Assembly (NCBI GenBank): GCA_937920635.1
Contig: CAKZUE010000058.1
Location: 1-54,809, forward strand
Origin: an uncultured Bryobacteraceae bacterium
Lineage (GTDB): Bacteria > Acidobacteriota > Terriglobia > Bryobacterales > Bryobacteraceae
DNA length: 54,809 nucleotides
Direction: 5' to 3'
The notes beneath the pieces are model-generated. The model saw only the letters and a program-made list of their open reading frames with translations. It did no database searches and was not told the origin of the DNA. The translations under genes and the position numbers were made by a program. Position 1 is the first letter of the stretch. Each line of letters opens with the position of its first letter. This document shows positions 1 through 54,809 of the stretch, piece by piece.

Positions 1-4
1 AGCC

Positions 5-1165
5 TCAGCCGGGCAGCTCGTACATCACCAGGCCTGAGCCGAGCTTCGGATAAAAGTACGTCGATTTCTGCGGCAGAACCTGTCCGGCGAAGGCAACGCG
101 CGCCAGCCCGTCCACTGGCAGATCCTCGAGCAGGAAGGCGATCTGCGCCCTGCCCGCGCGCACGGCATCCAGCGCATCCCGCCGCGAGCGCGTGTAGGCC
201 AGATGCCCGCCCTCGGCCACCCTCTCGGGCGTGAGCCCAAGCAGCGGCGTCAGGATCTCGTCTTGCAGCACGGTGACATTCAACGACCCTTCCGGCGCGG
301 GAATATCGGTGTGAAACTCGCCCGCGCGTGTGACCACGCCGATGCGCACGCAGCCCGGGGGCGAGAGGAGCGGGTCGAGGCCCGGCTCGAGGTCCGGCAG
401 GGAAGCCAGGAAAGAAGGCGGATCGAAATCCGGCAGCGAATGCACCAGACGGTGCGTGGCAAAGCAGCGGAGCCCCGGCGATTCCAGCGCCACGAACGTC
501 ATCATCGTGCGCGGCTGTCCCATGCGCAGCGCCGTTTCATAGCGGTGGTGGCCGTCGGCGATGAGCAGTTTCCGCGGCGCCATCAGATCCCGCAGGCGCG
601 CAATCCATTCAGGATCGGAGATGCGCCACAGCCGGTGGCGCGTCTGCTGGTGATCGGCGTATTCAAGCGCGGCGGGCTGGGCCGCCGCTGTCTGCAACAT
701 TTCCTCCACGGAATGTTCCGGATCGGGAAACAGCATGAAGATCGAGTCGAACTGCACGCGCGTGGCCTCGAGCAGCCGGAACCGGTCCTCTTTCGGGCCG
801 CTGAGCGTGCGCTCGTGGCGGAAGACGGTTTCCCCATACGGTTCGGTGTCGGCGAGAGCGATAACGCCGCGCCGCACGAGAGGCTCTCCTGTGCCAGGCG
901 CGGGGAAAGCCTGTTCGTAGACGAACACCGCCTCTTCGGGGTCCGCTTCGAGGATGCCGGCGCGCTTCCATTCCTGGAGCCTTGCCGCCGCGCCGGCGTA
1001 ATCGCCGCGGGGCAGAATCAGATGCGCGAAGTTGTACGGGCTGCGCGCCTTGTAATCGCGCTCGAGCTCTTCCGGGATGACGTCGTAAGGGAGCGTGGCC
1101 AGCGCGGCGATGTCGCCGGCGCGCGGCGAATAACGGAGTGCGCGGAATGGGTGGATGCGTGCCAT
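5..1165 (-). CDS. DUF1015 family protein
   Basis: About 386 residues from the ATG at 1165, where the protein begins MARIHPFRALRYSP; the frame continues upstream but that extension is Arg/Cys-rich and looks non-coding. The N-terminal pattern (I-x-PF-x-A-x-RY ... LPYDVI ... RSPYNFAHLILP) and the internal ADGHHRYETALRM motif are characteristic of DUF1015, a soluble bacterial/archaeal family related to predicted HTH or kinase-associated proteins whose biochemical role is not established. Length agrees with the family (about 400). It ends at the left edge of the window and its stop codon lies at 5-7, so it is complete. No good Shine-Dalgarno precedes it; the following gene upstream on this strand's map (ald) is transcribed in the same direction about 120 bases away, so it may be read through from ald. 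Function not predicted. Confidence 0.85.
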   Translation of the reverse strand: MARIHPFRALRYSPRAGDIAALATLPYDVIPEELERDYKARSPYNFAHLILPRGDYAGAAARLQEWKRAGILEADPEEAVFVYEQAFPAPGTGEPLVRRGVIALADTEPYGETVFRHERTLSGPKEDRFRLLEATRVQFDSIFMLFPDPEHSVEEMLQTAAAQPAALEYADHQQTRHRLWRISDPEWIARLRDLMAPRKLLIADGHHRYETALRMGQPRTMMTFVALESPGLRCFATHRLVHSLPDFDPPSFLASLPDLEPGLDPLLSPPGCVRIGVVTRAGEFHTDIPAPEGSLNVTVLQDEILTPLLGLTPERVAEGGHLAYTRSRRDALDAVRAGRAQIAFLLEDLPVDGLARVAFAGQVLPQKSTYFYPKLGSGLVMYELPG

Positions 1166-1285
1166 GGCTGCAGGGGAAACACCACCATAGCGCAGCCTTG
1201 CGGCGCACGTCAGCCCGGCGCGGCAGGGACGGCAGGGCCGCGCGCCGCGATTGCGGGCGCAACGCGCGGCCAACAAACGGACGGA

Positions 1286-2398
1286 CTACAGCAGCCGGCT
1301 GAGCTCCGTGTACTCGATGTTCTGCGACTCGGCCACCGCCGGATGCGTGCAGCGGCCCTTGTAGGTGTTGACGCCCAGCGCCAGAGCCGGGCTGGAGGCG
1401 ATGGCGCCCTCGACGCCGCGCTGCACGAGCTGCAAGAGGTACGGGAAAGTGGCGTTGGTGAGGCCATACGTAGAGGTGTGCGGCACGGCCGCGGGCATGT
1501 TGGAGACGCAGTAGTGCAGCACGTTGTCGACGAAGTAGACGGGGTCGGTGTGGGTGGTGGCGCGGGAGGTCTCGAAGCAGCCGCCCTGATCGATGGCCAC
1601 GTCGACGATGACGGCGTTGCGCTTCATCACCTGGAGCATCTCGCGTTTGACGAGCTTGGGCGCGCTGGCGCCAGGGATCAGCACGGCGCCGATGACGAGA
1701 TCGGCGTGGCGGAGAGATTCGCGGATGGTCCAGGCGTTGGAGGCCAGCGTGATCACGCCGCCGTTGTAAATGTCGTCAAGCTCGCGCAGGCGGTTCAGGT
1801 TTTTGTCGATGATGGTGACGTTGGCGCCGAGGCCGTGCGCCATGCGGGCGGCGTTATGGCCCACCGTGCCTCCGCCAAGCACAACAACGTTGCCAGGCGT
1901 CACGCCCGGAATGCCGCCGAGCAGCACGCCGCGGCCGCCGTTGGGCGCTTCCAGGTACTGGGCGCCGATCTGCACGGCCATGCGGCCAGCCACTTCGCTC
2001 ATGGGCGTAAGGAGCGGAAGCGAGCCGTCTTCCTCCTGGATAGTCTCGTAAGCGATGCCGGTGACGCGGGTCTCCAGCATCTTCTGCGTCAGCTCCGGCA
2101 GCGGGGCCAGATGCAGGTAGGTGAAGATGGTCAGCCCCTCGCGGAAGAAGCCGTATTCGGAGGGCTGCGGCTCCTTCACTTTGACGATGATGTCGGCAAC
2201 GTTCCAGACATCGGCAGCCGTGGGCGCGATGCGCGCGCCCGCCTCCAGATACTCTTCGTCGGTGATCGCGCTGAGGCTGCCGGCGCGGGTCTGCACGACG
2301 ACCTGATGGCCCGCCTCCACCAGCGCGGTAACGCCGTGGGGCACGAGGCCGACGCGGGATTCGTGATCCTTCACTTCGCGGGGTACGCCAATGATCAT
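1286..2398 (-). CDS. ald: alanine dehydrogenase
   Basis: 370 residues, the normal length for NAD-dependent L-alanine dehydrogenase, which interconverts alanine and pyruvate plus ammonium in the cytoplasm. The start [18 protein letters not shown] is the family signature; the catalytic lysine region ([11 protein letters not shown]), the histidine of TYLHLAP and the Rossmann motif [17 protein letters not shown] are all present. The ATG at 2398 overlaps the TGA of the upstream gene (ATGA overlap, 2395-2398) and is preceded by a GGAAGG Shine-Dalgarno inside that gene, so translation is coupled to the peptidoglycan-binding protein. An upstream in-frame extension exists but does not fit the family. 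The link of an alanine-metabolising enzyme with a wall-binding protein is suggestive because alanine is a peptidoglycan constituent, but this is inference. Confidence 0.95.
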
Positions 2399-2865
2399 GG
2401 TTGTTTTCCTTCCGTGGAGTTCTGTGCCGCCCCGCCGCCGGAAAGCGGGGGGCGCGTGTGTGCCGGACCGAGTCCGAGAGCGATCAGGGTGAGCGGGTCG
2501 AGCTTGCCCCTGCCGCTGAGGTTGTTGATGTCGTGGTCTTCCTGAAACTTCCTGAGCGCTTCCACCGTGGCCGCGTCCCACACGCCGGTAGGCTCCACCG
2601 CATAGCCGCGCTGCGAGAGCGCCTGCTGGATCTCGCGGATGCGCTGCGGTTCGGGTTGCAGCTGCCGTGGCGCCCGCGTCCTGGCCGGGTCTCTCATGCC
2701 AGGGCGGCTCTTCTTGCCCGCGGTCTGCTTTTTCGCCGCCTGTTTTGCGCCCTGTTGCGCCGCCGGCTTCTTTGCCGGGGCTTGCGGAGGCGCAGAAGAG
2801 AAGGCGGGAGTCAGAACGAGAGTGAGGGCCGACAGGGGCAGCAACAGCAGACGGGGCCGCTTCAC
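2395..2865 (-). CDS. secreted peptidoglycan-binding domain protein
   Basis: 156 residues from a GTG at 2865. The N-terminus ([24 protein letters not shown]) is a signal peptide, followed by a Lys/Ala/Gln-rich linker (residues about 25-70) and a peptidoglycan_binding_1 type domain (about 75-125) with [17 protein letters not shown] and [13 protein letters not shown], the usual helical repeat that binds cell-wall peptides. It is presumably periplasmic. The GTG is chosen because a TATTCT hexamer ends six bases before it and there is no Shine-Dalgarno, the same arrangement as at other unit starts in this window. It is the first gene of a two-gene unit with ald, joined by an ATGA overlap. No catalytic domain is present. 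Confidence 0.8.
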
Positions 2866-2871
2866 GATGCC

Positions 2872-2877
2872 AGAATA
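2872..2877 (-). promoter_or_regulatory. candidate -10 box, leaderless promoter for the PG-binding/ald unit
   Basis: TATTCT on the minus strand, preceded by TGC (extended -10 form) and ending six bases before the GTG at 2865. No convincing -35 was found. Position relative to the start codon predicts an mRNA beginning at or next to the GTG. Confidence 0.45.
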
Positions 2878-2939
2878 GCACCGCGCGGCCCCGTTTTTCG
2901 AGTTTCCGAACCGGAAATCGGACGGTCTGGAGGCGGGGA

Positions 2940-3713
2940 TCAGCCCGCGCCGCCCGCCTTGGATTCTTCGCGGAACAGCGCCACGGCGCGGGTGAAATCC
3001 CGGTGCATCATGGCGATGTTTTCGATCTTGACGCCCTTGGGACAGATGGCCTCGCACTCGCCGGTGTTGGTGCAGTAGCCGAAGCCCTCTTCCGTCATCT
3101 TCAGCACCATGCGCATGGCGCGGCGGTCGCGTTCGGGCTCGCCCTGCGGCAGCAGCCCGAGGTGCGCGATCTTGGCCGAGACGAACAGCGAGGCGCTCGC
3201 GTTCGGGCACGCCGCCACGCAGGCGCCGCAGCCGATGCAGGCGGCGGCGTCCATCGCCCGGTCGGCGCACTGTTTCTTCACGGGGATCGAATTCGCCTCC
3301 GGCGCCGATCCGGTGTTGATGCTGATGTAGCCGCCCGCGGCGATGATGCGGTCGAAGGCGCTGCGGTCCACCATCAGGTCTTTGAGCACCGGAAACGCCT
3401 TGGCCCGGAACGGCTCCAGCCACAGTTCCTCGCCGTCGTGGAAGTGGCGCATATGAAGCTGGCACACGGTGGTGCCGCGCTCGGGACCGTGCGGGATGCC
3501 GTTGATCATGAAGCCGCAGGAGCCGCAGATGCCCTCGCGGCAGTCATGTTCGAACGTCACCGGCTCCTCGCCTTTGCGCGTGAGCTCTTCGTTCAGCACG
3601 TCGAGCATCTCGAGAAACGACATGTGCTCGTTGACGTTGCCGAGCTCGTAGCGCACCATCTTGCCAGGGCTGGAAGAGTTCTTCTGACGCCAGATATTCA
3701 GGATGATCTTCAT
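2940..3713 (-). CDS. sdhB: succinate dehydrogenase / fumarate reductase iron-sulfur subunit
   Basis: 257 residues. Passes electrons from the flavoprotein to membrane quinone through three Fe-S centres: the 2Fe-2S ligands C58, C63, C66 and C84 (CREGICGSC ... C), and the 4Fe-4S/3Fe-4S cysteines C159, C162, C165, C169 ([12 protein letters not shown]) and C214, C220, C224 ([12 protein letters not shown]). The sequence is of the non-classical menaquinone-linked type found with a single cytochrome b subunit. The ATG at 3713 is preferred over an in-frame TTG at 3719 because the GAGGA at the end of sdhA is then nine bases upstream rather than three. It lies 12 bases after sdhA and is the last gene of sdhCAB. 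Confidence 0.96.
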
Positions 3714-3725
3714 CGCCAATGTTCC

Positions 3726-5645
<1,920 letters not shown>

Positions 5646-5664
5646 GAGTCCTGTCCCTCCCGTC

Positions 5665-6348
5665 CTACTTCACGATGCCTGTCAGCACGGCCAGCGGAAA
5701 TGAAACGTTGCCGATGCCGATCACCCACGCATAGGCCTTCGACAGCCGCTTCAGCCAGGGCGTGTACCTCGGATGGTTTACGCCCACCGTCTGGAACATG
5801 CTCCAGACGCCGTGGTAGAGGTGAATCGCCAGCAGGATGTTGGCGACGATGTAGAAGAGGCTAGCCGCAGGGTTGCTGAAACCCGCGATCACGTTGTGGT
5901 AGACATCGCCGCGGCGGAAGTCCGGGTGCGCCTGCCCGGTGGTGAAGTGGAGCAGGTGGTAGATGATGAAGGCCAGCACAATCGGCCCGCTCCAGGTCAT
6001 CGTCCGCGCCGCGTAGGTCGTGGCGACGGTGGCTTTTTTCACATACGGCGTCGGGCGCGCGTCGAGTTTCAGCCGCCAGAGCTGATAGGCGCTGAGAATG
6101 TGCAGCCCCACGCAGGCAAGCAGCACCAGCCGCACCGCCCAGAGCCCCGCGCCGAGACCCTGAAGAAAAGCGGCGTAATTGTTGAGCTTCTCAGCGCCCT
6201 GATAGATCTGCATGTTGCCCAGCATGTGGCCGAGCACGAACAGGCACAGCACGCTGCCCGTCACGGCCATCACCACCTTCTTGCCGACAACAGACTGATA
6301 AAAAAAAGCGGTCCTTTCCAGACCGCTGTTCAAAGCAATCGTTCCCAT
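5665..6348 (-). CDS. sdhC: succinate dehydrogenase cytochrome b558 subunit
   Basis: 227 residues with five hydrophobic segments (about 25-45, 70-90, 115-140, 160-180, 200-222), the single membrane anchor of a type B succinate:menaquinone reductase carrying two b hemes. Histidines suitable as heme ligands occur in [25 protein letters not shown] and AIHLYHGVW. It is the first gene of sdhCAB. The ATG at 6348 is preceded by GGAG eight bases upstream, so unlike many unit starts here this mRNA has a real leader, and that leader is structured (see 6396-6425). Confidence 0.95.
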
Positions 6349-6395
6349 GGAAGCGCTCCGCTGTTTCCTGTAACTTTCAGGTAGATCGCAGGCAT

Positions 6396-6425
6396 CCGGG
6401 CCCGCCTGCTACAGCAGATGCCCGG
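6396..6425 (-). promoter_or_regulatory. structured leader of sdhCAB
   Basis: Two nested inverted repeats: CCGGGC (6396-6401) with GCCCGG (6420-6425), and inside them CTGC/GCAG around a TACA loop (6406-6417). The element lies in the predicted untranslated leader between the candidate promoter near 6434-6466 and the sdhC start. It could affect mRNA stability or translation; no known riboswitch was recognised. Confidence 0.3.
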
Positions 6426-6434
6426 AACCTCTCA

Positions 6435-6465
6435 TTGTATAGAAAATCGGAGCGCCGCCCTTCAA
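6435..6465 (-). promoter_or_regulatory. candidate sdhCAB promoter
   Basis: On the minus strand TTGAAG (6465-6460), an 18-base spacer and TATACA (6440-6435), overlapping a second possible hexamer TACAAT (6439-6434). It would give a leader of about 80 bases before sdhC. Found by eye only. Confidence 0.4.
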
Positions 6466-6519
6466 CCGGAACGCAATCGGGGGCGGAGAGGCCCTGCCCG
6501 GGCCGCGCCGCCCCTGTGA

Positions 6520-6551
6520 AAAACGCCTGTTGCCGGCGCCCGCGCGCCGGC
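6520..6551 (-). terminator. candidate intrinsic terminator after the small secreted protein gene
   Basis: GCCGGCGC (6532-6539) pairs with GCGCCGGC (6544-6551) around a CCGC loop. On the minus strand the stem is followed after seven bases by GTTTTT. It sits just past the stop of the gene at 6559-6981 and before the sdh promoter, as expected for a terminator. Confidence 0.5.
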
Positions 6552-6558
6552 CTGCAGC

Positions 6559-6981
6559 CTACTGTCCTGCCAGCGATGCCACGATGCGCACTCTCTGCCG
6601 CGAAGAAGCCACCGGACCGGATCTCCCGGCCGGCGGCACGCCCGCGCGATGCATGGCTCCGGGCGCCCAGACTTCCGCCAGGCTGTAACGGCCGTTTTCG
6701 CGCTCAAACACCAGCCCGGACGCGGGCGGCGCCTCCGCCCTGCCGGCCGGATGCGTCAGCATGGCGATGCGCCCGCCATCCGGCGCCGTGATCACCAGAA
6801 CCGGTTTGGCCGCCATGTGCTCGAACAGATACGTGCCGGCGGGGAGCGAATGCTTCCCCGCCTGAAAATCGAACGGAATTTCGGCCCTGATTTTCCGGCC
6901 TTCGGCGCGCGCCTGCCTGGAAAATGCTCCCAGCGCGAACAGCGCTATCGCGGCCGTCGCGCACACTCGTCTCCACGCCAT
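6559..6981 (-). CDS. small secreted protein of the acidobacterial IPFDF/LPAGTY type
   Basis: 140 residues with a signal peptide ending near ARA (residue 26). The body has EIPFDFQAGKHSLPAGTYLFEH, a pattern I recognise from many short secreted proteins in Acidobacteriota that have no assigned function, followed by beta-rich sequence (VLVITAPDGGRIAML, GLVFERENGRYSLAEVW). No catalytic motif is visible. A strong AAGGAGGG Shine-Dalgarno lies eight bases before the ATG at 6981, so the start is secure. It is a single-gene unit with a likely terminator behind it. Confidence 0.75.
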   Translation of the reverse strand: MAWRRVCATAAIALFALGAFSRQARAEGRKIRAEIPFDFQAGKHSLPAGTYLFEHMAAKPVLVITAPDGGRIAMLTHPAGRAEAPPASGLVFERENGRYSLAEVWAPGAMHRAGVPPAGRSGPVASSRQRVRIVASLAGQ

Positions 6982-7140
6982 GGTTGAGGCCCTCCTTCGG
7001 CCTGTCTGCGGCGGGCCCGCTCGCCCGCCTCTGCTTACACAGGTGCATACGCACGGAGGGCCGCACAGTTTGTAAACAGGACGCGCGGCCGGCGAGGATT
7101 TACAGCCGTCACGCGGGACATGAACGGCGCGTTGGAAACC

Positions 7141-8253
7141 TCAGGATGAAATCACCTGGAGAAATGCCGACTTGAATTTCTCCATTTCTTCCGGCGTGCC
7201 CAGCGTGACGCGCACATGATTGGGCCAGGAGGGCCAGGAGCGGCCGATGATCACCTTCCGCGCCGCCATCGCCGCGGCAGTCTCGCGCCCGGGCTTCGCC
7301 GTCCGGATCATGATCTTGTTGCTGACGCTGGGGACGAACTCGACCTGGTTGGCCCGCAGCCAGGACATGAGGTCTTGGCGCACTTTGCGCACATACTCGC
7401 GGCGCTGCTCGACGACGCCCCTGGCCTCCAGGCTGGCGGTCGCCCCCACCATGCCCGTCACCGGCAGGAATCCCGTACCGTAGGGACGGATCCGGTCCAG
7501 CAGGTCAGGCCGCGCGAAGGCCAGCCCGGCGCGCAGCCCGGCCATGCCATAAATCTTCGAAAATGTTCTGAGCACGAACACGTCCCGGCCCTCGCGCACC
7601 ATGTCCATGCAGGAAGGCGCCTGGCAGAAATGGATGTAAGCCTCGTCCACAAGCACGACGCTGCCGGCGGGCTTCGAGCGGACCAGATGCTCGACCGCCT
7701 CGCGCGGCGTCAGCGTCCCGGTGGGATTGTTCGGATTGCAGACATAGAAGACGCCTGCTTCCTTGCCTGCCGCGCGCAGCATGCCTTCCACATCGTGAGC
7801 GTATTCCTTCGTCAGAGGCACGCGGTGCACGGGCGCCTGCACGAAAGCCGCCGCGCGCTCTCCCGCTTCGTAGCCGGGATCGGCGGTCACAAAAGCGCGC
7901 CCGGGCCCGCAGAAGGCCAGCACGACGCGGTGCAGCGGATCGCTGGAGCCGGCGTAGGACTGCACGCATCCCTCCGGCACGCCTTCCATCCGCGCCGCCG
8001 TGCGCGCCAGCCGCAGCGTTTCACCGAATTGATAGCGCCCGCCTTTGCGCAGCGCGCGGTCCATCGCCTCCAGCGCCTCGGCGCAGGGTCCGAGCGGATT
8101 CTCGTTGGCGTTCAGCAGCACGGCGTCCGGAGGCGCCTCGCCCGGGTAGCTCAACTGGGCCAGAGCCCGCTCCGTCAGAACGGGCAGCGGCAGCGCGCCT
8201 AACGCTGCGGCGCGGGCGAAGGCGCGGCGGGATAGAGGTTCATGCGTTCCCAT
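7141..8253 (-). CDS. Tat-exported class I/II aminotransferase (histidinol-phosphate aminotransferase-like)
   Basis: 370 residues from the ATG at 8253. A twin-arginine signal (LSRRAFARAAALGALPLP, residues 8-25) precedes a fold-type I PLP enzyme: NANENPLGP near 49-56, NPNNPTGT 173-180, DEAYIHF 203-209, Schiff-base lysine K233 in TFSKIYGMAG and the RAG arginine R241. These are the HisC-family landmarks. Substrate cannot be told; location outside the cytoplasm would exclude an ordinary histidine-biosynthesis role. GGGGA lies about ten bases before the chosen start. An earlier ATG at 8289 is in frame but adds a polar leader ahead of the Tat motif. The first 55 bases overlap the end of the upstream creatininase gene in another frame, so the two are probably expressed together. 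Confidence 0.85.
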   Translation of the reverse strand: MGTHEPLSRRAFARAAALGALPLPVLTERALAQLSYPGEAPPDAVLLNANENPLGPCAEALEAMDRALRKGGRYQFGETLRLARTAARMEGVPEGCVQSYAGSSDPLHRVVLAFCGPGRAFVTADPGYEAGERAAAFVQAPVHRVPLTKEYAHDVEGMLRAAGKEAGVFYVCNPNNPTGTLTPREAVEHLVRSKPAGSVVLVDEAYIHFCQAPSCMDMVREGRDVFVLRTFSKIYGMAGLRAGLAFARPDLLDRIRPYGTGFLPVTGMVGATASLEARGVVEQRREYVRKVRQDLMSWLRANQVEFVPSVSNKIMIRTAKPGRETAAAMAARKVIIGRSWPSWPNHVRVTLGTPEEMEKFKSAFLQVISS

Positions 8254-9035
8254 CTTTCGATCGTCCCCCTGACCAATTCTGTCATGCAATCAACGACTGC
8301 CTGAAAATACTGCTTCGCCTTCTTCTCGTCAAACCGCAGCGAACCCTGCCCCGGCTGATAGAGAATCACCGGCGCCGGGAACGGATACGCCGCCCAGCTC
8401 CCGGCGGGCGGACGCGGCAGTTCGAGCGAAGGGCTGAAGCGCTCGCGGCGCACCAGGTGCGGGTGCGTGGCTTGCGTAAACGCGGTCTCATTCCAGCCGG
8501 CGTGCCCGCCGTCTTCGCCGAAGACTTTCAGCGTGGCATCGGAACACGCGGCCCACCAGTTGACCACCATCACGCGCACGCGGTGCTCGCGGCTCGTGTG
8601 TTCGGCCAGCTCGTTCAAAATCGCCGTTTGCGGACCGCCGTGCCCGTTGACCACGATGATGTTGCGGAAGCCGTTGCGAGCCAGGCCTTTCAGCACGTCA
8701 GCGGCAAACGGGCGGTAGGCTGTCTCCGAGATCTGGAACGTGCCCGGGTAGCCGTCGAGCGAGCCGGTGACGCCGTAGGGAATCAGCGGCGCCACCAGCG
8801 CTGCAAGCCGCGGCGCCAGCGCGCGGGCGATCTCCACCGGCGCGGTGTTGTCGGCGCCGTTGTGGATGACCCCGTGGGCCTCGATCGTGCCCGTTGGCAG
8901 CAGAACGGTCTGGATCCTGGCGGGCACGAGTTCGGCGAACTCCGCCCAGTTCAATTCCTGCAACTCGCGGCTCGACTGGGCCGAGCACGGCACCAGCACG
9001 GCGGCCATCAGCAGGACGGTGAATGCGGTTCTCAC
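8199..9035 (-). CDS. secreted creatininase-family amidohydrolase
   Basis: 278 residues starting at a GTG with GGGAGG six bases upstream. A signal peptide (MRTAFTVLLMAAVLVPCSAQ) is followed by a creatininase fold. The metal-ligand pattern of the family is intact: E52 and H54 in PTGTIEAHG, D62 in GADNTAPVE, H132 in VNGHGG, H178 and E183 in GGHAGWNETA. Family members hydrolyse cyclic amides or related formamide bonds (creatinine, FAPy-type intermediates); the substrate here is unknown. The stop codon lies 55 bases inside the following aminotransferase gene, and both products appear to be exported, suggesting a joint periplasmic role. Confidence 0.87.
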   Translation of the reverse strand: MRTAFTVLLMAAVLVPCSAQSSRELQELNWAEFAELVPARIQTVLLPTGTIEAHGVIHNGADNTAPVEIARALAPRLAALVAPLIPYGVTGSLDGYPGTFQISETAYRPFAADVLKGLARNGFRNIIVVNGHGGPQTAILNELAEHTSREHRVRVMVVNWWAACSDATLKVFGEDGGHAGWNETAFTQATHPHLVRRERFSPSLELPRPPAGSWAAYPFPAPVILYQPGQGSLRFDEKKAKQYFQAVVDCMTELVRGTIERWERMNLYPAAPSPAPQR

Positions 9036-9094
9036 GCGGCGCCTCCCGTGCCTTCCGTTCTACGCCCAAAGACGGGGGAGGCGCAACGCCGGGC

Positions 9095-9114
9095 GGCGCG
9101 CCAACGGGCGCGCC
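9095..9114 (-). terminator. GC-rich hairpin after the Tad/VWA operon
   Basis: GGCGCGCC (9095-9102) and GGCGCGCC (9107-9114), self-complementary arms around AACG, form an 8-bp stem just beyond the last gene of the unit. There is no T-run behind it on the minus strand, so it may be a non-canonical terminator or mRNA stabiliser. Confidence 0.3.
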
Positions 9115-9129
9115 CGAGCGTCAGACGCG

Positions 9130-10665
9130 CTACTGGGCAAGGCGGAGGATTTCGGAAGCGATGCGCGCGAAAGCCTGGTTGAGCTGGGTCTTGTCGGGGG
9201 CGTAGACGTACAGCCCCGTGGGCTCCGACCGTTCATACGAGGGGCTGGAAGGATCGTTGGCGATCCGCTTCAGCAACACGGAGTCCACATCGCCAAGTCC
9301 GATGACGTAAAAGATGGTCGGCATGGCCATGTTCTGCCGGATGCGCTTGGCCGCGTTGTCCGTGGCATTGGTGGAGGCGGCGCCAACAGACGACGGGCGG
9401 TCCGGACGGATCCGGCCCGCGTACGGGCCGCTGGAGAACGTCGAAACGGCCCGGTAGCAGCAATCCATGCGGTTGTTGTACAGGTCGAAGTTCGGGACGT
9501 AGGCGATGTCGCGCCGGACGTAGCGCATCTGGTTGAAATCGGTGGTGCCCGCGCCGAAAGCGCACCCCGTGCCGCTGTCCAAGGCCCCGAGCGGGCCGTT
9601 GATCGTGACGTCGGAGGCAGTCATCGTCGGCGCGTAGGGCTTGATGATGCCGTAAGTCGCGCCCGTGCTGGCGGTGCCCTCGCCGCTGGAGACGAGCACG
9701 CCCACCCGGTCCTGCGGGCTCCAGCCGGAGTCGGTGTATTTCTTGTTGGCGGCGTCCCGGCAGCCGCTGCGCTCCATGCTGTAGATTGTGCCCGTGTTGG
9801 GGTAGTAGTAGTTGATCCCGTCGATGGTGCGGTTTTCGCCGTTGCCGTAGCGCGAGTCGATCGAAGTCTTGACGGGGAACTGCGCGGTCAGGCCGGTGGG
9901 GATTCCGTCGGTGAACAGCATGATGATGTTGAGCGCGCCCGGCTCGGCGATGGCGGCGAGCTTGGTGTAAGCTTCGCTGATGGCCATGGCGGTGGAAGTC
10001 CCGCCGGTGCAGGTGATCGTGCTGATGACCGAGTCCAGAGTCGGCGATTGCGTCTTGAAGTTCTTCGTCAGCGGATACGCGTAGTGCCAGGCGGTGCTGT
10101 AGGTGATCATGCCAAGGCGGTCGCGGGCTTCGGCGAAGCGCGCGACGAAGCTGCGCGCGGCCGATTTCATCGGCTCGCAGGCGCCGGCCGATTGCATGCT
10201 GCCGGAGCGGTCGAGCACCATCATCATGTTCACGTCGCGGCGCGACGCCTTGCCGAGAGCGGAGACGGGGACGGATGGAATGCCGGCCAGCCGCATGAAA
10301 TAGGTGGGAGCTACGACCGTGGCGGACACCGTCACCGAACGGGTGCGCAGCGCCGTCTCCTCGACTTCGACCTGCGAAGTCCGGTCGCGGGTATTCAGGG
10401 CGCCGTCCGGGAAGTTCGAGTTGAAGAACGCCTGCGCCCGCGCCCGGGCCGAATCCTCCTGCTCGGCCATCGAAAGGCCGACGTTCAGCGAGCGGGCCGC
10501 GGCCAGCGCCGCCGCGTCGCAGGCCATGGACAGCTTGGCCCGGACCGTGTAGAGATAGGACGCATCCACGGCCAGCCCCACCATGAACAGGATCATCACG
10601 AGGCCGATGGCCAGCATCACGATGGCGATGCCGCGCCGCCTTTTGTCAGAAGATCGTACGCGCAT
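9130..10665 (-). CDS. TadG-like membrane-anchored von Willebrand factor A protein
   Basis: 511 residues. An N-terminal pseudopilin-like segment (RRRGIAIVMLAIGLVMILFMVGLAVDASYLY, about 9-40) anchors the protein in the membrane as in TadG; a VWA domain follows (about 145-500) with a complete metal-ion-dependent adhesion site: DRSGS 152-156, T223 in GGTST and D253 in FTDG. Such proteins belong to Tad/Flp pilus clusters and are thought to act in adhesion or assembly. It is the third gene of the unit; the start overlaps the preceding gene by 20 bases. The usual TadA-F assembly machinery is not in the window. Confidence 0.85.
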   Translation of the reverse strand: MRVRSSDKRRRGIAIVMLAIGLVMILFMVGLAVDASYLYTVRAKLSMACDAAALAAARSLNVGLSMAEQEDSARARAQAFFNSNFPDGALNTRDRTSQVEVEETALRTRSVTVSATVVAPTYFMRLAGIPSVPVSALGKASRRDVNMMMVLDRSGSMQSAGACEPMKSAARSFVARFAEARDRLGMITYSTAWHYAYPLTKNFKTQSPTLDSVISTITCTGGTSTAMAISEAYTKLAAIAEPGALNIIMLFTDGIPTGLTAQFPVKTSIDSRYGNGENRTIDGINYYYPNTGTIYSMERSGCRDAANKKYTDSGWSPQDRVGVLVSSGEGTASTGATYGIIKPYAPTMTASDVTINGPLGALDSGTGCAFGAGTTDFNQMRYVRRDIAYVPNFDLYNNRMDCCYRAVSTFSSGPYAGRIRPDRPSSVGAASTNATDNAAKRIRQNMAMPTIFYVIGLGDVDSVLLKRIANDPSSPSYERSEPTGLYVYAPDKTQLNQAFARIASEILRLAQ

Positions 10666-11266
10666 AGACTGGCCCCCTGTTGTTCATTACCGGGAAATCC
10701 TTGACAGGCGATTCAAACCAGGCTTCGGCCACATAAGCCGTCTCGCCGCTGGCCAGAACCAGGATCGAATCAAAACCGGCCGCCCGCGCCGCTGACTTGG
10801 TCAGGTAGTCGGCAGGGAGAATCGAGCCGTCCGGCTTCAGCAACGAGTCCGGCGGCGAGGCCACGTGGCTCGGCTTCAGGCTGGCGTTGCCCACCACGAT
10901 GCGCTGCGTCACCACGGTCTGGCCCAGGTTGGAACAGGATCCCACCGCTATTCCGCCGTCGAGGCATTCCTGCCCGCCCACCTTGAGCAGCCGCGTCAGG
11001 ATCACCACCCCCGCGCCGCCGGTACGTGTCATGTTCATTCCCGCCGCCAGGCGGACGAGCACGTCCTGGTTGCCTGGCAGCGAGAAGTCGACGCCGCGGG
11101 CATACATATGGCCGGCGTCGCGGCTCACCTGCGACGTCTGCATCATTCGCCTCAGATCGAGGCCGAAGACCAGCATCCAGACATACAGCGGCAACAGAAG
11201 CGCGAAGGCCAAGGCGAATTCGATCAGCGAATTGCCCCGGCTGCTGCGTCGAGATGTTCGTTTCAT
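10646..11266 (-). CDS. TadE/TadF-like pseudopilin
   Basis: 206 residues from the ATG at 11266, chosen because AAGGGGG lies five bases upstream; an in-frame ATG at 11287 is possible. After a basic start (MKRTSRRSSRGNSLIEFALAF) comes one hydrophobic helix with the conserved Glu of pseudopilins (SLIEFALAF), then an extracytoplasmic domain without recognised motifs except two cysteines (ECLDGG, GSCSNLG). Middle gene of the three-gene unit, 23 bases after the preceding gene and overlapping the next by 20. Confidence 0.8.
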   Translation of the reverse strand: MKRTSRRSSRGNSLIEFALAFALLLPLYVWMLVFGLDLRRMMQTSQVSRDAGHMYARGVDFSLPGNQDVLVRLAAGMNMTRTGGAGVVILTRLLKVGGQECLDGGIAVGSCSNLGQTVVTQRIVVGNASLKPSHVASPPDSLLKPDGSILPADYLTKSAARAAGFDSILVLASGETAYVAEAWFESPVKDFPVMNNRGPVYARTIF

Positions 11267-11289
11267 CCAAGCCCCCTTGGCGGACATCC

Positions 11290-11787
11290 TCATCGGGGAG
11301 GCGGCGCGGCGCCGGTCGGCAAGCCCTCCATCCGGTCCGCGGCGCGCGCGGAGATGCGGATGGTGCCGGGCGCCCGCCAGAGAGGCGCGAGCCATTGGTG
11401 CTCGAAGCCTTCGACGGACACCTCGATGATGTTGCCCGGCACGTTGTCCGGCACTTCCTGGAACGTGGACGGGTCGAAGTAGCGGATCTTGATGGCGTCC
11501 TCCTTGCCGCGCAGGAACCCCATCGACTGTTGCGCCACAACCTGGCGGATGGAGGCATCGTGACCCAGCCCGCCCGAAGTCTGGTAGGTGACGGCGTACC
11601 GCACTCCCTCCCGCACCGCATGCTGGAACGTGGACTGGAGGAACACGACCAGCCCGTGATCGACGAAAGCGAAGACAAGCGCCAGCAGGGGCAAAAGAAT
11701 CATGGCCGTTTCAACCATCGTGTTGCCCTGGCTGCGGCGACGGCGGAGCGGCGCTCCGCGCGATGTCGAGACACAGAGATATTTCAT
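11290..11787 (-). CDS. TadE-like pseudopilin
   Basis: 165 residues. A basic N-terminus (LRRRRSQGNTMVETAMILLPLLALVFAFVDHGL) gives a single membrane helix with the Glu found in TadE-type prepilin-like proteins; the rest (about 60-165) is a short extracytoplasmic domain. First gene of the Tad-like unit. The ATG is preceded, five bases away, by a TATAGT hexamer and no Shine-Dalgarno, so the mRNA may be leaderless. The unit is divergent from the sigma factor gene, 167 bases apart. Confidence 0.85.
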   Translation of the reverse strand: MKYLCVSTSRGAPLRRRRSQGNTMVETAMILLPLLALVFAFVDHGLVVFLQSTFQHAVREGVRYAVTYQTSGGLGHDASIRQVVAQQSMGFLRGKEDAIKIRYFDPSTFQEVPDNVPGNIIEVSVEGFEHQWLAPLWRAPGTIRISARAADRMEGLPTGAAPPPR

Positions 11788-11792
11788 CTCAG

Positions 11793-11798
11793 ACTATA
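11793..11798 (-). promoter_or_regulatory. candidate -10 box, leaderless promoter of the Tad-like operon
   Basis: TATAGT on the minus strand ending five bases before the ATG at 11787. No clear -35. It lies next to the opposing TTGACA of the sigma-factor promoter, so polymerases on the two strands would occupy overlapping DNA. Confidence 0.5.
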
Positions 11799-11821
11799 TG
11801 ACGGAGGAAGCGGCGCAATTC

Positions 11822-11852
11822 TTGACACCGTGCGCGCGTCTCGGTGTTTATC
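11822..11852 (+). promoter_or_regulatory. candidate promoter of the sigma factor gene
   Basis: A perfect TTGACA at 11822-11827 followed after 18-19 bases by GTTTATC (weak -10). It would leave a leader of about 100 bases. The -35 is convincing, the -10 is not. Confidence 0.3.
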
Positions 11853-11954
11853 TGCGGACAACTCAGGTGATTCCCGTACCTGCCAGGCCCGATGCAGACG
11901 GCCCCGCCGGCCGAGTGAACTTTTTCCCTCCGCCAGCCGATTCCTTCCACAGAG

Positions 11955-12482
11955 ATGTCTGCCGCCAGAAAAGGCCGTGCCGAGGCAAGAGGCGGCGGGG
12001 CTGCCGGCGAGGCTCCCGCCGCCGGGGCAACGCCGGCGACGTTGCCCGAACAGTCACTGCTGGCCGAAGGCGAAGCGATGTTCCGATTCGCCCTGGCGCG
12101 CTGCAGGGATGCCGAGCTGGCGCGCGACGCCGCGCAGGAGGCCTGCCTGCGGCTGATCGAGAGCGAGTCGGAGGGCCGCCGCGTGCGCAACCGGCAGGCG
12201 TGGATGAGGAAGGTGATCGAAAACTATCTTTGCGACGACGCCCGCCGGGCGGCCCGCTGTGCTCCGCTACAGGAGGCCCGGGCGGCGCCGGAGGCGCCGC
12301 CGCCGGAGCCGGCGCAGCGGCCGCCCGCGACGCTGCCGCTGACCTCCCGGGAGGCCGAATGCGTCCGCCTGCGCCTGGACGGGCGGAGCTATAGCGAGAT
12401 CGCCGAGATATTGCATCTGCATCCCGGCTCAGTGGCCCGGCTTCTGTCCCGCGCCATGACGAAGCTGCGCCAGCGGCGATAG
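11955..12482 (+). CDS. ECF-like sigma-70 family RNA polymerase sigma factor
   Basis: 175 residues. A Gly/Ala-rich N-terminus (1-30) precedes sigma region 2 (about 38-90, with AMFRFALARCRDAELARDAAQEACLRL and RRVRNRQAWMRKVIENYLCDDARR) and region 4 (about 125-170, LTSREAECVRLRLDGRSYSEIAEILHLHPGSVARLLSRAM), the latter a helix-turn-helix that reads the -35 element. Region 2 and 4 are joined by a Pro/Ala linker, as in extracytoplasmic-function sigma factors. No anti-sigma gene is adjacent. It is transcribed away from the Tad-like genes, which are natural candidate targets (inference). Start site not fixed by a Shine-Dalgarno. Confidence 0.85.
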   Translation: MSAARKGRAEARGGGAAGEAPAAGATPATLPEQSLLAEGEAMFRFALARCRDAELARDAAQEACLRLIESESEGRRVRNRQAWMRKVIENYLCDDARRAARCAPLQEARAAPEAPPPEPAQRPPATLPLTSREAECVRLRLDGRSYSEIAEILHLHPGSVARLLSRAMTKLRQRR

Positions 12483-12497
12483 GAAAACAGCAGCCTG

Positions 12498-13742
12498 CTA
12501 GCGCGGCCGCTCGCGCTTTTTGTACGGAAATTTCTCCCAGTGCGCGGCCGCGCGGCCCAGCCGGTCCCAGACCACCGTGCCGCCCTTCACCGTCAGTTCC
12601 GCCGTCAGCAGGCGGTCTCCATCGAATCGCGCACCGGCGGAGTCTACAAAGCCGAACCTGCCTTTGGAGAGGCTGAGAACCGTGATGTCGGCCTCCGCGC
12701 CCTCGCTCAGATGGCCCAGATCCGTCCGGCCGATCTGGCGCGCCGGCGCCCAGGTCGACATCCGGATCACGTCTTCCAGCGGCGCGCCGAGGTTGAGGAG
12801 CTTCGACATCACGTTGATCATGTCCTTCATTCCGGCGTTCATGCTGCCAACGTGAAGGTCGGTGGAGATCGAGTCCGGCCAGAAGCCCTCGCGCGTCATC
12901 GGCACGGCGACATTCCAGTAGAAGCTGCCGCCGCCGTGGCCGACGTCAAAAATGATGCCGCGCTTGCGGCCCATCCACATGGCAGGGTTCGTCCTGCCTT
13001 CGAGGAGTTCATCGCGGTGGCCCGAATAGCAGTGCGTGTAGATGTCGCCCGGACGGAGTTTTTCCTCGAAAAGGATTTGCAGATTGCGGCGCTCGTTGGT
13101 CCAGCCGAAATCGACCATGACAGGGAGCTTCAGCTCATCGGCGGCTTTCCGCGCATTGTCCAGATCCGGCCAGCCTTCCTTGCTGTAGTGGGCCACCTTG
13201 ATGCCGACGATGAGATCCCTGTGCTCGCGCGCCACGCGGATGGCGGGTTCCGGCAGCATGTCGCCGGGGTCGTCCTCGCTGGTGATGCCCATGCCTCCGC
13301 CGACGATGTTGAGGAAGGCGAGCACGCGCGTGCGGGCGCGGTCGATCACGCGCTGGCGGAAATCCGGGAAATTGCGCCAGCCCGCGGTGCCCGCATCCAC
13401 CATGGTGGTCACGCCGGTGCGGAAGGAGAAGGCGTCGGGATAGACGCTGAGATCGCCGGTGTAGACGCCTTTCAGCCCCGTGCCGGCGTAGACATGCACA
13501 TGCATGTCGATGATGCCGGGCGTGACGTAGAGGCCGCTGGCGTCAACGACGCGCGCCGCCTGCGCCGGGTCGATGGACGGCGCCACGCGGGCGATCCTGC
13601 CTCCGGCCACCGCCACGTCGCGGCGCGCGCTGACGCCGTTTTTCGGGTCGATCAGATGGCCGCCTTTCAGCAGCAGGTCGTAAGCGGGCTGTGCAGCGGC
13701 GCTCATCGCAGCGGCCAGCAGAACAGGCAGCAGGGCACGCAT
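12498..13742 (-). CDS. secreted amidohydrolase / deacetylase-type metallohydrolase
   Basis: 414 residues with a signal peptide (MRALLPVLLAAAMSAAAQ). Dihydroorotase-like amidohydrolase fold: small beta domain (YDLLLKGGHLIDPKNG), metal-binding HVHV at 81-84, THCYSGHRD and a late Asp in STDLHVGS, with the C-terminal strand returning to the beta domain (VKGGTVVWDRLG). It resembles the amidohydrolase/deacetylase group whose substrates are N-acyl compounds; precise substrate unknown. The ATG at 13742 shares one base with the TGA of the upstream gene (TGATG) and has a full GGAGGTGA Shine-Dalgarno at 13747-13754, so the genes are translationally coupled. Confidence 0.87.
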   Translation of the reverse strand: MRALLPVLLAAAMSAAAQPAYDLLLKGGHLIDPKNGVSARRDVAVAGGRIARVAPSIDPAQAARVVDASGLYVTPGIIDMHVHVYAGTGLKGVYTGDLSVYPDAFSFRTGVTTMVDAGTAGWRNFPDFRQRVIDRARTRVLAFLNIVGGGMGITSEDDPGDMLPEPAIRVAREHRDLIVGIKVAHYSKEGWPDLDNARKAADELKLPVMVDFGWTNERRNLQILFEEKLRPGDIYTHCYSGHRDELLEGRTNPAMWMGRKRGIIFDVGHGGGSFYWNVAVPMTREGFWPDSISTDLHVGSMNAGMKDMINVMSKLLNLGAPLEDVIRMSTWAPARQIGRTDLGHLSEGAEADITVLSLSKGRFGFVDSAGARFDGDRLLTAELTVKGGTVVWDRLGRAAAHWEKFPYKKRERPR

Positions 13743-14677
13743 CAATCACCTCCGGGGGGCCGCCCGGCGGCGGGCGCCGGCGGCCGGGCCATCGCCGCCA
13801 ATTCGCGGGCGGCGCGCAGATTCTCTTCCACCATCTCCCATGCGCGCGGATGAAAGCAAAGGTCGGCGCACCACCATTCGATGCGCGGCACGGCGCCCAG
13901 CGCGGGGGCCACGTAACGCCACGGCACGCGCCCCTGCCCGATCGGCACATGGTGGCTGGTGTCGTCGCCATAGAGCGTGCCGTCGCTGTCGATGACATGA
14001 ACCGCGCCGATGGCGGCGCCGAGCTTCTCGATGAATTCCGCCACGCCCCCCTCCAGCGTCTCTTTTGCGCCGTGCTGCCGCGCCCCCGCGACAGCGCACA
14101 TGTAAGCGTGCGCCGTGTCAAACAGCACGCGGAACCACGGGTGGCCCACCTGCTCGTACAGGGCCAGCACCTCCGAGGGCTTGTTGAACACGAAGCCCGG
14201 CTCGAACTCCCAGGCCATGAGGACGCGCGCCTGGCGCGCCCAATCCGCGCACTCTCTCCACAGATCGGCCACATGGTGGAAGGCGGCGTGGTATTCGCGG
14301 TCGGTGAGCGAGCCCGGCGCCGTGCCCGTGTCCACGCGGATCATCGGACTGCCGATGTCGTGGCACAGTTCCACCAGGCGGCGGAACCGGTCGAGATAGG
14401 CCTGCCGGTTCTCTTCGAGCGCCGGGTTGCAGGCGCTGAGGTCGGCCGAGTAGCCGGAGATGCCCAGCCCGAGCCCGCCGAGCAGGGATTTCAGTTCTTC
14501 GCGCGCGGACCGCGCCGCATAGCGCTCCAGCGTGACATGCGGCGGATAGCCGTTCAGTTCGATGCCGTCGTAGCCGGCGCGCGCCAGCCGCCGGGCCACT
14601 TCTTCCAGCGGCTTGGGCTCGGCGGCGTAAGGCCCGAAGGCGAACGACCAGGAACCCATCGAAATGCGGATCGCCAT
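13742..14677 (-). CDS. sugar phosphate isomerase/epimerase-like TIM-barrel protein
   Basis: 311 residues of the xylose-isomerase-like (AP endonuclease 2) fold: RLARAGYDGIELNGYPPH near 30-47, the metal-ligand Glu in LMAWEFEPG, the Asp/His of VLFDTAHAYM and HVIDSDGTLYGDDTSHH, and a final Glu in PRIEWW. Such proteins isomerise or epimerise sugars, inositols and related polyols. No signal peptide, so cytoplasmic, in contrast to its coupled partner. An AGGGGAG sequence precedes the ATG at 14677. The substrate is not predictable from sequence. Confidence 0.85.
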   Translation of the reverse strand: MAIRISMGSWSFAFGPYAAEPKPLEEVARRLARAGYDGIELNGYPPHVTLERYAARSAREELKSLLGGLGLGISGYSADLSACNPALEENRQAYLDRFRRLVELCHDIGSPMIRVDTGTAPGSLTDREYHAAFHHVADLWRECADWARQARVLMAWEFEPGFVFNKPSEVLALYEQVGHPWFRVLFDTAHAYMCAVAGARQHGAKETLEGGVAEFIEKLGAAIGAVHVIDSDGTLYGDDTSHHVPIGQGRVPWRYVAPALGAVPRIEWWCADLCFHPRAWEMVEENLRAARELAAMARPPAPAAGRPPGGD

Positions 14678-14742
14678 CTCTCCCCTAGCTTACATCCCCC
14701 GCCCCGCCGGAACCGGGCGCTGCGGCGCCCTGCAATTCAGGC

Positions 14743-14772
14743 TTGACGAACCGTCTGCCGATACAACAGAAT
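14743..14772 (+). promoter_or_regulatory. candidate promoter of the penicillin-binding protein gene
   Basis: TTGACG (14743-14748), 18 bases, CAGAAT (14767-14772). The transcript would have a leader of about 75 bases before the ATG at 14853. Confidence 0.4.
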
Positions 14773-14852
14773 AGGGATGTCTTGTTTGACCCGGGCGGGG
14801 CGCCGGTTGCGTCTTCCGCCGCGAAATCCGGATTCGAGAGGAAGCGGGGAAA

Positions 14853-16136
14853 ATGGTTCGTTTTCTTTGCCTGGCGTTCCTGACTGCGTCGCTGATTCCC
14901 GCACAATCTGCCAGGACGAAATCCCACGGGGACACCAAGAAGAAACCGGCTGCCGTCCGCACTTCGGCAAAGTCCGGGAACGCGCCGGCCACGGCGGCGC
15001 GGAAGCCGGTGGCGCGGGAGGCCGCCGGGAGCGCCGCCCGGGCGGCGGGCAAGGCAAAGGGGCAGGCGGCCGCGGTCAGCTCTACAACCGCCCGTCCGGG
15101 CAGCCAATCCCTGGCGCCGCGCGCTTCGCGCACAGCTCCAGTCTCACGGCGGCGCAGGACGTACAGCCCATGGAGCACGCCGACCTACGCCGACTCGACG
15201 CTGGGAGACGCGTTCGAAGGCGAGGATCCGGTGGTCCGCCGCGCCGCGGTGGAAGCCTTGGGGCCCTATAACGGCAGCGTGGTGGTGGCTGATCCCTTCA
15301 CCGGCCGCATTCTCGCCATGGTGAACCAGAAGCTGGCGCGCGCGGGCGCCTATCAACCGTGCTCGACGATCAAGCTGGTGGCGGCGGTGGCGGGGCTCCA
15401 CGAGGGCATCATCGACCGCGAGACGCGGCTGCGGCTGACGCGGCGCGAGAGCATGGATCTGACCGAGGCGCTGGCGCGCTCGAACAACAAGTTCTTTTTC
15501 GACATCGGCGAGAAGCTCGGCTTCGACCGCATCTATCATTACGCGCGCCTGTTCGGGCTGGGCGAGAAGGCCGGGCTGGACATCGACGGCGAGAGCGCCG
15601 GCCTGCTGCCGGAATGGAAGCCGAAGGAAGTGCCTTGCGGCATGATGACCAGCTTCGGCGAGGCCATCTCGATCACGCCGCTGCAATTGACGGCGCTTGT
15701 ATCGGCCATCGCCAACGGCGGCTCGCTGTACTGGCTCCAGCATCCGCGCTCCCCGGAGGAGGCCGAACGGATGGTGCCGCGCCTGAAGCGCCGCATCGAG
15801 CTGGCGGCGCGCATCGAGGACCTGCTGCCGGGCATGATGGGCGCGGTCGACTACGGCACGGCGCGCCGCGCCGCGTTCGATCCCTCGACGCCGATCTTCG
15901 GCAAGACGGGCACCTGCACGGACTCGCGCACGCACCTGGGGTGGTTCTCGAGCTTCAACGATGTGGGGGGCCGCAAGCTGGTGGTGACGGTCCTGCTCAC
16001 GGGCGGAGCGCCGGTCAACGGCCCGGTGGCCTCGGGCATCGCCGGGCAGGTGTACAAGGCGCTGGCCGAGCAGCAGTATCTGGCGGAACGCAAGACGTAC
16101 AGCCCGGCGGCGCTGATCACGGAGACCAGCCGGTAA
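14853..16136 (+). CDS. compact penicillin-binding transpeptidase
   Basis: 427 residues. A signal peptide (about 1-20) is followed by a Lys/Ala/Arg/Ser-rich low-complexity stretch (about 21-105) and then directly by a transpeptidase domain (about 135-420) with the three active-site motifs: STIK 171-174 (acylated serine S171), SNN 210-212 and KTGT 351-354. The family crosslinks peptidoglycan and binds beta-lactams. It lacks the usual pedestal/dimerisation domain of class B PBPs, and its only hydrophobic segment looks cleavable, so it may be periplasmic rather than anchored. AGGAAG precedes the ATG. A cyclase gene follows after about 57 bases in the same direction. Confidence 0.88.
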   Translation: MVRFLCLAFLTASLIPAQSARTKSHGDTKKKPAAVRTSAKSGNAPATAARKPVAREAAGSAARAAGKAKGQAAAVSSTTARPGSQSLAPRASRTAPVSRRRRTYSPWSTPTYADSTLGDAFEGEDPVVRRAAVEALGPYNGSVVVADPFTGRILAMVNQKLARAGAYQPCSTIKLVAAVAGLHEGIIDRETRLRLTRRESMDLTEALARSNNKFFFDIGEKLGFDRIYHYARLFGLGEKAGLDIDGESAGLLPEWKPKEVPCGMMTSFGEAISITPLQLTALVSAIANGGSLYWLQHPRSPEEAERMVPRLKRRIELAARIEDLLPGMMGAVDYGTARRAAFDPSTPIFGKTGTCTDSRTHLGWFSSFNDVGGRKLVVTVLLTGGAPVNGPVASGIAGQVYKALAEQQYLAERKTYSPAALITETSR

Positions 16137-16193
16137 GCAGCCGCACAGTGGAAAATCGTTCATGAATCCGGCGCGCCCGCCGATGGGTTGCGT

Positions 16194-17630
16194 GTGCGGC
16201 TGATTGCTTTTCGTGGTCTTCCTTTCCGGCTGACCGGCAGCGTTTTCCGCGACCTGGCGATCGTGCAGGCGGGCTTCGGGCTGCTGGTGGGACTTGTGTT
16301 CCCTTTCACAGTGCATCAGATGGGCGTTCCGGCAGAGCACCTGCTCAACTGGCGCTTTCATCTGTATTGCCTGGCGGCAGGGCTGGCCGTGGGCGGCATG
16401 AACGTGTGGATCGCCAACCGCGTGGTGCGGGCGCGGATGCGGCTGATCGCCGCGAGGCTGGAAGAGATCCGCGCCACTCTGGAGCGGATCCAGCTGGAGG
16501 GCGACGTCTGCGGATGCGACCCCGGCCAGTGCTTTCTGCCCGTGGACTCCGACGATGAGCTGGGCCGCACGAGCGAGTCTTTCAACCTGATGGCGGCCAC
16601 GCTGGCCGACGCCCTGCACACGACGGCCGCGGTGCGGAGGATGACCGAGCGGATGGTGGAGCACCTGCGGTTGGAAGAGATGGCGCGCACGGCGCTGGAA
16701 GAGATGCTCGAGCACACCCTGTCGGCCGGCGGAGCGGTGTATCTGGCGCGGGAAGGCAGTCTGGAGCTGGCGTCCTCGAGCGGGCTGGAGGAAGCCGAAT
16801 CGCTGGCCTCCCATCCGGTGGTGATGAAAGCGTTCGAGACGCTCCAGGGCGCGCGGCTGGAGCTGCCCGGAGGCATCCTGCTCAACCGGGTGCTGGCCTG
16901 CTTTCCTCCGCGCGCGGTTCTGGTGGAGGCCGTCGAATACGACGGGCGCGCGCTGGGCGTGGTGCTGCTGGCCAGCGACCGCCCCTATACGGAAGAAGAG
17001 ACCCGGCGCCTGCGCCTGCTGAGCCGCCCGCTGGCGCTGGCCTTCCACAACGCCCTCGCCTACGACGAACTGGAGCGGGTGGCCGCGCTGGACGGGCTCA
17101 CTGGCTGCTACAACCGGCGCTTCGGACTGGCGCGCCTGCGCGAGGAGCTGGCCCGGGTGATGCGGATGGAAGCGCCGCTGAGCGTGATCCTGTTCGATCT
17201 GGACCACTTCAAAGCGGTCAATGATACCTGGGGGCATCTGGCGGGAGACCGCGTGCTGATGCAGGCGGCCAGGCAGGCGCGGCTGCTGCTGCGGCAGGGC
17301 GACGTGCTGATCCGCTACGGAGGGGAGGAGTTTCTGGCGGTGCTGCCGTTTGCGGATGCGGAGGAGGCCGCCGGAGTGGCAGAGCGCATCCGGCTCGCCA
17401 TCGCCGAGACTCCTGTTCCGAACGGGCGCGAGGCGATTTCGGTCACCGTGAGCGCGGGCGTGGCCTGCTGGCCGCAGGCGCCGGTGGAATCGGAGATCGA
17501 GCTGGTCGACCTGGCCGACGCCGCCCTCTACCTGGCCAAGCGCGGCGGCCGCAACCGCGTGGTAAGCCGCTCCGCGGCGTCCGCGCCGGTGGCCCCGCAG
17601 CATCCTGCCGCGCGGGCGCGGCAGAATTGA
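16194..17630 (+). CDS. membrane diguanylate cyclase with HAMP-like and GAF-like regions
   Basis: About 478 residues from the GTG at 16194 (a TTG at 16188 is equally possible; neither has a Shine-Dalgarno). Two hydrophobic segments (about 20-42 and 55-75) enclose a short external loop; a HAMP-like stretch with DSDDELGRTSESFNLMAATL and a GAF-like sensor (about 155-290) precede a GGDEF domain. The catalytic GGEEF is at 376-380 and an inhibitory I-site RQGD at 367-370, spaced five residues as in active, feedback-inhibited enzymes. Product: cyclic di-GMP. A CDPGQC cluster in the sensor part could bind a cofactor (speculation). Confidence 0.9.
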   Translation: MRLIAFRGLPFRLTGSVFRDLAIVQAGFGLLVGLVFPFTVHQMGVPAEHLLNWRFHLYCLAAGLAVGGMNVWIANRVVRARMRLIAARLEEIRATLERIQLEGDVCGCDPGQCFLPVDSDDELGRTSESFNLMAATLADALHTTAAVRRMTERMVEHLRLEEMARTALEEMLEHTLSAGGAVYLAREGSLELASSSGLEEAESLASHPVVMKAFETLQGARLELPGGILLNRVLACFPPRAVLVEAVEYDGRALGVVLLASDRPYTEEETRRLRLLSRPLALAFHNALAYDELERVAALDGLTGCYNRRFGLARLREELARVMRMEAPLSVILFDLDHFKAVNDTWGHLAGDRVLMQAARQARLLLRQGDVLIRYGGEEFLAVLPFADAEEAAGVAERIRLAIAETPVPNGREAISVTVSAGVACWPQAPVESEIELVDLADAALYLAKRGGRNRVVSRSAASAPVAPQHPAARARQN

Positions 17631-17651
17631 CAAAGAATCAGCGCGGCGGTT

Positions 17652-18735
<1,084 letters not shown>

Positions 18736-18765
18736 GGAAACGGTCCTGCTTCAGAGGGAACCGCG

Positions 18766-19026
18766 TCAGGATTCCAGTTCAACGACGCTGACCCACTTGC
18801 CCAGACGGCCGCGGTCGCGCCATTCCACGCGCCCTCCCACCTTGGCGAAGAGCGTGTCGTCGCTGCCGATGCCGACGTTGTCGCCGGCCTTGTACCGGGT
18901 GCCCCGCTGGCGGACCAGGATGGCCCCGCCCTGGACGAGCTGGCCGCCGAAAACCTTGATGCCGAGCCGCTGCGCCGTGCTGTCGCGGCCGTTTTTGGAG
19001 CTGCCGAGTCCTTTTTTGTGCGCCAT
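18766..19026 (-). CDS. rpmA: 50S ribosomal protein L27
   Basis: 86 residues, full length. Starts [16 protein letters not shown], the standard L27 N-terminus reaching toward the peptidyl transferase centre, without the cleaved extension found in Firmicutes; the internal [22 protein letters not shown] is family-typical. Nineteen bases after rplU. Confidence 0.98.
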
Positions 19027-19045
19027 GGCGGTAATTCCTCCCGAC

Positions 19046-19357
19046 TCAGAGCACGATGTCGGAGATCTTCACTGCGGTGAAGTTCTGCCGGTGTCCGATC
19101 GTGCGCTTGTACTGCTTCTTCCGTTTGAACTTGAAAACGATCACCTTGTCGCCGCGGCCGTGCTTCTGGATCTGGCCGCGCACGCGGGCCGAGGCGGCCT
19201 CGGGGCCGGTGATCAGGGTGCCGTCGTCCTTGCCGACGGCGACCACGCGGTCAAACTCGACCGCCGTGCCGGCTTCGCCGGCCAGCGTCTCCACCACCAC
19301 GGTTTCGCCGGGCGCGACGCGGTACTGCTTGCCGCCTGTTTCGATCACTGCAAACAT
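19046..19357 (-). CDS. rplU: 50S ribosomal protein L21
   Basis: 103 residues from the ATG at 19357 ([18 protein letters not shown]), the family start; GAGAGGTC lies upstream. The C-terminal [21 protein letters not shown] is the RNA-binding signature. First gene of the rplU-rpmA-obg cluster with a leader of about 100 bases that contains GC-rich inverted repeats around 19426-19443, a place where autoregulation could act (not shown). Confidence 0.98.
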
Positions 19358-19464
19358 GGGTCTGACCTCTCGATGACGCTGCGGGAACTGTGCTGAACGT
19401 TGTCCCGGCGGGTTGGCCGGCGCCTGGGCGCAAGAGCGCGCCTGGCCGGGCGCCACAACTTCTT

Positions 19465-19493
19465 ATCGTAGCCGATCCGGGCCGCCGGCGCAA
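19465..19493 (-). promoter_or_regulatory. candidate rplU-rpmA-obg promoter
   Basis: TTGCGC (19493-19488), 17 bases, TACGAT (19470-19465) on the minus strand, giving a leader of about 100 bases before rplU. Confidence 0.45.
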
Positions 19494-19520
19494 ATCGTTG
19501 GACCTGCAACAGCAAGCGCC

Positions 19521-20615
19521 ATGAAAATCCCTCAATGCCACTGGCGGCCTGCCGATATGGGACACGACGCGGATACCGCGGACGCCATGTCGACCAAAGA
19601 ATTCATCAGCCTGCGGGCGAGCCTGGACCGGGCCGAGTACCAGCACGCGCTTTTTCAGAGCGCACTGACGGCGTATCTGGAGGCCCTGGCGGGCGTGGAG
19701 CGCCACGTCTTCCAGCCCTGCGCGGAGAAGATCCAGGGACAGCCGCCTTCGGTAGCGCCTGCCCGGCAGCGGCTGGCGGGCCAGCCGAGCCAGGAGACCT
19801 TTTCGGCGGCGCAGCGGGAGCTGGACGGCGCTTTGCAAACCGCGCACGATTTCATCTCGCGCGAACTGGCCGGAACGGTGGAACTGGCCGAGGTGGTGCG
19901 GCTGCTGGAGGCCACGGCCGCCTCGCTCCAGAACCGCGGCGGCCGGCGCGAATCGGAGTTTCTCGATGTGGCCAGCGGACTGCGACGGGCGGCCGAGCGC
20001 GAGGACTTGCAGGAGCTCCGGCAGCACATCCTGGCGCAGGTCCAGTTGATCACCTCGCTCGTGGAGGAGATGCGGCAGGAAAACCGCCAGATCGTGGCGG
20101 AACTCGAAAGGGAAATGCACGCCTACCGCAGGCGGCTGGACGAGGTGGAGGCGGCGGCGCATCGCGACGCGCTGACCGGGCTGGCCAACCGCGCGTCGTT
20201 CGAGAAGCGGGCGCAGGAGATGATCGAATCCGGCGTGCCGTTCAGCCTGGTGCTGATCGACCTGAACCACTTCAAGCGGGTGAACGACGTGCATGGCCAC
20301 CTGGCCGGCGACGAACTGCTGCGCGTCTTTTCGAGCCGCCTGAAGCATCAGCTCCGCGCCGACGACATGGCCGCCCGGTGGGGCGGCGACGAGTTCGTGG
20401 TGCTGCTGCCGGCGGCGCTGCGCGACGCGATGGCGCGCGCCCGGCTGCTGGAGCAGTCGCTGTCGGGCGATTATCAGCTCACGGCGGGCGGAGAGACGCT
20501 GCGCGTGCGGGTGGGGCTGTCCATGGGCGTGGCCGAGCACCGCCCGGGCGAGCCGCTCAATGAACTGCTGCGGCGCGCTGACCAGGGACTGTACCAGAGC
20601 AAAGGCATCCGCTGA
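19521..20615 (+). CDS. cytoplasmic diguanylate cyclase with N-terminal helical region
   Basis: 364 residues if started at the ATG at 19521; ATGs at 19557 and 19587 are also in frame and none has a clear Shine-Dalgarno. The first 200 residues are helical without membrane segments, with a predicted coiled coil around QENRQIVAELEREMHAYRRRLDEVEAAA leading into a GGDEF domain: DALTGLANRASFEKR, DLNHFKRVNDVHGHLAGDELL, catalytic GGDEF 288-292 and I-site RADD 279-282. It should make c-di-GMP with product inhibition. It is divergent from rplU and close to an SDR gene and the flagellar cap genes. Confidence 0.87.
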   Translation: MKIPQCHWRPADMGHDADTADAMSTKEFISLRASLDRAEYQHALFQSALTAYLEALAGVERHVFQPCAEKIQGQPPSVAPARQRLAGQPSQETFSAAQRELDGALQTAHDFISRELAGTVELAEVVRLLEATAASLQNRGGRRESEFLDVASGLRRAAEREDLQELRQHILAQVQLITSLVEEMRQENRQIVAELEREMHAYRRRLDEVEAAAHRDALTGLANRASFEKRAQEMIESGVPFSLVLIDLNHFKRVNDVHGHLAGDELLRVFSSRLKHQLRADDMAARWGGDEFVVLLPAALRDAMARARLLEQSLSGDYQLTAGGETLRVRVGLSMGVAEHRPGEPLNELLRRADQGLYQSKGIR

Positions 20616-20634
20616 CGGCCCGGTTCGAGCCTGC

Positions 20635-20640
20635 TAGGAT
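20635..20640 (+). promoter_or_regulatory. candidate -10 box for the SDR gene
   Basis: TAGGAT preceded by TGC (extended -10), 21 bases before the GTG at 20662. Unlike the leaderless cases the transcript would keep about 14 bases including GGAGA. Confidence 0.35.
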
Positions 20641-20661
20641 CGGGATGGAGAAACCTGTCCC

Positions 20662-21492
20662 GTGGCGGATGCGAACGAATTTCTTGAGATGCCGGTGCTG
20701 GTCTCCGGCGCCGGGCGCGGCATTGGCAAGCGGCTGGCACTGGCCTTCGCCGCGCTGGGGGCGCGCGTGGGCCTGCTGGCCCGGACGCAGGCCGAGCTGG
20801 ATTTGGCGCAACTGGAGATCACGCATTCGGGCGGGCAGGCAGCCGGCATCCTGTGCGACGTGCGCGACTACGGACAGGTGGAAGCGGCGGTGGAGCGGTT
20901 CCGCGCTTTTGCCGGCCCGGTGCGGGCGCTGATCTGCGCCCACGGGGCCTACGGCTCGATCGGGCCGCTGTCGGGCTGCGAGCCGCGGGAATGGCTCGAC
21001 GGCGTCATCACGAACCTGGGCGGGGCGGCGCATCTGTGCCGGGCGGCGCTGCCGGACATGCTGGCGGCGCGGGCGGGCAAGATCGTGCTGCTGACCGGGC
21101 CGGGGGCGGCGCAGCCGAGGCCGAACTTTTCTTCCTACAGCGCGGCGCAGGCGGCGCTGGCGCGGCTGGCCGAGACGCTGGCCGAAGAGGTGCGGGAGGC
21201 CAACGTGCAGGTCAACTGCATGAACCCGGGGCCCACCTACACGAGCCTCACCGACGACATCATCGCCGCCGGGCCGCGGGCCGGCGCGGTCGAGCTGGAG
21301 GCGGCGCTGAAGCTGCGCACCACGGGCGGGGCGCGGCCGGAGGAGCAGGTGGCGCTGGCGCGGTTCCTGTGCTCGTCGCGTTCGAACCATGTCAGCGGCA
21401 TGCTGATCTCGGTCAGCGACAACTGGCGCAAGCTGGAGCACTCGCGCTCGCACGCCGGGATGTTCACGCTGCGGCGGATCTTCCACAGCTAG
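20662..21492 (+). CDS. short-chain dehydrogenase/reductase family protein with altered active site
   Basis: 276 residues from a GTG (MADANEFLEMPVLVSGAGRG). The nucleotide-binding GAGRGIG (17-22) and the N118 of the tetrad are present, but the catalytic YxxxK is Y159-S-A-A-Q163: the lysine is replaced by glutamine, and the serine region reads LLTGPGAA instead of the usual ISS. The Rossmann fold and the late NPGPTYTSL segment are normal. It may therefore bind NAD(P) without ordinary dehydrogenase activity, or use other residues. No operon partner is obvious; fliD follows after 70 bases from its own promoter. Confidence 0.85.
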   Translation: MADANEFLEMPVLVSGAGRGIGKRLALAFAALGARVGLLARTQAELDLAQLEITHSGGQAAGILCDVRDYGQVEAAVERFRAFAGPVRALICAHGAYGSIGPLSGCEPREWLDGVITNLGGAAHLCRAALPDMLAARAGKIVLLTGPGAAQPRPNFSSYSAAQAALARLAETLAEEVREANVQVNCMNPGPTYTSLTDDIIAAGPRAGAVELEAALKLRTTGGARPEEQVALARFLCSSRSNHVSGMLISVSDNWRKLEHSRSHAGMFTLRRIFHS

Positions 21493-21514
21493 CCGCGGGC
21501 GCGGGAAAAAAGAC

Positions 21515-21541
21515 TGAAAGGCCGGCCGGGGCCGCCGATAT
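21515..21541 (+). promoter_or_regulatory. candidate sigma-28 (FliA-type) promoter of fliD
   Basis: GCCGATAT at 21534-21541 matches seven of eight positions of the flagellar sigma-28 -10 element (GCCGATAA), with TGAAAG starting at 21515 in the -35 position, 11 bases of spacer. Lies 21 bases before fliD. Confidence 0.5.
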
Positions 21542-21562
21542 GAAAGACGCGGAGCCGGCACG

Positions 21563-22930
21563 ATGGCCCTTGCCCCACTCACCTTCACCGGGATCAGCAG
21601 CTTCAGCGACGACTTCCAGGTGATCCTGGACCGCTCGGTGTCGATCGCCAGCCTGCCGGCGCGGGCGCTCGAGCAGGAACAGACGGGGCTGCTGAGCCGC
21701 AAGATGGCGGCGGCGGAGCTGCGCACGGCGGCGGCGGACCTGGCGGCGGCGGTGCGGCAGTTGGGGCAGTTGTCGAGAGGAGGCGCGCTGACGGCGGCCA
21801 GCAGCTCGTTCTCCGTGCAGGCGACGGCGGGCGCGTCGGCGGCGCCGGGACTGTACCGGATCAGCGACATCACGAGCCTGGCGTCGCAGGCGGTGGGGCG
21901 CACCTCGGCGGGCTACGCCGACACGGACACTACGGCGGTGACCGGCGGCAGCGGGACGCTGGAGCTGGTGGTGGGCAGCGAGAGCCACACCATCACGCTC
22001 GGGCCCGGCGCCGACAATCTGGCGGGGCTGCGCGATGCAATCAACGCCGGCGGCTACGGGGTGACCGCTTCGATCCTGGACACGGGAACCGGCCCCGGGC
22101 GCTACTATCTGTCAATCACAGCCAACGAGACGGGGCAGCGGACCATCCAACTGCGCCTGACGCCCGGCGATCCGGGGTCGGACCTGCTGACCACGGTGTC
22201 GGCGGGCTCCAACGCCGTCTTCAAGCTGAACGGGCTGGACATCGAGTCCAGCTCCAACACGATCACCAGCGCCATTGCGGGCGTGACGCTCGAGCTGAAA
22301 GCCCGCACCGAGCCGGGCCAGACGATCGACGTGCGCGTGCAGCCCTCGGCGGCGGGCGTGGCCGGAGCGCTGCAAAGCTTCACGGCGGCCTACAACAAGC
22401 TGGTGGAGAAGCTCGACGCGCAGACGGGCGAGCGGAACGGCCCGCTGCTGGGCGAAACTTTCATCCACGACCTGAAGGCGGCGCTGCGCGAGCTCACCGG
22501 CTACCGCGGCGCCGGATCCCGCTCGAGCCTGTTCGAACTGGGCGTCTCGATCGGCGCCGACGGGGTGATGTCGTTCGACCCGTCCGTGATCCAAAGCCTC
22601 CCGCAGAGCGAAATTCCCGCCGTGTTCACGCTGCTCGGCGATGGCAGCAGCGGCCTGTCGGCGCTGGAAAGCCGCCTCTCACAATCCAGCGACGCCCAGA
22701 GCGGCTCTATCAGCGCCTTCATCCGCAACCTCGACCGAGCCGACCAGCGGCTCACCGACCAGATCAACACGATCTATGAACGCGTCAGCGCCACGCGCCA
22801 GACGCTGGTGGCGCGGCTCCAGGCCGCCGATACCCTGCTGGCGCGGCTGGAAGGCCAGAAGACCATGCTCAACGCCGCCATTGAAAGCCTTCAGACCGTC
22901 GCCTTCGGCAAGCGCCCCGCCAACACATGA
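21563..22930 (+). CDS. fliD: flagellar filament capping protein FliD (hook-associated protein 2)
   Basis: 455 residues. FliD N-terminal region (FTGISSFSDDFQVILDRSV, about 8-100) and C-terminal region (about 220-450) with SFTAAYNKLVEKLDAQTGERNGPLLGETFIHDLKAALREL and the final heptad-rich segment RADQRLTDQINTIYERVSATRQTLVARLQAADTLLARLEGQ. It caps the growing flagellum and folds exported flagellin; secreted through the flagellar export channel without a signal peptide. No other structural flagellar genes are in the window. The TGA overlaps the next gene's ATG. Confidence 0.92.
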   Translation: MALAPLTFTGISSFSDDFQVILDRSVSIASLPARALEQEQTGLLSRKMAAAELRTAAADLAAAVRQLGQLSRGGALTAASSSFSVQATAGASAAPGLYRISDITSLASQAVGRTSAGYADTDTTAVTGGSGTLELVVGSESHTITLGPGADNLAGLRDAINAGGYGVTASILDTGTGPGRYYLSITANETGQRTIQLRLTPGDPGSDLLTTVSAGSNAVFKLNGLDIESSSNTITSAIAGVTLELKARTEPGQTIDVRVQPSAAGVAGALQSFTAAYNKLVEKLDAQTGERNGPLLGETFIHDLKAALRELTGYRGAGSRSSLFELGVSIGADGVMSFDPSVIQSLPQSEIPAVFTLLGDGSSGLSALESRLSQSSDAQSGSISAFIRNLDRADQRLTDQINTIYERVSATRQTLVARLQAADTLLARLEGQKTMLNAAIESLQTVAFGKRPANT

Positions 22931-23271
22931 GCCCGCTGGAAAAACCCCTGGCCGAGCTGGCGGCGGCAAGCGAAGAACTGCTCCGCCTGCTCCAGCGCCG
23001 CGACCCGCGCTTCCTGGAGGCCCTGGAACGGCGGGACAGCCTCCTGCGCCAGGTCTCGCAACTCTGCACATCGCCGGAGACGCCGCCGGCGGCGCGCTCC
23101 GCACTGGAGCGCATCCGGCAACTGGGCGAAGCCTGCGAATCGGAAGCCCGCGCCCTGCGCCGCGAAGCCCTGGAAGCCCTTTCCGCCCTCGACCCGCACC
23201 TGCGCTTCGCGCACTCCCTCGGCCGCCTCGTCGAGCCTGCGGAAGCCGCGCTGATCGATATTGAAGCCTGA
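22927..23271 (+). CDS. FliT-like flagellar export chaperone (putative)
   Basis: 114 residues, almost wholly helical and charged (LEKPLAELAAASEELLRLLQRRDPRFLEALERRDSLLRQV), consistent in size and position with FliT/FlgN-type chaperones that hold FliD subunits before export. Sequence in this family is poorly conserved, so the call rests mainly on the ATGA overlap with fliD and the helical content. Ends 23 bases from the convergent NHL-repeat gene. Confidence 0.6.
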   Translation: MSPLEKPLAELAAASEELLRLLQRRDPRFLEALERRDSLLRQVSQLCTSPETPPAARSALERIRQLGEACESEARALRREALEALSALDPHLRFAHSLGRLVEPAEAALIDIEA

Positions 23272-23294
23272 CTCAGACCCGCCCCGGCCCCAAA

Positions 23295-26200
23295 TTACCG
23301 CTTGATCGCCACGGTCGGCAGCGAACGGTACGTGGTCGAGCCCGCCGTAAAATTGTTGCTCGCCATGCTGCGGTAAATCACCGCAAACCCATAGATGCCG
23401 TCGGCGCCCACCTGAGGGACGGTCACGCGCACCCGCCACACGCCGGGTTCGGAGGGATCCAGCGCCGCTGCCACCGCCGAAGCCTGGATCGCGCCCTGCG
23501 ACGTGATCACGAACGCCTGCACGTCGCTGACCGGCACTTCCGCTCCCGGCGCCTCGCCGTCTTCGGGCAGCCCGTCCACACGACCTGTGCCCGTCAGGTA
23601 GACGGTCAACTCCTGGCCGACCGTAGCGGGATTGGAGGAATTGTTGGCCGCGCCGTTCTGGTTCACCGCGCGCGCCTGGCCCCCAGTGGCGGGGTTGGTG
23701 CCTGCAAACAACACCGCGGGCGAGGCGTTGAACATCTGGGTGTAACCGTGCGACAGGACCTCTCCCGTCGATGGCCGCCGCACCAGGAACTCGGCGAGCC
23801 CGGCGATGGGGGCGTCCTTCGGGACGATGAAGCGGATCACGCCCTCTTTGACGCTGAGCAGCGGGGCGGGCACGCCGTCCACCAGCACCTCGAGGCCAGC
23901 AAGCTCTTTCGGCAACGGCGCGCCGCGGGCTTCTTCCAGAGACTCCGAAAACCGGACCCCGGACGCCTCCAGTTGCACGATCGTCGCCGGCGCCACCCGC
24001 GGGAAGCCATTGGCGCCGTTGACGACGGCGTGCAGCGGGTAGTGCATTGTGATGCGGTGGGCGGCGTCGGCCACCAGAAGGGCGCCGCGCCTGCCCAGCG
24101 CCAGCGAGCGGGGACCGTAGGTCGTGAAAAGGTAATTCCACTGGGGCTCGCCGCTGATCGCGAGCGTTTCGTAAGCCGGATAGCGGAGCACGCGGCCCTG
24201 GCGGCCGTCGGCGATCCAGACGTCGCCGGAAACGCCGTTGACCGCCACCGCCACCGGCGTGACGTTGCGGTTGCTGGCCGCGAGATTCAGCGCCAGCGCG
24301 GCGCCGCTGCCATCGGTGAGGAACTCGGCGCGATCGAACACGAGCAGGCGGTTGTTATTTGTGTCGGCCACGTAGATCCGCTGTTGGGCGTCCACGGCCA
24401 CGCCGAGCGGGAAATTCATCTGGTTCACTTCGGCGCCGGCCGCAACGGTCTCGCCGTCGGGCTGGCCCAGCACGAGCGCCGCCGCCTGGCCGTTCTCGAA
24501 AGGCCCCTGGAAGACCAGCACGCGGTGATGGGCCGCGTCGGCGGCGATGACCCTGCCTTCCCCGTCCACGGCCACGCTGACGGGCCGGAACATCCGGTCG
24601 CGCCGGGGTTCCCCATCGGGCCGGGTCTCGAAATCGGGTTGCCCGAGCACGACATCGGCTTCCGGGTGGTTCGCCGCGCTGTTGAAGGGCCGCGGAAAAC
24701 GCAGCAGGCGGCCGTTGCCGGTGTCGGCCACCCAGAGGTTGCCCTCGGCATCGACCGCCACAGACGACGGCAGGAACAGCCCCGTGCGGGTGGGCTGCGA
24801 GGGGTTGTTGATGGGCGAATTGACCAGGCTCCTGGTGTGCCCCACCTGCCCGATGACGAAGTCCGCGGTCTGGCCGAACTCGAACCGCCGAGCGTCCCGA
24901 AACGCCAGCACGCGGTTGTTGCCGGTGTCAGCGATGTAGAGATGCGGGGGCTCGTCCGGATTGTCCGGATAGTGAATCGCCATGGCGGGGCCGATGCCAA
25001 CATCAATCACCCGGTTGCCTGCCAGGACCTGGAGCGTGCCGCCGCTGAGTTCCCGGCCTTCGATCAGGTTGGGGGAGCGAAGCGCGAATTCGATCTGCCC
25101 GTAGGCGGCCTCCGCAGGGAGCAGTTGATGATTTTCGGCGTCATATGGGTGGCTGAGGACGCGGTGGTTGCCCTGATCCGCGATGAACACGCGGCCTGCC
25201 GCGAACGCGCCGCCGACGGGGGCGCGGAGGGACTCGGCCGTGGGCTCGGCGAACTGCCAGCGATTGGGCGTGTTCCGGAAGAAATCTTCCTGGCCGAACA
25301 CGGCGGCCATCGGCGGCGAAATCTGCCCAGCAAGCGGATCCTCCGGCGGCCAGCTTTCCACGGGGTCGAAGCGCACCACGCGGTGGTTGTAAGTATCGGC
25401 GACGAACAGGTAGCCGCCCTCGCACCACAGCCCCTGCGGGCCTCCGGCGAAAATCGGCGTGCTGCCGCTCGAGCCGATGCGGAATCCGAAGGTGTACTGG
25501 TTCACCGCGGGCAGCGGATCGGCGCCAGGCTGCTGGATGTAGAGACCGAGGATCCGCGACGCTGCCTGGCCGTTGGCGAACGGGGGCTGCCACACGAGAA
25601 CGCGCGCCAGGTCGTCGGCGAAGAACAGGTTGCCCTGGCTGTCGAAGGCGAGCGCGCCGCCGAAGCGGATGCTGTCGCGGCGCAGGCGGTCGCCGCGGGC
25701 CGGGTCGAGCCGGCCGGGGTTGGGCGTGGCGGTGACGAAGTCCGGCTGGCCGAGCACGAGATCGGCTGCGATGTCCGCGCCCTCCGCACCCGTGTTGGAC
25801 TCGCCGCGCACCGCGGCGGCGGGATAGCGGAGGATGCGGTGGTTGCCGGAATCGGTGAACCACAGGTTGCCCTCCGCGTCGAAGGCGAGCGAGGCGAACT
25901 GTACGCCGCCGATGCTGGCGGCGTTGGTCTTGAGGGTGGCCGCTGTCGGCGCCGCAGTGGCTGAAGAACTGCGGTTGGGGAGGTTTGACTTCAGGTCGCG
26001 CTGTCCGATGACGAGATCCGCTCTGAGAGGCTCGCCTTCCGATCTGGGGGGCTCGCCTTCGGGCTGCTTGAAGGGCTTTGGAAAACGGAGGATCCGGTTG
26101 TTGCCGGCATCGGCGACGAACAGGTTGCCGTCCGCGTCTACGGCTACCGAGGTGGGCGAGTAGAGCGCGCTGGTGAACGCCTGCGGGGCGGTGATGTTGA

Positions 26201-26549
26201 GCGCCGCGCTGGTGTCGAAGCTCTTCTGGCCGATGACGAGGTCCGCCGGGCGGGCCATCTCCGCCAGTGTCGCGTCGCGCCACGCCAGCACGCGGTGGTT
26301 GCCGGTGTCGGCGATATAGAGAATGGGGGGATCGGCGCTGGAATCCACAGCTACGGCGCTGGGAGAAAACAGGCTCCGGGCTTCGGCGAGATTGGGCGCC
26401 AGCGACGCGGGAGCGGCCAGTTCGGCCACGCTGCGGGGCCGAGCGGGCTGTCCGAAGACCCGCGCCGGCAGAGGGTTCAGCACCTGGGCCGGCGCCAGCC
26501 CTGCAATGGCCGCAACCATGGGCAACAATACGGCGGGAAAATGTCTCAT
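23295..26549 (-). CDS. large secreted NHL-repeat beta-propeller protein with Solibacter-type C-terminal domain
   Basis: 1084 residues from the ATG at 26549, which has GGAGGAG ten bases upstream. Signal peptide (MRHFPAVLLPMVAAIAGLAPAQ), then many NHL-like blades recognised by repeats such as LYIADTGNHRVLAWRDA, LFVADAGNNRILRFPKP, LWVADTGNGRLLRFPRP and IYVADTNNNRLLVFD, interleaved with 'DLVIGQ' and 'VLGQPDF' segments. The last 250 residues (LAGLEVLVDGVPAPLLSV ... FNASPAVLFA ... ELTVYLTGTGRVDGLPEDGE) resemble the uncharacterised C-terminal domain named from Solibacter (TIGR03437). Extracellular binding or scaffold function is likely but unknown. Monocistronic. Confidence 0.88.
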   Translation of the reverse strand: MRHFPAVLLPMVAAIAGLAPAQVLNPLPARVFGQPARPRSVAELAAPASLAPNLAEARSLFSPSAVAVDSSADPPILYIADTGNHRVLAWRDATLAEMARPADLVIGQKSFDTSAALNITAPQAFTSALYSPTSVAVDADGNLFVADAGNNRILRFPKPFKQPEGEPPRSEGEPLRADLVIGQRDLKSNLPNRSSSATAAPTAATLKTNAASIGGVQFASLAFDAEGNLWFTDSGNHRILRYPAAAVRGESNTGAEGADIAADLVLGQPDFVTATPNPGRLDPARGDRLRRDSIRFGGALAFDSQGNLFFADDLARVLVWQPPFANGQAASRILGLYIQQPGADPLPAVNQYTFGFRIGSSGSTPIFAGGPQGLWCEGGYLFVADTYNHRVVRFDPVESWPPEDPLAGQISPPMAAVFGQEDFFRNTPNRWQFAEPTAESLRAPVGGAFAAGRVFIADQGNHRVLSHPYDAENHQLLPAEAAYGQIEFALRSPNLIEGRELSGGTLQVLAGNRVIDVGIGPAMAIHYPDNPDEPPHLYIADTGNNRVLAFRDARRFEFGQTADFVIGQVGHTRSLVNSPINNPSQPTRTGLFLPSSVAVDAEGNLWVADTGNGRLLRFPRPFNSAANHPEADVVLGQPDFETRPDGEPRRDRMFRPVSVAVDGEGRVIAADAAHHRVLVFQGPFENGQAAALVLGQPDGETVAAGAEVNQMNFPLGVAVDAQQRIYVADTNNNRLLVFDRAEFLTDGSGAALALNLAASNRNVTPVAVAVNGVSGDVWIADGRQGRVLRYPAYETLAISGEPQWNYLFTTYGPRSLALGRRGALLVADAAHRITMHYPLHAVVNGANGFPRVAPATIVQLEASGVRFSESLEEARGAPLPKELAGLEVLVDGVPAPLLSVKEGVIRFIVPKDAPIAGLAEFLVRRPSTGEVLSHGYTQMFNASPAVLFAGTNPATGGQARAVNQNGAANNSSNPATVGQELTVYLTGTGRVDGLPEDGEAPGAEVPVSDVQAFVITSQGAIQASAVAAALDPSEPGVWRVRVTVPQVGADGIYGFAVIYRSMASNNFTAGSTTYRSLPTVAIKR

Positions 26550-26585
26550 CGCGCCCGCACTCCTCCGGATTTCAGATTGCTCCCT

Positions 26586-26592
26586 TATTATG
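26586..26592. promoter_or_regulatory. near-palindromic -10 box in the divergent NHL/mqnA gap
   Basis: TTATTATGA reads as TATTAT (26586-26591) on the plus strand and CATAAT (26592-26587) on the minus strand; the latter suits the NHL gene, leaving a leader of about 30-40 bases with its Shine-Dalgarno. No good -35 on either side. Confidence 0.3.
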
Positions 26593-26653
26593 ACCCGAAT
26601 TCCCGCGGGAAAACAGGGACTTCCGGTCCATCTGGGGCAGTACGGGAGGGTGG

Positions 26654-26659
26654 TACACT
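26654..26659 (+). promoter_or_regulatory. candidate -10 box, leaderless promoter of mqnA
   Basis: TACACT preceded by TGG (extended -10) and ending five bases before a TTG at 26665 that gives MqnA its expected length. Confidence 0.4.
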
Positions 26660-26664
26660 CGTAC

Positions 26665-27519
26665 TTGAACCGCAAGGGGGCCATTCGCGGCAAGGCGCGC
26701 ATCTGCGCCGTCAGCTACCTGAACACGGCGCCGCTGGTGTGGGGTCTTCTTCACGGGCCGCAGAAAAACGCGGCCGAAGTGTCTTTCGCCGTGCCCTCGG
26801 AATGCGCCCGGAGGGTCGTTGCGGGCGAAGCCGATCTCGGCATCGTGCCGGTGGTCGAGATGGACCGCCACGGCCTTCATCCGGTGTCGGATCTGGGCAT
26901 CGCGTGCCGGGGAGAGGTGCGCAGCATTCTGCTGTTTTCGCGTTGCCCGTGGACGGAGGTGGAAACGCTGGCGGCTGACATCGGGTCGCGCACGTCGGTG
27001 GAGCTGGCCCGGATCATTCTGAAGGAACGTTTCGGTGTATCGCCGGCTGTGCGGGCGATGCCGCCCGATCTGGACGGCATGCTCTCGGCTGCGGAAGCGG
27101 CGTTGCTGATCGGCGATGCCGCGCTGGCGGTCGATCCGCAGCGCACAGGGCTCGCATGGCTGGACCTGGGCCAGGCGTGGTTCGAGCTGACGGGGCTGCC
27201 GATGGTGTTTGCCGTATGGGCGGGCAGGCCGGGCCCATCACTGGCCGGGCTGGACGCGGTTCTGGAAGGATCATTTTCTTACGGCCAGGCGTCGCTGGAC
27301 GCTATCATTGAAAGCGAGGCTGAATCGAGGGGCTTTTCCAGAGAGCTCGTCGCCCGCTACTTCGAGCGCAACGTCACTTTCCGCCTGGGGGGCGCCGAGC
27401 GCGCGGGCCTGGAGGCCTTCCTCGCCGCCGCGCGCGCCCTGGACGGCGGGCGGCCGGCCCGGGAGGTGATCGCCGATGATGACGCAGAAAGAAGCCGCCG
27501 AGCTGTTCCGCAGCGATGA
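26665..27519 (+). CDS. mqnA: chorismate dehydratase (futalosine-pathway menaquinone synthesis)
   Basis: 284 residues if started at the TTG at 26665; in-frame ATG (26590) and GTG (26650) are alternatives. The core RICAVSYLNTAPLVWGLLHG, GEADLGIVPVVEM and SRTSVELARIILKERFGVSP with LLIGDAAL are typical of MqnA, a periplasmic-binding-protein-like lyase that dehydrates chorismate to 3-enolpyruvyl-benzoate, the first step of the futalosine route. The 3' end overlaps mqnC by 44 bases. The TTG is preferred because a TACACT box sits five bases upstream and the resulting length suits the family. Confidence 0.85.
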   Translation: MNRKGAIRGKARICAVSYLNTAPLVWGLLHGPQKNAAEVSFAVPSECARRVVAGEADLGIVPVVEMDRHGLHPVSDLGIACRGEVRSILLFSRCPWTEVETLAADIGSRTSVELARIILKERFGVSPAVRAMPPDLDGMLSAAEAALLIGDAALAVDPQRTGLAWLDLGQAWFELTGLPMVFAVWAGRPGPSLAGLDAVLEGSFSYGQASLDAIIESEAESRGFSRELVARYFERNVTFRLGGAERAGLEAFLAAARALDGGRPAREVIADDDAERSRRAVPQR

Positions 27520-28510
27520 CCTGATCGGCATCGGCATGGCCGCCGACGCCGTGCGCCGCAAGTGGCACCCCGAAGGGGTCGTCTCCTACATCATCGACCG
27601 GAACATCAATTACACGAACTTCTGCACCGAATATTGCAGCTTCTGCGCCTTCTACCGCCCGATGGGACACCAGGAAGGCTACGTGCTGGATACGGAGACC
27701 ATCTGCGCGAAGATCCAGGAGACCATCGATCTGGGCGGCACCGGCGTGCTGATGCAGGGCGGACTGAACCCCGAGCTGAAGATCGAGTGGTACGAAGCCC
27801 TGCTGCGCGCCATCAAACAGCGCTTTCCGCGCATCTGGCTGCACTGCTTCTCCGCGCCCGAGATCTGGTGCATCGCGGAAACCAGCGGGCTGACGATCCG
27901 CGACACCATTGCCCGGCTGCGCGACGCCGGACTGGATTCGATCCCCGGCGGCGGCGCTGAAATCCTGCACGACGACGTGCGCCACCGCATCTCGCGGCTG
28001 AAGTGCTCGTCGCAGGAGTGGATCGACGTGCATCTGACGGCGCACCGGCTGGGCATGAACACGACCGCCACGATGATGTTCGGCTGCGGCGAGACGATCG
28101 AGCAGCGCGTGCATCATCTGGAAGTGATCCGGCGCATCCAGGAAGAAACCGGCGGATTTACGGCGTTTATTCCGTGGTCGTTCCAGCGCGAAAACACGTC
28201 GCTGGGCCGCTTTGTGAAGGAAGAAGCCACGGGTGTCGAATACCTGAAAACGCTGGCGATTTCGCGGCTTTATCTGGAGAATGTCCCCAACATTCAGTCC
28301 TCGTGGGTGACCCAGGGGCTGAAGGTGTGCCAGGTGGGGCTGCGCTTCGGCGGCAACGACGTCGGCTCCATCATGATTGAAGAGAACGTCGTCAGCGCCG
28401 CGGGCGCGCGCAACCGCGCCTCGGAGGAGGAGCTGCGCCGCATCATCCGCGACGCCGGCTTCATCCCGAAGCAGCGCGACACGCTCTACCGCACTTACTT
28501 CCTGAACTGA
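27476..28510 (+). CDS. mqnC: cyclic dehypoxanthinyl futalosine synthase
   Basis: 344 residues. Radical SAM enzyme with the CxxxCxxC cluster at C50, C54, C57 (NFCTEYCSFCAFYR), GGTGVLMQGGLNPELKIEWYE and the C-terminal VGLRFGGNDVGSIMIEENVV that defines the MqnC/MqnE/CofH group; closest in pattern to MqnC. It cyclises dehypoxanthine futalosine in menaquinone synthesis. The ATG at 27476 has GGGAGGTGA nine bases upstream, inside the end of mqnA. The last 16 bases overlap the convergent hydrolase gene. With sdhCAB this points to a menaquinone respiratory chain. Confidence 0.92.
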   Translation: MMTQKEAAELFRSDDLIGIGMAADAVRRKWHPEGVVSYIIDRNINYTNFCTEYCSFCAFYRPMGHQEGYVLDTETICAKIQETIDLGGTGVLMQGGLNPELKIEWYEALLRAIKQRFPRIWLHCFSAPEIWCIAETSGLTIRDTIARLRDAGLDSIPGGGAEILHDDVRHRISRLKCSSQEWIDVHLTAHRLGMNTTATMMFGCGETIEQRVHHLEVIRRIQEETGGFTAFIPWSFQRENTSLGRFVKEEATGVEYLKTLAISRLYLENVPNIQSSWVTQGLKVCQVGLRFGGNDVGSIMIEENVVSAAGARNRASEEELRRIIRDAGFIPKQRDTLYRTYFLN

Positions 28511-30192
28511 GCCGCTGAAGCCGCACCGGCGCGCAGCGCGCTCTCCACGCCGCCGGCGTGCAGCAGCCCGGGCACGAAGAACTCCCGCGCGAGCCGCGCT
28601 TCGTCCTCGTCGAACTCCTCCGCCACGGCGTCGAAGCGCGCCGGCGCGCCGGCGACCGCCGCGGCGAACAGCGCCCACCAGCGGGCGCGGCCAGTGGCGC
28701 GGACTTCGACAGGCTGCCGGGTGCGCCGCGCCAGCTCTTCGATTGCCGCCGCCGCGTCCTGCACGCGCGCGGCCTCGTCGCTCACATTGAACGTCAGGAA
28801 ATGCCGGTGCGAGCGGTCGCGCTGCGCCACGGCGCTGCCCGTCTGGAAGACGTCCATCACCAGCACCGCCCTGCCCGCAGCGCGCAGCGCGCGGAATTCG
28901 TCCGACTGTTCCGCGGCCGCCATGCCGTCCGGATGGAGCAGCAGCACCGCCGGCGCCCGCCCTTCATGCCATCGCGAAGGAAGCTCTTCGAACTTCGGGC
29001 GGCGTTCCCAGGCAAACGCCACGCGCAGCCGCTCCCGCGCCTCTTCCGCGCTCATCCGCCGCGCCGCCGCGCGCGCCGTGCGTTTCCACTGCGCGAACAG
29101 TTCGTCGAAAGAAAGCGCGCCTTCGGGCAGCCTGCGCCCGTGGAAGACGAGCATGTCCTGGAGTTTTTCCACCGGCGTGTTCCGCTCGCGCCAGGCGGGG
29201 CGATCCGGCGCCAGCCGCTTGCGGAAAAACTCGTATACCGACTCGCGGCTCTCCTTGTGGTAATTGTGCGGCGCGTCGAACTGCACCACTTCGAGCCGTT
29301 CCGCCTGCCCGTAAAGCTCCCAGACCTTGCGCATCGCCGGAAACTCGACTTTGGGAACCTCGCGCGTCCAGTCGCCCGTGGCCGAGACCAGCAGCATCGG
29401 GCGCGGAGCGAACAGCGCGGCGATTTCGATGTTGTTGGTTCCGATCCTCAGCCCCGGCGCGTTCTCGCACACGCAGCCGCCTTGCATCAGGCCGCTCACC
29501 ATGTTCACCGGCGCAGCGGCCGCCAGGCGCTCGTCCACGGCGGCCATGAGGAAGGTCTGCGTGCCGCCGCCGCTGGCGCCGGTCATCGCCAGCCCGCCGG
29601 GATCGACGCCGGGCAGCGATTCCAGGAAATCGGCGGCGCGGATCGAATTCCACAATTGCAGGCCGAGGGGAGTGAAATTCCAGAGCTGATATTCCGGCCC
29701 GGTGAAATCGTGCGGCGCCTGCACGGTGTCGTTGTAGCCGAGCATGTCATAGGCGAACACGACAAAGCCGTTGCGGGCGAAGTTCGCGCCCAGCGCGGGC
29801 GTCGAGCACAATGCGCTGTTTTCAAGCCTCCCATAGGGCCAATGCCCGTGCGGATGCAGGATGGCCGGATGCCGCCCGGGCTCCTTCGGCCGGTAGAGAT
29901 TGCCGCCCACCCAGAAGCCGGGCAGCGTTTCGATGGCGACTTTCTCCACGGTGTAGCCGTCGCGCTCCACTCGGCCCGCGAACAGAACCGTCAAAGGATG
30001 TTTCGGCGGCGCGGGCCACAGCCCTGCCGCCGCCAGGATCTGCCGCCGCAAGGCTTCCCGCCGGGCCTTCCATGCGTCCAGGTTGTCTGGCGCCACGAAG
30101 GTGGCGCGCGTGTCGGTGTTGGGCGTTTCGGTGTTGCGCCTGTCGGCGCCCGCGGCGGTCAACACCAGCGTCAGGACGAGCGGCCATTTCAT
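28495..30192 (-). CDS. secreted alpha/beta hydrolase (acetyl-xylan-esterase / dienelactone-hydrolase-like)
   Basis: 565 residues with a signal peptide (MKWPLVLTLVLTAAGA). The hydrolase core has HPHGHWPYGR as oxyanion segment, the nucleophile elbow GASGGGTQTF, and a likely catalytic His in APHNYHKESRE. After about residue 340 follows a second, divergent alpha/beta-like half (PAVLLLHPDGMAAAEQ, VLVMDVFQTG) without an obvious nucleophile. The fold is common among secreted esterases for plant polysaccharide side groups. The start is one base after the stop of the zinc-ribbon gene, so the two are co-transcribed. The 3' end overlaps mqnC on the other strand. Confidence 0.8.
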   Translation of the reverse strand: MKWPLVLTLVLTAAGADRRNTETPNTDTRATFVAPDNLDAWKARREALRRQILAAAGLWPAPPKHPLTVLFAGRVERDGYTVEKVAIETLPGFWVGGNLYRPKEPGRHPAILHPHGHWPYGRLENSALCSTPALGANFARNGFVVFAYDMLGYNDTVQAPHDFTGPEYQLWNFTPLGLQLWNSIRAADFLESLPGVDPGGLAMTGASGGGTQTFLMAAVDERLAAAAPVNMVSGLMQGGCVCENAPGLRIGTNNIEIAALFAPRPMLLVSATGDWTREVPKVEFPAMRKVWELYGQAERLEVVQFDAPHNYHKESRESVYEFFRKRLAPDRPAWRERNTPVEKLQDMLVFHGRRLPEGALSFDELFAQWKRTARAAARRMSAEEARERLRVAFAWERRPKFEELPSRWHEGRAPAVLLLHPDGMAAAEQSDEFRALRAAGRAVLVMDVFQTGSAVAQRDRSHRHFLTFNVSDEAARVQDAAAAIEELARRTRQPVEVRATGRARWWALFAAAVAGAPARFDAVAEEFDEDEARLAREFFVPGLLHAGGVESALRAGAASAAQFRK

Positions 30193-30193
30193 G

Positions 30194-30559
30194 TCAGGAG
30201 ATTGTATCGCCGTTCGGGTTGAGGCGCTCCCGGAAATCGTAAAACTGGAGGCGGCAGAACCGGCAGTACAGCAGCGGCGCGCCCAGCCAGCCCCAGAGCG
30301 TGCTCAGCGGTCCGCGGTAGGTCTTCTCGATGGGGTCGCGTTTGGCCAGGACGCGGAGTTCCGTGGTGCCGCAGTGCGGGCAGCGGGCGATGCGGGACAG
30401 TTGCGGATAGGCCAGCGTCAGCGGCGCGGCGGCCTCGAACCGGCAAGCCGGGCAACGGTACACGGCGGCGTGGCGGAACTTTTCGAGCAGTGTTCTCCGC
30501 CTCCGGACCAGTGGCTTCTGCCCGCAAACCGGGCATTGTTGCAGTTGAATCGCCGCCAT
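30194..30559 (-). CDS. small four-CxxC zinc-ribbon protein
   Basis: 121 residues with four CxxC pairs: QCPVCGQKP, YRCPACRFEA, RCPHCGTTEL and LYCRFCRLQFYDFR, enough for two zinc ribbons, separated by basic segments. No membrane helix strong enough to be called, though TLWGWLGAPLLY is hydrophobic. I do not recognise a named family; nucleic-acid or protein binding is possible. AAGGGAA lies upstream of the ATG at 30559 and TATAGT about 32 bases away. It shares a transcript with the secreted hydrolase. Confidence 0.7.
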   Translation of the reverse strand: MAAIQLQQCPVCGQKPLVRRRRTLLEKFRHAAVYRCPACRFEAAAPLTLAYPQLSRIARCPHCGTTELRVLAKRDPIEKTYRGPLSTLWGWLGAPLLYCRFCRLQFYDFRERLNPNGDTIS

Positions 30560-30590
30560 TTCCCTTGCATTCCACGAGGCCAATTCCAAC

Positions 30591-30596
30591 ACTATA
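30591..30596 (-). promoter_or_regulatory. candidate -10 box of the zinc-ribbon/hydrolase unit
   Basis: TATAGT on the minus strand, giving a leader of about 25 bases that keeps the AAGGGAA Shine-Dalgarno. No -35 seen. Confidence 0.35.
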
Positions 30597-30623
30597 CAAA
30601 GTCCTCCACTCAAAAGGGTGGCG

Positions 30624-30652
30624 GTGACAACCGTGGGCGGCTTGTGTACGAT
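30624..30652 (+). promoter_or_regulatory. candidate promoter of the ceramidase-like unit
   Basis: GTGACA (30624-30629), 17 bases, TACGAT (30647-30652), ending 12 bases before the ATG at 30665. This is the best -35/-10 pair among the short-leader promoters in the window. Confidence 0.55.
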
Positions 30653-30664
30653 AAGCGTGAATCC

Positions 30665-32008
30665 ATGAACACCCCGCTGCGCAGGCTCTTCCTCCTTGCG
30701 CTCGCCGCCGCCTTTTCCTCCGCCCTTCCAGCGGCGGCGCAGGCTGTCCGCGCGGGCGCCGCGCAGGTGCGCATCACGCCGTCGGAGCCGCAGCCGCTGG
30801 CCGGCTATTTCCGGCCACGGCTCTCCACGGGCGTGCACGACGACCTTTGGGCGAAAGCGCTGGTGCTGGACGACGGCGCGCGCCGGTACGCGCTGGTCGC
30901 CTGCGATGTAATCGAGGCGCCTGCCGCGGTGGTCGAGAAGGCGCGCATGCTCGTCCAGGAGCAGTCGGGCATTCCGGCCGAGCACGTCTTCATCAGCGCG
31001 ACGCACACCCACACGGCGCCAGATGTCGCGGGGGCTTTCGCCGAGTGGCTGCCCGGACGCATCGCCGCCGCCGTGAGCGCCGCTGCGCAAGCCATGCAGC
31101 CGGCCCGCTTCGCCGCAGCCGCCGGCAGCGAGCCGTCGCTCGTCTTCAACCGCCGGTTCTTCATGACCGACGGCACGGTGGGCTGGAACCCGGGCAAGCT
31201 CAACCCAAGGATCGTGCGGCCGGCAGGTCCGGTCGATCCCCGCGTCTCCGTGGTCACGGTCGATTCGGATTCCGGCGCGCCCATCGCCACGCTGGTCAAC
31301 TACGCCCTGCACCTGGACACCGTGGGAGGCACGGAATTTTCGGCCGACTACCCGTACACGCTGTCTCGCCTGGTCTCGGGCGCGCGCGGCGGCGGCATCA
31401 CGATCTTCACCATCGGCTGCGCGGGCAACGTCAACCACATCGACGTCTCCGATGCGCGGCCGCAGAAAGGGCATGAGGAGGCCGCGCGCATCGGCACGGT
31501 TCTGGCCGGGCAGGTGATCCGGACGCTGGCGGCGTTGGAACCAGCCGGGCGGCCGCGGCTGCGCATGGCCAGGACTGTGCTTTCGTTGCCCGTCACGCCC
31601 CACAAGCCGGAGGAGGTGGAATGGAGCCGCGCGATTGCCGCCCGCTGGGATCAGGGCGACAAGCTGCCCTTTCTCGACATTGTGAAGGCGCGGCGGATTC
31701 TCGACCTGGAGTCGCGCCACAACGCTCCGTGCCGGGCGGAAGTGCAGGTGATCGCCGCCGCTGACAACATCGCCTGGGTCGGGCTGCCGGGAGAGATTTT
31801 TGTGGAGCTGGGGCTGGACATTCAGAGGGCGTCGCCCTTCCGGCACACGATTGTCGTCTCGCTGGCCAACGGAAGCCTGGGATATTTCCCCGATCAAAAA
31901 GCATGGAAGGAAGGCAATTACGAGGTTGTCACCGCGCGCTGCGCCGAATCGGGCGGCGAGCGCCTGGTGGAAGCCGCGCTGCGCCTTCTCGAGGAGTTAA
32001 AGCCATGA
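30665..32008 (+). CDS. secreted neutral/alkaline ceramidase-like hydrolase
   Basis: 447 residues. Signal peptide (LRRLFLLALAAAFSSALPAAAQ), then the N-terminal neutral-ceramidase-type core: AGAAQVRITPSEPQPLAGYF, DDLWAKALVLDDGARRYALVACDV, and the metal-site ISATHTHTAPDV near 115-126, with FTIGCAGNVNHID later. Members of this group hydrolyse amide or ester bonds with zinc; many bacterial relatives are annotated only as 'neutral/alkaline non-lysosomal ceramidase N-terminal'. The C-terminal Ig-like domain of true ceramidases is absent, so lipid specificity is uncertain. The TGA overlaps the ATG of the oxidoreductase gene. Confidence 0.82.
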   Translation: MNTPLRRLFLLALAAAFSSALPAAAQAVRAGAAQVRITPSEPQPLAGYFRPRLSTGVHDDLWAKALVLDDGARRYALVACDVIEAPAAVVEKARMLVQEQSGIPAEHVFISATHTHTAPDVAGAFAEWLPGRIAAAVSAAAQAMQPARFAAAAGSEPSLVFNRRFFMTDGTVGWNPGKLNPRIVRPAGPVDPRVSVVTVDSDSGAPIATLVNYALHLDTVGGTEFSADYPYTLSRLVSGARGGGITIFTIGCAGNVNHIDVSDARPQKGHEEAARIGTVLAGQVIRTLAALEPAGRPRLRMARTVLSLPVTPHKPEEVEWSRAIAARWDQGDKLPFLDIVKARRILDLESRHNAPCRAEVQVIAAADNIAWVGLPGEIFVELGLDIQRASPFRHTIVVSLANGSLGYFPDQKAWKEGNYEVVTARCAESGGERLVEAALRLLEELKP

Positions 32009-33090
32009 ACCTGACTCGAAGATCGATCCTCGCCGCGCCCGCCGTGCTGCGGGCGCAGAACCGCGCCGGGCGCCTGCGCATCGGAGCCATCGGCACGGGC
32101 AACCGCGGTTCGTACCTGTTGCAGAATCTGCTGGAGCTGGACGGCGCCGAAGTCGCCGCCGTCTGCGACATCCTGCCCGAGCGCGCCGACGCGGCGGCCA
32201 CATTGGTGGCGAAGAAAGGCGGCTCCGCGCGGACGTTCACCGATTACCGCCGCATGCTGGACGAGGTGAAGGACCTCGACGCCATCATCATGGCGACGCC
32301 CGATTACACGCACCGCGAGATCGACATTGCCGTGCTGGAGCGCGGGCTGCACCTGTATGCCGAGAAGCCCCTGGCGCTGACCGTGGAGGACTGCCGCGCC
32401 ATCCGCGACGCCGCGCGGCGGGCGAAAGGCGTGATGCAGGTGGGCTTCCAGCTCCGCCACGATCCGGCGCGCTCCGCGGCGATGAAGTGGATCAAAGACG
32501 GCAAAGCGGGCCGCGTGCTCCAGTGCCATGGCATGCGCCACGGCGGCGACCTGCCGCGCGACATCCCGTGGTACTTCGATAAAACAAAATGCGGCGATAT
32601 TGTTGTCGATCAGGGCATCCACATCCTCGACCTCTTCCGCTGGGCCATCGGCAAGCCGCCCCTGCGCTGCTACGGCGACGGCGGGACCACTCTGTTCGCC
32701 GACACCCCGCCGGGACGCACGGTGATGGACCACTACAGCCTGATCTATGAGTTCGAGGGCGGCGTGCAGATCAACTTCAGCCACCACTACTTCGACCCGC
32801 CGGGATTCACGGGCATTCAGGAGCGGGTGTTCCTGAGCGAGGGCGCAGTGGACCTGATCCGCGCCGAGTTCCAGCCGCGCACTTCGCGCGAGCGCGTCAA
32901 ACTCGAGGTTCCCGATGCAGGCAAGAACGCCACGCTGCTGTCGCTGGCGGCATTTCTGGACAATGTCCGCCACGGCAGGCGGCCGCTGAACGACGTGGAA
33001 AGCGCTTTTGAAGCCACGGTGGTGGCGCTGATGGGCACGCGCTCGATCTATGAAAAGCGCGTCGTCACCTGGCAGGAGATGACCGCCTAG
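32005..33090 (+). CDS. Gfo/Idh/MocA family oxidoreductase with Tat-like signal
   Basis: 361 residues. The N-terminus MNLTRRSILAAPAVLRAQ is a twin-arginine signal, followed by a Rossmann domain (LRIGAIGTGNRGSYLLQNL, VAAVCDILPERA), the conserved EKPLA in YAEKPLALTVEDC and the Gfo/Idh C-terminal sheet (GDIVVDQGIHILDLFRWAIG). These enzymes oxidise or reduce sugars with NAD(P), and exported members usually carry tightly bound cofactor. ATGA overlap with the ceramidase-like gene and GAGGAG eight bases upstream show translational coupling. Confidence 0.87.
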   Translation: MNLTRRSILAAPAVLRAQNRAGRLRIGAIGTGNRGSYLLQNLLELDGAEVAAVCDILPERADAAATLVAKKGGSARTFTDYRRMLDEVKDLDAIIMATPDYTHREIDIAVLERGLHLYAEKPLALTVEDCRAIRDAARRAKGVMQVGFQLRHDPARSAAMKWIKDGKAGRVLQCHGMRHGGDLPRDIPWYFDKTKCGDIVVDQGIHILDLFRWAIGKPPLRCYGDGGTTLFADTPPGRTVMDHYSLIYEFEGGVQINFSHHYFDPPGFTGIQERVFLSEGAVDLIRAEFQPRTSRERVKLEVPDAGKNATLLSLAAFLDNVRHGRRPLNDVESAFEATVVALMGTRSIYEKRVVTWQEMTA

Positions 33091-33108
33091 CCGCCCGCGC
33101 CGCCCGCA

Positions 33109-34035
33109 TCAGAGAACCCGCTCGAGCCACGCCCACGCCCTGCGCCGCACCGGCTCCGGCCACTCATGGCCGCAGGCGGGAAACTCGGCGGCGAGCCTGC
33201 CCCGCGGAAACAGGCCCCGCACGGCATCGAGGCACTCGCGCACGCCCCGCACATCGAAGTTGTCATCGCCGAGAGGCGCGTTGACGAACACCGGACGCGG
33301 CGCGATCAGCCTGAGCACGTCGGGGAAGTCGAACGGCATGCGCGCCGGGTCGCAGCCGAACCCGCCGGCGATGCGCGGCATGTAGCCCGCATGGCTCCAG
33401 CCGCGCAGGTCGCCGCCCATGTAGCGCCGGAACGAAGTGAAGCCGCAACTGGTGACCACGGCGGCCACGCGCGGCTCGAATGCGGCCAGAAACAGCGCGT
33501 TGTGGCCGCCGAGGGAGTGGCCTGCGGCGGCGATCCGCCGCGGGTCCACGCCGGGCAGCGCGGCCAACAGACGCAGGGCGCGCGCGTGGTTCACAATGCC
33601 CTTCATCGTGGCGCTGGCGTAGCCGCGCGCATACGGGTCGAAGCGGTATTCGCCGAAGTTCGGATAATCGGGCGCGAGCGCCGTCCAGCCGCGCAGCGCC
33701 AGCTCTTTCGCGTAGTGCAGGCCGGGCTTTCCGCCCAGGCCGGCGGGCTCGTCCTTCCCGATCCGGGTTGTCTGGTGCAGGCACAGGGCAGCGGGGCGCT
33801 TCCGGTGCGGGCGTGCCGGCAGCAGGAGCCAGGCGGGAACAAAATCGCCGGGTTCTGATTGAAACAGAATATGGCGCCGGATGTAGCCTCTCTCGCGCCA
33901 CTCGCCGTCCGCTTTCCACGGGACATCGTCTTCCAGCGGCGGCATCGGCCCCATGACTCGCTCCAGCGCTTCCAGCAGCGGCCGGCGCGGCAGCGCCGCG
34001 GCTTGCAGCAGGAACGCGCGCCTGGACGGCATCAT
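33109..34035 (-). CDS. Tat-exported alpha/beta hydrolase
   Basis: 308 residues from the ATG at 34035 (the adjacent ATG at 34032 is possible). A PSRRAFLLQAAAL twin-arginine signal precedes an esterase-type domain: ALCLHQTTRIGKDEPAG, the nucleophile elbow AAGHSLGGHNALF, a C-terminal Asp in LGDDNF and His in ACGHEWPEP. It belongs to the dienelactone-hydrolase/acetyl-esterase-like group; substrate unknown. A TATCGT hexamer ends seven bases before the start. Single gene, convergent with the oxidoreductase. Confidence 0.82.
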   Translation of the reverse strand: MMPSRRAFLLQAAALPRRPLLEALERVMGPMPPLEDDVPWKADGEWRERGYIRRHILFQSEPGDFVPAWLLLPARPHRKRPAALCLHQTTRIGKDEPAGLGGKPGLHYAKELALRGWTALAPDYPNFGEYRFDPYARGYASATMKGIVNHARALRLLAALPGVDPRRIAAAGHSLGGHNALFLAAFEPRVAAVVTSCGFTSFRRYMGGDLRGWSHAGYMPRIAGGFGCDPARMPFDFPDVLRLIAPRPVFVNAPLGDDNFDVRGVRECLDAVRGLFPRGRLAAEFPACGHEWPEPVRRRAWAWLERVL

Positions 34036-34042
34036 GCTCCAC

Positions 34043-34048
34043 ACGATA
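34043..34048 (-). promoter_or_regulatory. candidate -10 box, leaderless promoter
   Basis: TATCGT on the minus strand ending seven bases before the ATG at 34035; no -35. Confidence 0.35.
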
Positions 34049-34077
34049 CCCGCGCCGGGCCGCGCCGGCAAGCGCGC

Positions 34078-34956
34078 TCAGGGCGGCGGCAGCGCCACGC
34101 GCTCGAGCCGGCGCTCCAGACGGTTCCAGATCCAGGCCGCTTCGCCCTCCGCGCCAGCCAGCCGGGCGCCCCGCGGCCAGTCCCGTTCCGGCGCGGCCCG
34201 GCGCCAGGCGCCGCGCAGTTCAAACAGCCCGTAGCGCTGCTTCAGCCCGGCCCCGGCAGCAGTGTCCAGGGGCAACAACGCCAGCAGCCGGTCTCCGTGA
34301 ACCGCGAAACTTTCGAGCCCGGAGAGCCCGGCCGGCGCGGGCAGGCGGTTCCATTGCGTCTCGCCGTTGTCGAGATTGACGACAGCCGCCAGGGACAGTT
34401 CCGGCAGGATCAGCAGAATGCGGCCGGGCTCCGGCGTCTCCAACCAGGCCCGCCGGGAGGCGGCCGCGTGGCGCAGCGATCCTTCCGCGGGCAGCCAGAA
34501 CCGCGGCTTCCCGGACGGTCCTGTGAGCCGGTGCAGGAGCATGCCCGCGGGCCCCTCGCCGAAACACCACGCCGCGTCCGCATCGTCCATGGCCAGCAGC
34601 CGGCAGCGGCGTTCTCCAAGATCATCGCAGGAAGCCTCGCCATGTTCGGGAAAACGGCAGAGGAGCCGCCGGTCACGCCCCACCGGGATGACCGCCAGCA
34701 ACAGCGCTTGCACCGTGCCTTCGCGGTCGGCGGTGAAGTCGATCACCTCGACGCGCCGCGCGCCAGCCGCGGCGCGCCCCGGCTCGATCTTCCTTGTGCC
34801 GGCCGTCCCTTGAAAGACCAGCAGCACGGGCGCGTCCATGGTTCCCGCCAGCGCCACCGCCCGCCCGTGCTGCCACTTCACGGCGGAGACAGGGCCGGGC
34901 AGCGGGATGTCGGCGGCCAAGGCGGTCAGCGCCGCCAAGGCGCAAAGCACCTTCAC
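34078..34956 (-). CDS. secreted protein of unknown function
   Basis: 292 residues from a GTG at 34956 (KVLCALAALTALAADIPLPG, a signal peptide). The body is beta-rich with alternating hydrophobic strands (AVKWQHGRAVALAG, PVLLVFQGTAG, RILLILPELSLAAVVNLDNGETQWNRL, ESFAVHGDRLLALLPLD), reminiscent of a small beta-propeller, but I recognise no family. The GTG is preferred to an ATG at 34995 because TACGGT ends seven bases before it and it removes a non-signal-like extension. Confidence 0.6.
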   Translation of the reverse strand: MKVLCALAALTALAADIPLPGPVSAVKWQHGRAVALAGTMDAPVLLVFQGTAGTRKIEPGRAAAGARRVEVIDFTADREGTVQALLLAVIPVGRDRRLLCRFPEHGEASCDDLGERRCRLLAMDDADAAWCFGEGPAGMLLHRLTGPSGKPRFWLPAEGSLRHAAASRRAWLETPEPGRILLILPELSLAAVVNLDNGETQWNRLPAPAGLSGLESFAVHGDRLLALLPLDTAAGAGLKQRYGLFELRGAWRRAAPERDWPRGARLAGAEGEAAWIWNRLERRLERVALPPP

Positions 34957-34963
34957 AACTGAG

Positions 34964-34969
34964 ACCGTA
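34964..34969 (-). promoter_or_regulatory. candidate -10 box, leaderless promoter
   Basis: TACGGT, preceded by TGC (extended -10), on the minus strand, ending seven bases before the GTG at 34956. Confidence 0.35.
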
Positions 34970-35045
34970 GCAGGTCCCGGCACGGCGGTTGACATGCGGG
35001 GGAGGCCTGCGGGACAACAGGGGTTCGGAGACAGGACAAGCCATC

Positions 35046-35777
35046 ATGCATTACACCTATCCGGACATCGCCAAGATGATCGACCACTCGCTGCTGAACC
35101 CCACCCTGACGCGGCAGCAACTGGAGGAGGGCATCCGGCTCGCGCTGGACTACGACGTGGCCAGCGTCTGCATCCTGCCTTACGCGCTGCCCCTGTGCGC
35201 CGCGATGCTCAAGGGAAGCAGCGTGAAGGCGAGCACGACCATCGGATTCCCGCATGGCGGGCACACAACCGAGGTAAAGGCAGCCGAGGCGCGCCGCGCC
35301 CTCGCCGATGGCGGGGAAGAGCTCGACATGGTGGTGAACATCAGCGCCGTGCTCAGCGGCGAGTGGGACTATGTCCGGCAGGACCTGAAAGCCGTGATCG
35401 ATGTGACGCACGCGGCCGGGCAGAAGGTGAAGGTCATCTTCGAAAACTGCTATCTCACGGATGAGCAGAAGATCCGCCTGTGCCAGATTTCGAGCGAATT
35501 GAACGCCGATTGGGTGAAGACAAGCACCGGCTATGCGCCTGGAGGAGCGACGCTCGACGACCTGCGGTTGATGCGGAAACACGCGGCGCCGCACGTGCAG
35601 GTGAAAGCCGCCGGCGGCGTGCGCACGCTGGATGCGCTGCTGGAGGTGCGCGCCACGGGCGCCACCCGCTGCGGCGCGACGCGCACGGCGGAGATGCTGG
35701 ATGAATGCCGCCGCCGCCTGGGACTGCCTCCGGTGGTCCGCTCCGCCGCCGCAGCGCCGCCTCCGGCGGGCTACTGA
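35046..35777 (+). CDS. deoC: deoxyribose-phosphate aldolase
   Basis: 243 residues. Class I aldolase cleaving 2-deoxyribose 5-phosphate to glyceraldehyde 3-phosphate and acetaldehyde. The active site is complete: D94 in ELDMVVNIS, Schiff-base lysine K158 in ADWVKTSTGY, and K187 in VKAAGGVRTL. The start MHYTYPDIAKMIDHSLLNP is family-typical. Monocistronic; the divergent neighbour begins about 90 bases away. An Ala/Pro-rich tail of about 12 residues follows the fold. Confidence 0.95.
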   Translation: MHYTYPDIAKMIDHSLLNPTLTRQQLEEGIRLALDYDVASVCILPYALPLCAAMLKGSSVKASTTIGFPHGGHTTEVKAAEARRALADGGEELDMVVNISAVLSGEWDYVRQDLKAVIDVTHAAGQKVKVIFENCYLTDEQKIRLCQISSELNADWVKTSTGYAPGGATLDDLRLMRKHAAPHVQVKAAGGVRTLDALLEVRATGATRCGATRTAEMLDECRRRLGLPPVVRSAAAAPPPAGY

Positions 35778-35823
35778 ACCGTTCCGCTAAAGAATGGCCG
35801 GGGTTCTGCCGATCCAGTGAGGG

Positions 35824-36993
35824 ATGGCAGATCCGGCCCAGACCAGCAGTGACCTGGCGCCGCTGGAGGCAATGGCTTCGCCGTCCGGTGTGGCCATGTC
35901 CATGGGCGGTTCGCTCGACCGCGCCTCCATTCTGCTGGTCGATCACGTCGAGCTGAACCGCCAGCTCATTAAGGGCATCCTGAAGGCCGGACCCTACCGC
36001 CTGTTTGAAGCCCGCTCCCAGGAGGAGGCGCTCCAACTGCTGGAGAGGGAGAACGTCGACCTGGTGATCTCCGAGTGGATCGTCAGCGATTGGAGCGGGC
36101 GGCCCAACAGCGGACTGGAGCTCTGCCGCCGGATCAAGAGCAACCGCCGCACGCATCTGATCCCGGTGTTGATCGTGACCAGCGTGCAGGGCATCGAGAA
36201 CGAAGTGGCGGGACTCGAATCGGGCGCCGATGAGTTTCTCGTCAAACCACTTCAACCCGCGGTGCTGCGCTCGCGCATCCGCTCCATGCTGCGGCAGAAG
36301 CGGGTGGTGGACTCTCTGGAAGAAGCCGAGACGATCCTGTTCGCGCTGGCCCAGACCGTCGAGCAGAGGGACAAGGAGACGGGCAACCACTGCCAGCGGC
36401 TGGCGGCGCTGAGCGTGGCGCTGGGCTCGGCGATCGGGCTTCCGGACGAGGATCTGCTGGCGCTATACCGGGGCGGCTTTCTGCACGATATCGGGAAAGT
36501 GGCCGTGCCCGACGCGATCCTGTTTAAGAAGGGCGAGTTGACCGAGGAAGAATGGGTCGTGATGCGCTCCCACACGTGGAAGGGCGAGGAGATCTGCCGC
36601 CCGATGCGCTCTCTGCGGCCCGTGCTCCCGATCATTCGCAATCATCACGAGCGCTGGGACGGCTCCGGTTATCCGGATGGCCTGAGGGGCGAGGACATTC
36701 CGCTTCTGGCGCGCATCCTGCAACTGGCCGATATCTTCGACGCCCTCACCTCGCAGCGGAGTTACAAACAGGCATTCCCCGTGGACGAGGCCATCCGGCA
36801 GCTCCGGCACGAGGCGGAACTGGGCTGGCGCGACCCCGAACTGGTCTCCGTCTTCTGCGAAGTCGTCCGCCTGCCCTCGCTGCAATGGAGGCAGGGCATC
36901 GCCGCCTCGCCGTGGGGCGGGGGTCCCGTCGCGCCCGAGCAGGAGACGATGCGCGAATCGCTTCTGCGCATGTCGCAGCAACTGATGAAGTAA
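35824..36993 (+). CDS. response-regulator-like HD-GYP c-di-GMP phosphodiesterase with non-phosphorylatable receiver
   Basis: 389 residues. After a 30-residue leader comes a receiver domain (about 35-155) and an HD-GYP domain (about 165-360). The HD-GYP motifs are intact (H221-D222 in FLHDIGKVAVPD; HHERWDGSGYPDGL at 274-287), so it should hydrolyse c-di-GMP. In the receiver, the acidic pair is D40-H41, T119 and K141 are present, but the phospho-acceptor position reads VISEWIV with Glu84 (codon 36073-36075), a change that often mimics phosphorylation. GAGGG lies just before the ATG. Together with the two cyclases it completes c-di-GMP turnover within the window. Confidence 0.9.
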   Translation: MADPAQTSSDLAPLEAMASPSGVAMSMGGSLDRASILLVDHVELNRQLIKGILKAGPYRLFEARSQEEALQLLERENVDLVISEWIVSDWSGRPNSGLELCRRIKSNRRTHLIPVLIVTSVQGIENEVAGLESGADEFLVKPLQPAVLRSRIRSMLRQKRVVDSLEEAETILFALAQTVEQRDKETGNHCQRLAALSVALGSAIGLPDEDLLALYRGGFLHDIGKVAVPDAILFKKGELTEEEWVVMRSHTWKGEEICRPMRSLRPVLPIIRNHHERWDGSGYPDGLRGEDIPLLARILQLADIFDALTSQRSYKQAFPVDEAIRQLRHEAELGWRDPELVSVFCEVVRLPSLQWRQGIAASPWGGGPVAPEQETMRESLLRMSQQLMK

Positions 36994-37269
36994 GCGCCGC
37001 TGCGGCCAAGGCGGGCTGAGGCGATGGTGTGTCGTTCAGAGCCGAAGCTGCCATAGGGCCTGCCCGGGTGGCCACTTTCGCCTCACATCGCTTCAGCCGG
37101 CGTTGCGCAAAACGGCCTGCGGCGCCCGCGTGCCGTGGATCTGGATGATGGCCTGCAACTGCGCAGGGTCTTGTTTACAGCCCATCAACGGTTTCGTAAC
37201 CCGTTTTTCAACTTCAGATGGTACCCTGTCGCATCAGGCACTTCTCTCATTCTGAAGGGTCAATCGAGC
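36994..37269 (+). other. intergenic region ahead of the TonB receptor gene
   Basis: No gene recognised. It holds a possible weak promoter, TTTACA (37174-37179) with TAACCC 17 bases on, and GAAGGG about 11 bases before the receptor ATG. The DNA near 37160-37260 is visibly less GC-rich than the flanks. Confidence 0.3.
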
Positions 37270-40200
37270 ATGCCATTCCCCCATAGGTGTTTTGCTCCAG
37301 TTCTCGCGTTGCTGTTGGCTTCCACAATCGCTGTCCCAGACGTGATGGCGCAGACGGACGTCAGCTCCCTGTCCGGAGTCGTCAATGATCCATCGAACGC
37401 GCCTGTACAGAACGCCGAAGTACGCCTGCAAAACCGGCGCACGCAGGCGGCGCGCACGGCAAAGACAGACGACAGCGGCCGCTTTCTTTTCGCGCTGCTG
37501 CCCCCGGGTGAATACTCCCTGGAAGTGGAGGCGCCGGGCTTCCGTCCGTTTCGAGACGACGCGGTGCGCCTGCAGGTGGCCCGTGCCGCGAGCGTCGTGA
37601 TTCAGCTCGAGGTGGGTTCGCTGACCGAGCGGATCGAAGTCAGCGGCACCGTGTCGCCGCTGTTGACGGAGTCGGTGGCGCAAGGCACCGTGGTGACAGA
37701 AGAGAAGATCATCGGGCTGCCGCTGAACGGGCGCGAGTTCATTCAGCTCGCGTTGCTGGTGCCGGGAGCCAACGCGGGCGGACGCACGGTGCAACAGAAC
37801 GCCGTCCGGCTGAACCAGACGGGCGGCTTCAGCGCAAGCGGCGGGCGCACCAACAACAACGCCTTTCTCCTCGACGGGGTGGCCAATACGGATCCCGATT
37901 ACAACGGTCTCAGCTATTCGCCCGTGATCGACGCCATCGCTGAGTTCCAGGTGCAGACGGCGCAATTCAGCGCCGAATACGGCCGCGCCAGCGGGGCGCA
38001 GATCAACGTGGTCACCAAGAGCGGCAGCAACAGTTTCCACGGTTCGGCGTGGGAGTTCCTGCGCAACCGGGCGCTCGATGCGCGGCCGTTCAATCTGAAC
38101 GTTTCCAGGCTGCCCCAGTTCCAGCGCCATCAATTTGGCGCTTCGCTGGGCGGCCGGATCGTGCGTGACAAGGCGTTCTTCTTCGCCGCTTGGGAGAGGC
38201 TGAGCATCCGTCAGGCCGCGGCGGGTCTGACCACCGTGGCCGTGCCCACGGCGGCGCAGCGCAACGGCGATTTCAGCGGCGGCCCCGGCATTTATGATCC
38301 CGACACGCTGGCTGGAGGCGTGCGCCAGCCGTTCCCGGATTTCCGCATTCCGGAATCGCGCCTCAATCCGCTGACGCGCGCCGCCATGGCGGCGATGCCG
38401 CTGCCGAATATCGGCGCCGCACAGTATGTGAACGCCAGCAGCGTGCTGCGGCAGAACGGCGACAACGGCTCCATCCGGCTGGACTGGAACGTGGCGCGCA
38501 ACATCAGCCTCTTCGGCCGCTATGCCATCTGGGACGAGAACAACGTCATCCCGGACGTGGTCCCGGACCGGGACCGGCTGGGATTCAGCCGGCCGCAGAA
38601 CGCTGTGATCGGCATGACGCAGGTGCTGAAGCCCACGCTGGTAAATGAACTGCGCGGCGGCTTCAACCGGCTGCTGTTCCAGGACGGTTTGCCCGAGCCG
38701 CTGTTCAACGTAGGCGGCACGCAGCGGGCGCTGCCGCGCTTTGTCGTGGCCGGCTATCCGACCATGGGCGGCGCGGGCGGCTTCACCGGCACCACCGGCG
38801 GCGGCACCGTCCTGGTGCGCAACAACACCTTCCAGCTCTATGACAACGTCAGCTGGATGCGCGGACGGCACAACTTCCGGTTCGGCGGCGAGGTTTTGTG
38901 GATCCAGTACAACCGCTTCGAATCAGCCAACACGACAGGACAGTATCAGTTCACCGCCGGTTTCACCTCGCGCACCGCATCCAACGACGGCACCGGCCAC
39001 ATTCTGGCATCGATGCTGCTGGGGCTCCCCCAGCAGGGTTCGCGCTCGGTGGGCCCCAGCCGCATTGACGGACGGCAGGAGAACTACGGGCTGTACTTCC
39101 AGGATGACTGGAAGATCCTTCCCAATCTGACGCTGAACCTTGGCGTGCGTTACGAGCTGGCGCCGCCGCTGTACGATCACCGCCAGCAGATGGGCAGCAT
39201 CGACTACCGCAACGTGCCCTCTCCGTGGCAGATCTTCGGCGAAGGCCGCCTCGCCTTTTACGAGCCTCTGTTCTTCATCTGCGGCCAGGCGGGCTACCCG
39301 AAGGGCTGCGCGTACACCGACAAAAACAACGTGGCGCCGCGCGCGGGTCTGGCCTGGCAGCTGGCCCCGCGCACCGTGGTGCGCGCCGGGGCGGGCTTTT
39401 TCTACGCGGCCAACGATCTGAATCCGCTCTTCCGCCTCGCCGCTGTGCTGCCGGGCAACATTGCCCAGACTCTGTCCTCCAACGCATTCATCCCGCAGTT
39501 CCGCGGGTTTGACATCTTCGGACCGGCGGTGGTGGGGCCTGTGCAGATCCAGCAGGCCGGCATCGACCTGTTCCAGCGCTCCAGCTACTCGCCGCAGTGG
39601 AGCTTCACCGTGCAGCAGGAGCTCCGCCGCGATGTCGTCATCGAAGCCGGATACCTGGCGACCCTGGGCCTGAAGCTGTCGCAGAACACCCAGCCCAACA
39701 ACGCCCGCCCCGGACCGGGCGCGGTCAATCCCCGCCGCCCCTACCGGGCGTTGCGCTTCGCGCCCGGCACCGTATTCCCGCCCTACGTGAGCGTGCAGGG
39801 CGACACGGTTCCGGTGGGCTTCATCAACTACCTGCCGAATGCCGCACAGTCCAACTACCATGCATTCTTCCTGCGCATGGAAAAGAAGCTGACAGGCGGG
39901 CTGAGCTGGCTGAGCTCTTACAACTGGAGCAAGGCGATCACCAACGCGCCGCAGTTCCGCAACGCCGGCGGCGCGCGCGGCGCCGAAAACTCGCCCCCGC
40001 AGGATTCGCACAACGTGCGGCTGGAGCGCGGCCTGGCCGCCTTTGACGTCCGGCACCGCTGGGTGAATTCGGCTGTCTGGAACCTGCCATTGGGAAAGGG
40101 CCAGAAGTGGATGCAATCCGGGCCGGCGGCGTGGATCGGCGGCGGCTGGCAGATTTCGGCGATCCACTCCATGCAGACGGGATTTCCGTTCACAGCGAAC

Positions 40201-40599
40201 CTGGCAGGCGACACGGCGGGCGTCGGTGGCGGCACCGGCGCCATCCTCATCCGTCCCAACGCCGTGCCGGGGCAGAACTGGAAGCTTCCTTCCGGCGAGC
40301 GCACGGTGTCTCGCTGGTTCAACACCGCCGCCTTTGCCGCGCCTCCTGCGTTCGAGTTCGGCAATGTCGGCCGCAACACAATCATTGGCCCTGGATTGCT
40401 GAACTTCGACCTGATGGCCGCGCGCAGCTTCCGCCTGACCGAAAGCGCTTCGCTGCAATTCCGCGGCGAATTCTTCAACGCGCTCAATACGCCCAACTAC
40501 GACATCGTGGGCCGTATTCTGAACAACCCGCAGTTCGGCGTCGTCCAGAGCCAGCTTCCGCCGCGGCAGATCCAGTTCGGGCTGCGTCTGGCTTTCTGA
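37270..40599 (+). CDS. Oar-like TonB-dependent receptor with carboxypeptidase-regulatory-like domain
   Basis: 1109 residues from the ATG at 37270. Signal peptide (about 1-29, ending VMAQ), then a carboxypeptidase regulatory-like beta-sandwich (about 32-115: SLSGVVNDPSNAPVQNAEVRLQN, DSGRFLFALLPPGEYSLEV), a plug domain (GTVVTEEKIIGLPLNGREFIQLALLVPG; SASGGRTNNNAFLLDGVANTDP) and a 22-strand outer-membrane barrel ending FGLRLAF with the terminal Phe required for assembly. This Oar/CarboxypepD-reg architecture is greatly expanded in Acidobacteriota and is thought to import or display large ligands. No neighbouring SusD-like gene. An upstream in-frame extension is non-signal-like and was left out. 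Confidence 0.93.
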   Translation: MPFPHRCFAPVLALLLASTIAVPDVMAQTDVSSLSGVVNDPSNAPVQNAEVRLQNRRTQAARTAKTDDSGRFLFALLPPGEYSLEVEAPGFRPFRDDAVRLQVARAASVVIQLEVGSLTERIEVSGTVSPLLTESVAQGTVVTEEKIIGLPLNGREFIQLALLVPGANAGGRTVQQNAVRLNQTGGFSASGGRTNNNAFLLDGVANTDPDYNGLSYSPVIDAIAEFQVQTAQFSAEYGRASGAQINVVTKSGSNSFHGSAWEFLRNRALDARPFNLNVSRLPQFQRHQFGASLGGRIVRDKAFFFAAWERLSIRQAAAGLTTVAVPTAAQRNGDFSGGPGIYDPDTLAGGVRQPFPDFRIPESRLNPLTRAAMAAMPLPNIGAAQYVNASSVLRQNGDNGSIRLDWNVARNISLFGRYAIWDENNVIPDVVPDRDRLGFSRPQNAVIGMTQVLKPTLVNELRGGFNRLLFQDGLPEPLFNVGGTQRALPRFVVAGYPTMGGAGGFTGTTGGGTVLVRNNTFQLYDNVSWMRGRHNFRFGGEVLWIQYNRFESANTTGQYQFTAGFTSRTASNDGTGHILASMLLGLPQQGSRSVGPSRIDGRQENYGLYFQDDWKILPNLTLNLGVRYELAPPLYDHRQQMGSIDYRNVPSPWQIFGEGRLAFYEPLFFICGQAGYPKGCAYTDKNNVAPRAGLAWQLAPRTVVRAGAGFFYAANDLNPLFRLAAVLPGNIAQTLSSNAFIPQFRGFDIFGPAVVGPVQIQQAGIDLFQRSSYSPQWSFTVQQELRRDVVIEAGYLATLGLKLSQNTQPNNARPGPGAVNPRRPYRALRFAPGTVFPPYVSVQGDTVPVGFINYLPNAAQSNYHAFFLRMEKKLTGGLSWLSSYNWSKAITNAPQFRNAGGARGAENSPPQDSHNVRLERGLAAFDVRHRWVNSAVWNLPLGKGQKWMQSGPAAWIGGGWQISAIHSMQTGFPFTANLAGDTAGVGGGTGAILIRPNAVPGQNWKLPSGERTVSRWFNTAAFAAPPAFEFGNVGRNTIIGPGLLNFDLMAARSFRLTESASLQFRGEFFNALNTPNYDIVGRILNNPQFGVVQSQLPPRQIQFGLRLAF

Positions 40600-40874
40600 C
40601 GCCGGCGGCAGTCGCCTGACGCAGCCGCATCACTGCGGGCCGCGCCGCGGGGCCGCTGCTTCCGCAGGGCTCCGGCCCGCTCCCGTCGCGGCTCCGAACA
40701 GCGCTTCGCGCCCTTCCGTCGCGGTTCTTGGCGCGCGGCAGAGCGGCGCATGGGGGGTGCGCAGCACCCGGAACCAGCCGCCTCAAACGGGCCTTGCCAG
40801 GCGCCCGCACGGGCTTTCGCTGCCTGCGGGCGAAGACCCCCGTGATACCATGAGCCCTGTCAGGGAGGGCTGTC
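40600..40874 (+). other. hairpin-rich intergenic region
   Basis: No gene recognised. It holds two clear inverted repeats, GGGTGC/GCACCC around GCA near 40755-40771 and GCCCGCA/TGCGGGC (40803-40809 with 40825-40831), neither followed by a T-run. They may terminate the receptor transcript. Confidence 0.3.
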
Positions 40875-41765
40875 ATGGATCGAAAGAAAGCGTCGGATTT
40901 TCCTCAGGGGCTGCTGGATCTGTTCGACCGCTATGTTCACGGCGACATCGACAGGCGGGCGTTTTTGGACGGAGCGCAGCGCTACGCCACCGGCGCCGTC
41001 ACTGCCGCCGCGCTCTGGGAAAGCCTGCGGCCGCACTATGCGTGGGCGCAGCAGGTGGCCCCGGACGACGCGCGGATACGGACGGAGCGCGTGGATGTGG
41101 AGTCGCCCGAAGGCAACGGGAAGATCCGCTGTTATCTCGTCAGGGCGGCCAAGGCGCAGGGCAGGCTGCCCGGAGTGTTGGTGATCCACGAGAACCGCGG
41201 ATTGAATCCCTACATCGAAGACGTGGCGCGGCGGTTGGGCACAGAAGGATTCCTGGCGCTGGCGCCGGATGGATTGACCAGCAAGGGCGGCTATCCCGGC
41301 GATGACGAAAAAGGCGTGCAACTGTTCCGCGACGTCGACCGGCAGAAGCTGAACGAGGACTTCATCGCCGCGGCGCGGTGGCTGAAGAAGCATAACGAAT
41401 GCACGGGCAGGATCGGCGTGGTGGGATTCTGCTACGGGGGCGGCGTCGCCAACATGCTCGCCGTGCGGCTGGGCGAGGAACTGGCCGCCGCCGTGCCCTT
41501 CTATGGCGGGCAGCCCCCGGCAGCCGAAGTGCCGAAGATCCGGGCGTCACTGCTGCTCCACTACGCCGGGCTCGACAAGCGGGTGAACGAAGGCTGGCCG
41601 GCGTATGAGGCGGCGCTGAAGGAAAACGGCAAAGAATACCGCGCCTATTTCTACGAAAATACCAATCACGGATTTCACAACGACACCACGCCCCGCTACG
41701 ACGAAGCGGCGGCAAAGCTGGCGTGGCAAAGGACGCTGGAGTTTTTCCGGGAAAAACTGCGCTAA
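40875..41765 (+). CDS. dienelactone hydrolase family protein
   Basis: 296 residues. An N-terminal helical region with twin-Arg-like DIDRRAFLDGAQRYATGAVTAAAL (about 25-50) resembles a Tat signal or membrane anchor, followed by the DLH fold: LVIHENRGLNPYIEDVARRL, the cysteine nucleophile elbow GFCYGGG, an Asp in HYAGLDKRVNEG and the His of NTNHGFHN. DLH enzymes open cyclic lactones or hydrolyse esters; exported relatives are common in soil bacteria. GGAGG lies seven bases before the ATG. Monocistronic. Confidence 0.88.
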   Translation: MDRKKASDFPQGLLDLFDRYVHGDIDRRAFLDGAQRYATGAVTAAALWESLRPHYAWAQQVAPDDARIRTERVDVESPEGNGKIRCYLVRAAKAQGRLPGVLVIHENRGLNPYIEDVARRLGTEGFLALAPDGLTSKGGYPGDDEKGVQLFRDVDRQKLNEDFIAAARWLKKHNECTGRIGVVGFCYGGGVANMLAVRLGEELAAAVPFYGGQPPAAEVPKIRASLLLHYAGLDKRVNEGWPAYEAALKENGKEYRAYFYENTNHGFHNDTTPRYDEAAAKLAWQRTLEFFREKLR

Positions 41766-41805
41766 GGCGGGAATTGCCAGGCCGTAAAGCCAGAAGCGGC
41801 GCGGA

Positions 41806-43989
41806 TCAGAACACGCGGCCGAGACGGAAAAACACGCGGCGGTCGCCGCGGTCGCCGATCCCGCCCCCGAAATAGACCACGCCGAAGGTGGTCTCGCCCA
41901 TCAGGCCGAGCGAGCCGCTGTAGCGGGGCAGCGCGCTCATGCCGGAGCGCCACGCGTTGCCGCTTTCGGCGGCGGCGAACAGGTAGAAGCGTCCGAAAAT
42001 GCCAAGGCTTTCATAGTTGAGCGAGCGCAGCAGCCGCGTGCCGCCATAGTAGTAGCGGTTGCCGGTCTCGCGGCCGCGGCCGAGAGCGTCGAGCCGGGCG
42101 GCGCCCCCGATGGAAAAGCGGTTGTTCAGAGCTTCATTCCAGCCCGTGAACCCGGCGGCGGTGTCGGCCAGCAGCGACCACCGTTGGCTGAACGGCCGGG
42201 CGTAGCTGAAGGCGAGATCCGCCAGCGGCGGGCGCCCGTCCACGCCGGGATGGTTCAACAGCCAGGACGCGAACACTGTGGCGCGGATGCCGCGGCGGGG
42301 GACCAGCGCGCTGTCCTGCCCCTCGTACGCCCAGCGCACGTGCAGGTCGGTGACGCGGCCCTTCAGCGGCTCCAGATTCTCAGGCCCTTTGGTGACGGCG
42401 ATGCGCGCCTGGCCGGTGGACGATCCTACGCGCAATTCCTGGAACCGGCCGAAGGCATAGCCAAGATCCAGCGCGGCGCCGGCGCGTTTCGAAATGAAGT
42501 CGGCGATCTGGTCCTTTCCGCGGTAAAGCGGACGGCTGTCTTCCAGATAAAAGGCCTGCGGGGCGAGGAACCATTTTCCGCCGCCCACCCTGTAATAATA
42601 CTCGCTGGAAGCGCGGTTGATCTGCCCGATGGAGAGATCGGTGCGCCATTCCGATGCGGGCCCGCCGAGGTCGAGGAGGGTGAGCCGGCCGCCTATGCCG
42701 AAGCGGAACCCCTCCTGCCGCGAGGCATCGAGAAGAAATGACAGGTTCAGGAATGGAGGCCCGTGGATTTTCTGGTGGGGCCGGATGAGAATTCCCTCCG
42801 TATTTTCGTGGCGCAGAAATGAATAGGATACGGCGTCATAGCGGCCCATGCCGGCGATTTTGTTCAGTTCCGTTTCCAGCCTGGACCGGTCGACCGGGCG
42901 GGAGGGATCCGCGGCCAGGGCTTCGACCAGGGCCTTGCGGCGTTTCTCGGCCAGCCCGCCCTCGACGACGATCAACTGGGGGCGCACGGAATCGGGCCGC
43001 AGACGGCTGCGGCGCTGTTCGAGGTACGCGGCATAGCCGTCTTCCGGCAGCGCGAGCTGATTCAGCCAGAGGGCCTTGCGCTCAGCCGCCTGCCGCCCGC
43101 GCGCGACAAACTCTTCGAGCCTGGCGTAGTCGCTGGCGTCCAGCCCGTTGAGATCGGGCATGAGGACCAGGTCGGCGAGGCCCATGCTGCGGCGCTCATT
43201 AGCGGAGATCATGATGGAAATGCTGCGGCCAGCGACGCCGAGCAGCGAGTAGTACTGCTGTTCGTCCGGCGGCTTTTCCAACGCCACGGCGATCACAATG
43301 TCGGCGCCCATCGCCTTGACGACATCCACGGGCAGATTGTTCAGCAGCCCGCCGTCGACGAGCATCATGCCGTCCATCTCCACCGGGGCGAACAGCGCCG
43401 GCAGGCTCATCGATGCCCGCAGCGCCATGGTGAGCGGGCCGCGGGAAAAGACCACCTCCCTGCCCTGCTTGAGGTCCGTGGCGACGCAGCGGAAAGGCGT
43501 GGGCAGCTCATCAAACGAGCCAAGCTGATCGTAGGGGGCGGCGAAGCGGCTGATGGCGAGCGCCGCGCCGTGGCCGGCGGAGACGCCTGCGGGCAGTTTG
43601 AGCCCCTTGCCGACGCCGAATTCGATGGTGGAAGGGAAATCGCGGCGGTCTTCTTTGCGGCGGAAAGCGAGATGGCGGAAGGGGACGGAGGGCGCGAACG
43701 CAGCGTCCCAGTCGACGGTCGAGGCGAAGCGCTGCATCGCCTGCCCGTCGTGACCGGTGGCGTAGAGCCCGCCGATAATGGCGCCCATGCTGGTCCCGGC
43801 GATGAAGTCAACGGGAATGCGTCGCTCTTCCAACCACTGGAGCACGCCGATGTGAGCCAGCCCCAGGGCGCTGCCGCCGGACAGCGCCAGCCCGATCTTG
43901 CGGCGGGGCGGCTGGGGCTTGAGTGTCTCAGGCTGAGCGGAAAGCGGCGCGCAAAGGGCAAGCAGAGCGAACCAGGCTCGAAGCCGCAT
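41806..43989 (-). CDS. patatin-like phospholipase fused to an outer-membrane beta-barrel (type Vd autotransporter-like)
   Basis: 727 residues. Signal peptide (MRLRAWFALLALCAPLSAQ); patatin domain (about 30-300) with the oxyanion loop SGGSALG 37-43, nucleophile S67 in GTSMG and the catalytic Asp D212 in VDGG; a POTRA-like linker (about 330-400, IVVEGGLAEKRRKALVEAL ... LETELNKIAGMGRYDAVSY); and a C-terminal barrel (about 410-727) ending VFFRLGRVF with aromatic last residue. This is the PlpD arrangement, in which a lipase is carried to the surface by its own BamA-like barrel. It is divergent from the DAHP synthase gene with only 27 bases between starts. Confidence 0.9.
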   Translation of the reverse strand: MRLRAWFALLALCAPLSAQPETLKPQPPRRKIGLALSGGSALGLAHIGVLQWLEERRIPVDFIAGTSMGAIIGGLYATGHDGQAMQRFASTVDWDAAFAPSVPFRHLAFRRKEDRRDFPSTIEFGVGKGLKLPAGVSAGHGAALAISRFAAPYDQLGSFDELPTPFRCVATDLKQGREVVFSRGPLTMALRASMSLPALFAPVEMDGMMLVDGGLLNNLPVDVVKAMGADIVIAVALEKPPDEQQYYSLLGVAGRSISIMISANERRSMGLADLVLMPDLNGLDASDYARLEEFVARGRQAAERKALWLNQLALPEDGYAAYLEQRRSRLRPDSVRPQLIVVEGGLAEKRRKALVEALAADPSRPVDRSRLETELNKIAGMGRYDAVSYSFLRHENTEGILIRPHQKIHGPPFLNLSFLLDASRQEGFRFGIGGRLTLLDLGGPASEWRTDLSIGQINRASSEYYYRVGGGKWFLAPQAFYLEDSRPLYRGKDQIADFISKRAGAALDLGYAFGRFQELRVGSSTGQARIAVTKGPENLEPLKGRVTDLHVRWAYEGQDSALVPRRGIRATVFASWLLNHPGVDGRPPLADLAFSYARPFSQRWSLLADTAAGFTGWNEALNNRFSIGGAARLDALGRGRETGNRYYYGGTRLLRSLNYESLGIFGRFYLFAAAESGNAWRSGMSALPRYSGSLGLMGETTFGVVYFGGGIGDRGDRRVFFRLGRVF

Positions 43990-43994
43990 GAGAC

Positions 43995-44004
43995 TACAAT
44001 GCTA
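43995..44004. promoter_or_regulatory. overlapping divergent -10 boxes
   Basis: TACAAT (43995-44000) faces the DAHP synthase start and TAGCAT (44004-43999, minus) faces the patatin gene nine bases from its ATG. With only 27 bases between the genes, each -35 would lie inside the other gene. Confidence 0.35.
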
Positions 44005-44016
44005 CCCTGAAAACAA

Positions 44017-45363
44017 ATGGGAGTTGACTGGTCGCCGGACTCGTGGAAGCGATTCCCTGCGATGCAGCAGCCGGAATATCCGGATCCGGAGGCGCTTCAA
44101 AGAGCTCTGGATGAGCTGGCGGCGCTGCCTCCGCTGGTGACGAGCTGGGAGATCGTAGCGCTGAAGGAGCATTTCGCCCAGGCGGCTGCCGGCAGGTGCT
44201 TTGTGCTGCAAGGGGGCGACTGCGCGGAGCGGTTCGCCGACTGCAATTCGCGGCGGATTGCCAACCAGCTCAAGGTGCTGATCCAGATGAGCCTGGTGCT
44301 GGTGCAGGGCACGCAGAAGCCGGTGGTGCGCGTGGGGCGGTTCGCCGGGCAGTATGCCAAGCCGCGCTCGGCGGATTTCGAGGAAGTCAACGGACAGCGG
44401 TTGCCCGCCTACCGCGGCGATCTGGTTAACCGCCCCGAACCAAGCCCCGAGGCGCGCACGCCCGATCCTTCCCTGCTGCTGAGAGGATACGAGCGCGCGG
44501 CGCTGACGCTGAATTTCATCCGCGCCCTGGTGAAGGGCGGTTTCGCCGACCTGCACCATCCCGAATACTGGGACCTGGACTGGACGCGCCACTCGCCGCA
44601 GGCAGACGAATACCACCGGATGTTGCGCTCCATCACCGAGAGCCTGCGGTTCATGGAGAATATCCTCGGCACGAGCGCGGCGGGCAGCGACCGGATCGAC
44701 TTCTACACCTCTCATGAGGCGCTGATGCTGCCGTACGAACAGGCGCAGACGCGGCGCGTCCCGCACCGTCCGGGATGGTTCAACCTGTCGACGCATTTTC
44801 CCTGGGTGGGCATCCGCACGGCGTCTCCGGAAGGGGCGCACATCGAGTATCTGCGGGGCATCTCGAATCCGGTCGGGGTGAAGATCGGACCGGGCTTGAG
44901 CACGGATGAGATCCTGCGGATCGCTGAAAGGCTGAATCCGGCAAACGAGCCCGGGCGGCTGGCGCTCATCCACCGCTATGGCGCCGCGCGCATTGCGGCG
45001 GAACTGCCGCCGGTGATCGAGGCGATGCGGCGCGAGGGACGCGCCGTGCTCTGGATCTGCGATCCGATGCACGGCAACACGCGCCGGACGCTGAACGGCT
45101 ACAAGACGCGCAGCTTCGACGACATCGAAAGCGAGCTGAGCCAGGCGATCGACATCCACCCGCAGTGCGGATCCATCCTGGGCGGGATGCACATTGAACT
45201 GACGGGTGAGAATGTGACCGAGTGCACGGGCGGGGCGCGAGGACTGTGCGAAGCCGACCTCGGGCGAGCCTACGAGAGCGAAGTGGACCCGCGGCTGAAC
45301 TACGAGCAGGCGCTGGAGCTGGCGCTGCTGGTGGCGCGGCGGTGGCGCACCAACGGGCGCTGA
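44017..45363 (+). CDS. class II 3-deoxy-7-phosphoheptulonate (DAHP) synthase
   Basis: 448 residues. Starts MGVDWSPDSWKRFPAMQQPEYPD, the plant/actinobacterial class II signature, and carries LQGGDCAERF (metal-binding Cys), VVRVGRFAGQYAKPRS, NPVGVKIGPG and CDPMHGNT. It condenses erythrose 4-phosphate and phosphoenolpyruvate to start the shikimate pathway, which supplies chorismate for aromatic amino acids and, here, for the MqnA step of menaquinone synthesis. No attached chorismate mutase. Monocistronic. Confidence 0.95.
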   Translation: MGVDWSPDSWKRFPAMQQPEYPDPEALQRALDELAALPPLVTSWEIVALKEHFAQAAAGRCFVLQGGDCAERFADCNSRRIANQLKVLIQMSLVLVQGTQKPVVRVGRFAGQYAKPRSADFEEVNGQRLPAYRGDLVNRPEPSPEARTPDPSLLLRGYERAALTLNFIRALVKGGFADLHHPEYWDLDWTRHSPQADEYHRMLRSITESLRFMENILGTSAAGSDRIDFYTSHEALMLPYEQAQTRRVPHRPGWFNLSTHFPWVGIRTASPEGAHIEYLRGISNPVGVKIGPGLSTDEILRIAERLNPANEPGRLALIHRYGAARIAAELPPVIEAMRREGRAVLWICDPMHGNTRRTLNGYKTRSFDDIESELSQAIDIHPQCGSILGGMHIELTGENVTECTGGARGLCEADLGRAYESEVDPRLNYEQALELALLVARRWRTNGR

Positions 45364-45384
45364 CGCCCGGGCGCGCATCTCGGG

Positions 45385-45390
45385 TAGGAT
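45385..45390 (+). promoter_or_regulatory. candidate -10 box, leaderless promoter of the GH27-fragment/GH42 unit
   Basis: TAGGAT ending six bases before the GTG at 45397; no Shine-Dalgarno for that start. Confidence 0.4.
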
Positions 45391-45396
45391 GAGGGC

Positions 45397-45801
45397 GTGC
45401 TGATCACGGTCGCTCTTCTGGCGGCATGGCAGGCGGCGGCATCTCCCTGCGCTCTGGCGGAGTGGGCGCTGGGGCGCGGGCAAAAGCCGGCGGTGCTCGA
45501 CGTGGCCGTCATGCAGGTGGAGGAGCGCGGCAAGGGGCCGGCGCGCCTGGCGTGGCACGATCCGGATGTCGAAATCTGGGTGCGTCCGCTCGACGATGGC
45601 GAGACGGCGCTGATGATCGCCAACCGCGCGCGCCGCGCGGTGAGCGCGGACGTCATCTGGCGCGAGCTGGGACTGGGCGAGAAACGCGCGGTCTTGCGCG
45701 TGTTCGACGTGCTGAAGCGGAAGAACCTGGGCAAAATCCACGGGGGCTTCGCGCACCGGCTCGAGGCGGGCGCGTGCGCGTTGTTCCGGCTGGAACCATG
45801 A
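45397..45801 (+). CDS. orphan alpha-galactosidase (GH27) C-terminal-like domain
   Basis: 134 residues from a GTG. The whole length resembles the end of GH27 alpha-galactosidases: a segment aligning to the last barrel turn (LLAAWQAAASPCALAEW ... VLDVAVMQVEERGKGPARL, where the family has 'VIAVDQDPLG'), then the C-terminal beta-sandwich (EIWVRPLDDGETALMIANRARR, ADVIWRELGL, VFDVLKRKNLGKIHGGF, LEAGACALFRLEP). The catalytic barrel is absent, so no enzyme activity is expected. It may be a truncated remnant or a free accessory domain; the N-terminus doubles as a plausible signal peptide. Its TGA overlaps the ATG of the GH42 gene. Confidence 0.55.
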   Translation: MLITVALLAAWQAAASPCALAEWALGRGQKPAVLDVAVMQVEERGKGPARLAWHDPDVEIWVRPLDDGETALMIANRARRAVSADVIWRELGLGEKRAVLRVFDVLKRKNLGKIHGGFAHRLEAGACALFRLEP

Positions 45802-47996
45802 AACAAAAAACGGCTCTTCTGATTTTGGCCTCCGCGCTGGCGGCGGCCGGGGCGGACGGCGTGCTGCCGGTTTCGGTGTGGTACGGCGGAGGCAAAGCGC
45901 GGGCGCCGATGCTGGAGCCGGATCCGCGCGCGAAGAAGGAACAATGGCGCGCCGACATCCGCAAGATCAAGGGGCTGGGCTTCCGCACCTTCCGCTGCTG
46001 GGTGGACTGGGCGTCGGCGGAGCCCGAGCCGGGACGCTATGATTTCTCGACTCTCGACGTGCTGCTTGAACTCGCCGAAGAAGAGGGCATGCGCGTCTTC
46101 GTGCAGGTCTACATGGACTCGGCCCCGGAATGGGTAGGACGCCGCTACCCCGATTCGCTGTTCGTGTCCTCGAGCGGACAGGCGGTGCGGCCGGAATCGT
46201 CGCCGGGCTACTGCCGCGACCATCCGGGCGTGCGCAGCGCGGACAACGCCTTCTACCGCGCCCTGGCGCGGCACGCGTCCCGCAGCAAGGCGCTGCTCGG
46301 ATGGGACCTGTGGAGCGAGCCGCATGTGATCAACTGGGCGAATCCAACCTATATTCCCAATCCGGAATTCTGCTTTTGCGACAATACGAAGCGGCGTTTC
46401 CGGCAATGGCTGCAAAAGAAATACGGTTCGCTGGATGCGCTGAATCAAGCCTGGTATAGGCGGTATGGCTCGTGGGAGGAAGTCGAGCCGAACCGGCTTT
46501 CGACCATCCTGAGCTACACGGACTACATCGACTGGAAAATGTTCATCGCCGGCAAACTGGGCGAAGATCTGCGCGAGCGGTACGAAGCGGTGAAAGCGGG
46601 CGCGCCGGAAGCGATGGCGACCAGCCACGCCGCGGGCGTGGGGCTGTTCGCTTCGCCGCACTGGTGGGAGGGGCAATCCGACGACTGGGTCATGGCGCGG
46701 CAGGTGGATTACTACGGAACGAGCTTTTATCCGAAGCATTCGGCGTTCGTGGACCGCGATCCGGCGTGGCGCGGAGCGCTGCTGGATTTCACCCGGAGCT
46801 TCGGGTTTGGCGAAGGCCGGCGGGGTTTTGTCATCGGTGAATTACAGGCGGGATTCGGCACAATTGCCGTCAATGTGAGCCCGGAAGTGACGGCGGATGA
46901 TTTGCGGATCTGGGCTTGGTCGGCGCTGGCGCGCGGGGCGAAGGGGATCCATTTCTATGCCTTTTATCCGATGAGCACCGGGTATGAAGCGGGTGGTTTT
47001 GGACTGATTCACCTGGACGGAACGCTGACGGAGAGAGCGCGGGAGGCGGGCCGGTTTGCGCAGACCGTAGCGCGGCACGAGAAGCTGTTTCTGGAAGCGC
47101 GCCCGCCGCGGGCGGAGGTGGCGGTGGTCTACAACCCGCTGGCGCATTTCGTGGGCGGACGGCAGCGGCAGGCGGCGTACGGAGGGCCGCAGGGCGAAGT
47201 GGCGGGGATCGAGAGAGACTCGCTGCTGGGGATCTATAAAGCATTCTGGCCCGAGAATGTTCCAGTCGATTTCGTGCATGCGGGAGCGCTGTCGGCAGAG
47301 GCGCTCCGGCAGTACAGGCTGGTGTACCTGCCCTATCCGCCGATGCTGCCCTCGTATCTGGGACAGGTGCTGCGCGATTACGTGCGCGGCGGCGGCCATC
47401 TGGTGGCGGAGGCGCGCGCCGGGTGGAACAGCGAGAGCGGGCGGGCATCGGAAATTATCCCGGGGATGGGGTTGCACGAGGTGTTCGGCGCGCGCGAGGC
47501 GGCGGTGGAGACGGCGCCGGGCGGGCGCACCGTCCTCGTGTTCGATGGCGGGCTGAAGGCGCCCGCACGGTGGTTCCGCGAGGTGCTCGAACCAATGGGG
47601 GGACGGGTCGTGGCGCGCTTCGAAGATGGAGCGGTTGCTGCGGTGGAGTCCTCATCGGGCCGGGGCAAGGCGCTGCTGGTGGGATCGTACCCGAGCGCGG
47701 CCTATCATACGATGCCGAGCGAAGACGCGCGAAAGTGGTTCGTCTCGCTGCTCGGGTGGGCGGGCGTGCGCAAGCCCCTTCTCGCCGATGGCGGAGTGGA
47801 AGCCCGGTGGCTGGAGGCGGGCGCGAAACGGGTTGTGTTCGTGTTCAACCACGAGAGGGAAGCGAAAGCGGTGAGGCTGCGGTGGCAGGAGGGCGGGCGG
47901 TGGCGGATCGAAGACCTGATCGAAGGCGGCGCCGGGCAGGCGGAGTTCACCTTTGCGGGCAGGGGCGTGCGGGTGCTGGCGTTCGAGAGGGAATAG
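45798..47996 (+). CDS. secreted GH42-type beta-galactosidase
   Basis: 732 residues. Signal peptide (MKQKTALLILASALAAAGAD), a GH42-like TIM barrel (about 25-400) with acid/base E174 in GWDLWSEPH and probable nucleophile E348 in FVIGELQAGFG, and CxxDN near 192-196. A glutamine-amidotransferase-like trimerisation domain follows (about 440-640, VPVDFVHAGALSAEALRQYRLVYLPYPPML, RGGGHLVAEARAGW), then a beta-sandwich (about 660-732). The last 122 coding bases are repeated at 51508-51629 downstream. ATGA overlap with the preceding GH27 fragment. Cleaves beta-galactosides; substrate preference unknown. Confidence 0.88.
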   Translation: MKQKTALLILASALAAAGADGVLPVSVWYGGGKARAPMLEPDPRAKKEQWRADIRKIKGLGFRTFRCWVDWASAEPEPGRYDFSTLDVLLELAEEEGMRVFVQVYMDSAPEWVGRRYPDSLFVSSSGQAVRPESSPGYCRDHPGVRSADNAFYRALARHASRSKALLGWDLWSEPHVINWANPTYIPNPEFCFCDNTKRRFRQWLQKKYGSLDALNQAWYRRYGSWEEVEPNRLSTILSYTDYIDWKMFIAGKLGEDLRERYEAVKAGAPEAMATSHAAGVGLFASPHWWEGQSDDWVMARQVDYYGTSFYPKHSAFVDRDPAWRGALLDFTRSFGFGEGRRGFVIGELQAGFGTIAVNVSPEVTADDLRIWAWSALARGAKGIHFYAFYPMSTGYEAGGFGLIHLDGTLTERAREAGRFAQTVARHEKLFLEARPPRAEVAVVYNPLAHFVGGRQRQAAYGGPQGEVAGIERDSLLGIYKAFWPENVPVDFVHAGALSAEALRQYRLVYLPYPPMLPSYLGQVLRDYVRGGGHLVAEARAGWNSESGRASEIIPGMGLHEVFGAREAAVETAPGGRTVLVFDGGLKAPARWFREVLEPMGGRVVARFEDGAVAAVESSSGRGKALLVGSYPSAAYHTMPSEDARKWFVSLLGWAGVRKPLLADGGVEARWLEAGAKRVVFVFNHEREAKAVRLRWQEGGRWRIEDLIEGGAGQAEFTFAGRGVRVLAFERE
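47871..47992 (+). repeat. left copy of the 122-bp direct repeat (3' end of GH42)
   Basis: Identical by eye to 51508-51629 except at 47873 (G versus C) and 47952 (T versus C), same orientation and same reading frame (VRLRWQEGGRWRIEDLIEGG ...). The two copies are 3637 bases apart and bracket the helicase gene. Confidence 0.9.
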
Positions 47997-48016
47997 GCGG
48001 TTTGCAGGACCTCGCA

Positions 48017-48038
48017 CGGTTGCTTGCTCAGGCAACCG
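48017..48038. terminator. hairpin between GH42 and the helicase stop
   Basis: CGGTTGC (48017-48023) pairs with GCAACCG (48032-48038), eight-base loop, placed between the two convergent stops. No T-run on either side; may serve as a bidirectional terminator or mark the island edge. Confidence 0.4.
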
Positions 48039-48039
48039 G

Positions 48040-51000
48040 CTAGCTCCGAGGGAGCCGCCGGTCAAGCTCCTTAAAAACTCCAGCTTCACACCATAGGGAT
48101 CGGTTGCCAATTACGTAAATCGCCTCCTTGGCACGGGTCACAGCGACATTGAGCAGGTTTGGTCTCCTGCCTGCCCAGTCCCTTGCTCCCTTCTGCTTAG
48201 GATCTGGGGCACCAAGGATAAAGAATACCGCTTCTGCCTCGCGCCCTTGTGCGGTGTGCACTGTTCCCACCCTTTCATACATCCAGCTCCATTTTTTCTC
48301 TTCCTGCATCCAGACTCTCCAGACGCCGCTTTCATCGACCAGCTTCCGAAGACGCTCCGCTACGATCACGAACGGTGTGAGGACATAAAAGTCAGGATCC
48401 AACCTGGCATCGGCAAGCCTGCGCAGGAGCCCAATCAGCACCTGGCCTTCATCGGGACACCATTTGTCTTCGGCGGATCCCTGAACATCAAACCAGAAGC
48501 TCGGTCCCACCAACTCCCTGATTGCGGAATCCCGCGGCTGTTTCAGTGAGACCATTTGCCCGGCATATGCAATGGCATTGGAGATGCCGAACATAGGCTC
48601 TGAGCACCGCCGGTGCACCAGCAGAGGAACACCGACGGTACGGCTGCCCCGCTCCAATTCGAATTCACTCTGACATGGACATACTGCATCCGCCAGGGTT
48701 TGCACCGAAGCCGAAGGCGCAGCCCAGTCCGCGGTCGAGATCCCGAATTCCTCGCAAATCGCCTGAACAAGTTGATCGGGCAATTCGACCACCGGCTCCA
48801 ACTGCGCCGGGTCACCGACAACAACGATTCTTCGGCACCGAAAGATCGCTCCAACCGCAGCCTGAGGCACAGCCTGACCCGCTTCATCAACGAAGAGCCA
48901 TCCAAGGCTTGCCGCTGGAAGAAAGCGGAACATTCTTTCCACCGAAGCAAACGTTGTCGACACGAGTGGCACCACAAGGAACAGCGAGGACCACAATTCG
49001 GGTAGGATTTCAAGTTTGTCCTCGCCTAGCCTACGGGGCTGCGTGAATGCGTCCATGAGCGCATTGAGATTGTGCCGGAGAGGCTTCGCTGCCGCATCGA
49101 TAAACGCGCGATGCACTTCCAACGACGCCCAGAAAAGGTTGTGCCGCATACGAGTCAAATCGGCCGACAGCCACAGGTTGGCCGTCTGCCTGTCTTTGTG
49201 AGGCAACGAGAAGAACTCGTCGTCTGGCAGTACAACCCCTGAAGCCTTCTCCGCTTCGATGCGTTCCCGTATCTCATGCAGACTACGCCGTAAGCCGTCA
49301 GCTGAGGCCTGGAGGCTTGCGAGACGCCGTCCCGCCTCGTCGTGAGCCTCCTGGGCCTTTTTCGCACGGTCGGATGCTTCGCGCTCGTCCTTTTCTGCCT
49401 GTGCCAGAGATTCGTGCAGTTCCCTGTAAACGCTGGCCCATACTCGCGCGCGAGATGTGCGCAGGAGTCTCAGGAACCATCCTGGCCGCCTCTTGAGATG
49501 TGACTCTACTGCCTGCCGGCACCGGCCAACACGGCCTTGCGCCTGCTGCAAAACGCTGAGGCAAGCGGCAAGTTCGCCTTCTGCCGATTCCACAATATTT
49601 CTCCCGGCAGATAGGGCTTGTTCAACGCCGCGCAGCTTCAGCTCCAGGTCCGAAATGGCGAGAATCTTCCCGCGAAGATCTTCCAGCTCCTGAAATCGCC
49701 GCTCCGCTTGTTTCAGAACACGCTGGAAATGCCTTCTGGCACGCTTCCATCGCTGGAGCGCCTGTTCATGGCTATCGGGTGGTTCCTCTTTGCTAACGAC
49801 GAGTGGTGGCCTCTCAAGCACGTGTCCGCCATCCTTCCCAGGCTCTTTCACCATTGGCTTCTGGCCAACAGCAGCCCTGAGGTAAGAGCGAAAGCTGACA
49901 TCCTCATCCCACCAGAAGTATTGTTTGAACCGCGCTCTGTTTTGCATATTGCCCAAAACGGCCGCAATCAGCCCCCAGGTTTCGGTCTGACAGAGCGCAT
50001 CGGAGACCGTAGTAAAATATCGGCATCTTCGCAAGCCCGCATCCACTGAACCGATGCCAGGAATCTCTGCGCTAATGTTCTCAACAGCTTTGTTATTGGT
50101 GGAGGCCACCACCATCTCGTAACCGCGAATAGAAGGATGAAGGCGATAGAGGTGAACCCAGGCTGTCCCTGCGCGGATTTTCATGCCCGAGTGTTGAAAG
50201 GCCTCTTCGGGTTCATCGAATGCACACAATGCCTCGGCCCGCTTCGCGATCACCGCGGCGACGAGGTCCCTGAGCAGAGTCGTCTTGCCTGTGCCCGGGG
50301 GGCCATTTACCGCAAAAATATGCCCCTTTTCCGTTTCATGAAACGCCAGATTCGCTGCAGCCTGTTGCAGTAGGACGGGCGGAGGACAGCCGGGTGCAGG
50401 CCAAGCGGCACGGGTAATGAGTTCCGGCTTGACAGCGTCCTCAAGCGCTTTTCTGTCCTCTTTGATGTCACGCCGGGCTTCCGGTTGCCTTATTCGGAGA
50501 TAATAGTCTATGCCCTTAGGCAACTGTTTAGACTTGAGATGCTGGAGTGTACGAGAAAGATCCTCAAGATAGAAGCTGTTCAGAAGAATGGACTCTGGAG
50601 GATTGCGGTCCCAGTCTGGAACGTACGACAGAATGGAAAAGCCAGGAGGCTCCACCCACTTATCTGGAATTTCTAGAATGCGTACCAGCGTCTCAAAGAT
50701 TTTGTTGAGGGTCTTGCTGGTAAGGGGTTGTCTCTTTCTGTCTTCGTTTTCTGAATCTCCTGCTCCGGTTTTAAAATAGAGGCATTTCTCCAGAGCCGCC
50801 GTCAGGATCGGCTCGGCTTTAGTCCATTCTGTGAGCTTGCGTAATTCGCCCTTCAGAGCCTTAATAACGCCCCAGGCAAAGCTCGAAATCCGCAGCGCCG
50901 GAGATTCAACCGGCACTCCATCATCGCTGACGGTAATCGAACCGAGCAAAGCACTCCTGCGGTTGACTGGCCTTTCGAAGCGGGTGTCGCCCCAACGCTC

Positions 51001-51237
51001 CAGCAGAGCTTCGAGCGCGGGCTGAATTCGGATCGACCCGAGCGGAACTTGATGGTACAGCTTGTGCCGGGGCTTTGTACTGGGTGCAAGTTCCCAAGGG
51101 AGCTTCGATCGGTCAAGCCTCAGTACGCGCGATCTGTCTCCGCCGATCAGGTCTTCAGGCCTCTGAAAGGATTGAGGAGAAAGAACCTCGATCGCGCTCC
51201 AGGCGAGCAGGATCCTCTCGGGGCTGCTACGGGCCAT
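48040..51237 (-). CDS. superfamily 1 (Upf1/DNA2-like) helicase with coiled-coil insertion
   Basis: 1065 residues. Helicase motifs in order: Walker A GPPGTGKT 312-319, Ia VVASTNNKAVENI 376-388, Walker B VDEAGQA 783-789, III GDPAQLEP 808-815, HRRCSEPMF 875-883, TPF 954-956, V TAQGREAEAVFF 995-1006, VI NVAVTRAK 1030-1037. Between Ia and Walker B lies a long charged coiled coil (about 490-665). The first 300 residues match nothing I recognise (LYHQVPLGSIRIQPALEALLERW). No nuclease motif is visible. AGGAG lies six bases before the ATG at 51237. The codon use is more AT-rich than in its neighbours. COG1112-type helicases of this size occur in antiphage systems (for example Mokosh), but no partner gene is present; defence is a hypothesis. 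Confidence 0.85.
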   Translation of the reverse strand: MARSSPERILLAWSAIEVLSPQSFQRPEDLIGGDRSRVLRLDRSKLPWELAPSTKPRHKLYHQVPLGSIRIQPALEALLERWGDTRFERPVNRRSALLGSITVSDDGVPVESPALRISSFAWGVIKALKGELRKLTEWTKAEPILTAALEKCLYFKTGAGDSENEDRKRQPLTSKTLNKIFETLVRILEIPDKWVEPPGFSILSYVPDWDRNPPESILLNSFYLEDLSRTLQHLKSKQLPKGIDYYLRIRQPEARRDIKEDRKALEDAVKPELITRAAWPAPGCPPPVLLQQAAANLAFHETEKGHIFAVNGPPGTGKTTLLRDLVAAVIAKRAEALCAFDEPEEAFQHSGMKIRAGTAWVHLYRLHPSIRGYEMVVASTNNKAVENISAEIPGIGSVDAGLRRCRYFTTVSDALCQTETWGLIAAVLGNMQNRARFKQYFWWDEDVSFRSYLRAAVGQKPMVKEPGKDGGHVLERPPLVVSKEEPPDSHEQALQRWKRARRHFQRVLKQAERRFQELEDLRGKILAISDLELKLRGVEQALSAGRNIVESAEGELAACLSVLQQAQGRVGRCRQAVESHLKRRPGWFLRLLRTSRARVWASVYRELHESLAQAEKDEREASDRAKKAQEAHDEAGRRLASLQASADGLRRSLHEIRERIEAEKASGVVLPDDEFFSLPHKDRQTANLWLSADLTRMRHNLFWASLEVHRAFIDAAAKPLRHNLNALMDAFTQPRRLGEDKLEILPELWSSLFLVVPLVSTTFASVERMFRFLPAASLGWLFVDEAGQAVPQAAVGAIFRCRRIVVVGDPAQLEPVVELPDQLVQAICEEFGISTADWAAPSASVQTLADAVCPCQSEFELERGSRTVGVPLLVHRRCSEPMFGISNAIAYAGQMVSLKQPRDSAIRELVGPSFWFDVQGSAEDKWCPDEGQVLIGLLRRLADARLDPDFYVLTPFVIVAERLRKLVDESGVWRVWMQEEKKWSWMYERVGTVHTAQGREAEAVFFILGAPDPKQKGARDWAGRRPNLLNVAVTRAKEAIYVIGNRSLWCEAGVFKELDRRLPRS

Positions 51238-51262
51238 CTTTCACTCCTGGGCGTTACCCTCT

Positions 51263-51280
51263 CTGAACATGCTGGTTCAG
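51263..51280. promoter_or_regulatory. operator-like palindrome upstream of the helicase
   Basis: CTGAAC (51263-51268), six bases, GTTCAG (51275-51280): perfect arms centred about 35 bases before the helicase start. It resembles but does not match LexA boxes (their GAAC and GTTC are spaced by four). A dimeric repressor site is plausible. Confidence 0.45.
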
Positions 51281-51323
51281 GAAACTCTGTTGCTTTGAAC
51301 TTCCCGGTCGGACAACAATCTAA

Positions 51324-51340
51324 CACTCTTTAATTGAGTG
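51324..51340. promoter_or_regulatory. second dyad upstream of the helicase
   Basis: CACTC (51324-51328), TTTAATT, GAGTG (51336-51340), the most AT-rich spot in the island, about 90-100 bases ahead of the helicase start. Could be a promoter or operator element. Confidence 0.3.
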
Positions 51341-51477
51341 CCGCATAAGTGGGGACGACTTGGGCGAAGTATATCCTCGCCATGTCTGTCGTTCATCCAA
51401 ACCGGGAGTCGCCAAGCGTAACCGCAGATACTTTCGAGCTGCATCGAAGACGGGGGGGCAGAGGGGCAGCCGAATCC

Positions 51478-51633
51478 GTGCTCAACCGAGAACTCCGCGC
51501 TAAGAACGTCAGGCTGCGGTGGCAGGAGGGCGGGCGGTGGCGGATCGAAGACCTGATCGAAGGCGGCGCCGGGCAGGCGGAGTTCACCCTTGCGGGCAGG
51601 GGCGTGCGGGTGCTGGCGTTCGAGAGGGACTGA
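51478..51633 (+). pseudogene. orphan 3' end of a GH42-type gene
   Basis: Fifty-one codons ending in TGA: VLNRELRAKN followed by the same VRLRWQEGGRWRIEDLIEGG ... GVRVLAFER as the GH42 C-terminus. The last 122 bases are nearly identical to the intact gene; the preceding 36 bases keep the frame and 20 of 36 bases, then similarity stops. There is no start or upstream body, so it is a fragment. The rest of the gene-free stretch 51238-51679 holds only the dyads and the next gene's promoter. Confidence 0.7.
51508..51629 (+). repeat. right copy of the 122-bp direct repeat
   Basis: Pairs with 47871-47992, two mismatches, direct orientation. It is followed by TGA and then by the unique DNA ahead of the outer-membrane protein gene. 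Confidence 0.9.
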
Positions 51634-51652
51634 AGTGGCAGGGGCGCGCCAA

Positions 51653-51674
51653 ATCAGGACTTTGGTATCCTGAT
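51653..51674 (+). promoter_or_regulatory. palindrome overlapping the -10 box of the outer-membrane protein gene
   Basis: ATCAGGA (51653-51659), eight bases, TCCTGAT (51668-51674). The right arm covers the candidate -10 TATCCT (51666-51671, with TGG before it), which ends eight bases before the ATG at 51680. A bound regulator would block initiation directly. Confidence 0.4.
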
Positions 51675-51679
51675 CTCGC

Positions 51680-52216
51680 ATGATCCTATCCCGTTCTTTT
51701 CTCCTCCCCGTGGCGGCCGCGTTTGTCGCCGCGTGCCCGCTGATGGCGCAGCAGGAAGGGCATGAGGGGCGCGGCGCCGAAGAGATCCACCGCCACCATT
51801 TCGCAGTACTCGCCGGCGGCAGCCACAACACGAAGAAGGACGGCGGCACCATCGGCGCCGATTACGAATACCGCTTTCATCACCGGCTGGGCGCGCTGGC
51901 GAGCTTCGAATACGTCGCCGGCGACTTCCGCGAAGACGTGTATGTCTTCACCGCCGCCTGGCATCCCTGGAAAGGGCTGCGGCTGATCGCCGGGCCGGGC
52001 TTCGACCGCGAATTGAAGCGGAAAGAGGAGACCGAGCACCTGGCGGAGCCGGAACATCACAGCAAGTACCGTGGGCTCTTCCGCACTGGCGCGAGCTGGG
52101 AGTTCCACCTCAAGGAGCATTTCACGATCGGCCCCGAGATCGCCGTCGACGTGCTGAAAGGCGAGAAGGTGTTCGTGTACGGCATCAACTTCGGATTCGG
52201 CTTCGGCCGCCGCTAG
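51680..52216 (+). CDS. small outer-membrane beta-barrel protein
   Basis: 178 residues. Signal peptide (MILSRSFLLPVAAAFVAACPLMAQ), a His-rich linker (HEGRGAEEIHRHH) and alternating strands consistent with an 8-stranded barrel (HFAVLAGGSHN, GTIGADYEYRFHHRLGALASFEYVAG, YVFTAAWHPWKGLRLIAGPGF, TIGPEIAVDVLKGEKVFVYGINFGFGFGRR). Histidine and Glu-rich loops could bind metal (speculation). No family name is certain. Likely leaderless, with a palindrome over its promoter. Lies directly outside the right repeat, in normal high-GC DNA. Confidence 0.65.
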   Translation: MILSRSFLLPVAAAFVAACPLMAQQEGHEGRGAEEIHRHHFAVLAGGSHNTKKDGGTIGADYEYRFHHRLGALASFEYVAGDFREDVYVFTAAWHPWKGLRLIAGPGFDRELKRKEETEHLAEPEHHSKYRGLFRTGASWEFHLKEHFTIGPEIAVDVLKGEKVFVYGINFGFGFGRR

Positions 52217-52231
52217 CCGGGCCGATCCCGC

Positions 52232-52237
52232 TACAAT
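52232..52237 (+). promoter_or_regulatory. candidate -10 box, leaderless promoter of the TlpA-like gene
   Basis: TACAAT ending six bases before the ATG at 52244; no Shine-Dalgarno. Confidence 0.45.
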
Positions 52238-52243
52238 CGTGCC

Positions 52244-53434
52244 ATGATGAGTGCCCTGCTGCTGGGATTCGTGTTCGCGGCGCCGCCATCCGGTCTGTGG
52301 GACGCTGCGCTCGACGTCGACGGGCGGCGGGTGGACTTCCGGATGGAATTGAAAATCTCCGGGGGCGAGGCGCGCGGTGCGATCCTGGACGGCGAGCGGC
52401 GCATCTGGTCCACCTCCGGGAGCTTCGCTGGTCAGAGACTGGAGCTCGCCTGGGACTACTTCGATTCGCGGCTCGAGGCGGAGTGGGACGGGAAGATGCT
52501 GCGCGGCGCCTATCAGCGGCGCACCCGCGCCGGCGTGACCCGGCGTGCGTTTTCCGCGCAGCCGTTTCAGCCCATGCCGGAGGACACGGATCATGCACCT
52601 GTGCAGGTAGGGGGCGCATGGCGGATTCAAACCAGCGCGGCGCGCGGCGTGCGCGTGATGAACGGCTATTTCGCGCAGTCGGGCTCCGCCGTCAGCGGCA
52701 CGATTCAACGGCTGGATGGAGATTTCGGAACACTGTCCGGCCGCGTGGAAGGGCGGCGGCTGCGGCTCTCGCATTTCGACGGCATCCGGGCAACGCTGAT
52801 CGAAGCGGAATTGCAGGCGGACGGCACGTTGAAGGGCGTCATGGACGGCAAGACGGAATTCACGGCGGCGCGGGTGGAGAAAGCGGCTGAACTCGGGCTG
52901 CCGGAGCCGCCGGATCCTTCGCGCTATGTGTCGGTGAAGAACCCGCTCGAGCCGGTGCGGTTCCGCGCGGTGGATCTTGACGGAAAAGCGGTCTCCTCGG
53001 AAGACCCGCAATTCCGGGGCAAGCCGCTGTTGTTGACGATCATGGGCTCGTGGTGCCCCAACTGCCACGACGAAGCAGAGCTGCTGGTGGAATTGCACAG
53101 GAAATATGGCGCCAAAGGGCTGGCGGTGGTGGCGCTGGGCTTTGAGTATACAGGCGAGTCCGAGCGCGACCGGAACCAGTTGCGCGCGTTTGCGCGGCGG
53201 CATGGGATCGAGTATCCGATCCTGTACGCGGGCACGACCGACGAAGGCGAAGTGCAGCGGGTGCTGCCGCAACTGGCGAATTTCGGCGGGTTTCCGACGA
53301 CGATTTTCCTTGACCGCGGGCACCGGGCGCGCTCCGTGCACGCGGGATTCGCCGGACCGGCCAACGCGCAGGAGCATGCGAAGCTCCGGGAAGAGTACGA
53401 CCGGCTGGTGCGCGAACTGCTGGAAGGCCGCTGA
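52244..53434 (+). CDS. TlpA-like thioredoxin-fold protein with N-terminal beta domain
   Basis: 396 residues. A short hydrophobic start ([15 protein letters not shown]) is probably a signal peptide. Residues about 18-210 are two similar beta-rich halves ([55 protein letters not shown] and [40 protein letters not shown]), followed by a TlpA/AhpC-type domain (about 235-390) with the redox pair C271-P-N-C274 in GSWCPNC and cis-Pro segment [10 protein letters not shown]. Periplasmic thiol-disulfide exchange is likely. Start codon fixed by the TACAAT six bases upstream. Confidence 0.85.
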
Positions 53435-53453
53435 TCCGCGCGGGCGCGGCGGA

Positions 53454-53459
53454 TAGAAT
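53454..53459 (+). promoter_or_regulatory. candidate -10 box for the glycoside-hydrolase-like gene
   Basis: TAGAAT ending seven bases before the GTG at 53467. It overlaps an alternative in-frame ATG at 53458. Confidence 0.4.
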
Positions 53460-53466
53460 GGCCCGC

Positions 53467-54809
53467 GTGAAGGCTCGCGCGAGTCTGCTTCTCCCTCTGA
53501 TGGCTGCGGCAGCCCTGGCGCAGCCATCAGCGCGCATCCGCCCGTGGGCGCAGAACCCTTTCTATTGGGAATACGGCGGACGGCCCGTGCTGCTGGCCGG
53601 GGCGAGCGACGATGACAACCTCTTTCAGTGGCCGGACAGGGAGCTGTCCGAACACCTGGACCGCCTTGCCGCCGCCGGCGGCAACTACGTCCGCAACACG
53701 ATGTCGGACCGGAAAGACCGCGGCTGGGAGGAGTACCCATTTCAGCGGCTCGAGTCCGGCAAGTACGATCTGAGCCAGTGGTATCCGGAATACTGGCGGC
53801 GGTTCGAACGGTTTCTGGACTGGACGGAAAAGCGCGGCATTATAGTTCAGATCGAGGTGTGGGACCGGTTTGATTCCAGCACGCAATACTGGCCGCCGCA
53901 TCCGTACAATCCAGCGAATAATGTGAATTACACCTTTGAGCAATCCGGATTCGCACCGGAATATCCGGATCATCCGGGCCGGAACCGCCAGCCGTTTTTC
54001 TTCACCACGCCCCGGCAGCGGAACAACGCCGTGGTCCTGCCGTACCAGCAGCGGTTTGTCGAAAAGATGCTGTCTTATTCCCTGCGGCACGGCCATGTGC
54101 TTTACTGCATGGACAACGAAACCAACGGAGAAGAGGAGTGGGGGCGCTACTGGGCGCAGTTCATCCGGGAGCGGGCGCGGCAGGCGGGCGTGGACGTGTA
54201 TCTGACCGAGATGTGGGACGACTGGAATCTGCGCGCCGAGCGGCACCGCCGGACGCTCGACCACCCTGAACTCTATGACTTCGTCGACATGAGCCAGAAC
54301 AACCACAACAAAGGGGACGGGCACTGGTACAACGCCCTGTGGGTGCGCGGACAGCTACTCGACCGGCCGCGGCCGATCAACACGGTGAAGACTTACGGAG
54401 CGGACGGCAACAAGTTCGGCCACACGGATCAGGACGGCGTGGAGAGGGTGATCCGCCACGTGCTGGCCGGATTCGCCTCCGTACGGTTCCACCGCCCGCC
54501 GGCAGGGCTGGGGCTGAGCCCGAAGTCCGAGGCCGTGCTGCGGGCGCTGCGGCTGCTGGAATCGCTGGTGAAGCCGTGGGAGCTGGAGCCTGCGCCTCCG
54601 GCGCTGCTCGACGGGCGTGAAGAAGCCGAAGCCTGGGCGGCGCATGTTCCGGGGCGCGCGTGGGCCGCGTATTTTCCCGCCGGCGGGCGGGTGGAGTTGC
54701 AAACTCCGCCGGGGCGGTTCACGATCCGCTGGATCGACGCGGACGCGGGACGGTCCGGCCCCGGGGCGATGGCCGAAGGCCACGGATGGCTGGAATTGTC
54801 CGCGCCGTC
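53467..54809 (+). CDS. secreted glycoside-hydrolase-like TIM-barrel protein, 3' end outside the window
   Basis: At least 447 residues, open at the window edge. Signal peptide ([18 protein letters not shown]), then [67 protein letters not shown] and [28 protein letters not shown], where the Asn-Glu pair is the expected acid/base position of a clan-A glycosidase. TEMWDD may supply the second acid. After about residue 380 a beta domain begins ([32 protein letters not shown]), like the collagen-binding-type domain that follows DUF4038 barrels. Start at GTG 53467; ATG 53458 is in frame. Confidence 0.75.

Follow-up and report, generated by a model that had tools for sequence, protein, structure and literature searches.

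A lone helicase gene bracketed by a duplicated GH42 gene end in a Bryobacteraceae genome, possibly inserted by homologous recombination

Organization of the locus

The window, a 54,809-nucleotide stretch of DNA from an uncultured Bryobacteraceae bacterium (genome G000), is the whole of contig C58 in an assembly of 91 contigs and 4,147,848 bases. It includes an intact gene encoding a 732-amino acid GH42 β-galactosidase-like protein (nucleotides 45798 to 47996, plus strand), which was identified as an open frame with matches to the Pfam families Glyco_hydro_42 and Glyco_hydro_42M and has orthologues in all four congeners (G001 to G004) that together with G000 make up our five-genome sample of the genus. 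A 122-nt segment at the 3' end of this gene (nucleotides 47871 to 47992, plus strand, context GAA TAG), named D1, is found again in direct orientation at nucleotides 51508 to 51629, with a spacing of 3637 nt. A first-pass annotation of the window had reported a match at 120 of 122 positions, and alignment of the two copies bore out both the coordinates and the count, with 120 identities, 2 mismatches and no gaps (98%). It had also taken the left copy for the end of an intact GH42 gene and the right copy for an orphan end, a description with which the open frames, the Pfam matches and the alignment agree. The left copy stops one base short of the GH42 stop codon. The right copy, which with its own stop (GAC TGA) forms an orphan GH42 3' end (nucleotides 51508 to 51633, plus strand), lies in frame within an open frame of 94 amino acids (nucleotides 51349 to 51633) that had no match in a Pfam scan. 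Upstream of nucleotide 51508 no resemblance to the GH42 gene ends stood out, the scores being reached by 46 (G000 end), 11 (G004) and 170 (G003) of 200 shuffles. A search of the whole G000 assembly (E ≤ 0.001) for further copies, one of the checks that the annotation had proposed, returned only these two.

The DNA between the copies includes one long gene (nucleotides 48040 to 51237, minus strand), which on the basis of its open frame, Pfam and PADLOC matches, predicted structure and composition encodes a 1065-amino acid Upf1/Dna2-like helicase of superfamily 1 (SF1). This gene is transcribed toward the GH42 gene, and a left spacer of 43 bp (nucleotides 47997 to 48039) separates the two stop codons. 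On its other side are a 92-bp leader (nucleotides 51238 to 51329) and a 178-bp right spacer (nucleotides 51330 to 51507). The orphan end is followed by a 46-bp leader (nucleotides 51634 to 51679, plus strand), conserved in G003 and G004, and by an open frame (nucleotides 51680 to 52216, plus strand) that the annotation named the "barrel" gene and for which a Pfam scan found no match. Directly 5' of the barrel start there is an inverted repeat, ATCAGGA...TCCTGAT (nucleotides 51653 to 51674), which is almost intact in G003 and partly preserved in G004 and may be an operator. No tRNA gene was found in a search of nucleotides 44000 to 54809.

Direct-repeat pairs of the D1 kind are rare. A screen for pairs of 50 to 600 bp, at least 85% identical and 0.8 to 10 kb apart, found no second such pair in the rest of the window or in the congener DNA that was sampled, 900 kb in all (460 kb from G004, 400 kb from G002 and 40 kb from G003); the decayed pair of G004 described below lies under the threshold of this screen. 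The 91 contigs of the G000 assembly might suggest an assembly artefact at a short repeat, but contig C58 is continuous through both repeats and the single-contig genome G004 has the same order of genes, and we regard an artefact as extremely improbable. The islet is genuine, small and integrase-free.

Composition of the helicase gene

The helicase gene is compositionally foreign. Its G+C content is 0.567, whereas none of 55 overlapping 3.2-kb windows taken from the left part of the stretch falls below 0.639, and its two tetranucleotide distances are both greater than all 55 window values. The annotation had described one long gene of lower G+C content on the opposite strand and had called for windowed G+C and tetranucleotide analyses, the results of which uphold that description.

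The helicase and its family

The protein shows the Pfam AAA_11/AAA_12 domains of SF1 helicases, and the same scan found no nuclease domain. Its best PADLOC match was MkoC, with 213 bits over profile positions 252 to 946 of 1136; the MkoC matches of this helicase and of six related proteins end at profile positions 946 to 963. The predicted structure has a mean pLDDT of 90, and its nearest solved folds are senataxin, Dna2, Upf1 and IGHMBP2. The TM-scores are modest, presumably since the shared part is mainly the helicase core.

Related stretches confirmed in named genomes number at least 423, and the best 80 were kept as loci, among which near relatives may be missing; the best identity within these 80 was 50%, to a Nitrospiraceae bacterium. 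Helicase matches were found in 581 of 72,556 plasmid records (528 called conjugative, 506 from Klebsiella), only 24 of them covering 80% of the query, and in 3 of 50,697 phage records, one of which covers 80%. In a sample of 396 genomes of the phylum four matched at 1e-100 including G000, the best other at 41% identity, and 5 of 61 relatives, again including G000, had a match at 1e-10. A recent acquisition from a known donor was sought among the relatives, the phylum sample, the kept loci, the plasmids and the phages, and none was found.

A scan of 98 of the 118 listed neighbouring frames in 31 family loci, called mechanically so that some may not be genes, revealed no fixed partner gene; the commonest Pfam families, the LysR domains, occurred in 3 of the 98 frames and Phage_integrase in 2. 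The matches listed, which cover the first 25 families out of 86 in one listing and out of 191 in another, include several to defence genes (restriction, BREX, AbiE, MADS and SngB/SngC). A defence role of the helicase protein is likely; judging from its family and neighbourhood, it is probably an anti-phage helicase that works alone or with help from the host.

There are 104 to 219 extra open codons before the match in 32 of the 43 family loci tabulated, and a short N-terminal motif of approximately RPYF..SI..LE..F...L..EL.HR.T.RA..L, followed by a linker, recurs in the 17 loci from outside the genus whose frames were read. The G002 and G003 helicase frames are without this RPYF-type motif, and in the window the helicase start codon is immediately preceded by a stop (51238 onward).

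The site in other genomes of the genus

In G003 the GH42 gene is followed by 44 bp and then by the barrel gene, which is the empty site that the annotation had proposed to look for in relatives. Because of this arrangement, the right copy in the window can be placed at approximately the native position, and the 3' flank of the left copy represents the insertion. In G004 the GH42 gene (nucleotides 861818 to 864013), a helicase gene (864065 to 867256, minus strand) and the barrel gene (867669 to 868217) are found at the same site and in the same orientation as in G000, and the two helicases are 71% identical. The helicase is present at this site in this one congener and absent from it in the other three; G001 and G002 cannot show the ancestral junction because their GH42 and barrel genes are on different contigs or far apart. 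Helicase genes at this spot in all relatives, or a uniform composition, had been named in the annotation as the outcomes that would speak against an acquired cassette; what was found is one carrier among four congeners and a foreign gene.

The barrel gene of G004 is also preceded by an orphan GH42 end, which is decayed. By BLAST it is 83% identical over 52 bp to the left copy of the same genome, and a local alignment of the two agrees in 46 of 57 columns. The pair scored 54.5 bits, and none of 300 mismatched flank pairs scored above 33.7 bits. The barrel gene starts 46 bp beyond the right copies, versus 44 bp beyond the gene end in G003. Both right copies have the stop context TGAAG, versus GAATAG, GAATAA and GAATAG in the three intact genes; this shared stop is weak evidence since the GH42 genes of G001 and G002 also have TGA stops. 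Within the insertion, the leader of the helicase gene is homologous to its G004 counterpart (the score was reached by 0 of 500 shuffles) and the left spacer is weakly similar to that of G004 (2 of 500). For the right spacer there is no detectable G004 homology (323 of 500), which speaks against a single old insertion.

The helicases of G002 (58% identity) and G003 (48%) are located elsewhere, with no clear flanking repeat or shared ends, although decayed ends could be missed. That of G002 adjoins a type III-A CRISPR gene set including Csm2, Csm4, Cas10 and RAMPs (L038, nucleotides 3 to 4746 and 5500 to 8709). That of G003 (L037, nucleotide 2149 onward) marks the point at which collinearity with G004, G001 and G002 ends; the gene preceding it, which from its sequence we take to be dehydrogenase-like, had no match in G000 at 1e-60. 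A search of G001 for the helicase at 1e-10 gave no match.

Duplicated gene ends outside the genus

The first-pass annotation had explained the repeats by a small, horizontally acquired cassette that integrated at the 3' end of the GH42 gene, its integration enzyme being lost or supplied in trans. An element that integrates site-specifically, its attachment site lying within the GH42 3' end, would account for the intact gene end on one side, the orphan end on the other and the empty site of G003, and integration at the 3' end of a protein gene has precedents in the literature. We nevertheless consider this origin quite improbable: the helicase is the only long gene in the islet, the G002 and G003 helicases have no clear flanking repeat, and the wider family offers little that resembles the arrangement.

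The family was screened for gene-end duplications using 9-base words in 3-kb flanks, and then using 7-base words in 1.5-kb flanks with 300 mismatched control pairs. The second screen listed 84 loci, of which 79 (75 from outside the genus, two of them viral contigs, and 4 from within) came with flanks of 500 bp or more on either side; L075, L082, L085 and L131 were not in the list. None of the 75 outside loci had a clear duplicated gene end in its 1.5-kb flanks, and such duplication as a family-wide habit is without support in them. Only the window, G004 (L026), L068 and L070 exceeded the control maximum of 33.7 bits. The L068 pair was rejected as a duplicated gene end, since it overlaps terminator-like inverted repeats at gene ends; that of L070 was rejected as a 33-bp match in short, doubtful frames, and a pair in L090 from the 9-base-word screen was rejected because it contains inverted repeats and falls largely outside frames. 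In eight family loci where tRNA targets were looked for none was found.

Further out, L125, a distant member of the family from Saccharopolyspora (33% identity), has two collinear pieces of a 429-amino acid frame that recur across the helicase in a 117-amino acid frame (92 bp at 86% and 39 bp at 82%), the distance to the helicase being roughly 1.5 kb on either side. The duplicated stretches are at nucleotides 4241 to 4445 and 10675 to 10881. The helicase of L125 may be bracketed by a partial coding duplication, and a family-wide statement that gene ends are not duplicated would not be clean.

Age of the insertion

Protein distances were compared for the pairs G000-G004, G000-G002 and G002-G004. 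The ratio of the helicase distance to that of GH42 was 2.97, 2.82 and 2.79, to that of DAHP synthase 6.20, 6.86 and 7.02, and to that of gene 41809 2.51, 2.30 and 2.32. It was less constant with respect to the TlpA-like gene (3.41 versus 1.91 and 1.80) and the barrel gene (1.31 versus 1.02 and 1.03), and the helicase of G003 is an outlier in these ratios. The helicase distances of G000, G004 and G002 thus appear roughly clock-like with respect to three of the five reference genes, and because they track these genes the islet is probably older than the split of G000 and G004. If it is that old, the orphan end must have been homogenised in G000, where only 2 of 122 positions differ; at 20% divergence the binomial probability of 2 mismatches in 122 is 7e-10. 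The 98% identity of the repeats need not date the insertion.

The main rival, and a serious one, is a separate later insertion in G000, that is, two insertions at the same place, an earlier one in G004 and a recent one in G000, both guided by GH42-end homology, with G003 never having had the islet. The repeats are 98% identical in G000 and decayed in G004, and in either species the right copy most resembles the left copy of that species, which requires either homogenisation in both species or two events. The helicase has a dS of 1.42 between G000 and G004 (uncorrected for base composition), above that of all 12 other genes compared (0.43 to 1.16), and its GC3 is 0.60 in G000 versus 0.72 in G004 and 0.72 to 0.77 over G004, G002 and G003. 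Among four-fold sites at which a single helicase has A or T while the other two have G or C, the odd one is that of G000 at 46 sites and that of G004 at 13. The higher dS and lower GC3 would fit a later arrival from elsewhere.

Two longer flank trees place G003, which is empty, next to G000 (support 0.999 and 0.977), so that a single insertion then requires a loss in G003, while GH42-only trees group G000 with G004 (0.963 for nucleotides 45798 to 47300 and 0.948 for 47500 to 47996) and site counts are near a three-way split in parts. In the last 490 bp of GH42, 39 sites favour G003 and 57 favour G004, versus 473 and 358 in the rest of the left block (Fisher p 0.003). This lean of the gene tail would fit a second insertion, but it is weak, and nucleotides 42706 to 43005 lean to G004 more strongly (19 versus 36). 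Two insertions would also demand the same unusual event twice, and they sit poorly with the roughly clock-like distances and with the homology of left spacer and leader to G004. We hold this account to be tentative, a possibility that deserves weight and is yet improbable on balance.

A proposed origin by homologous recombination

The reading that we prefer, with a probability of roughly 0.48, is one GH42-anchored insertion by homologous recombination in an ancestor of the G000-G004 group, without an integrase, followed by recombination between the repeats. The helicase would be an accessory gene long resident in the genus, inserted behind the GH42 3' end in the common ancestor of G000 and G004. 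The route could have been a single crossover with a molecule carrying a GH42 end and the helicase, or a one-sided variant of it. The event would have left the GH42 gene complete and followed by the helicase, with the native 3' end of GH42 displaced to become the orphan before the barrel gene. The 122 bp duplicated here agree with the duplication or deletion of target homology expected from a homology-anchored insertion by single crossover or HFIR; no donor molecule carrying a GH42 stretch was found in the helicase searches. Later, the 122 bp of the orphan may have been re-equalised in G000, by conversion or by excision and re-integration. A crossover between the repeats would be expected to produce an empty locus like that of G003; G003 may also never have carried the helicase there.

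The preferred reading keeps part of the cassette proposed in the annotation. Horizontal acquisition is consistent with the foreign composition and the empty site, but a recent stand-alone insertion by an integrase is doubtful given the decayed version in G004. Similarly, the islet does lack an integrase, as the annotation had noted; that such an enzyme inserted it and was then lost, or acted in trans, is doubtful.

A stronger version of the preferred reading, which we consider unlikely, is that the islet is a self-renewing switch without an integrase, in which RecA-type recombination would repeatedly remove, re-insert and re-equalise a lone defence helicase. Presence or absence of the helicase would then be a reversible polymorphism in the genus. 

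More generally, the islet illustrates how a single gene of defence type may be gained and lost by a chromosome although it brings no recombinase with it. It also cautions against dating an insertion as recent from flanking repeats that are almost identical, since a related species has a decayed version at the same site. Because the locus of that species is arranged alike, with its second copy worn, the islet looks like the outcome of ordinary recombination rather than a new mobile element.

Comparison with known systems

In Mokosh type II, MkoC has a C-terminal PLD nuclease within the same protein as the helicase. The islet protein shares the SF1 helicase core with MkoC but is without its nuclease part, the last 190 positions of the profile (947 to 1136) being unmatched.

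Integrative elements, of which SGI1 at trmE is an example at a protein-gene 3' end in the available accounts, resemble the islet in the intact gene end with an orphan end on the far side. Direct repeats that complete the target gene and an empty site in a relative (G003) are found here as in such elements, whereas the islet has no integrase or recombinase and only one gene.

Gene-end displacement has been proposed, in the portions of these reports available, for Rhs C-terminal (PMC2935791) and T6SS effector loci (PMC5361080). As in the islet, DNA is anchored in a conserved gene and the older downstream part is orphaned; unlike in those loci, the islet has one and the same 3' end twice, and its cargo, an unrelated helicase, is encoded on the opposite strand.

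A counterpart to the proposed route is an E. coli conjugation assay in which, according to the part of the report available, 56 of 60 clones gave a PCR product diagnostic of a part-gene duplication, and 14 sequenced clones had duplications of 109 to 950 bp, which its authors explain by one crossover between the target and a circular molecule (PMC3240628). The assay was a laboratory event with a plasmid, while the islet is read from sequence and is probably old; in both, part of the end of the target gene is duplicated without a site-specific integrase, and single-crossover duplications of the kind described there fit the anatomy of the islet.
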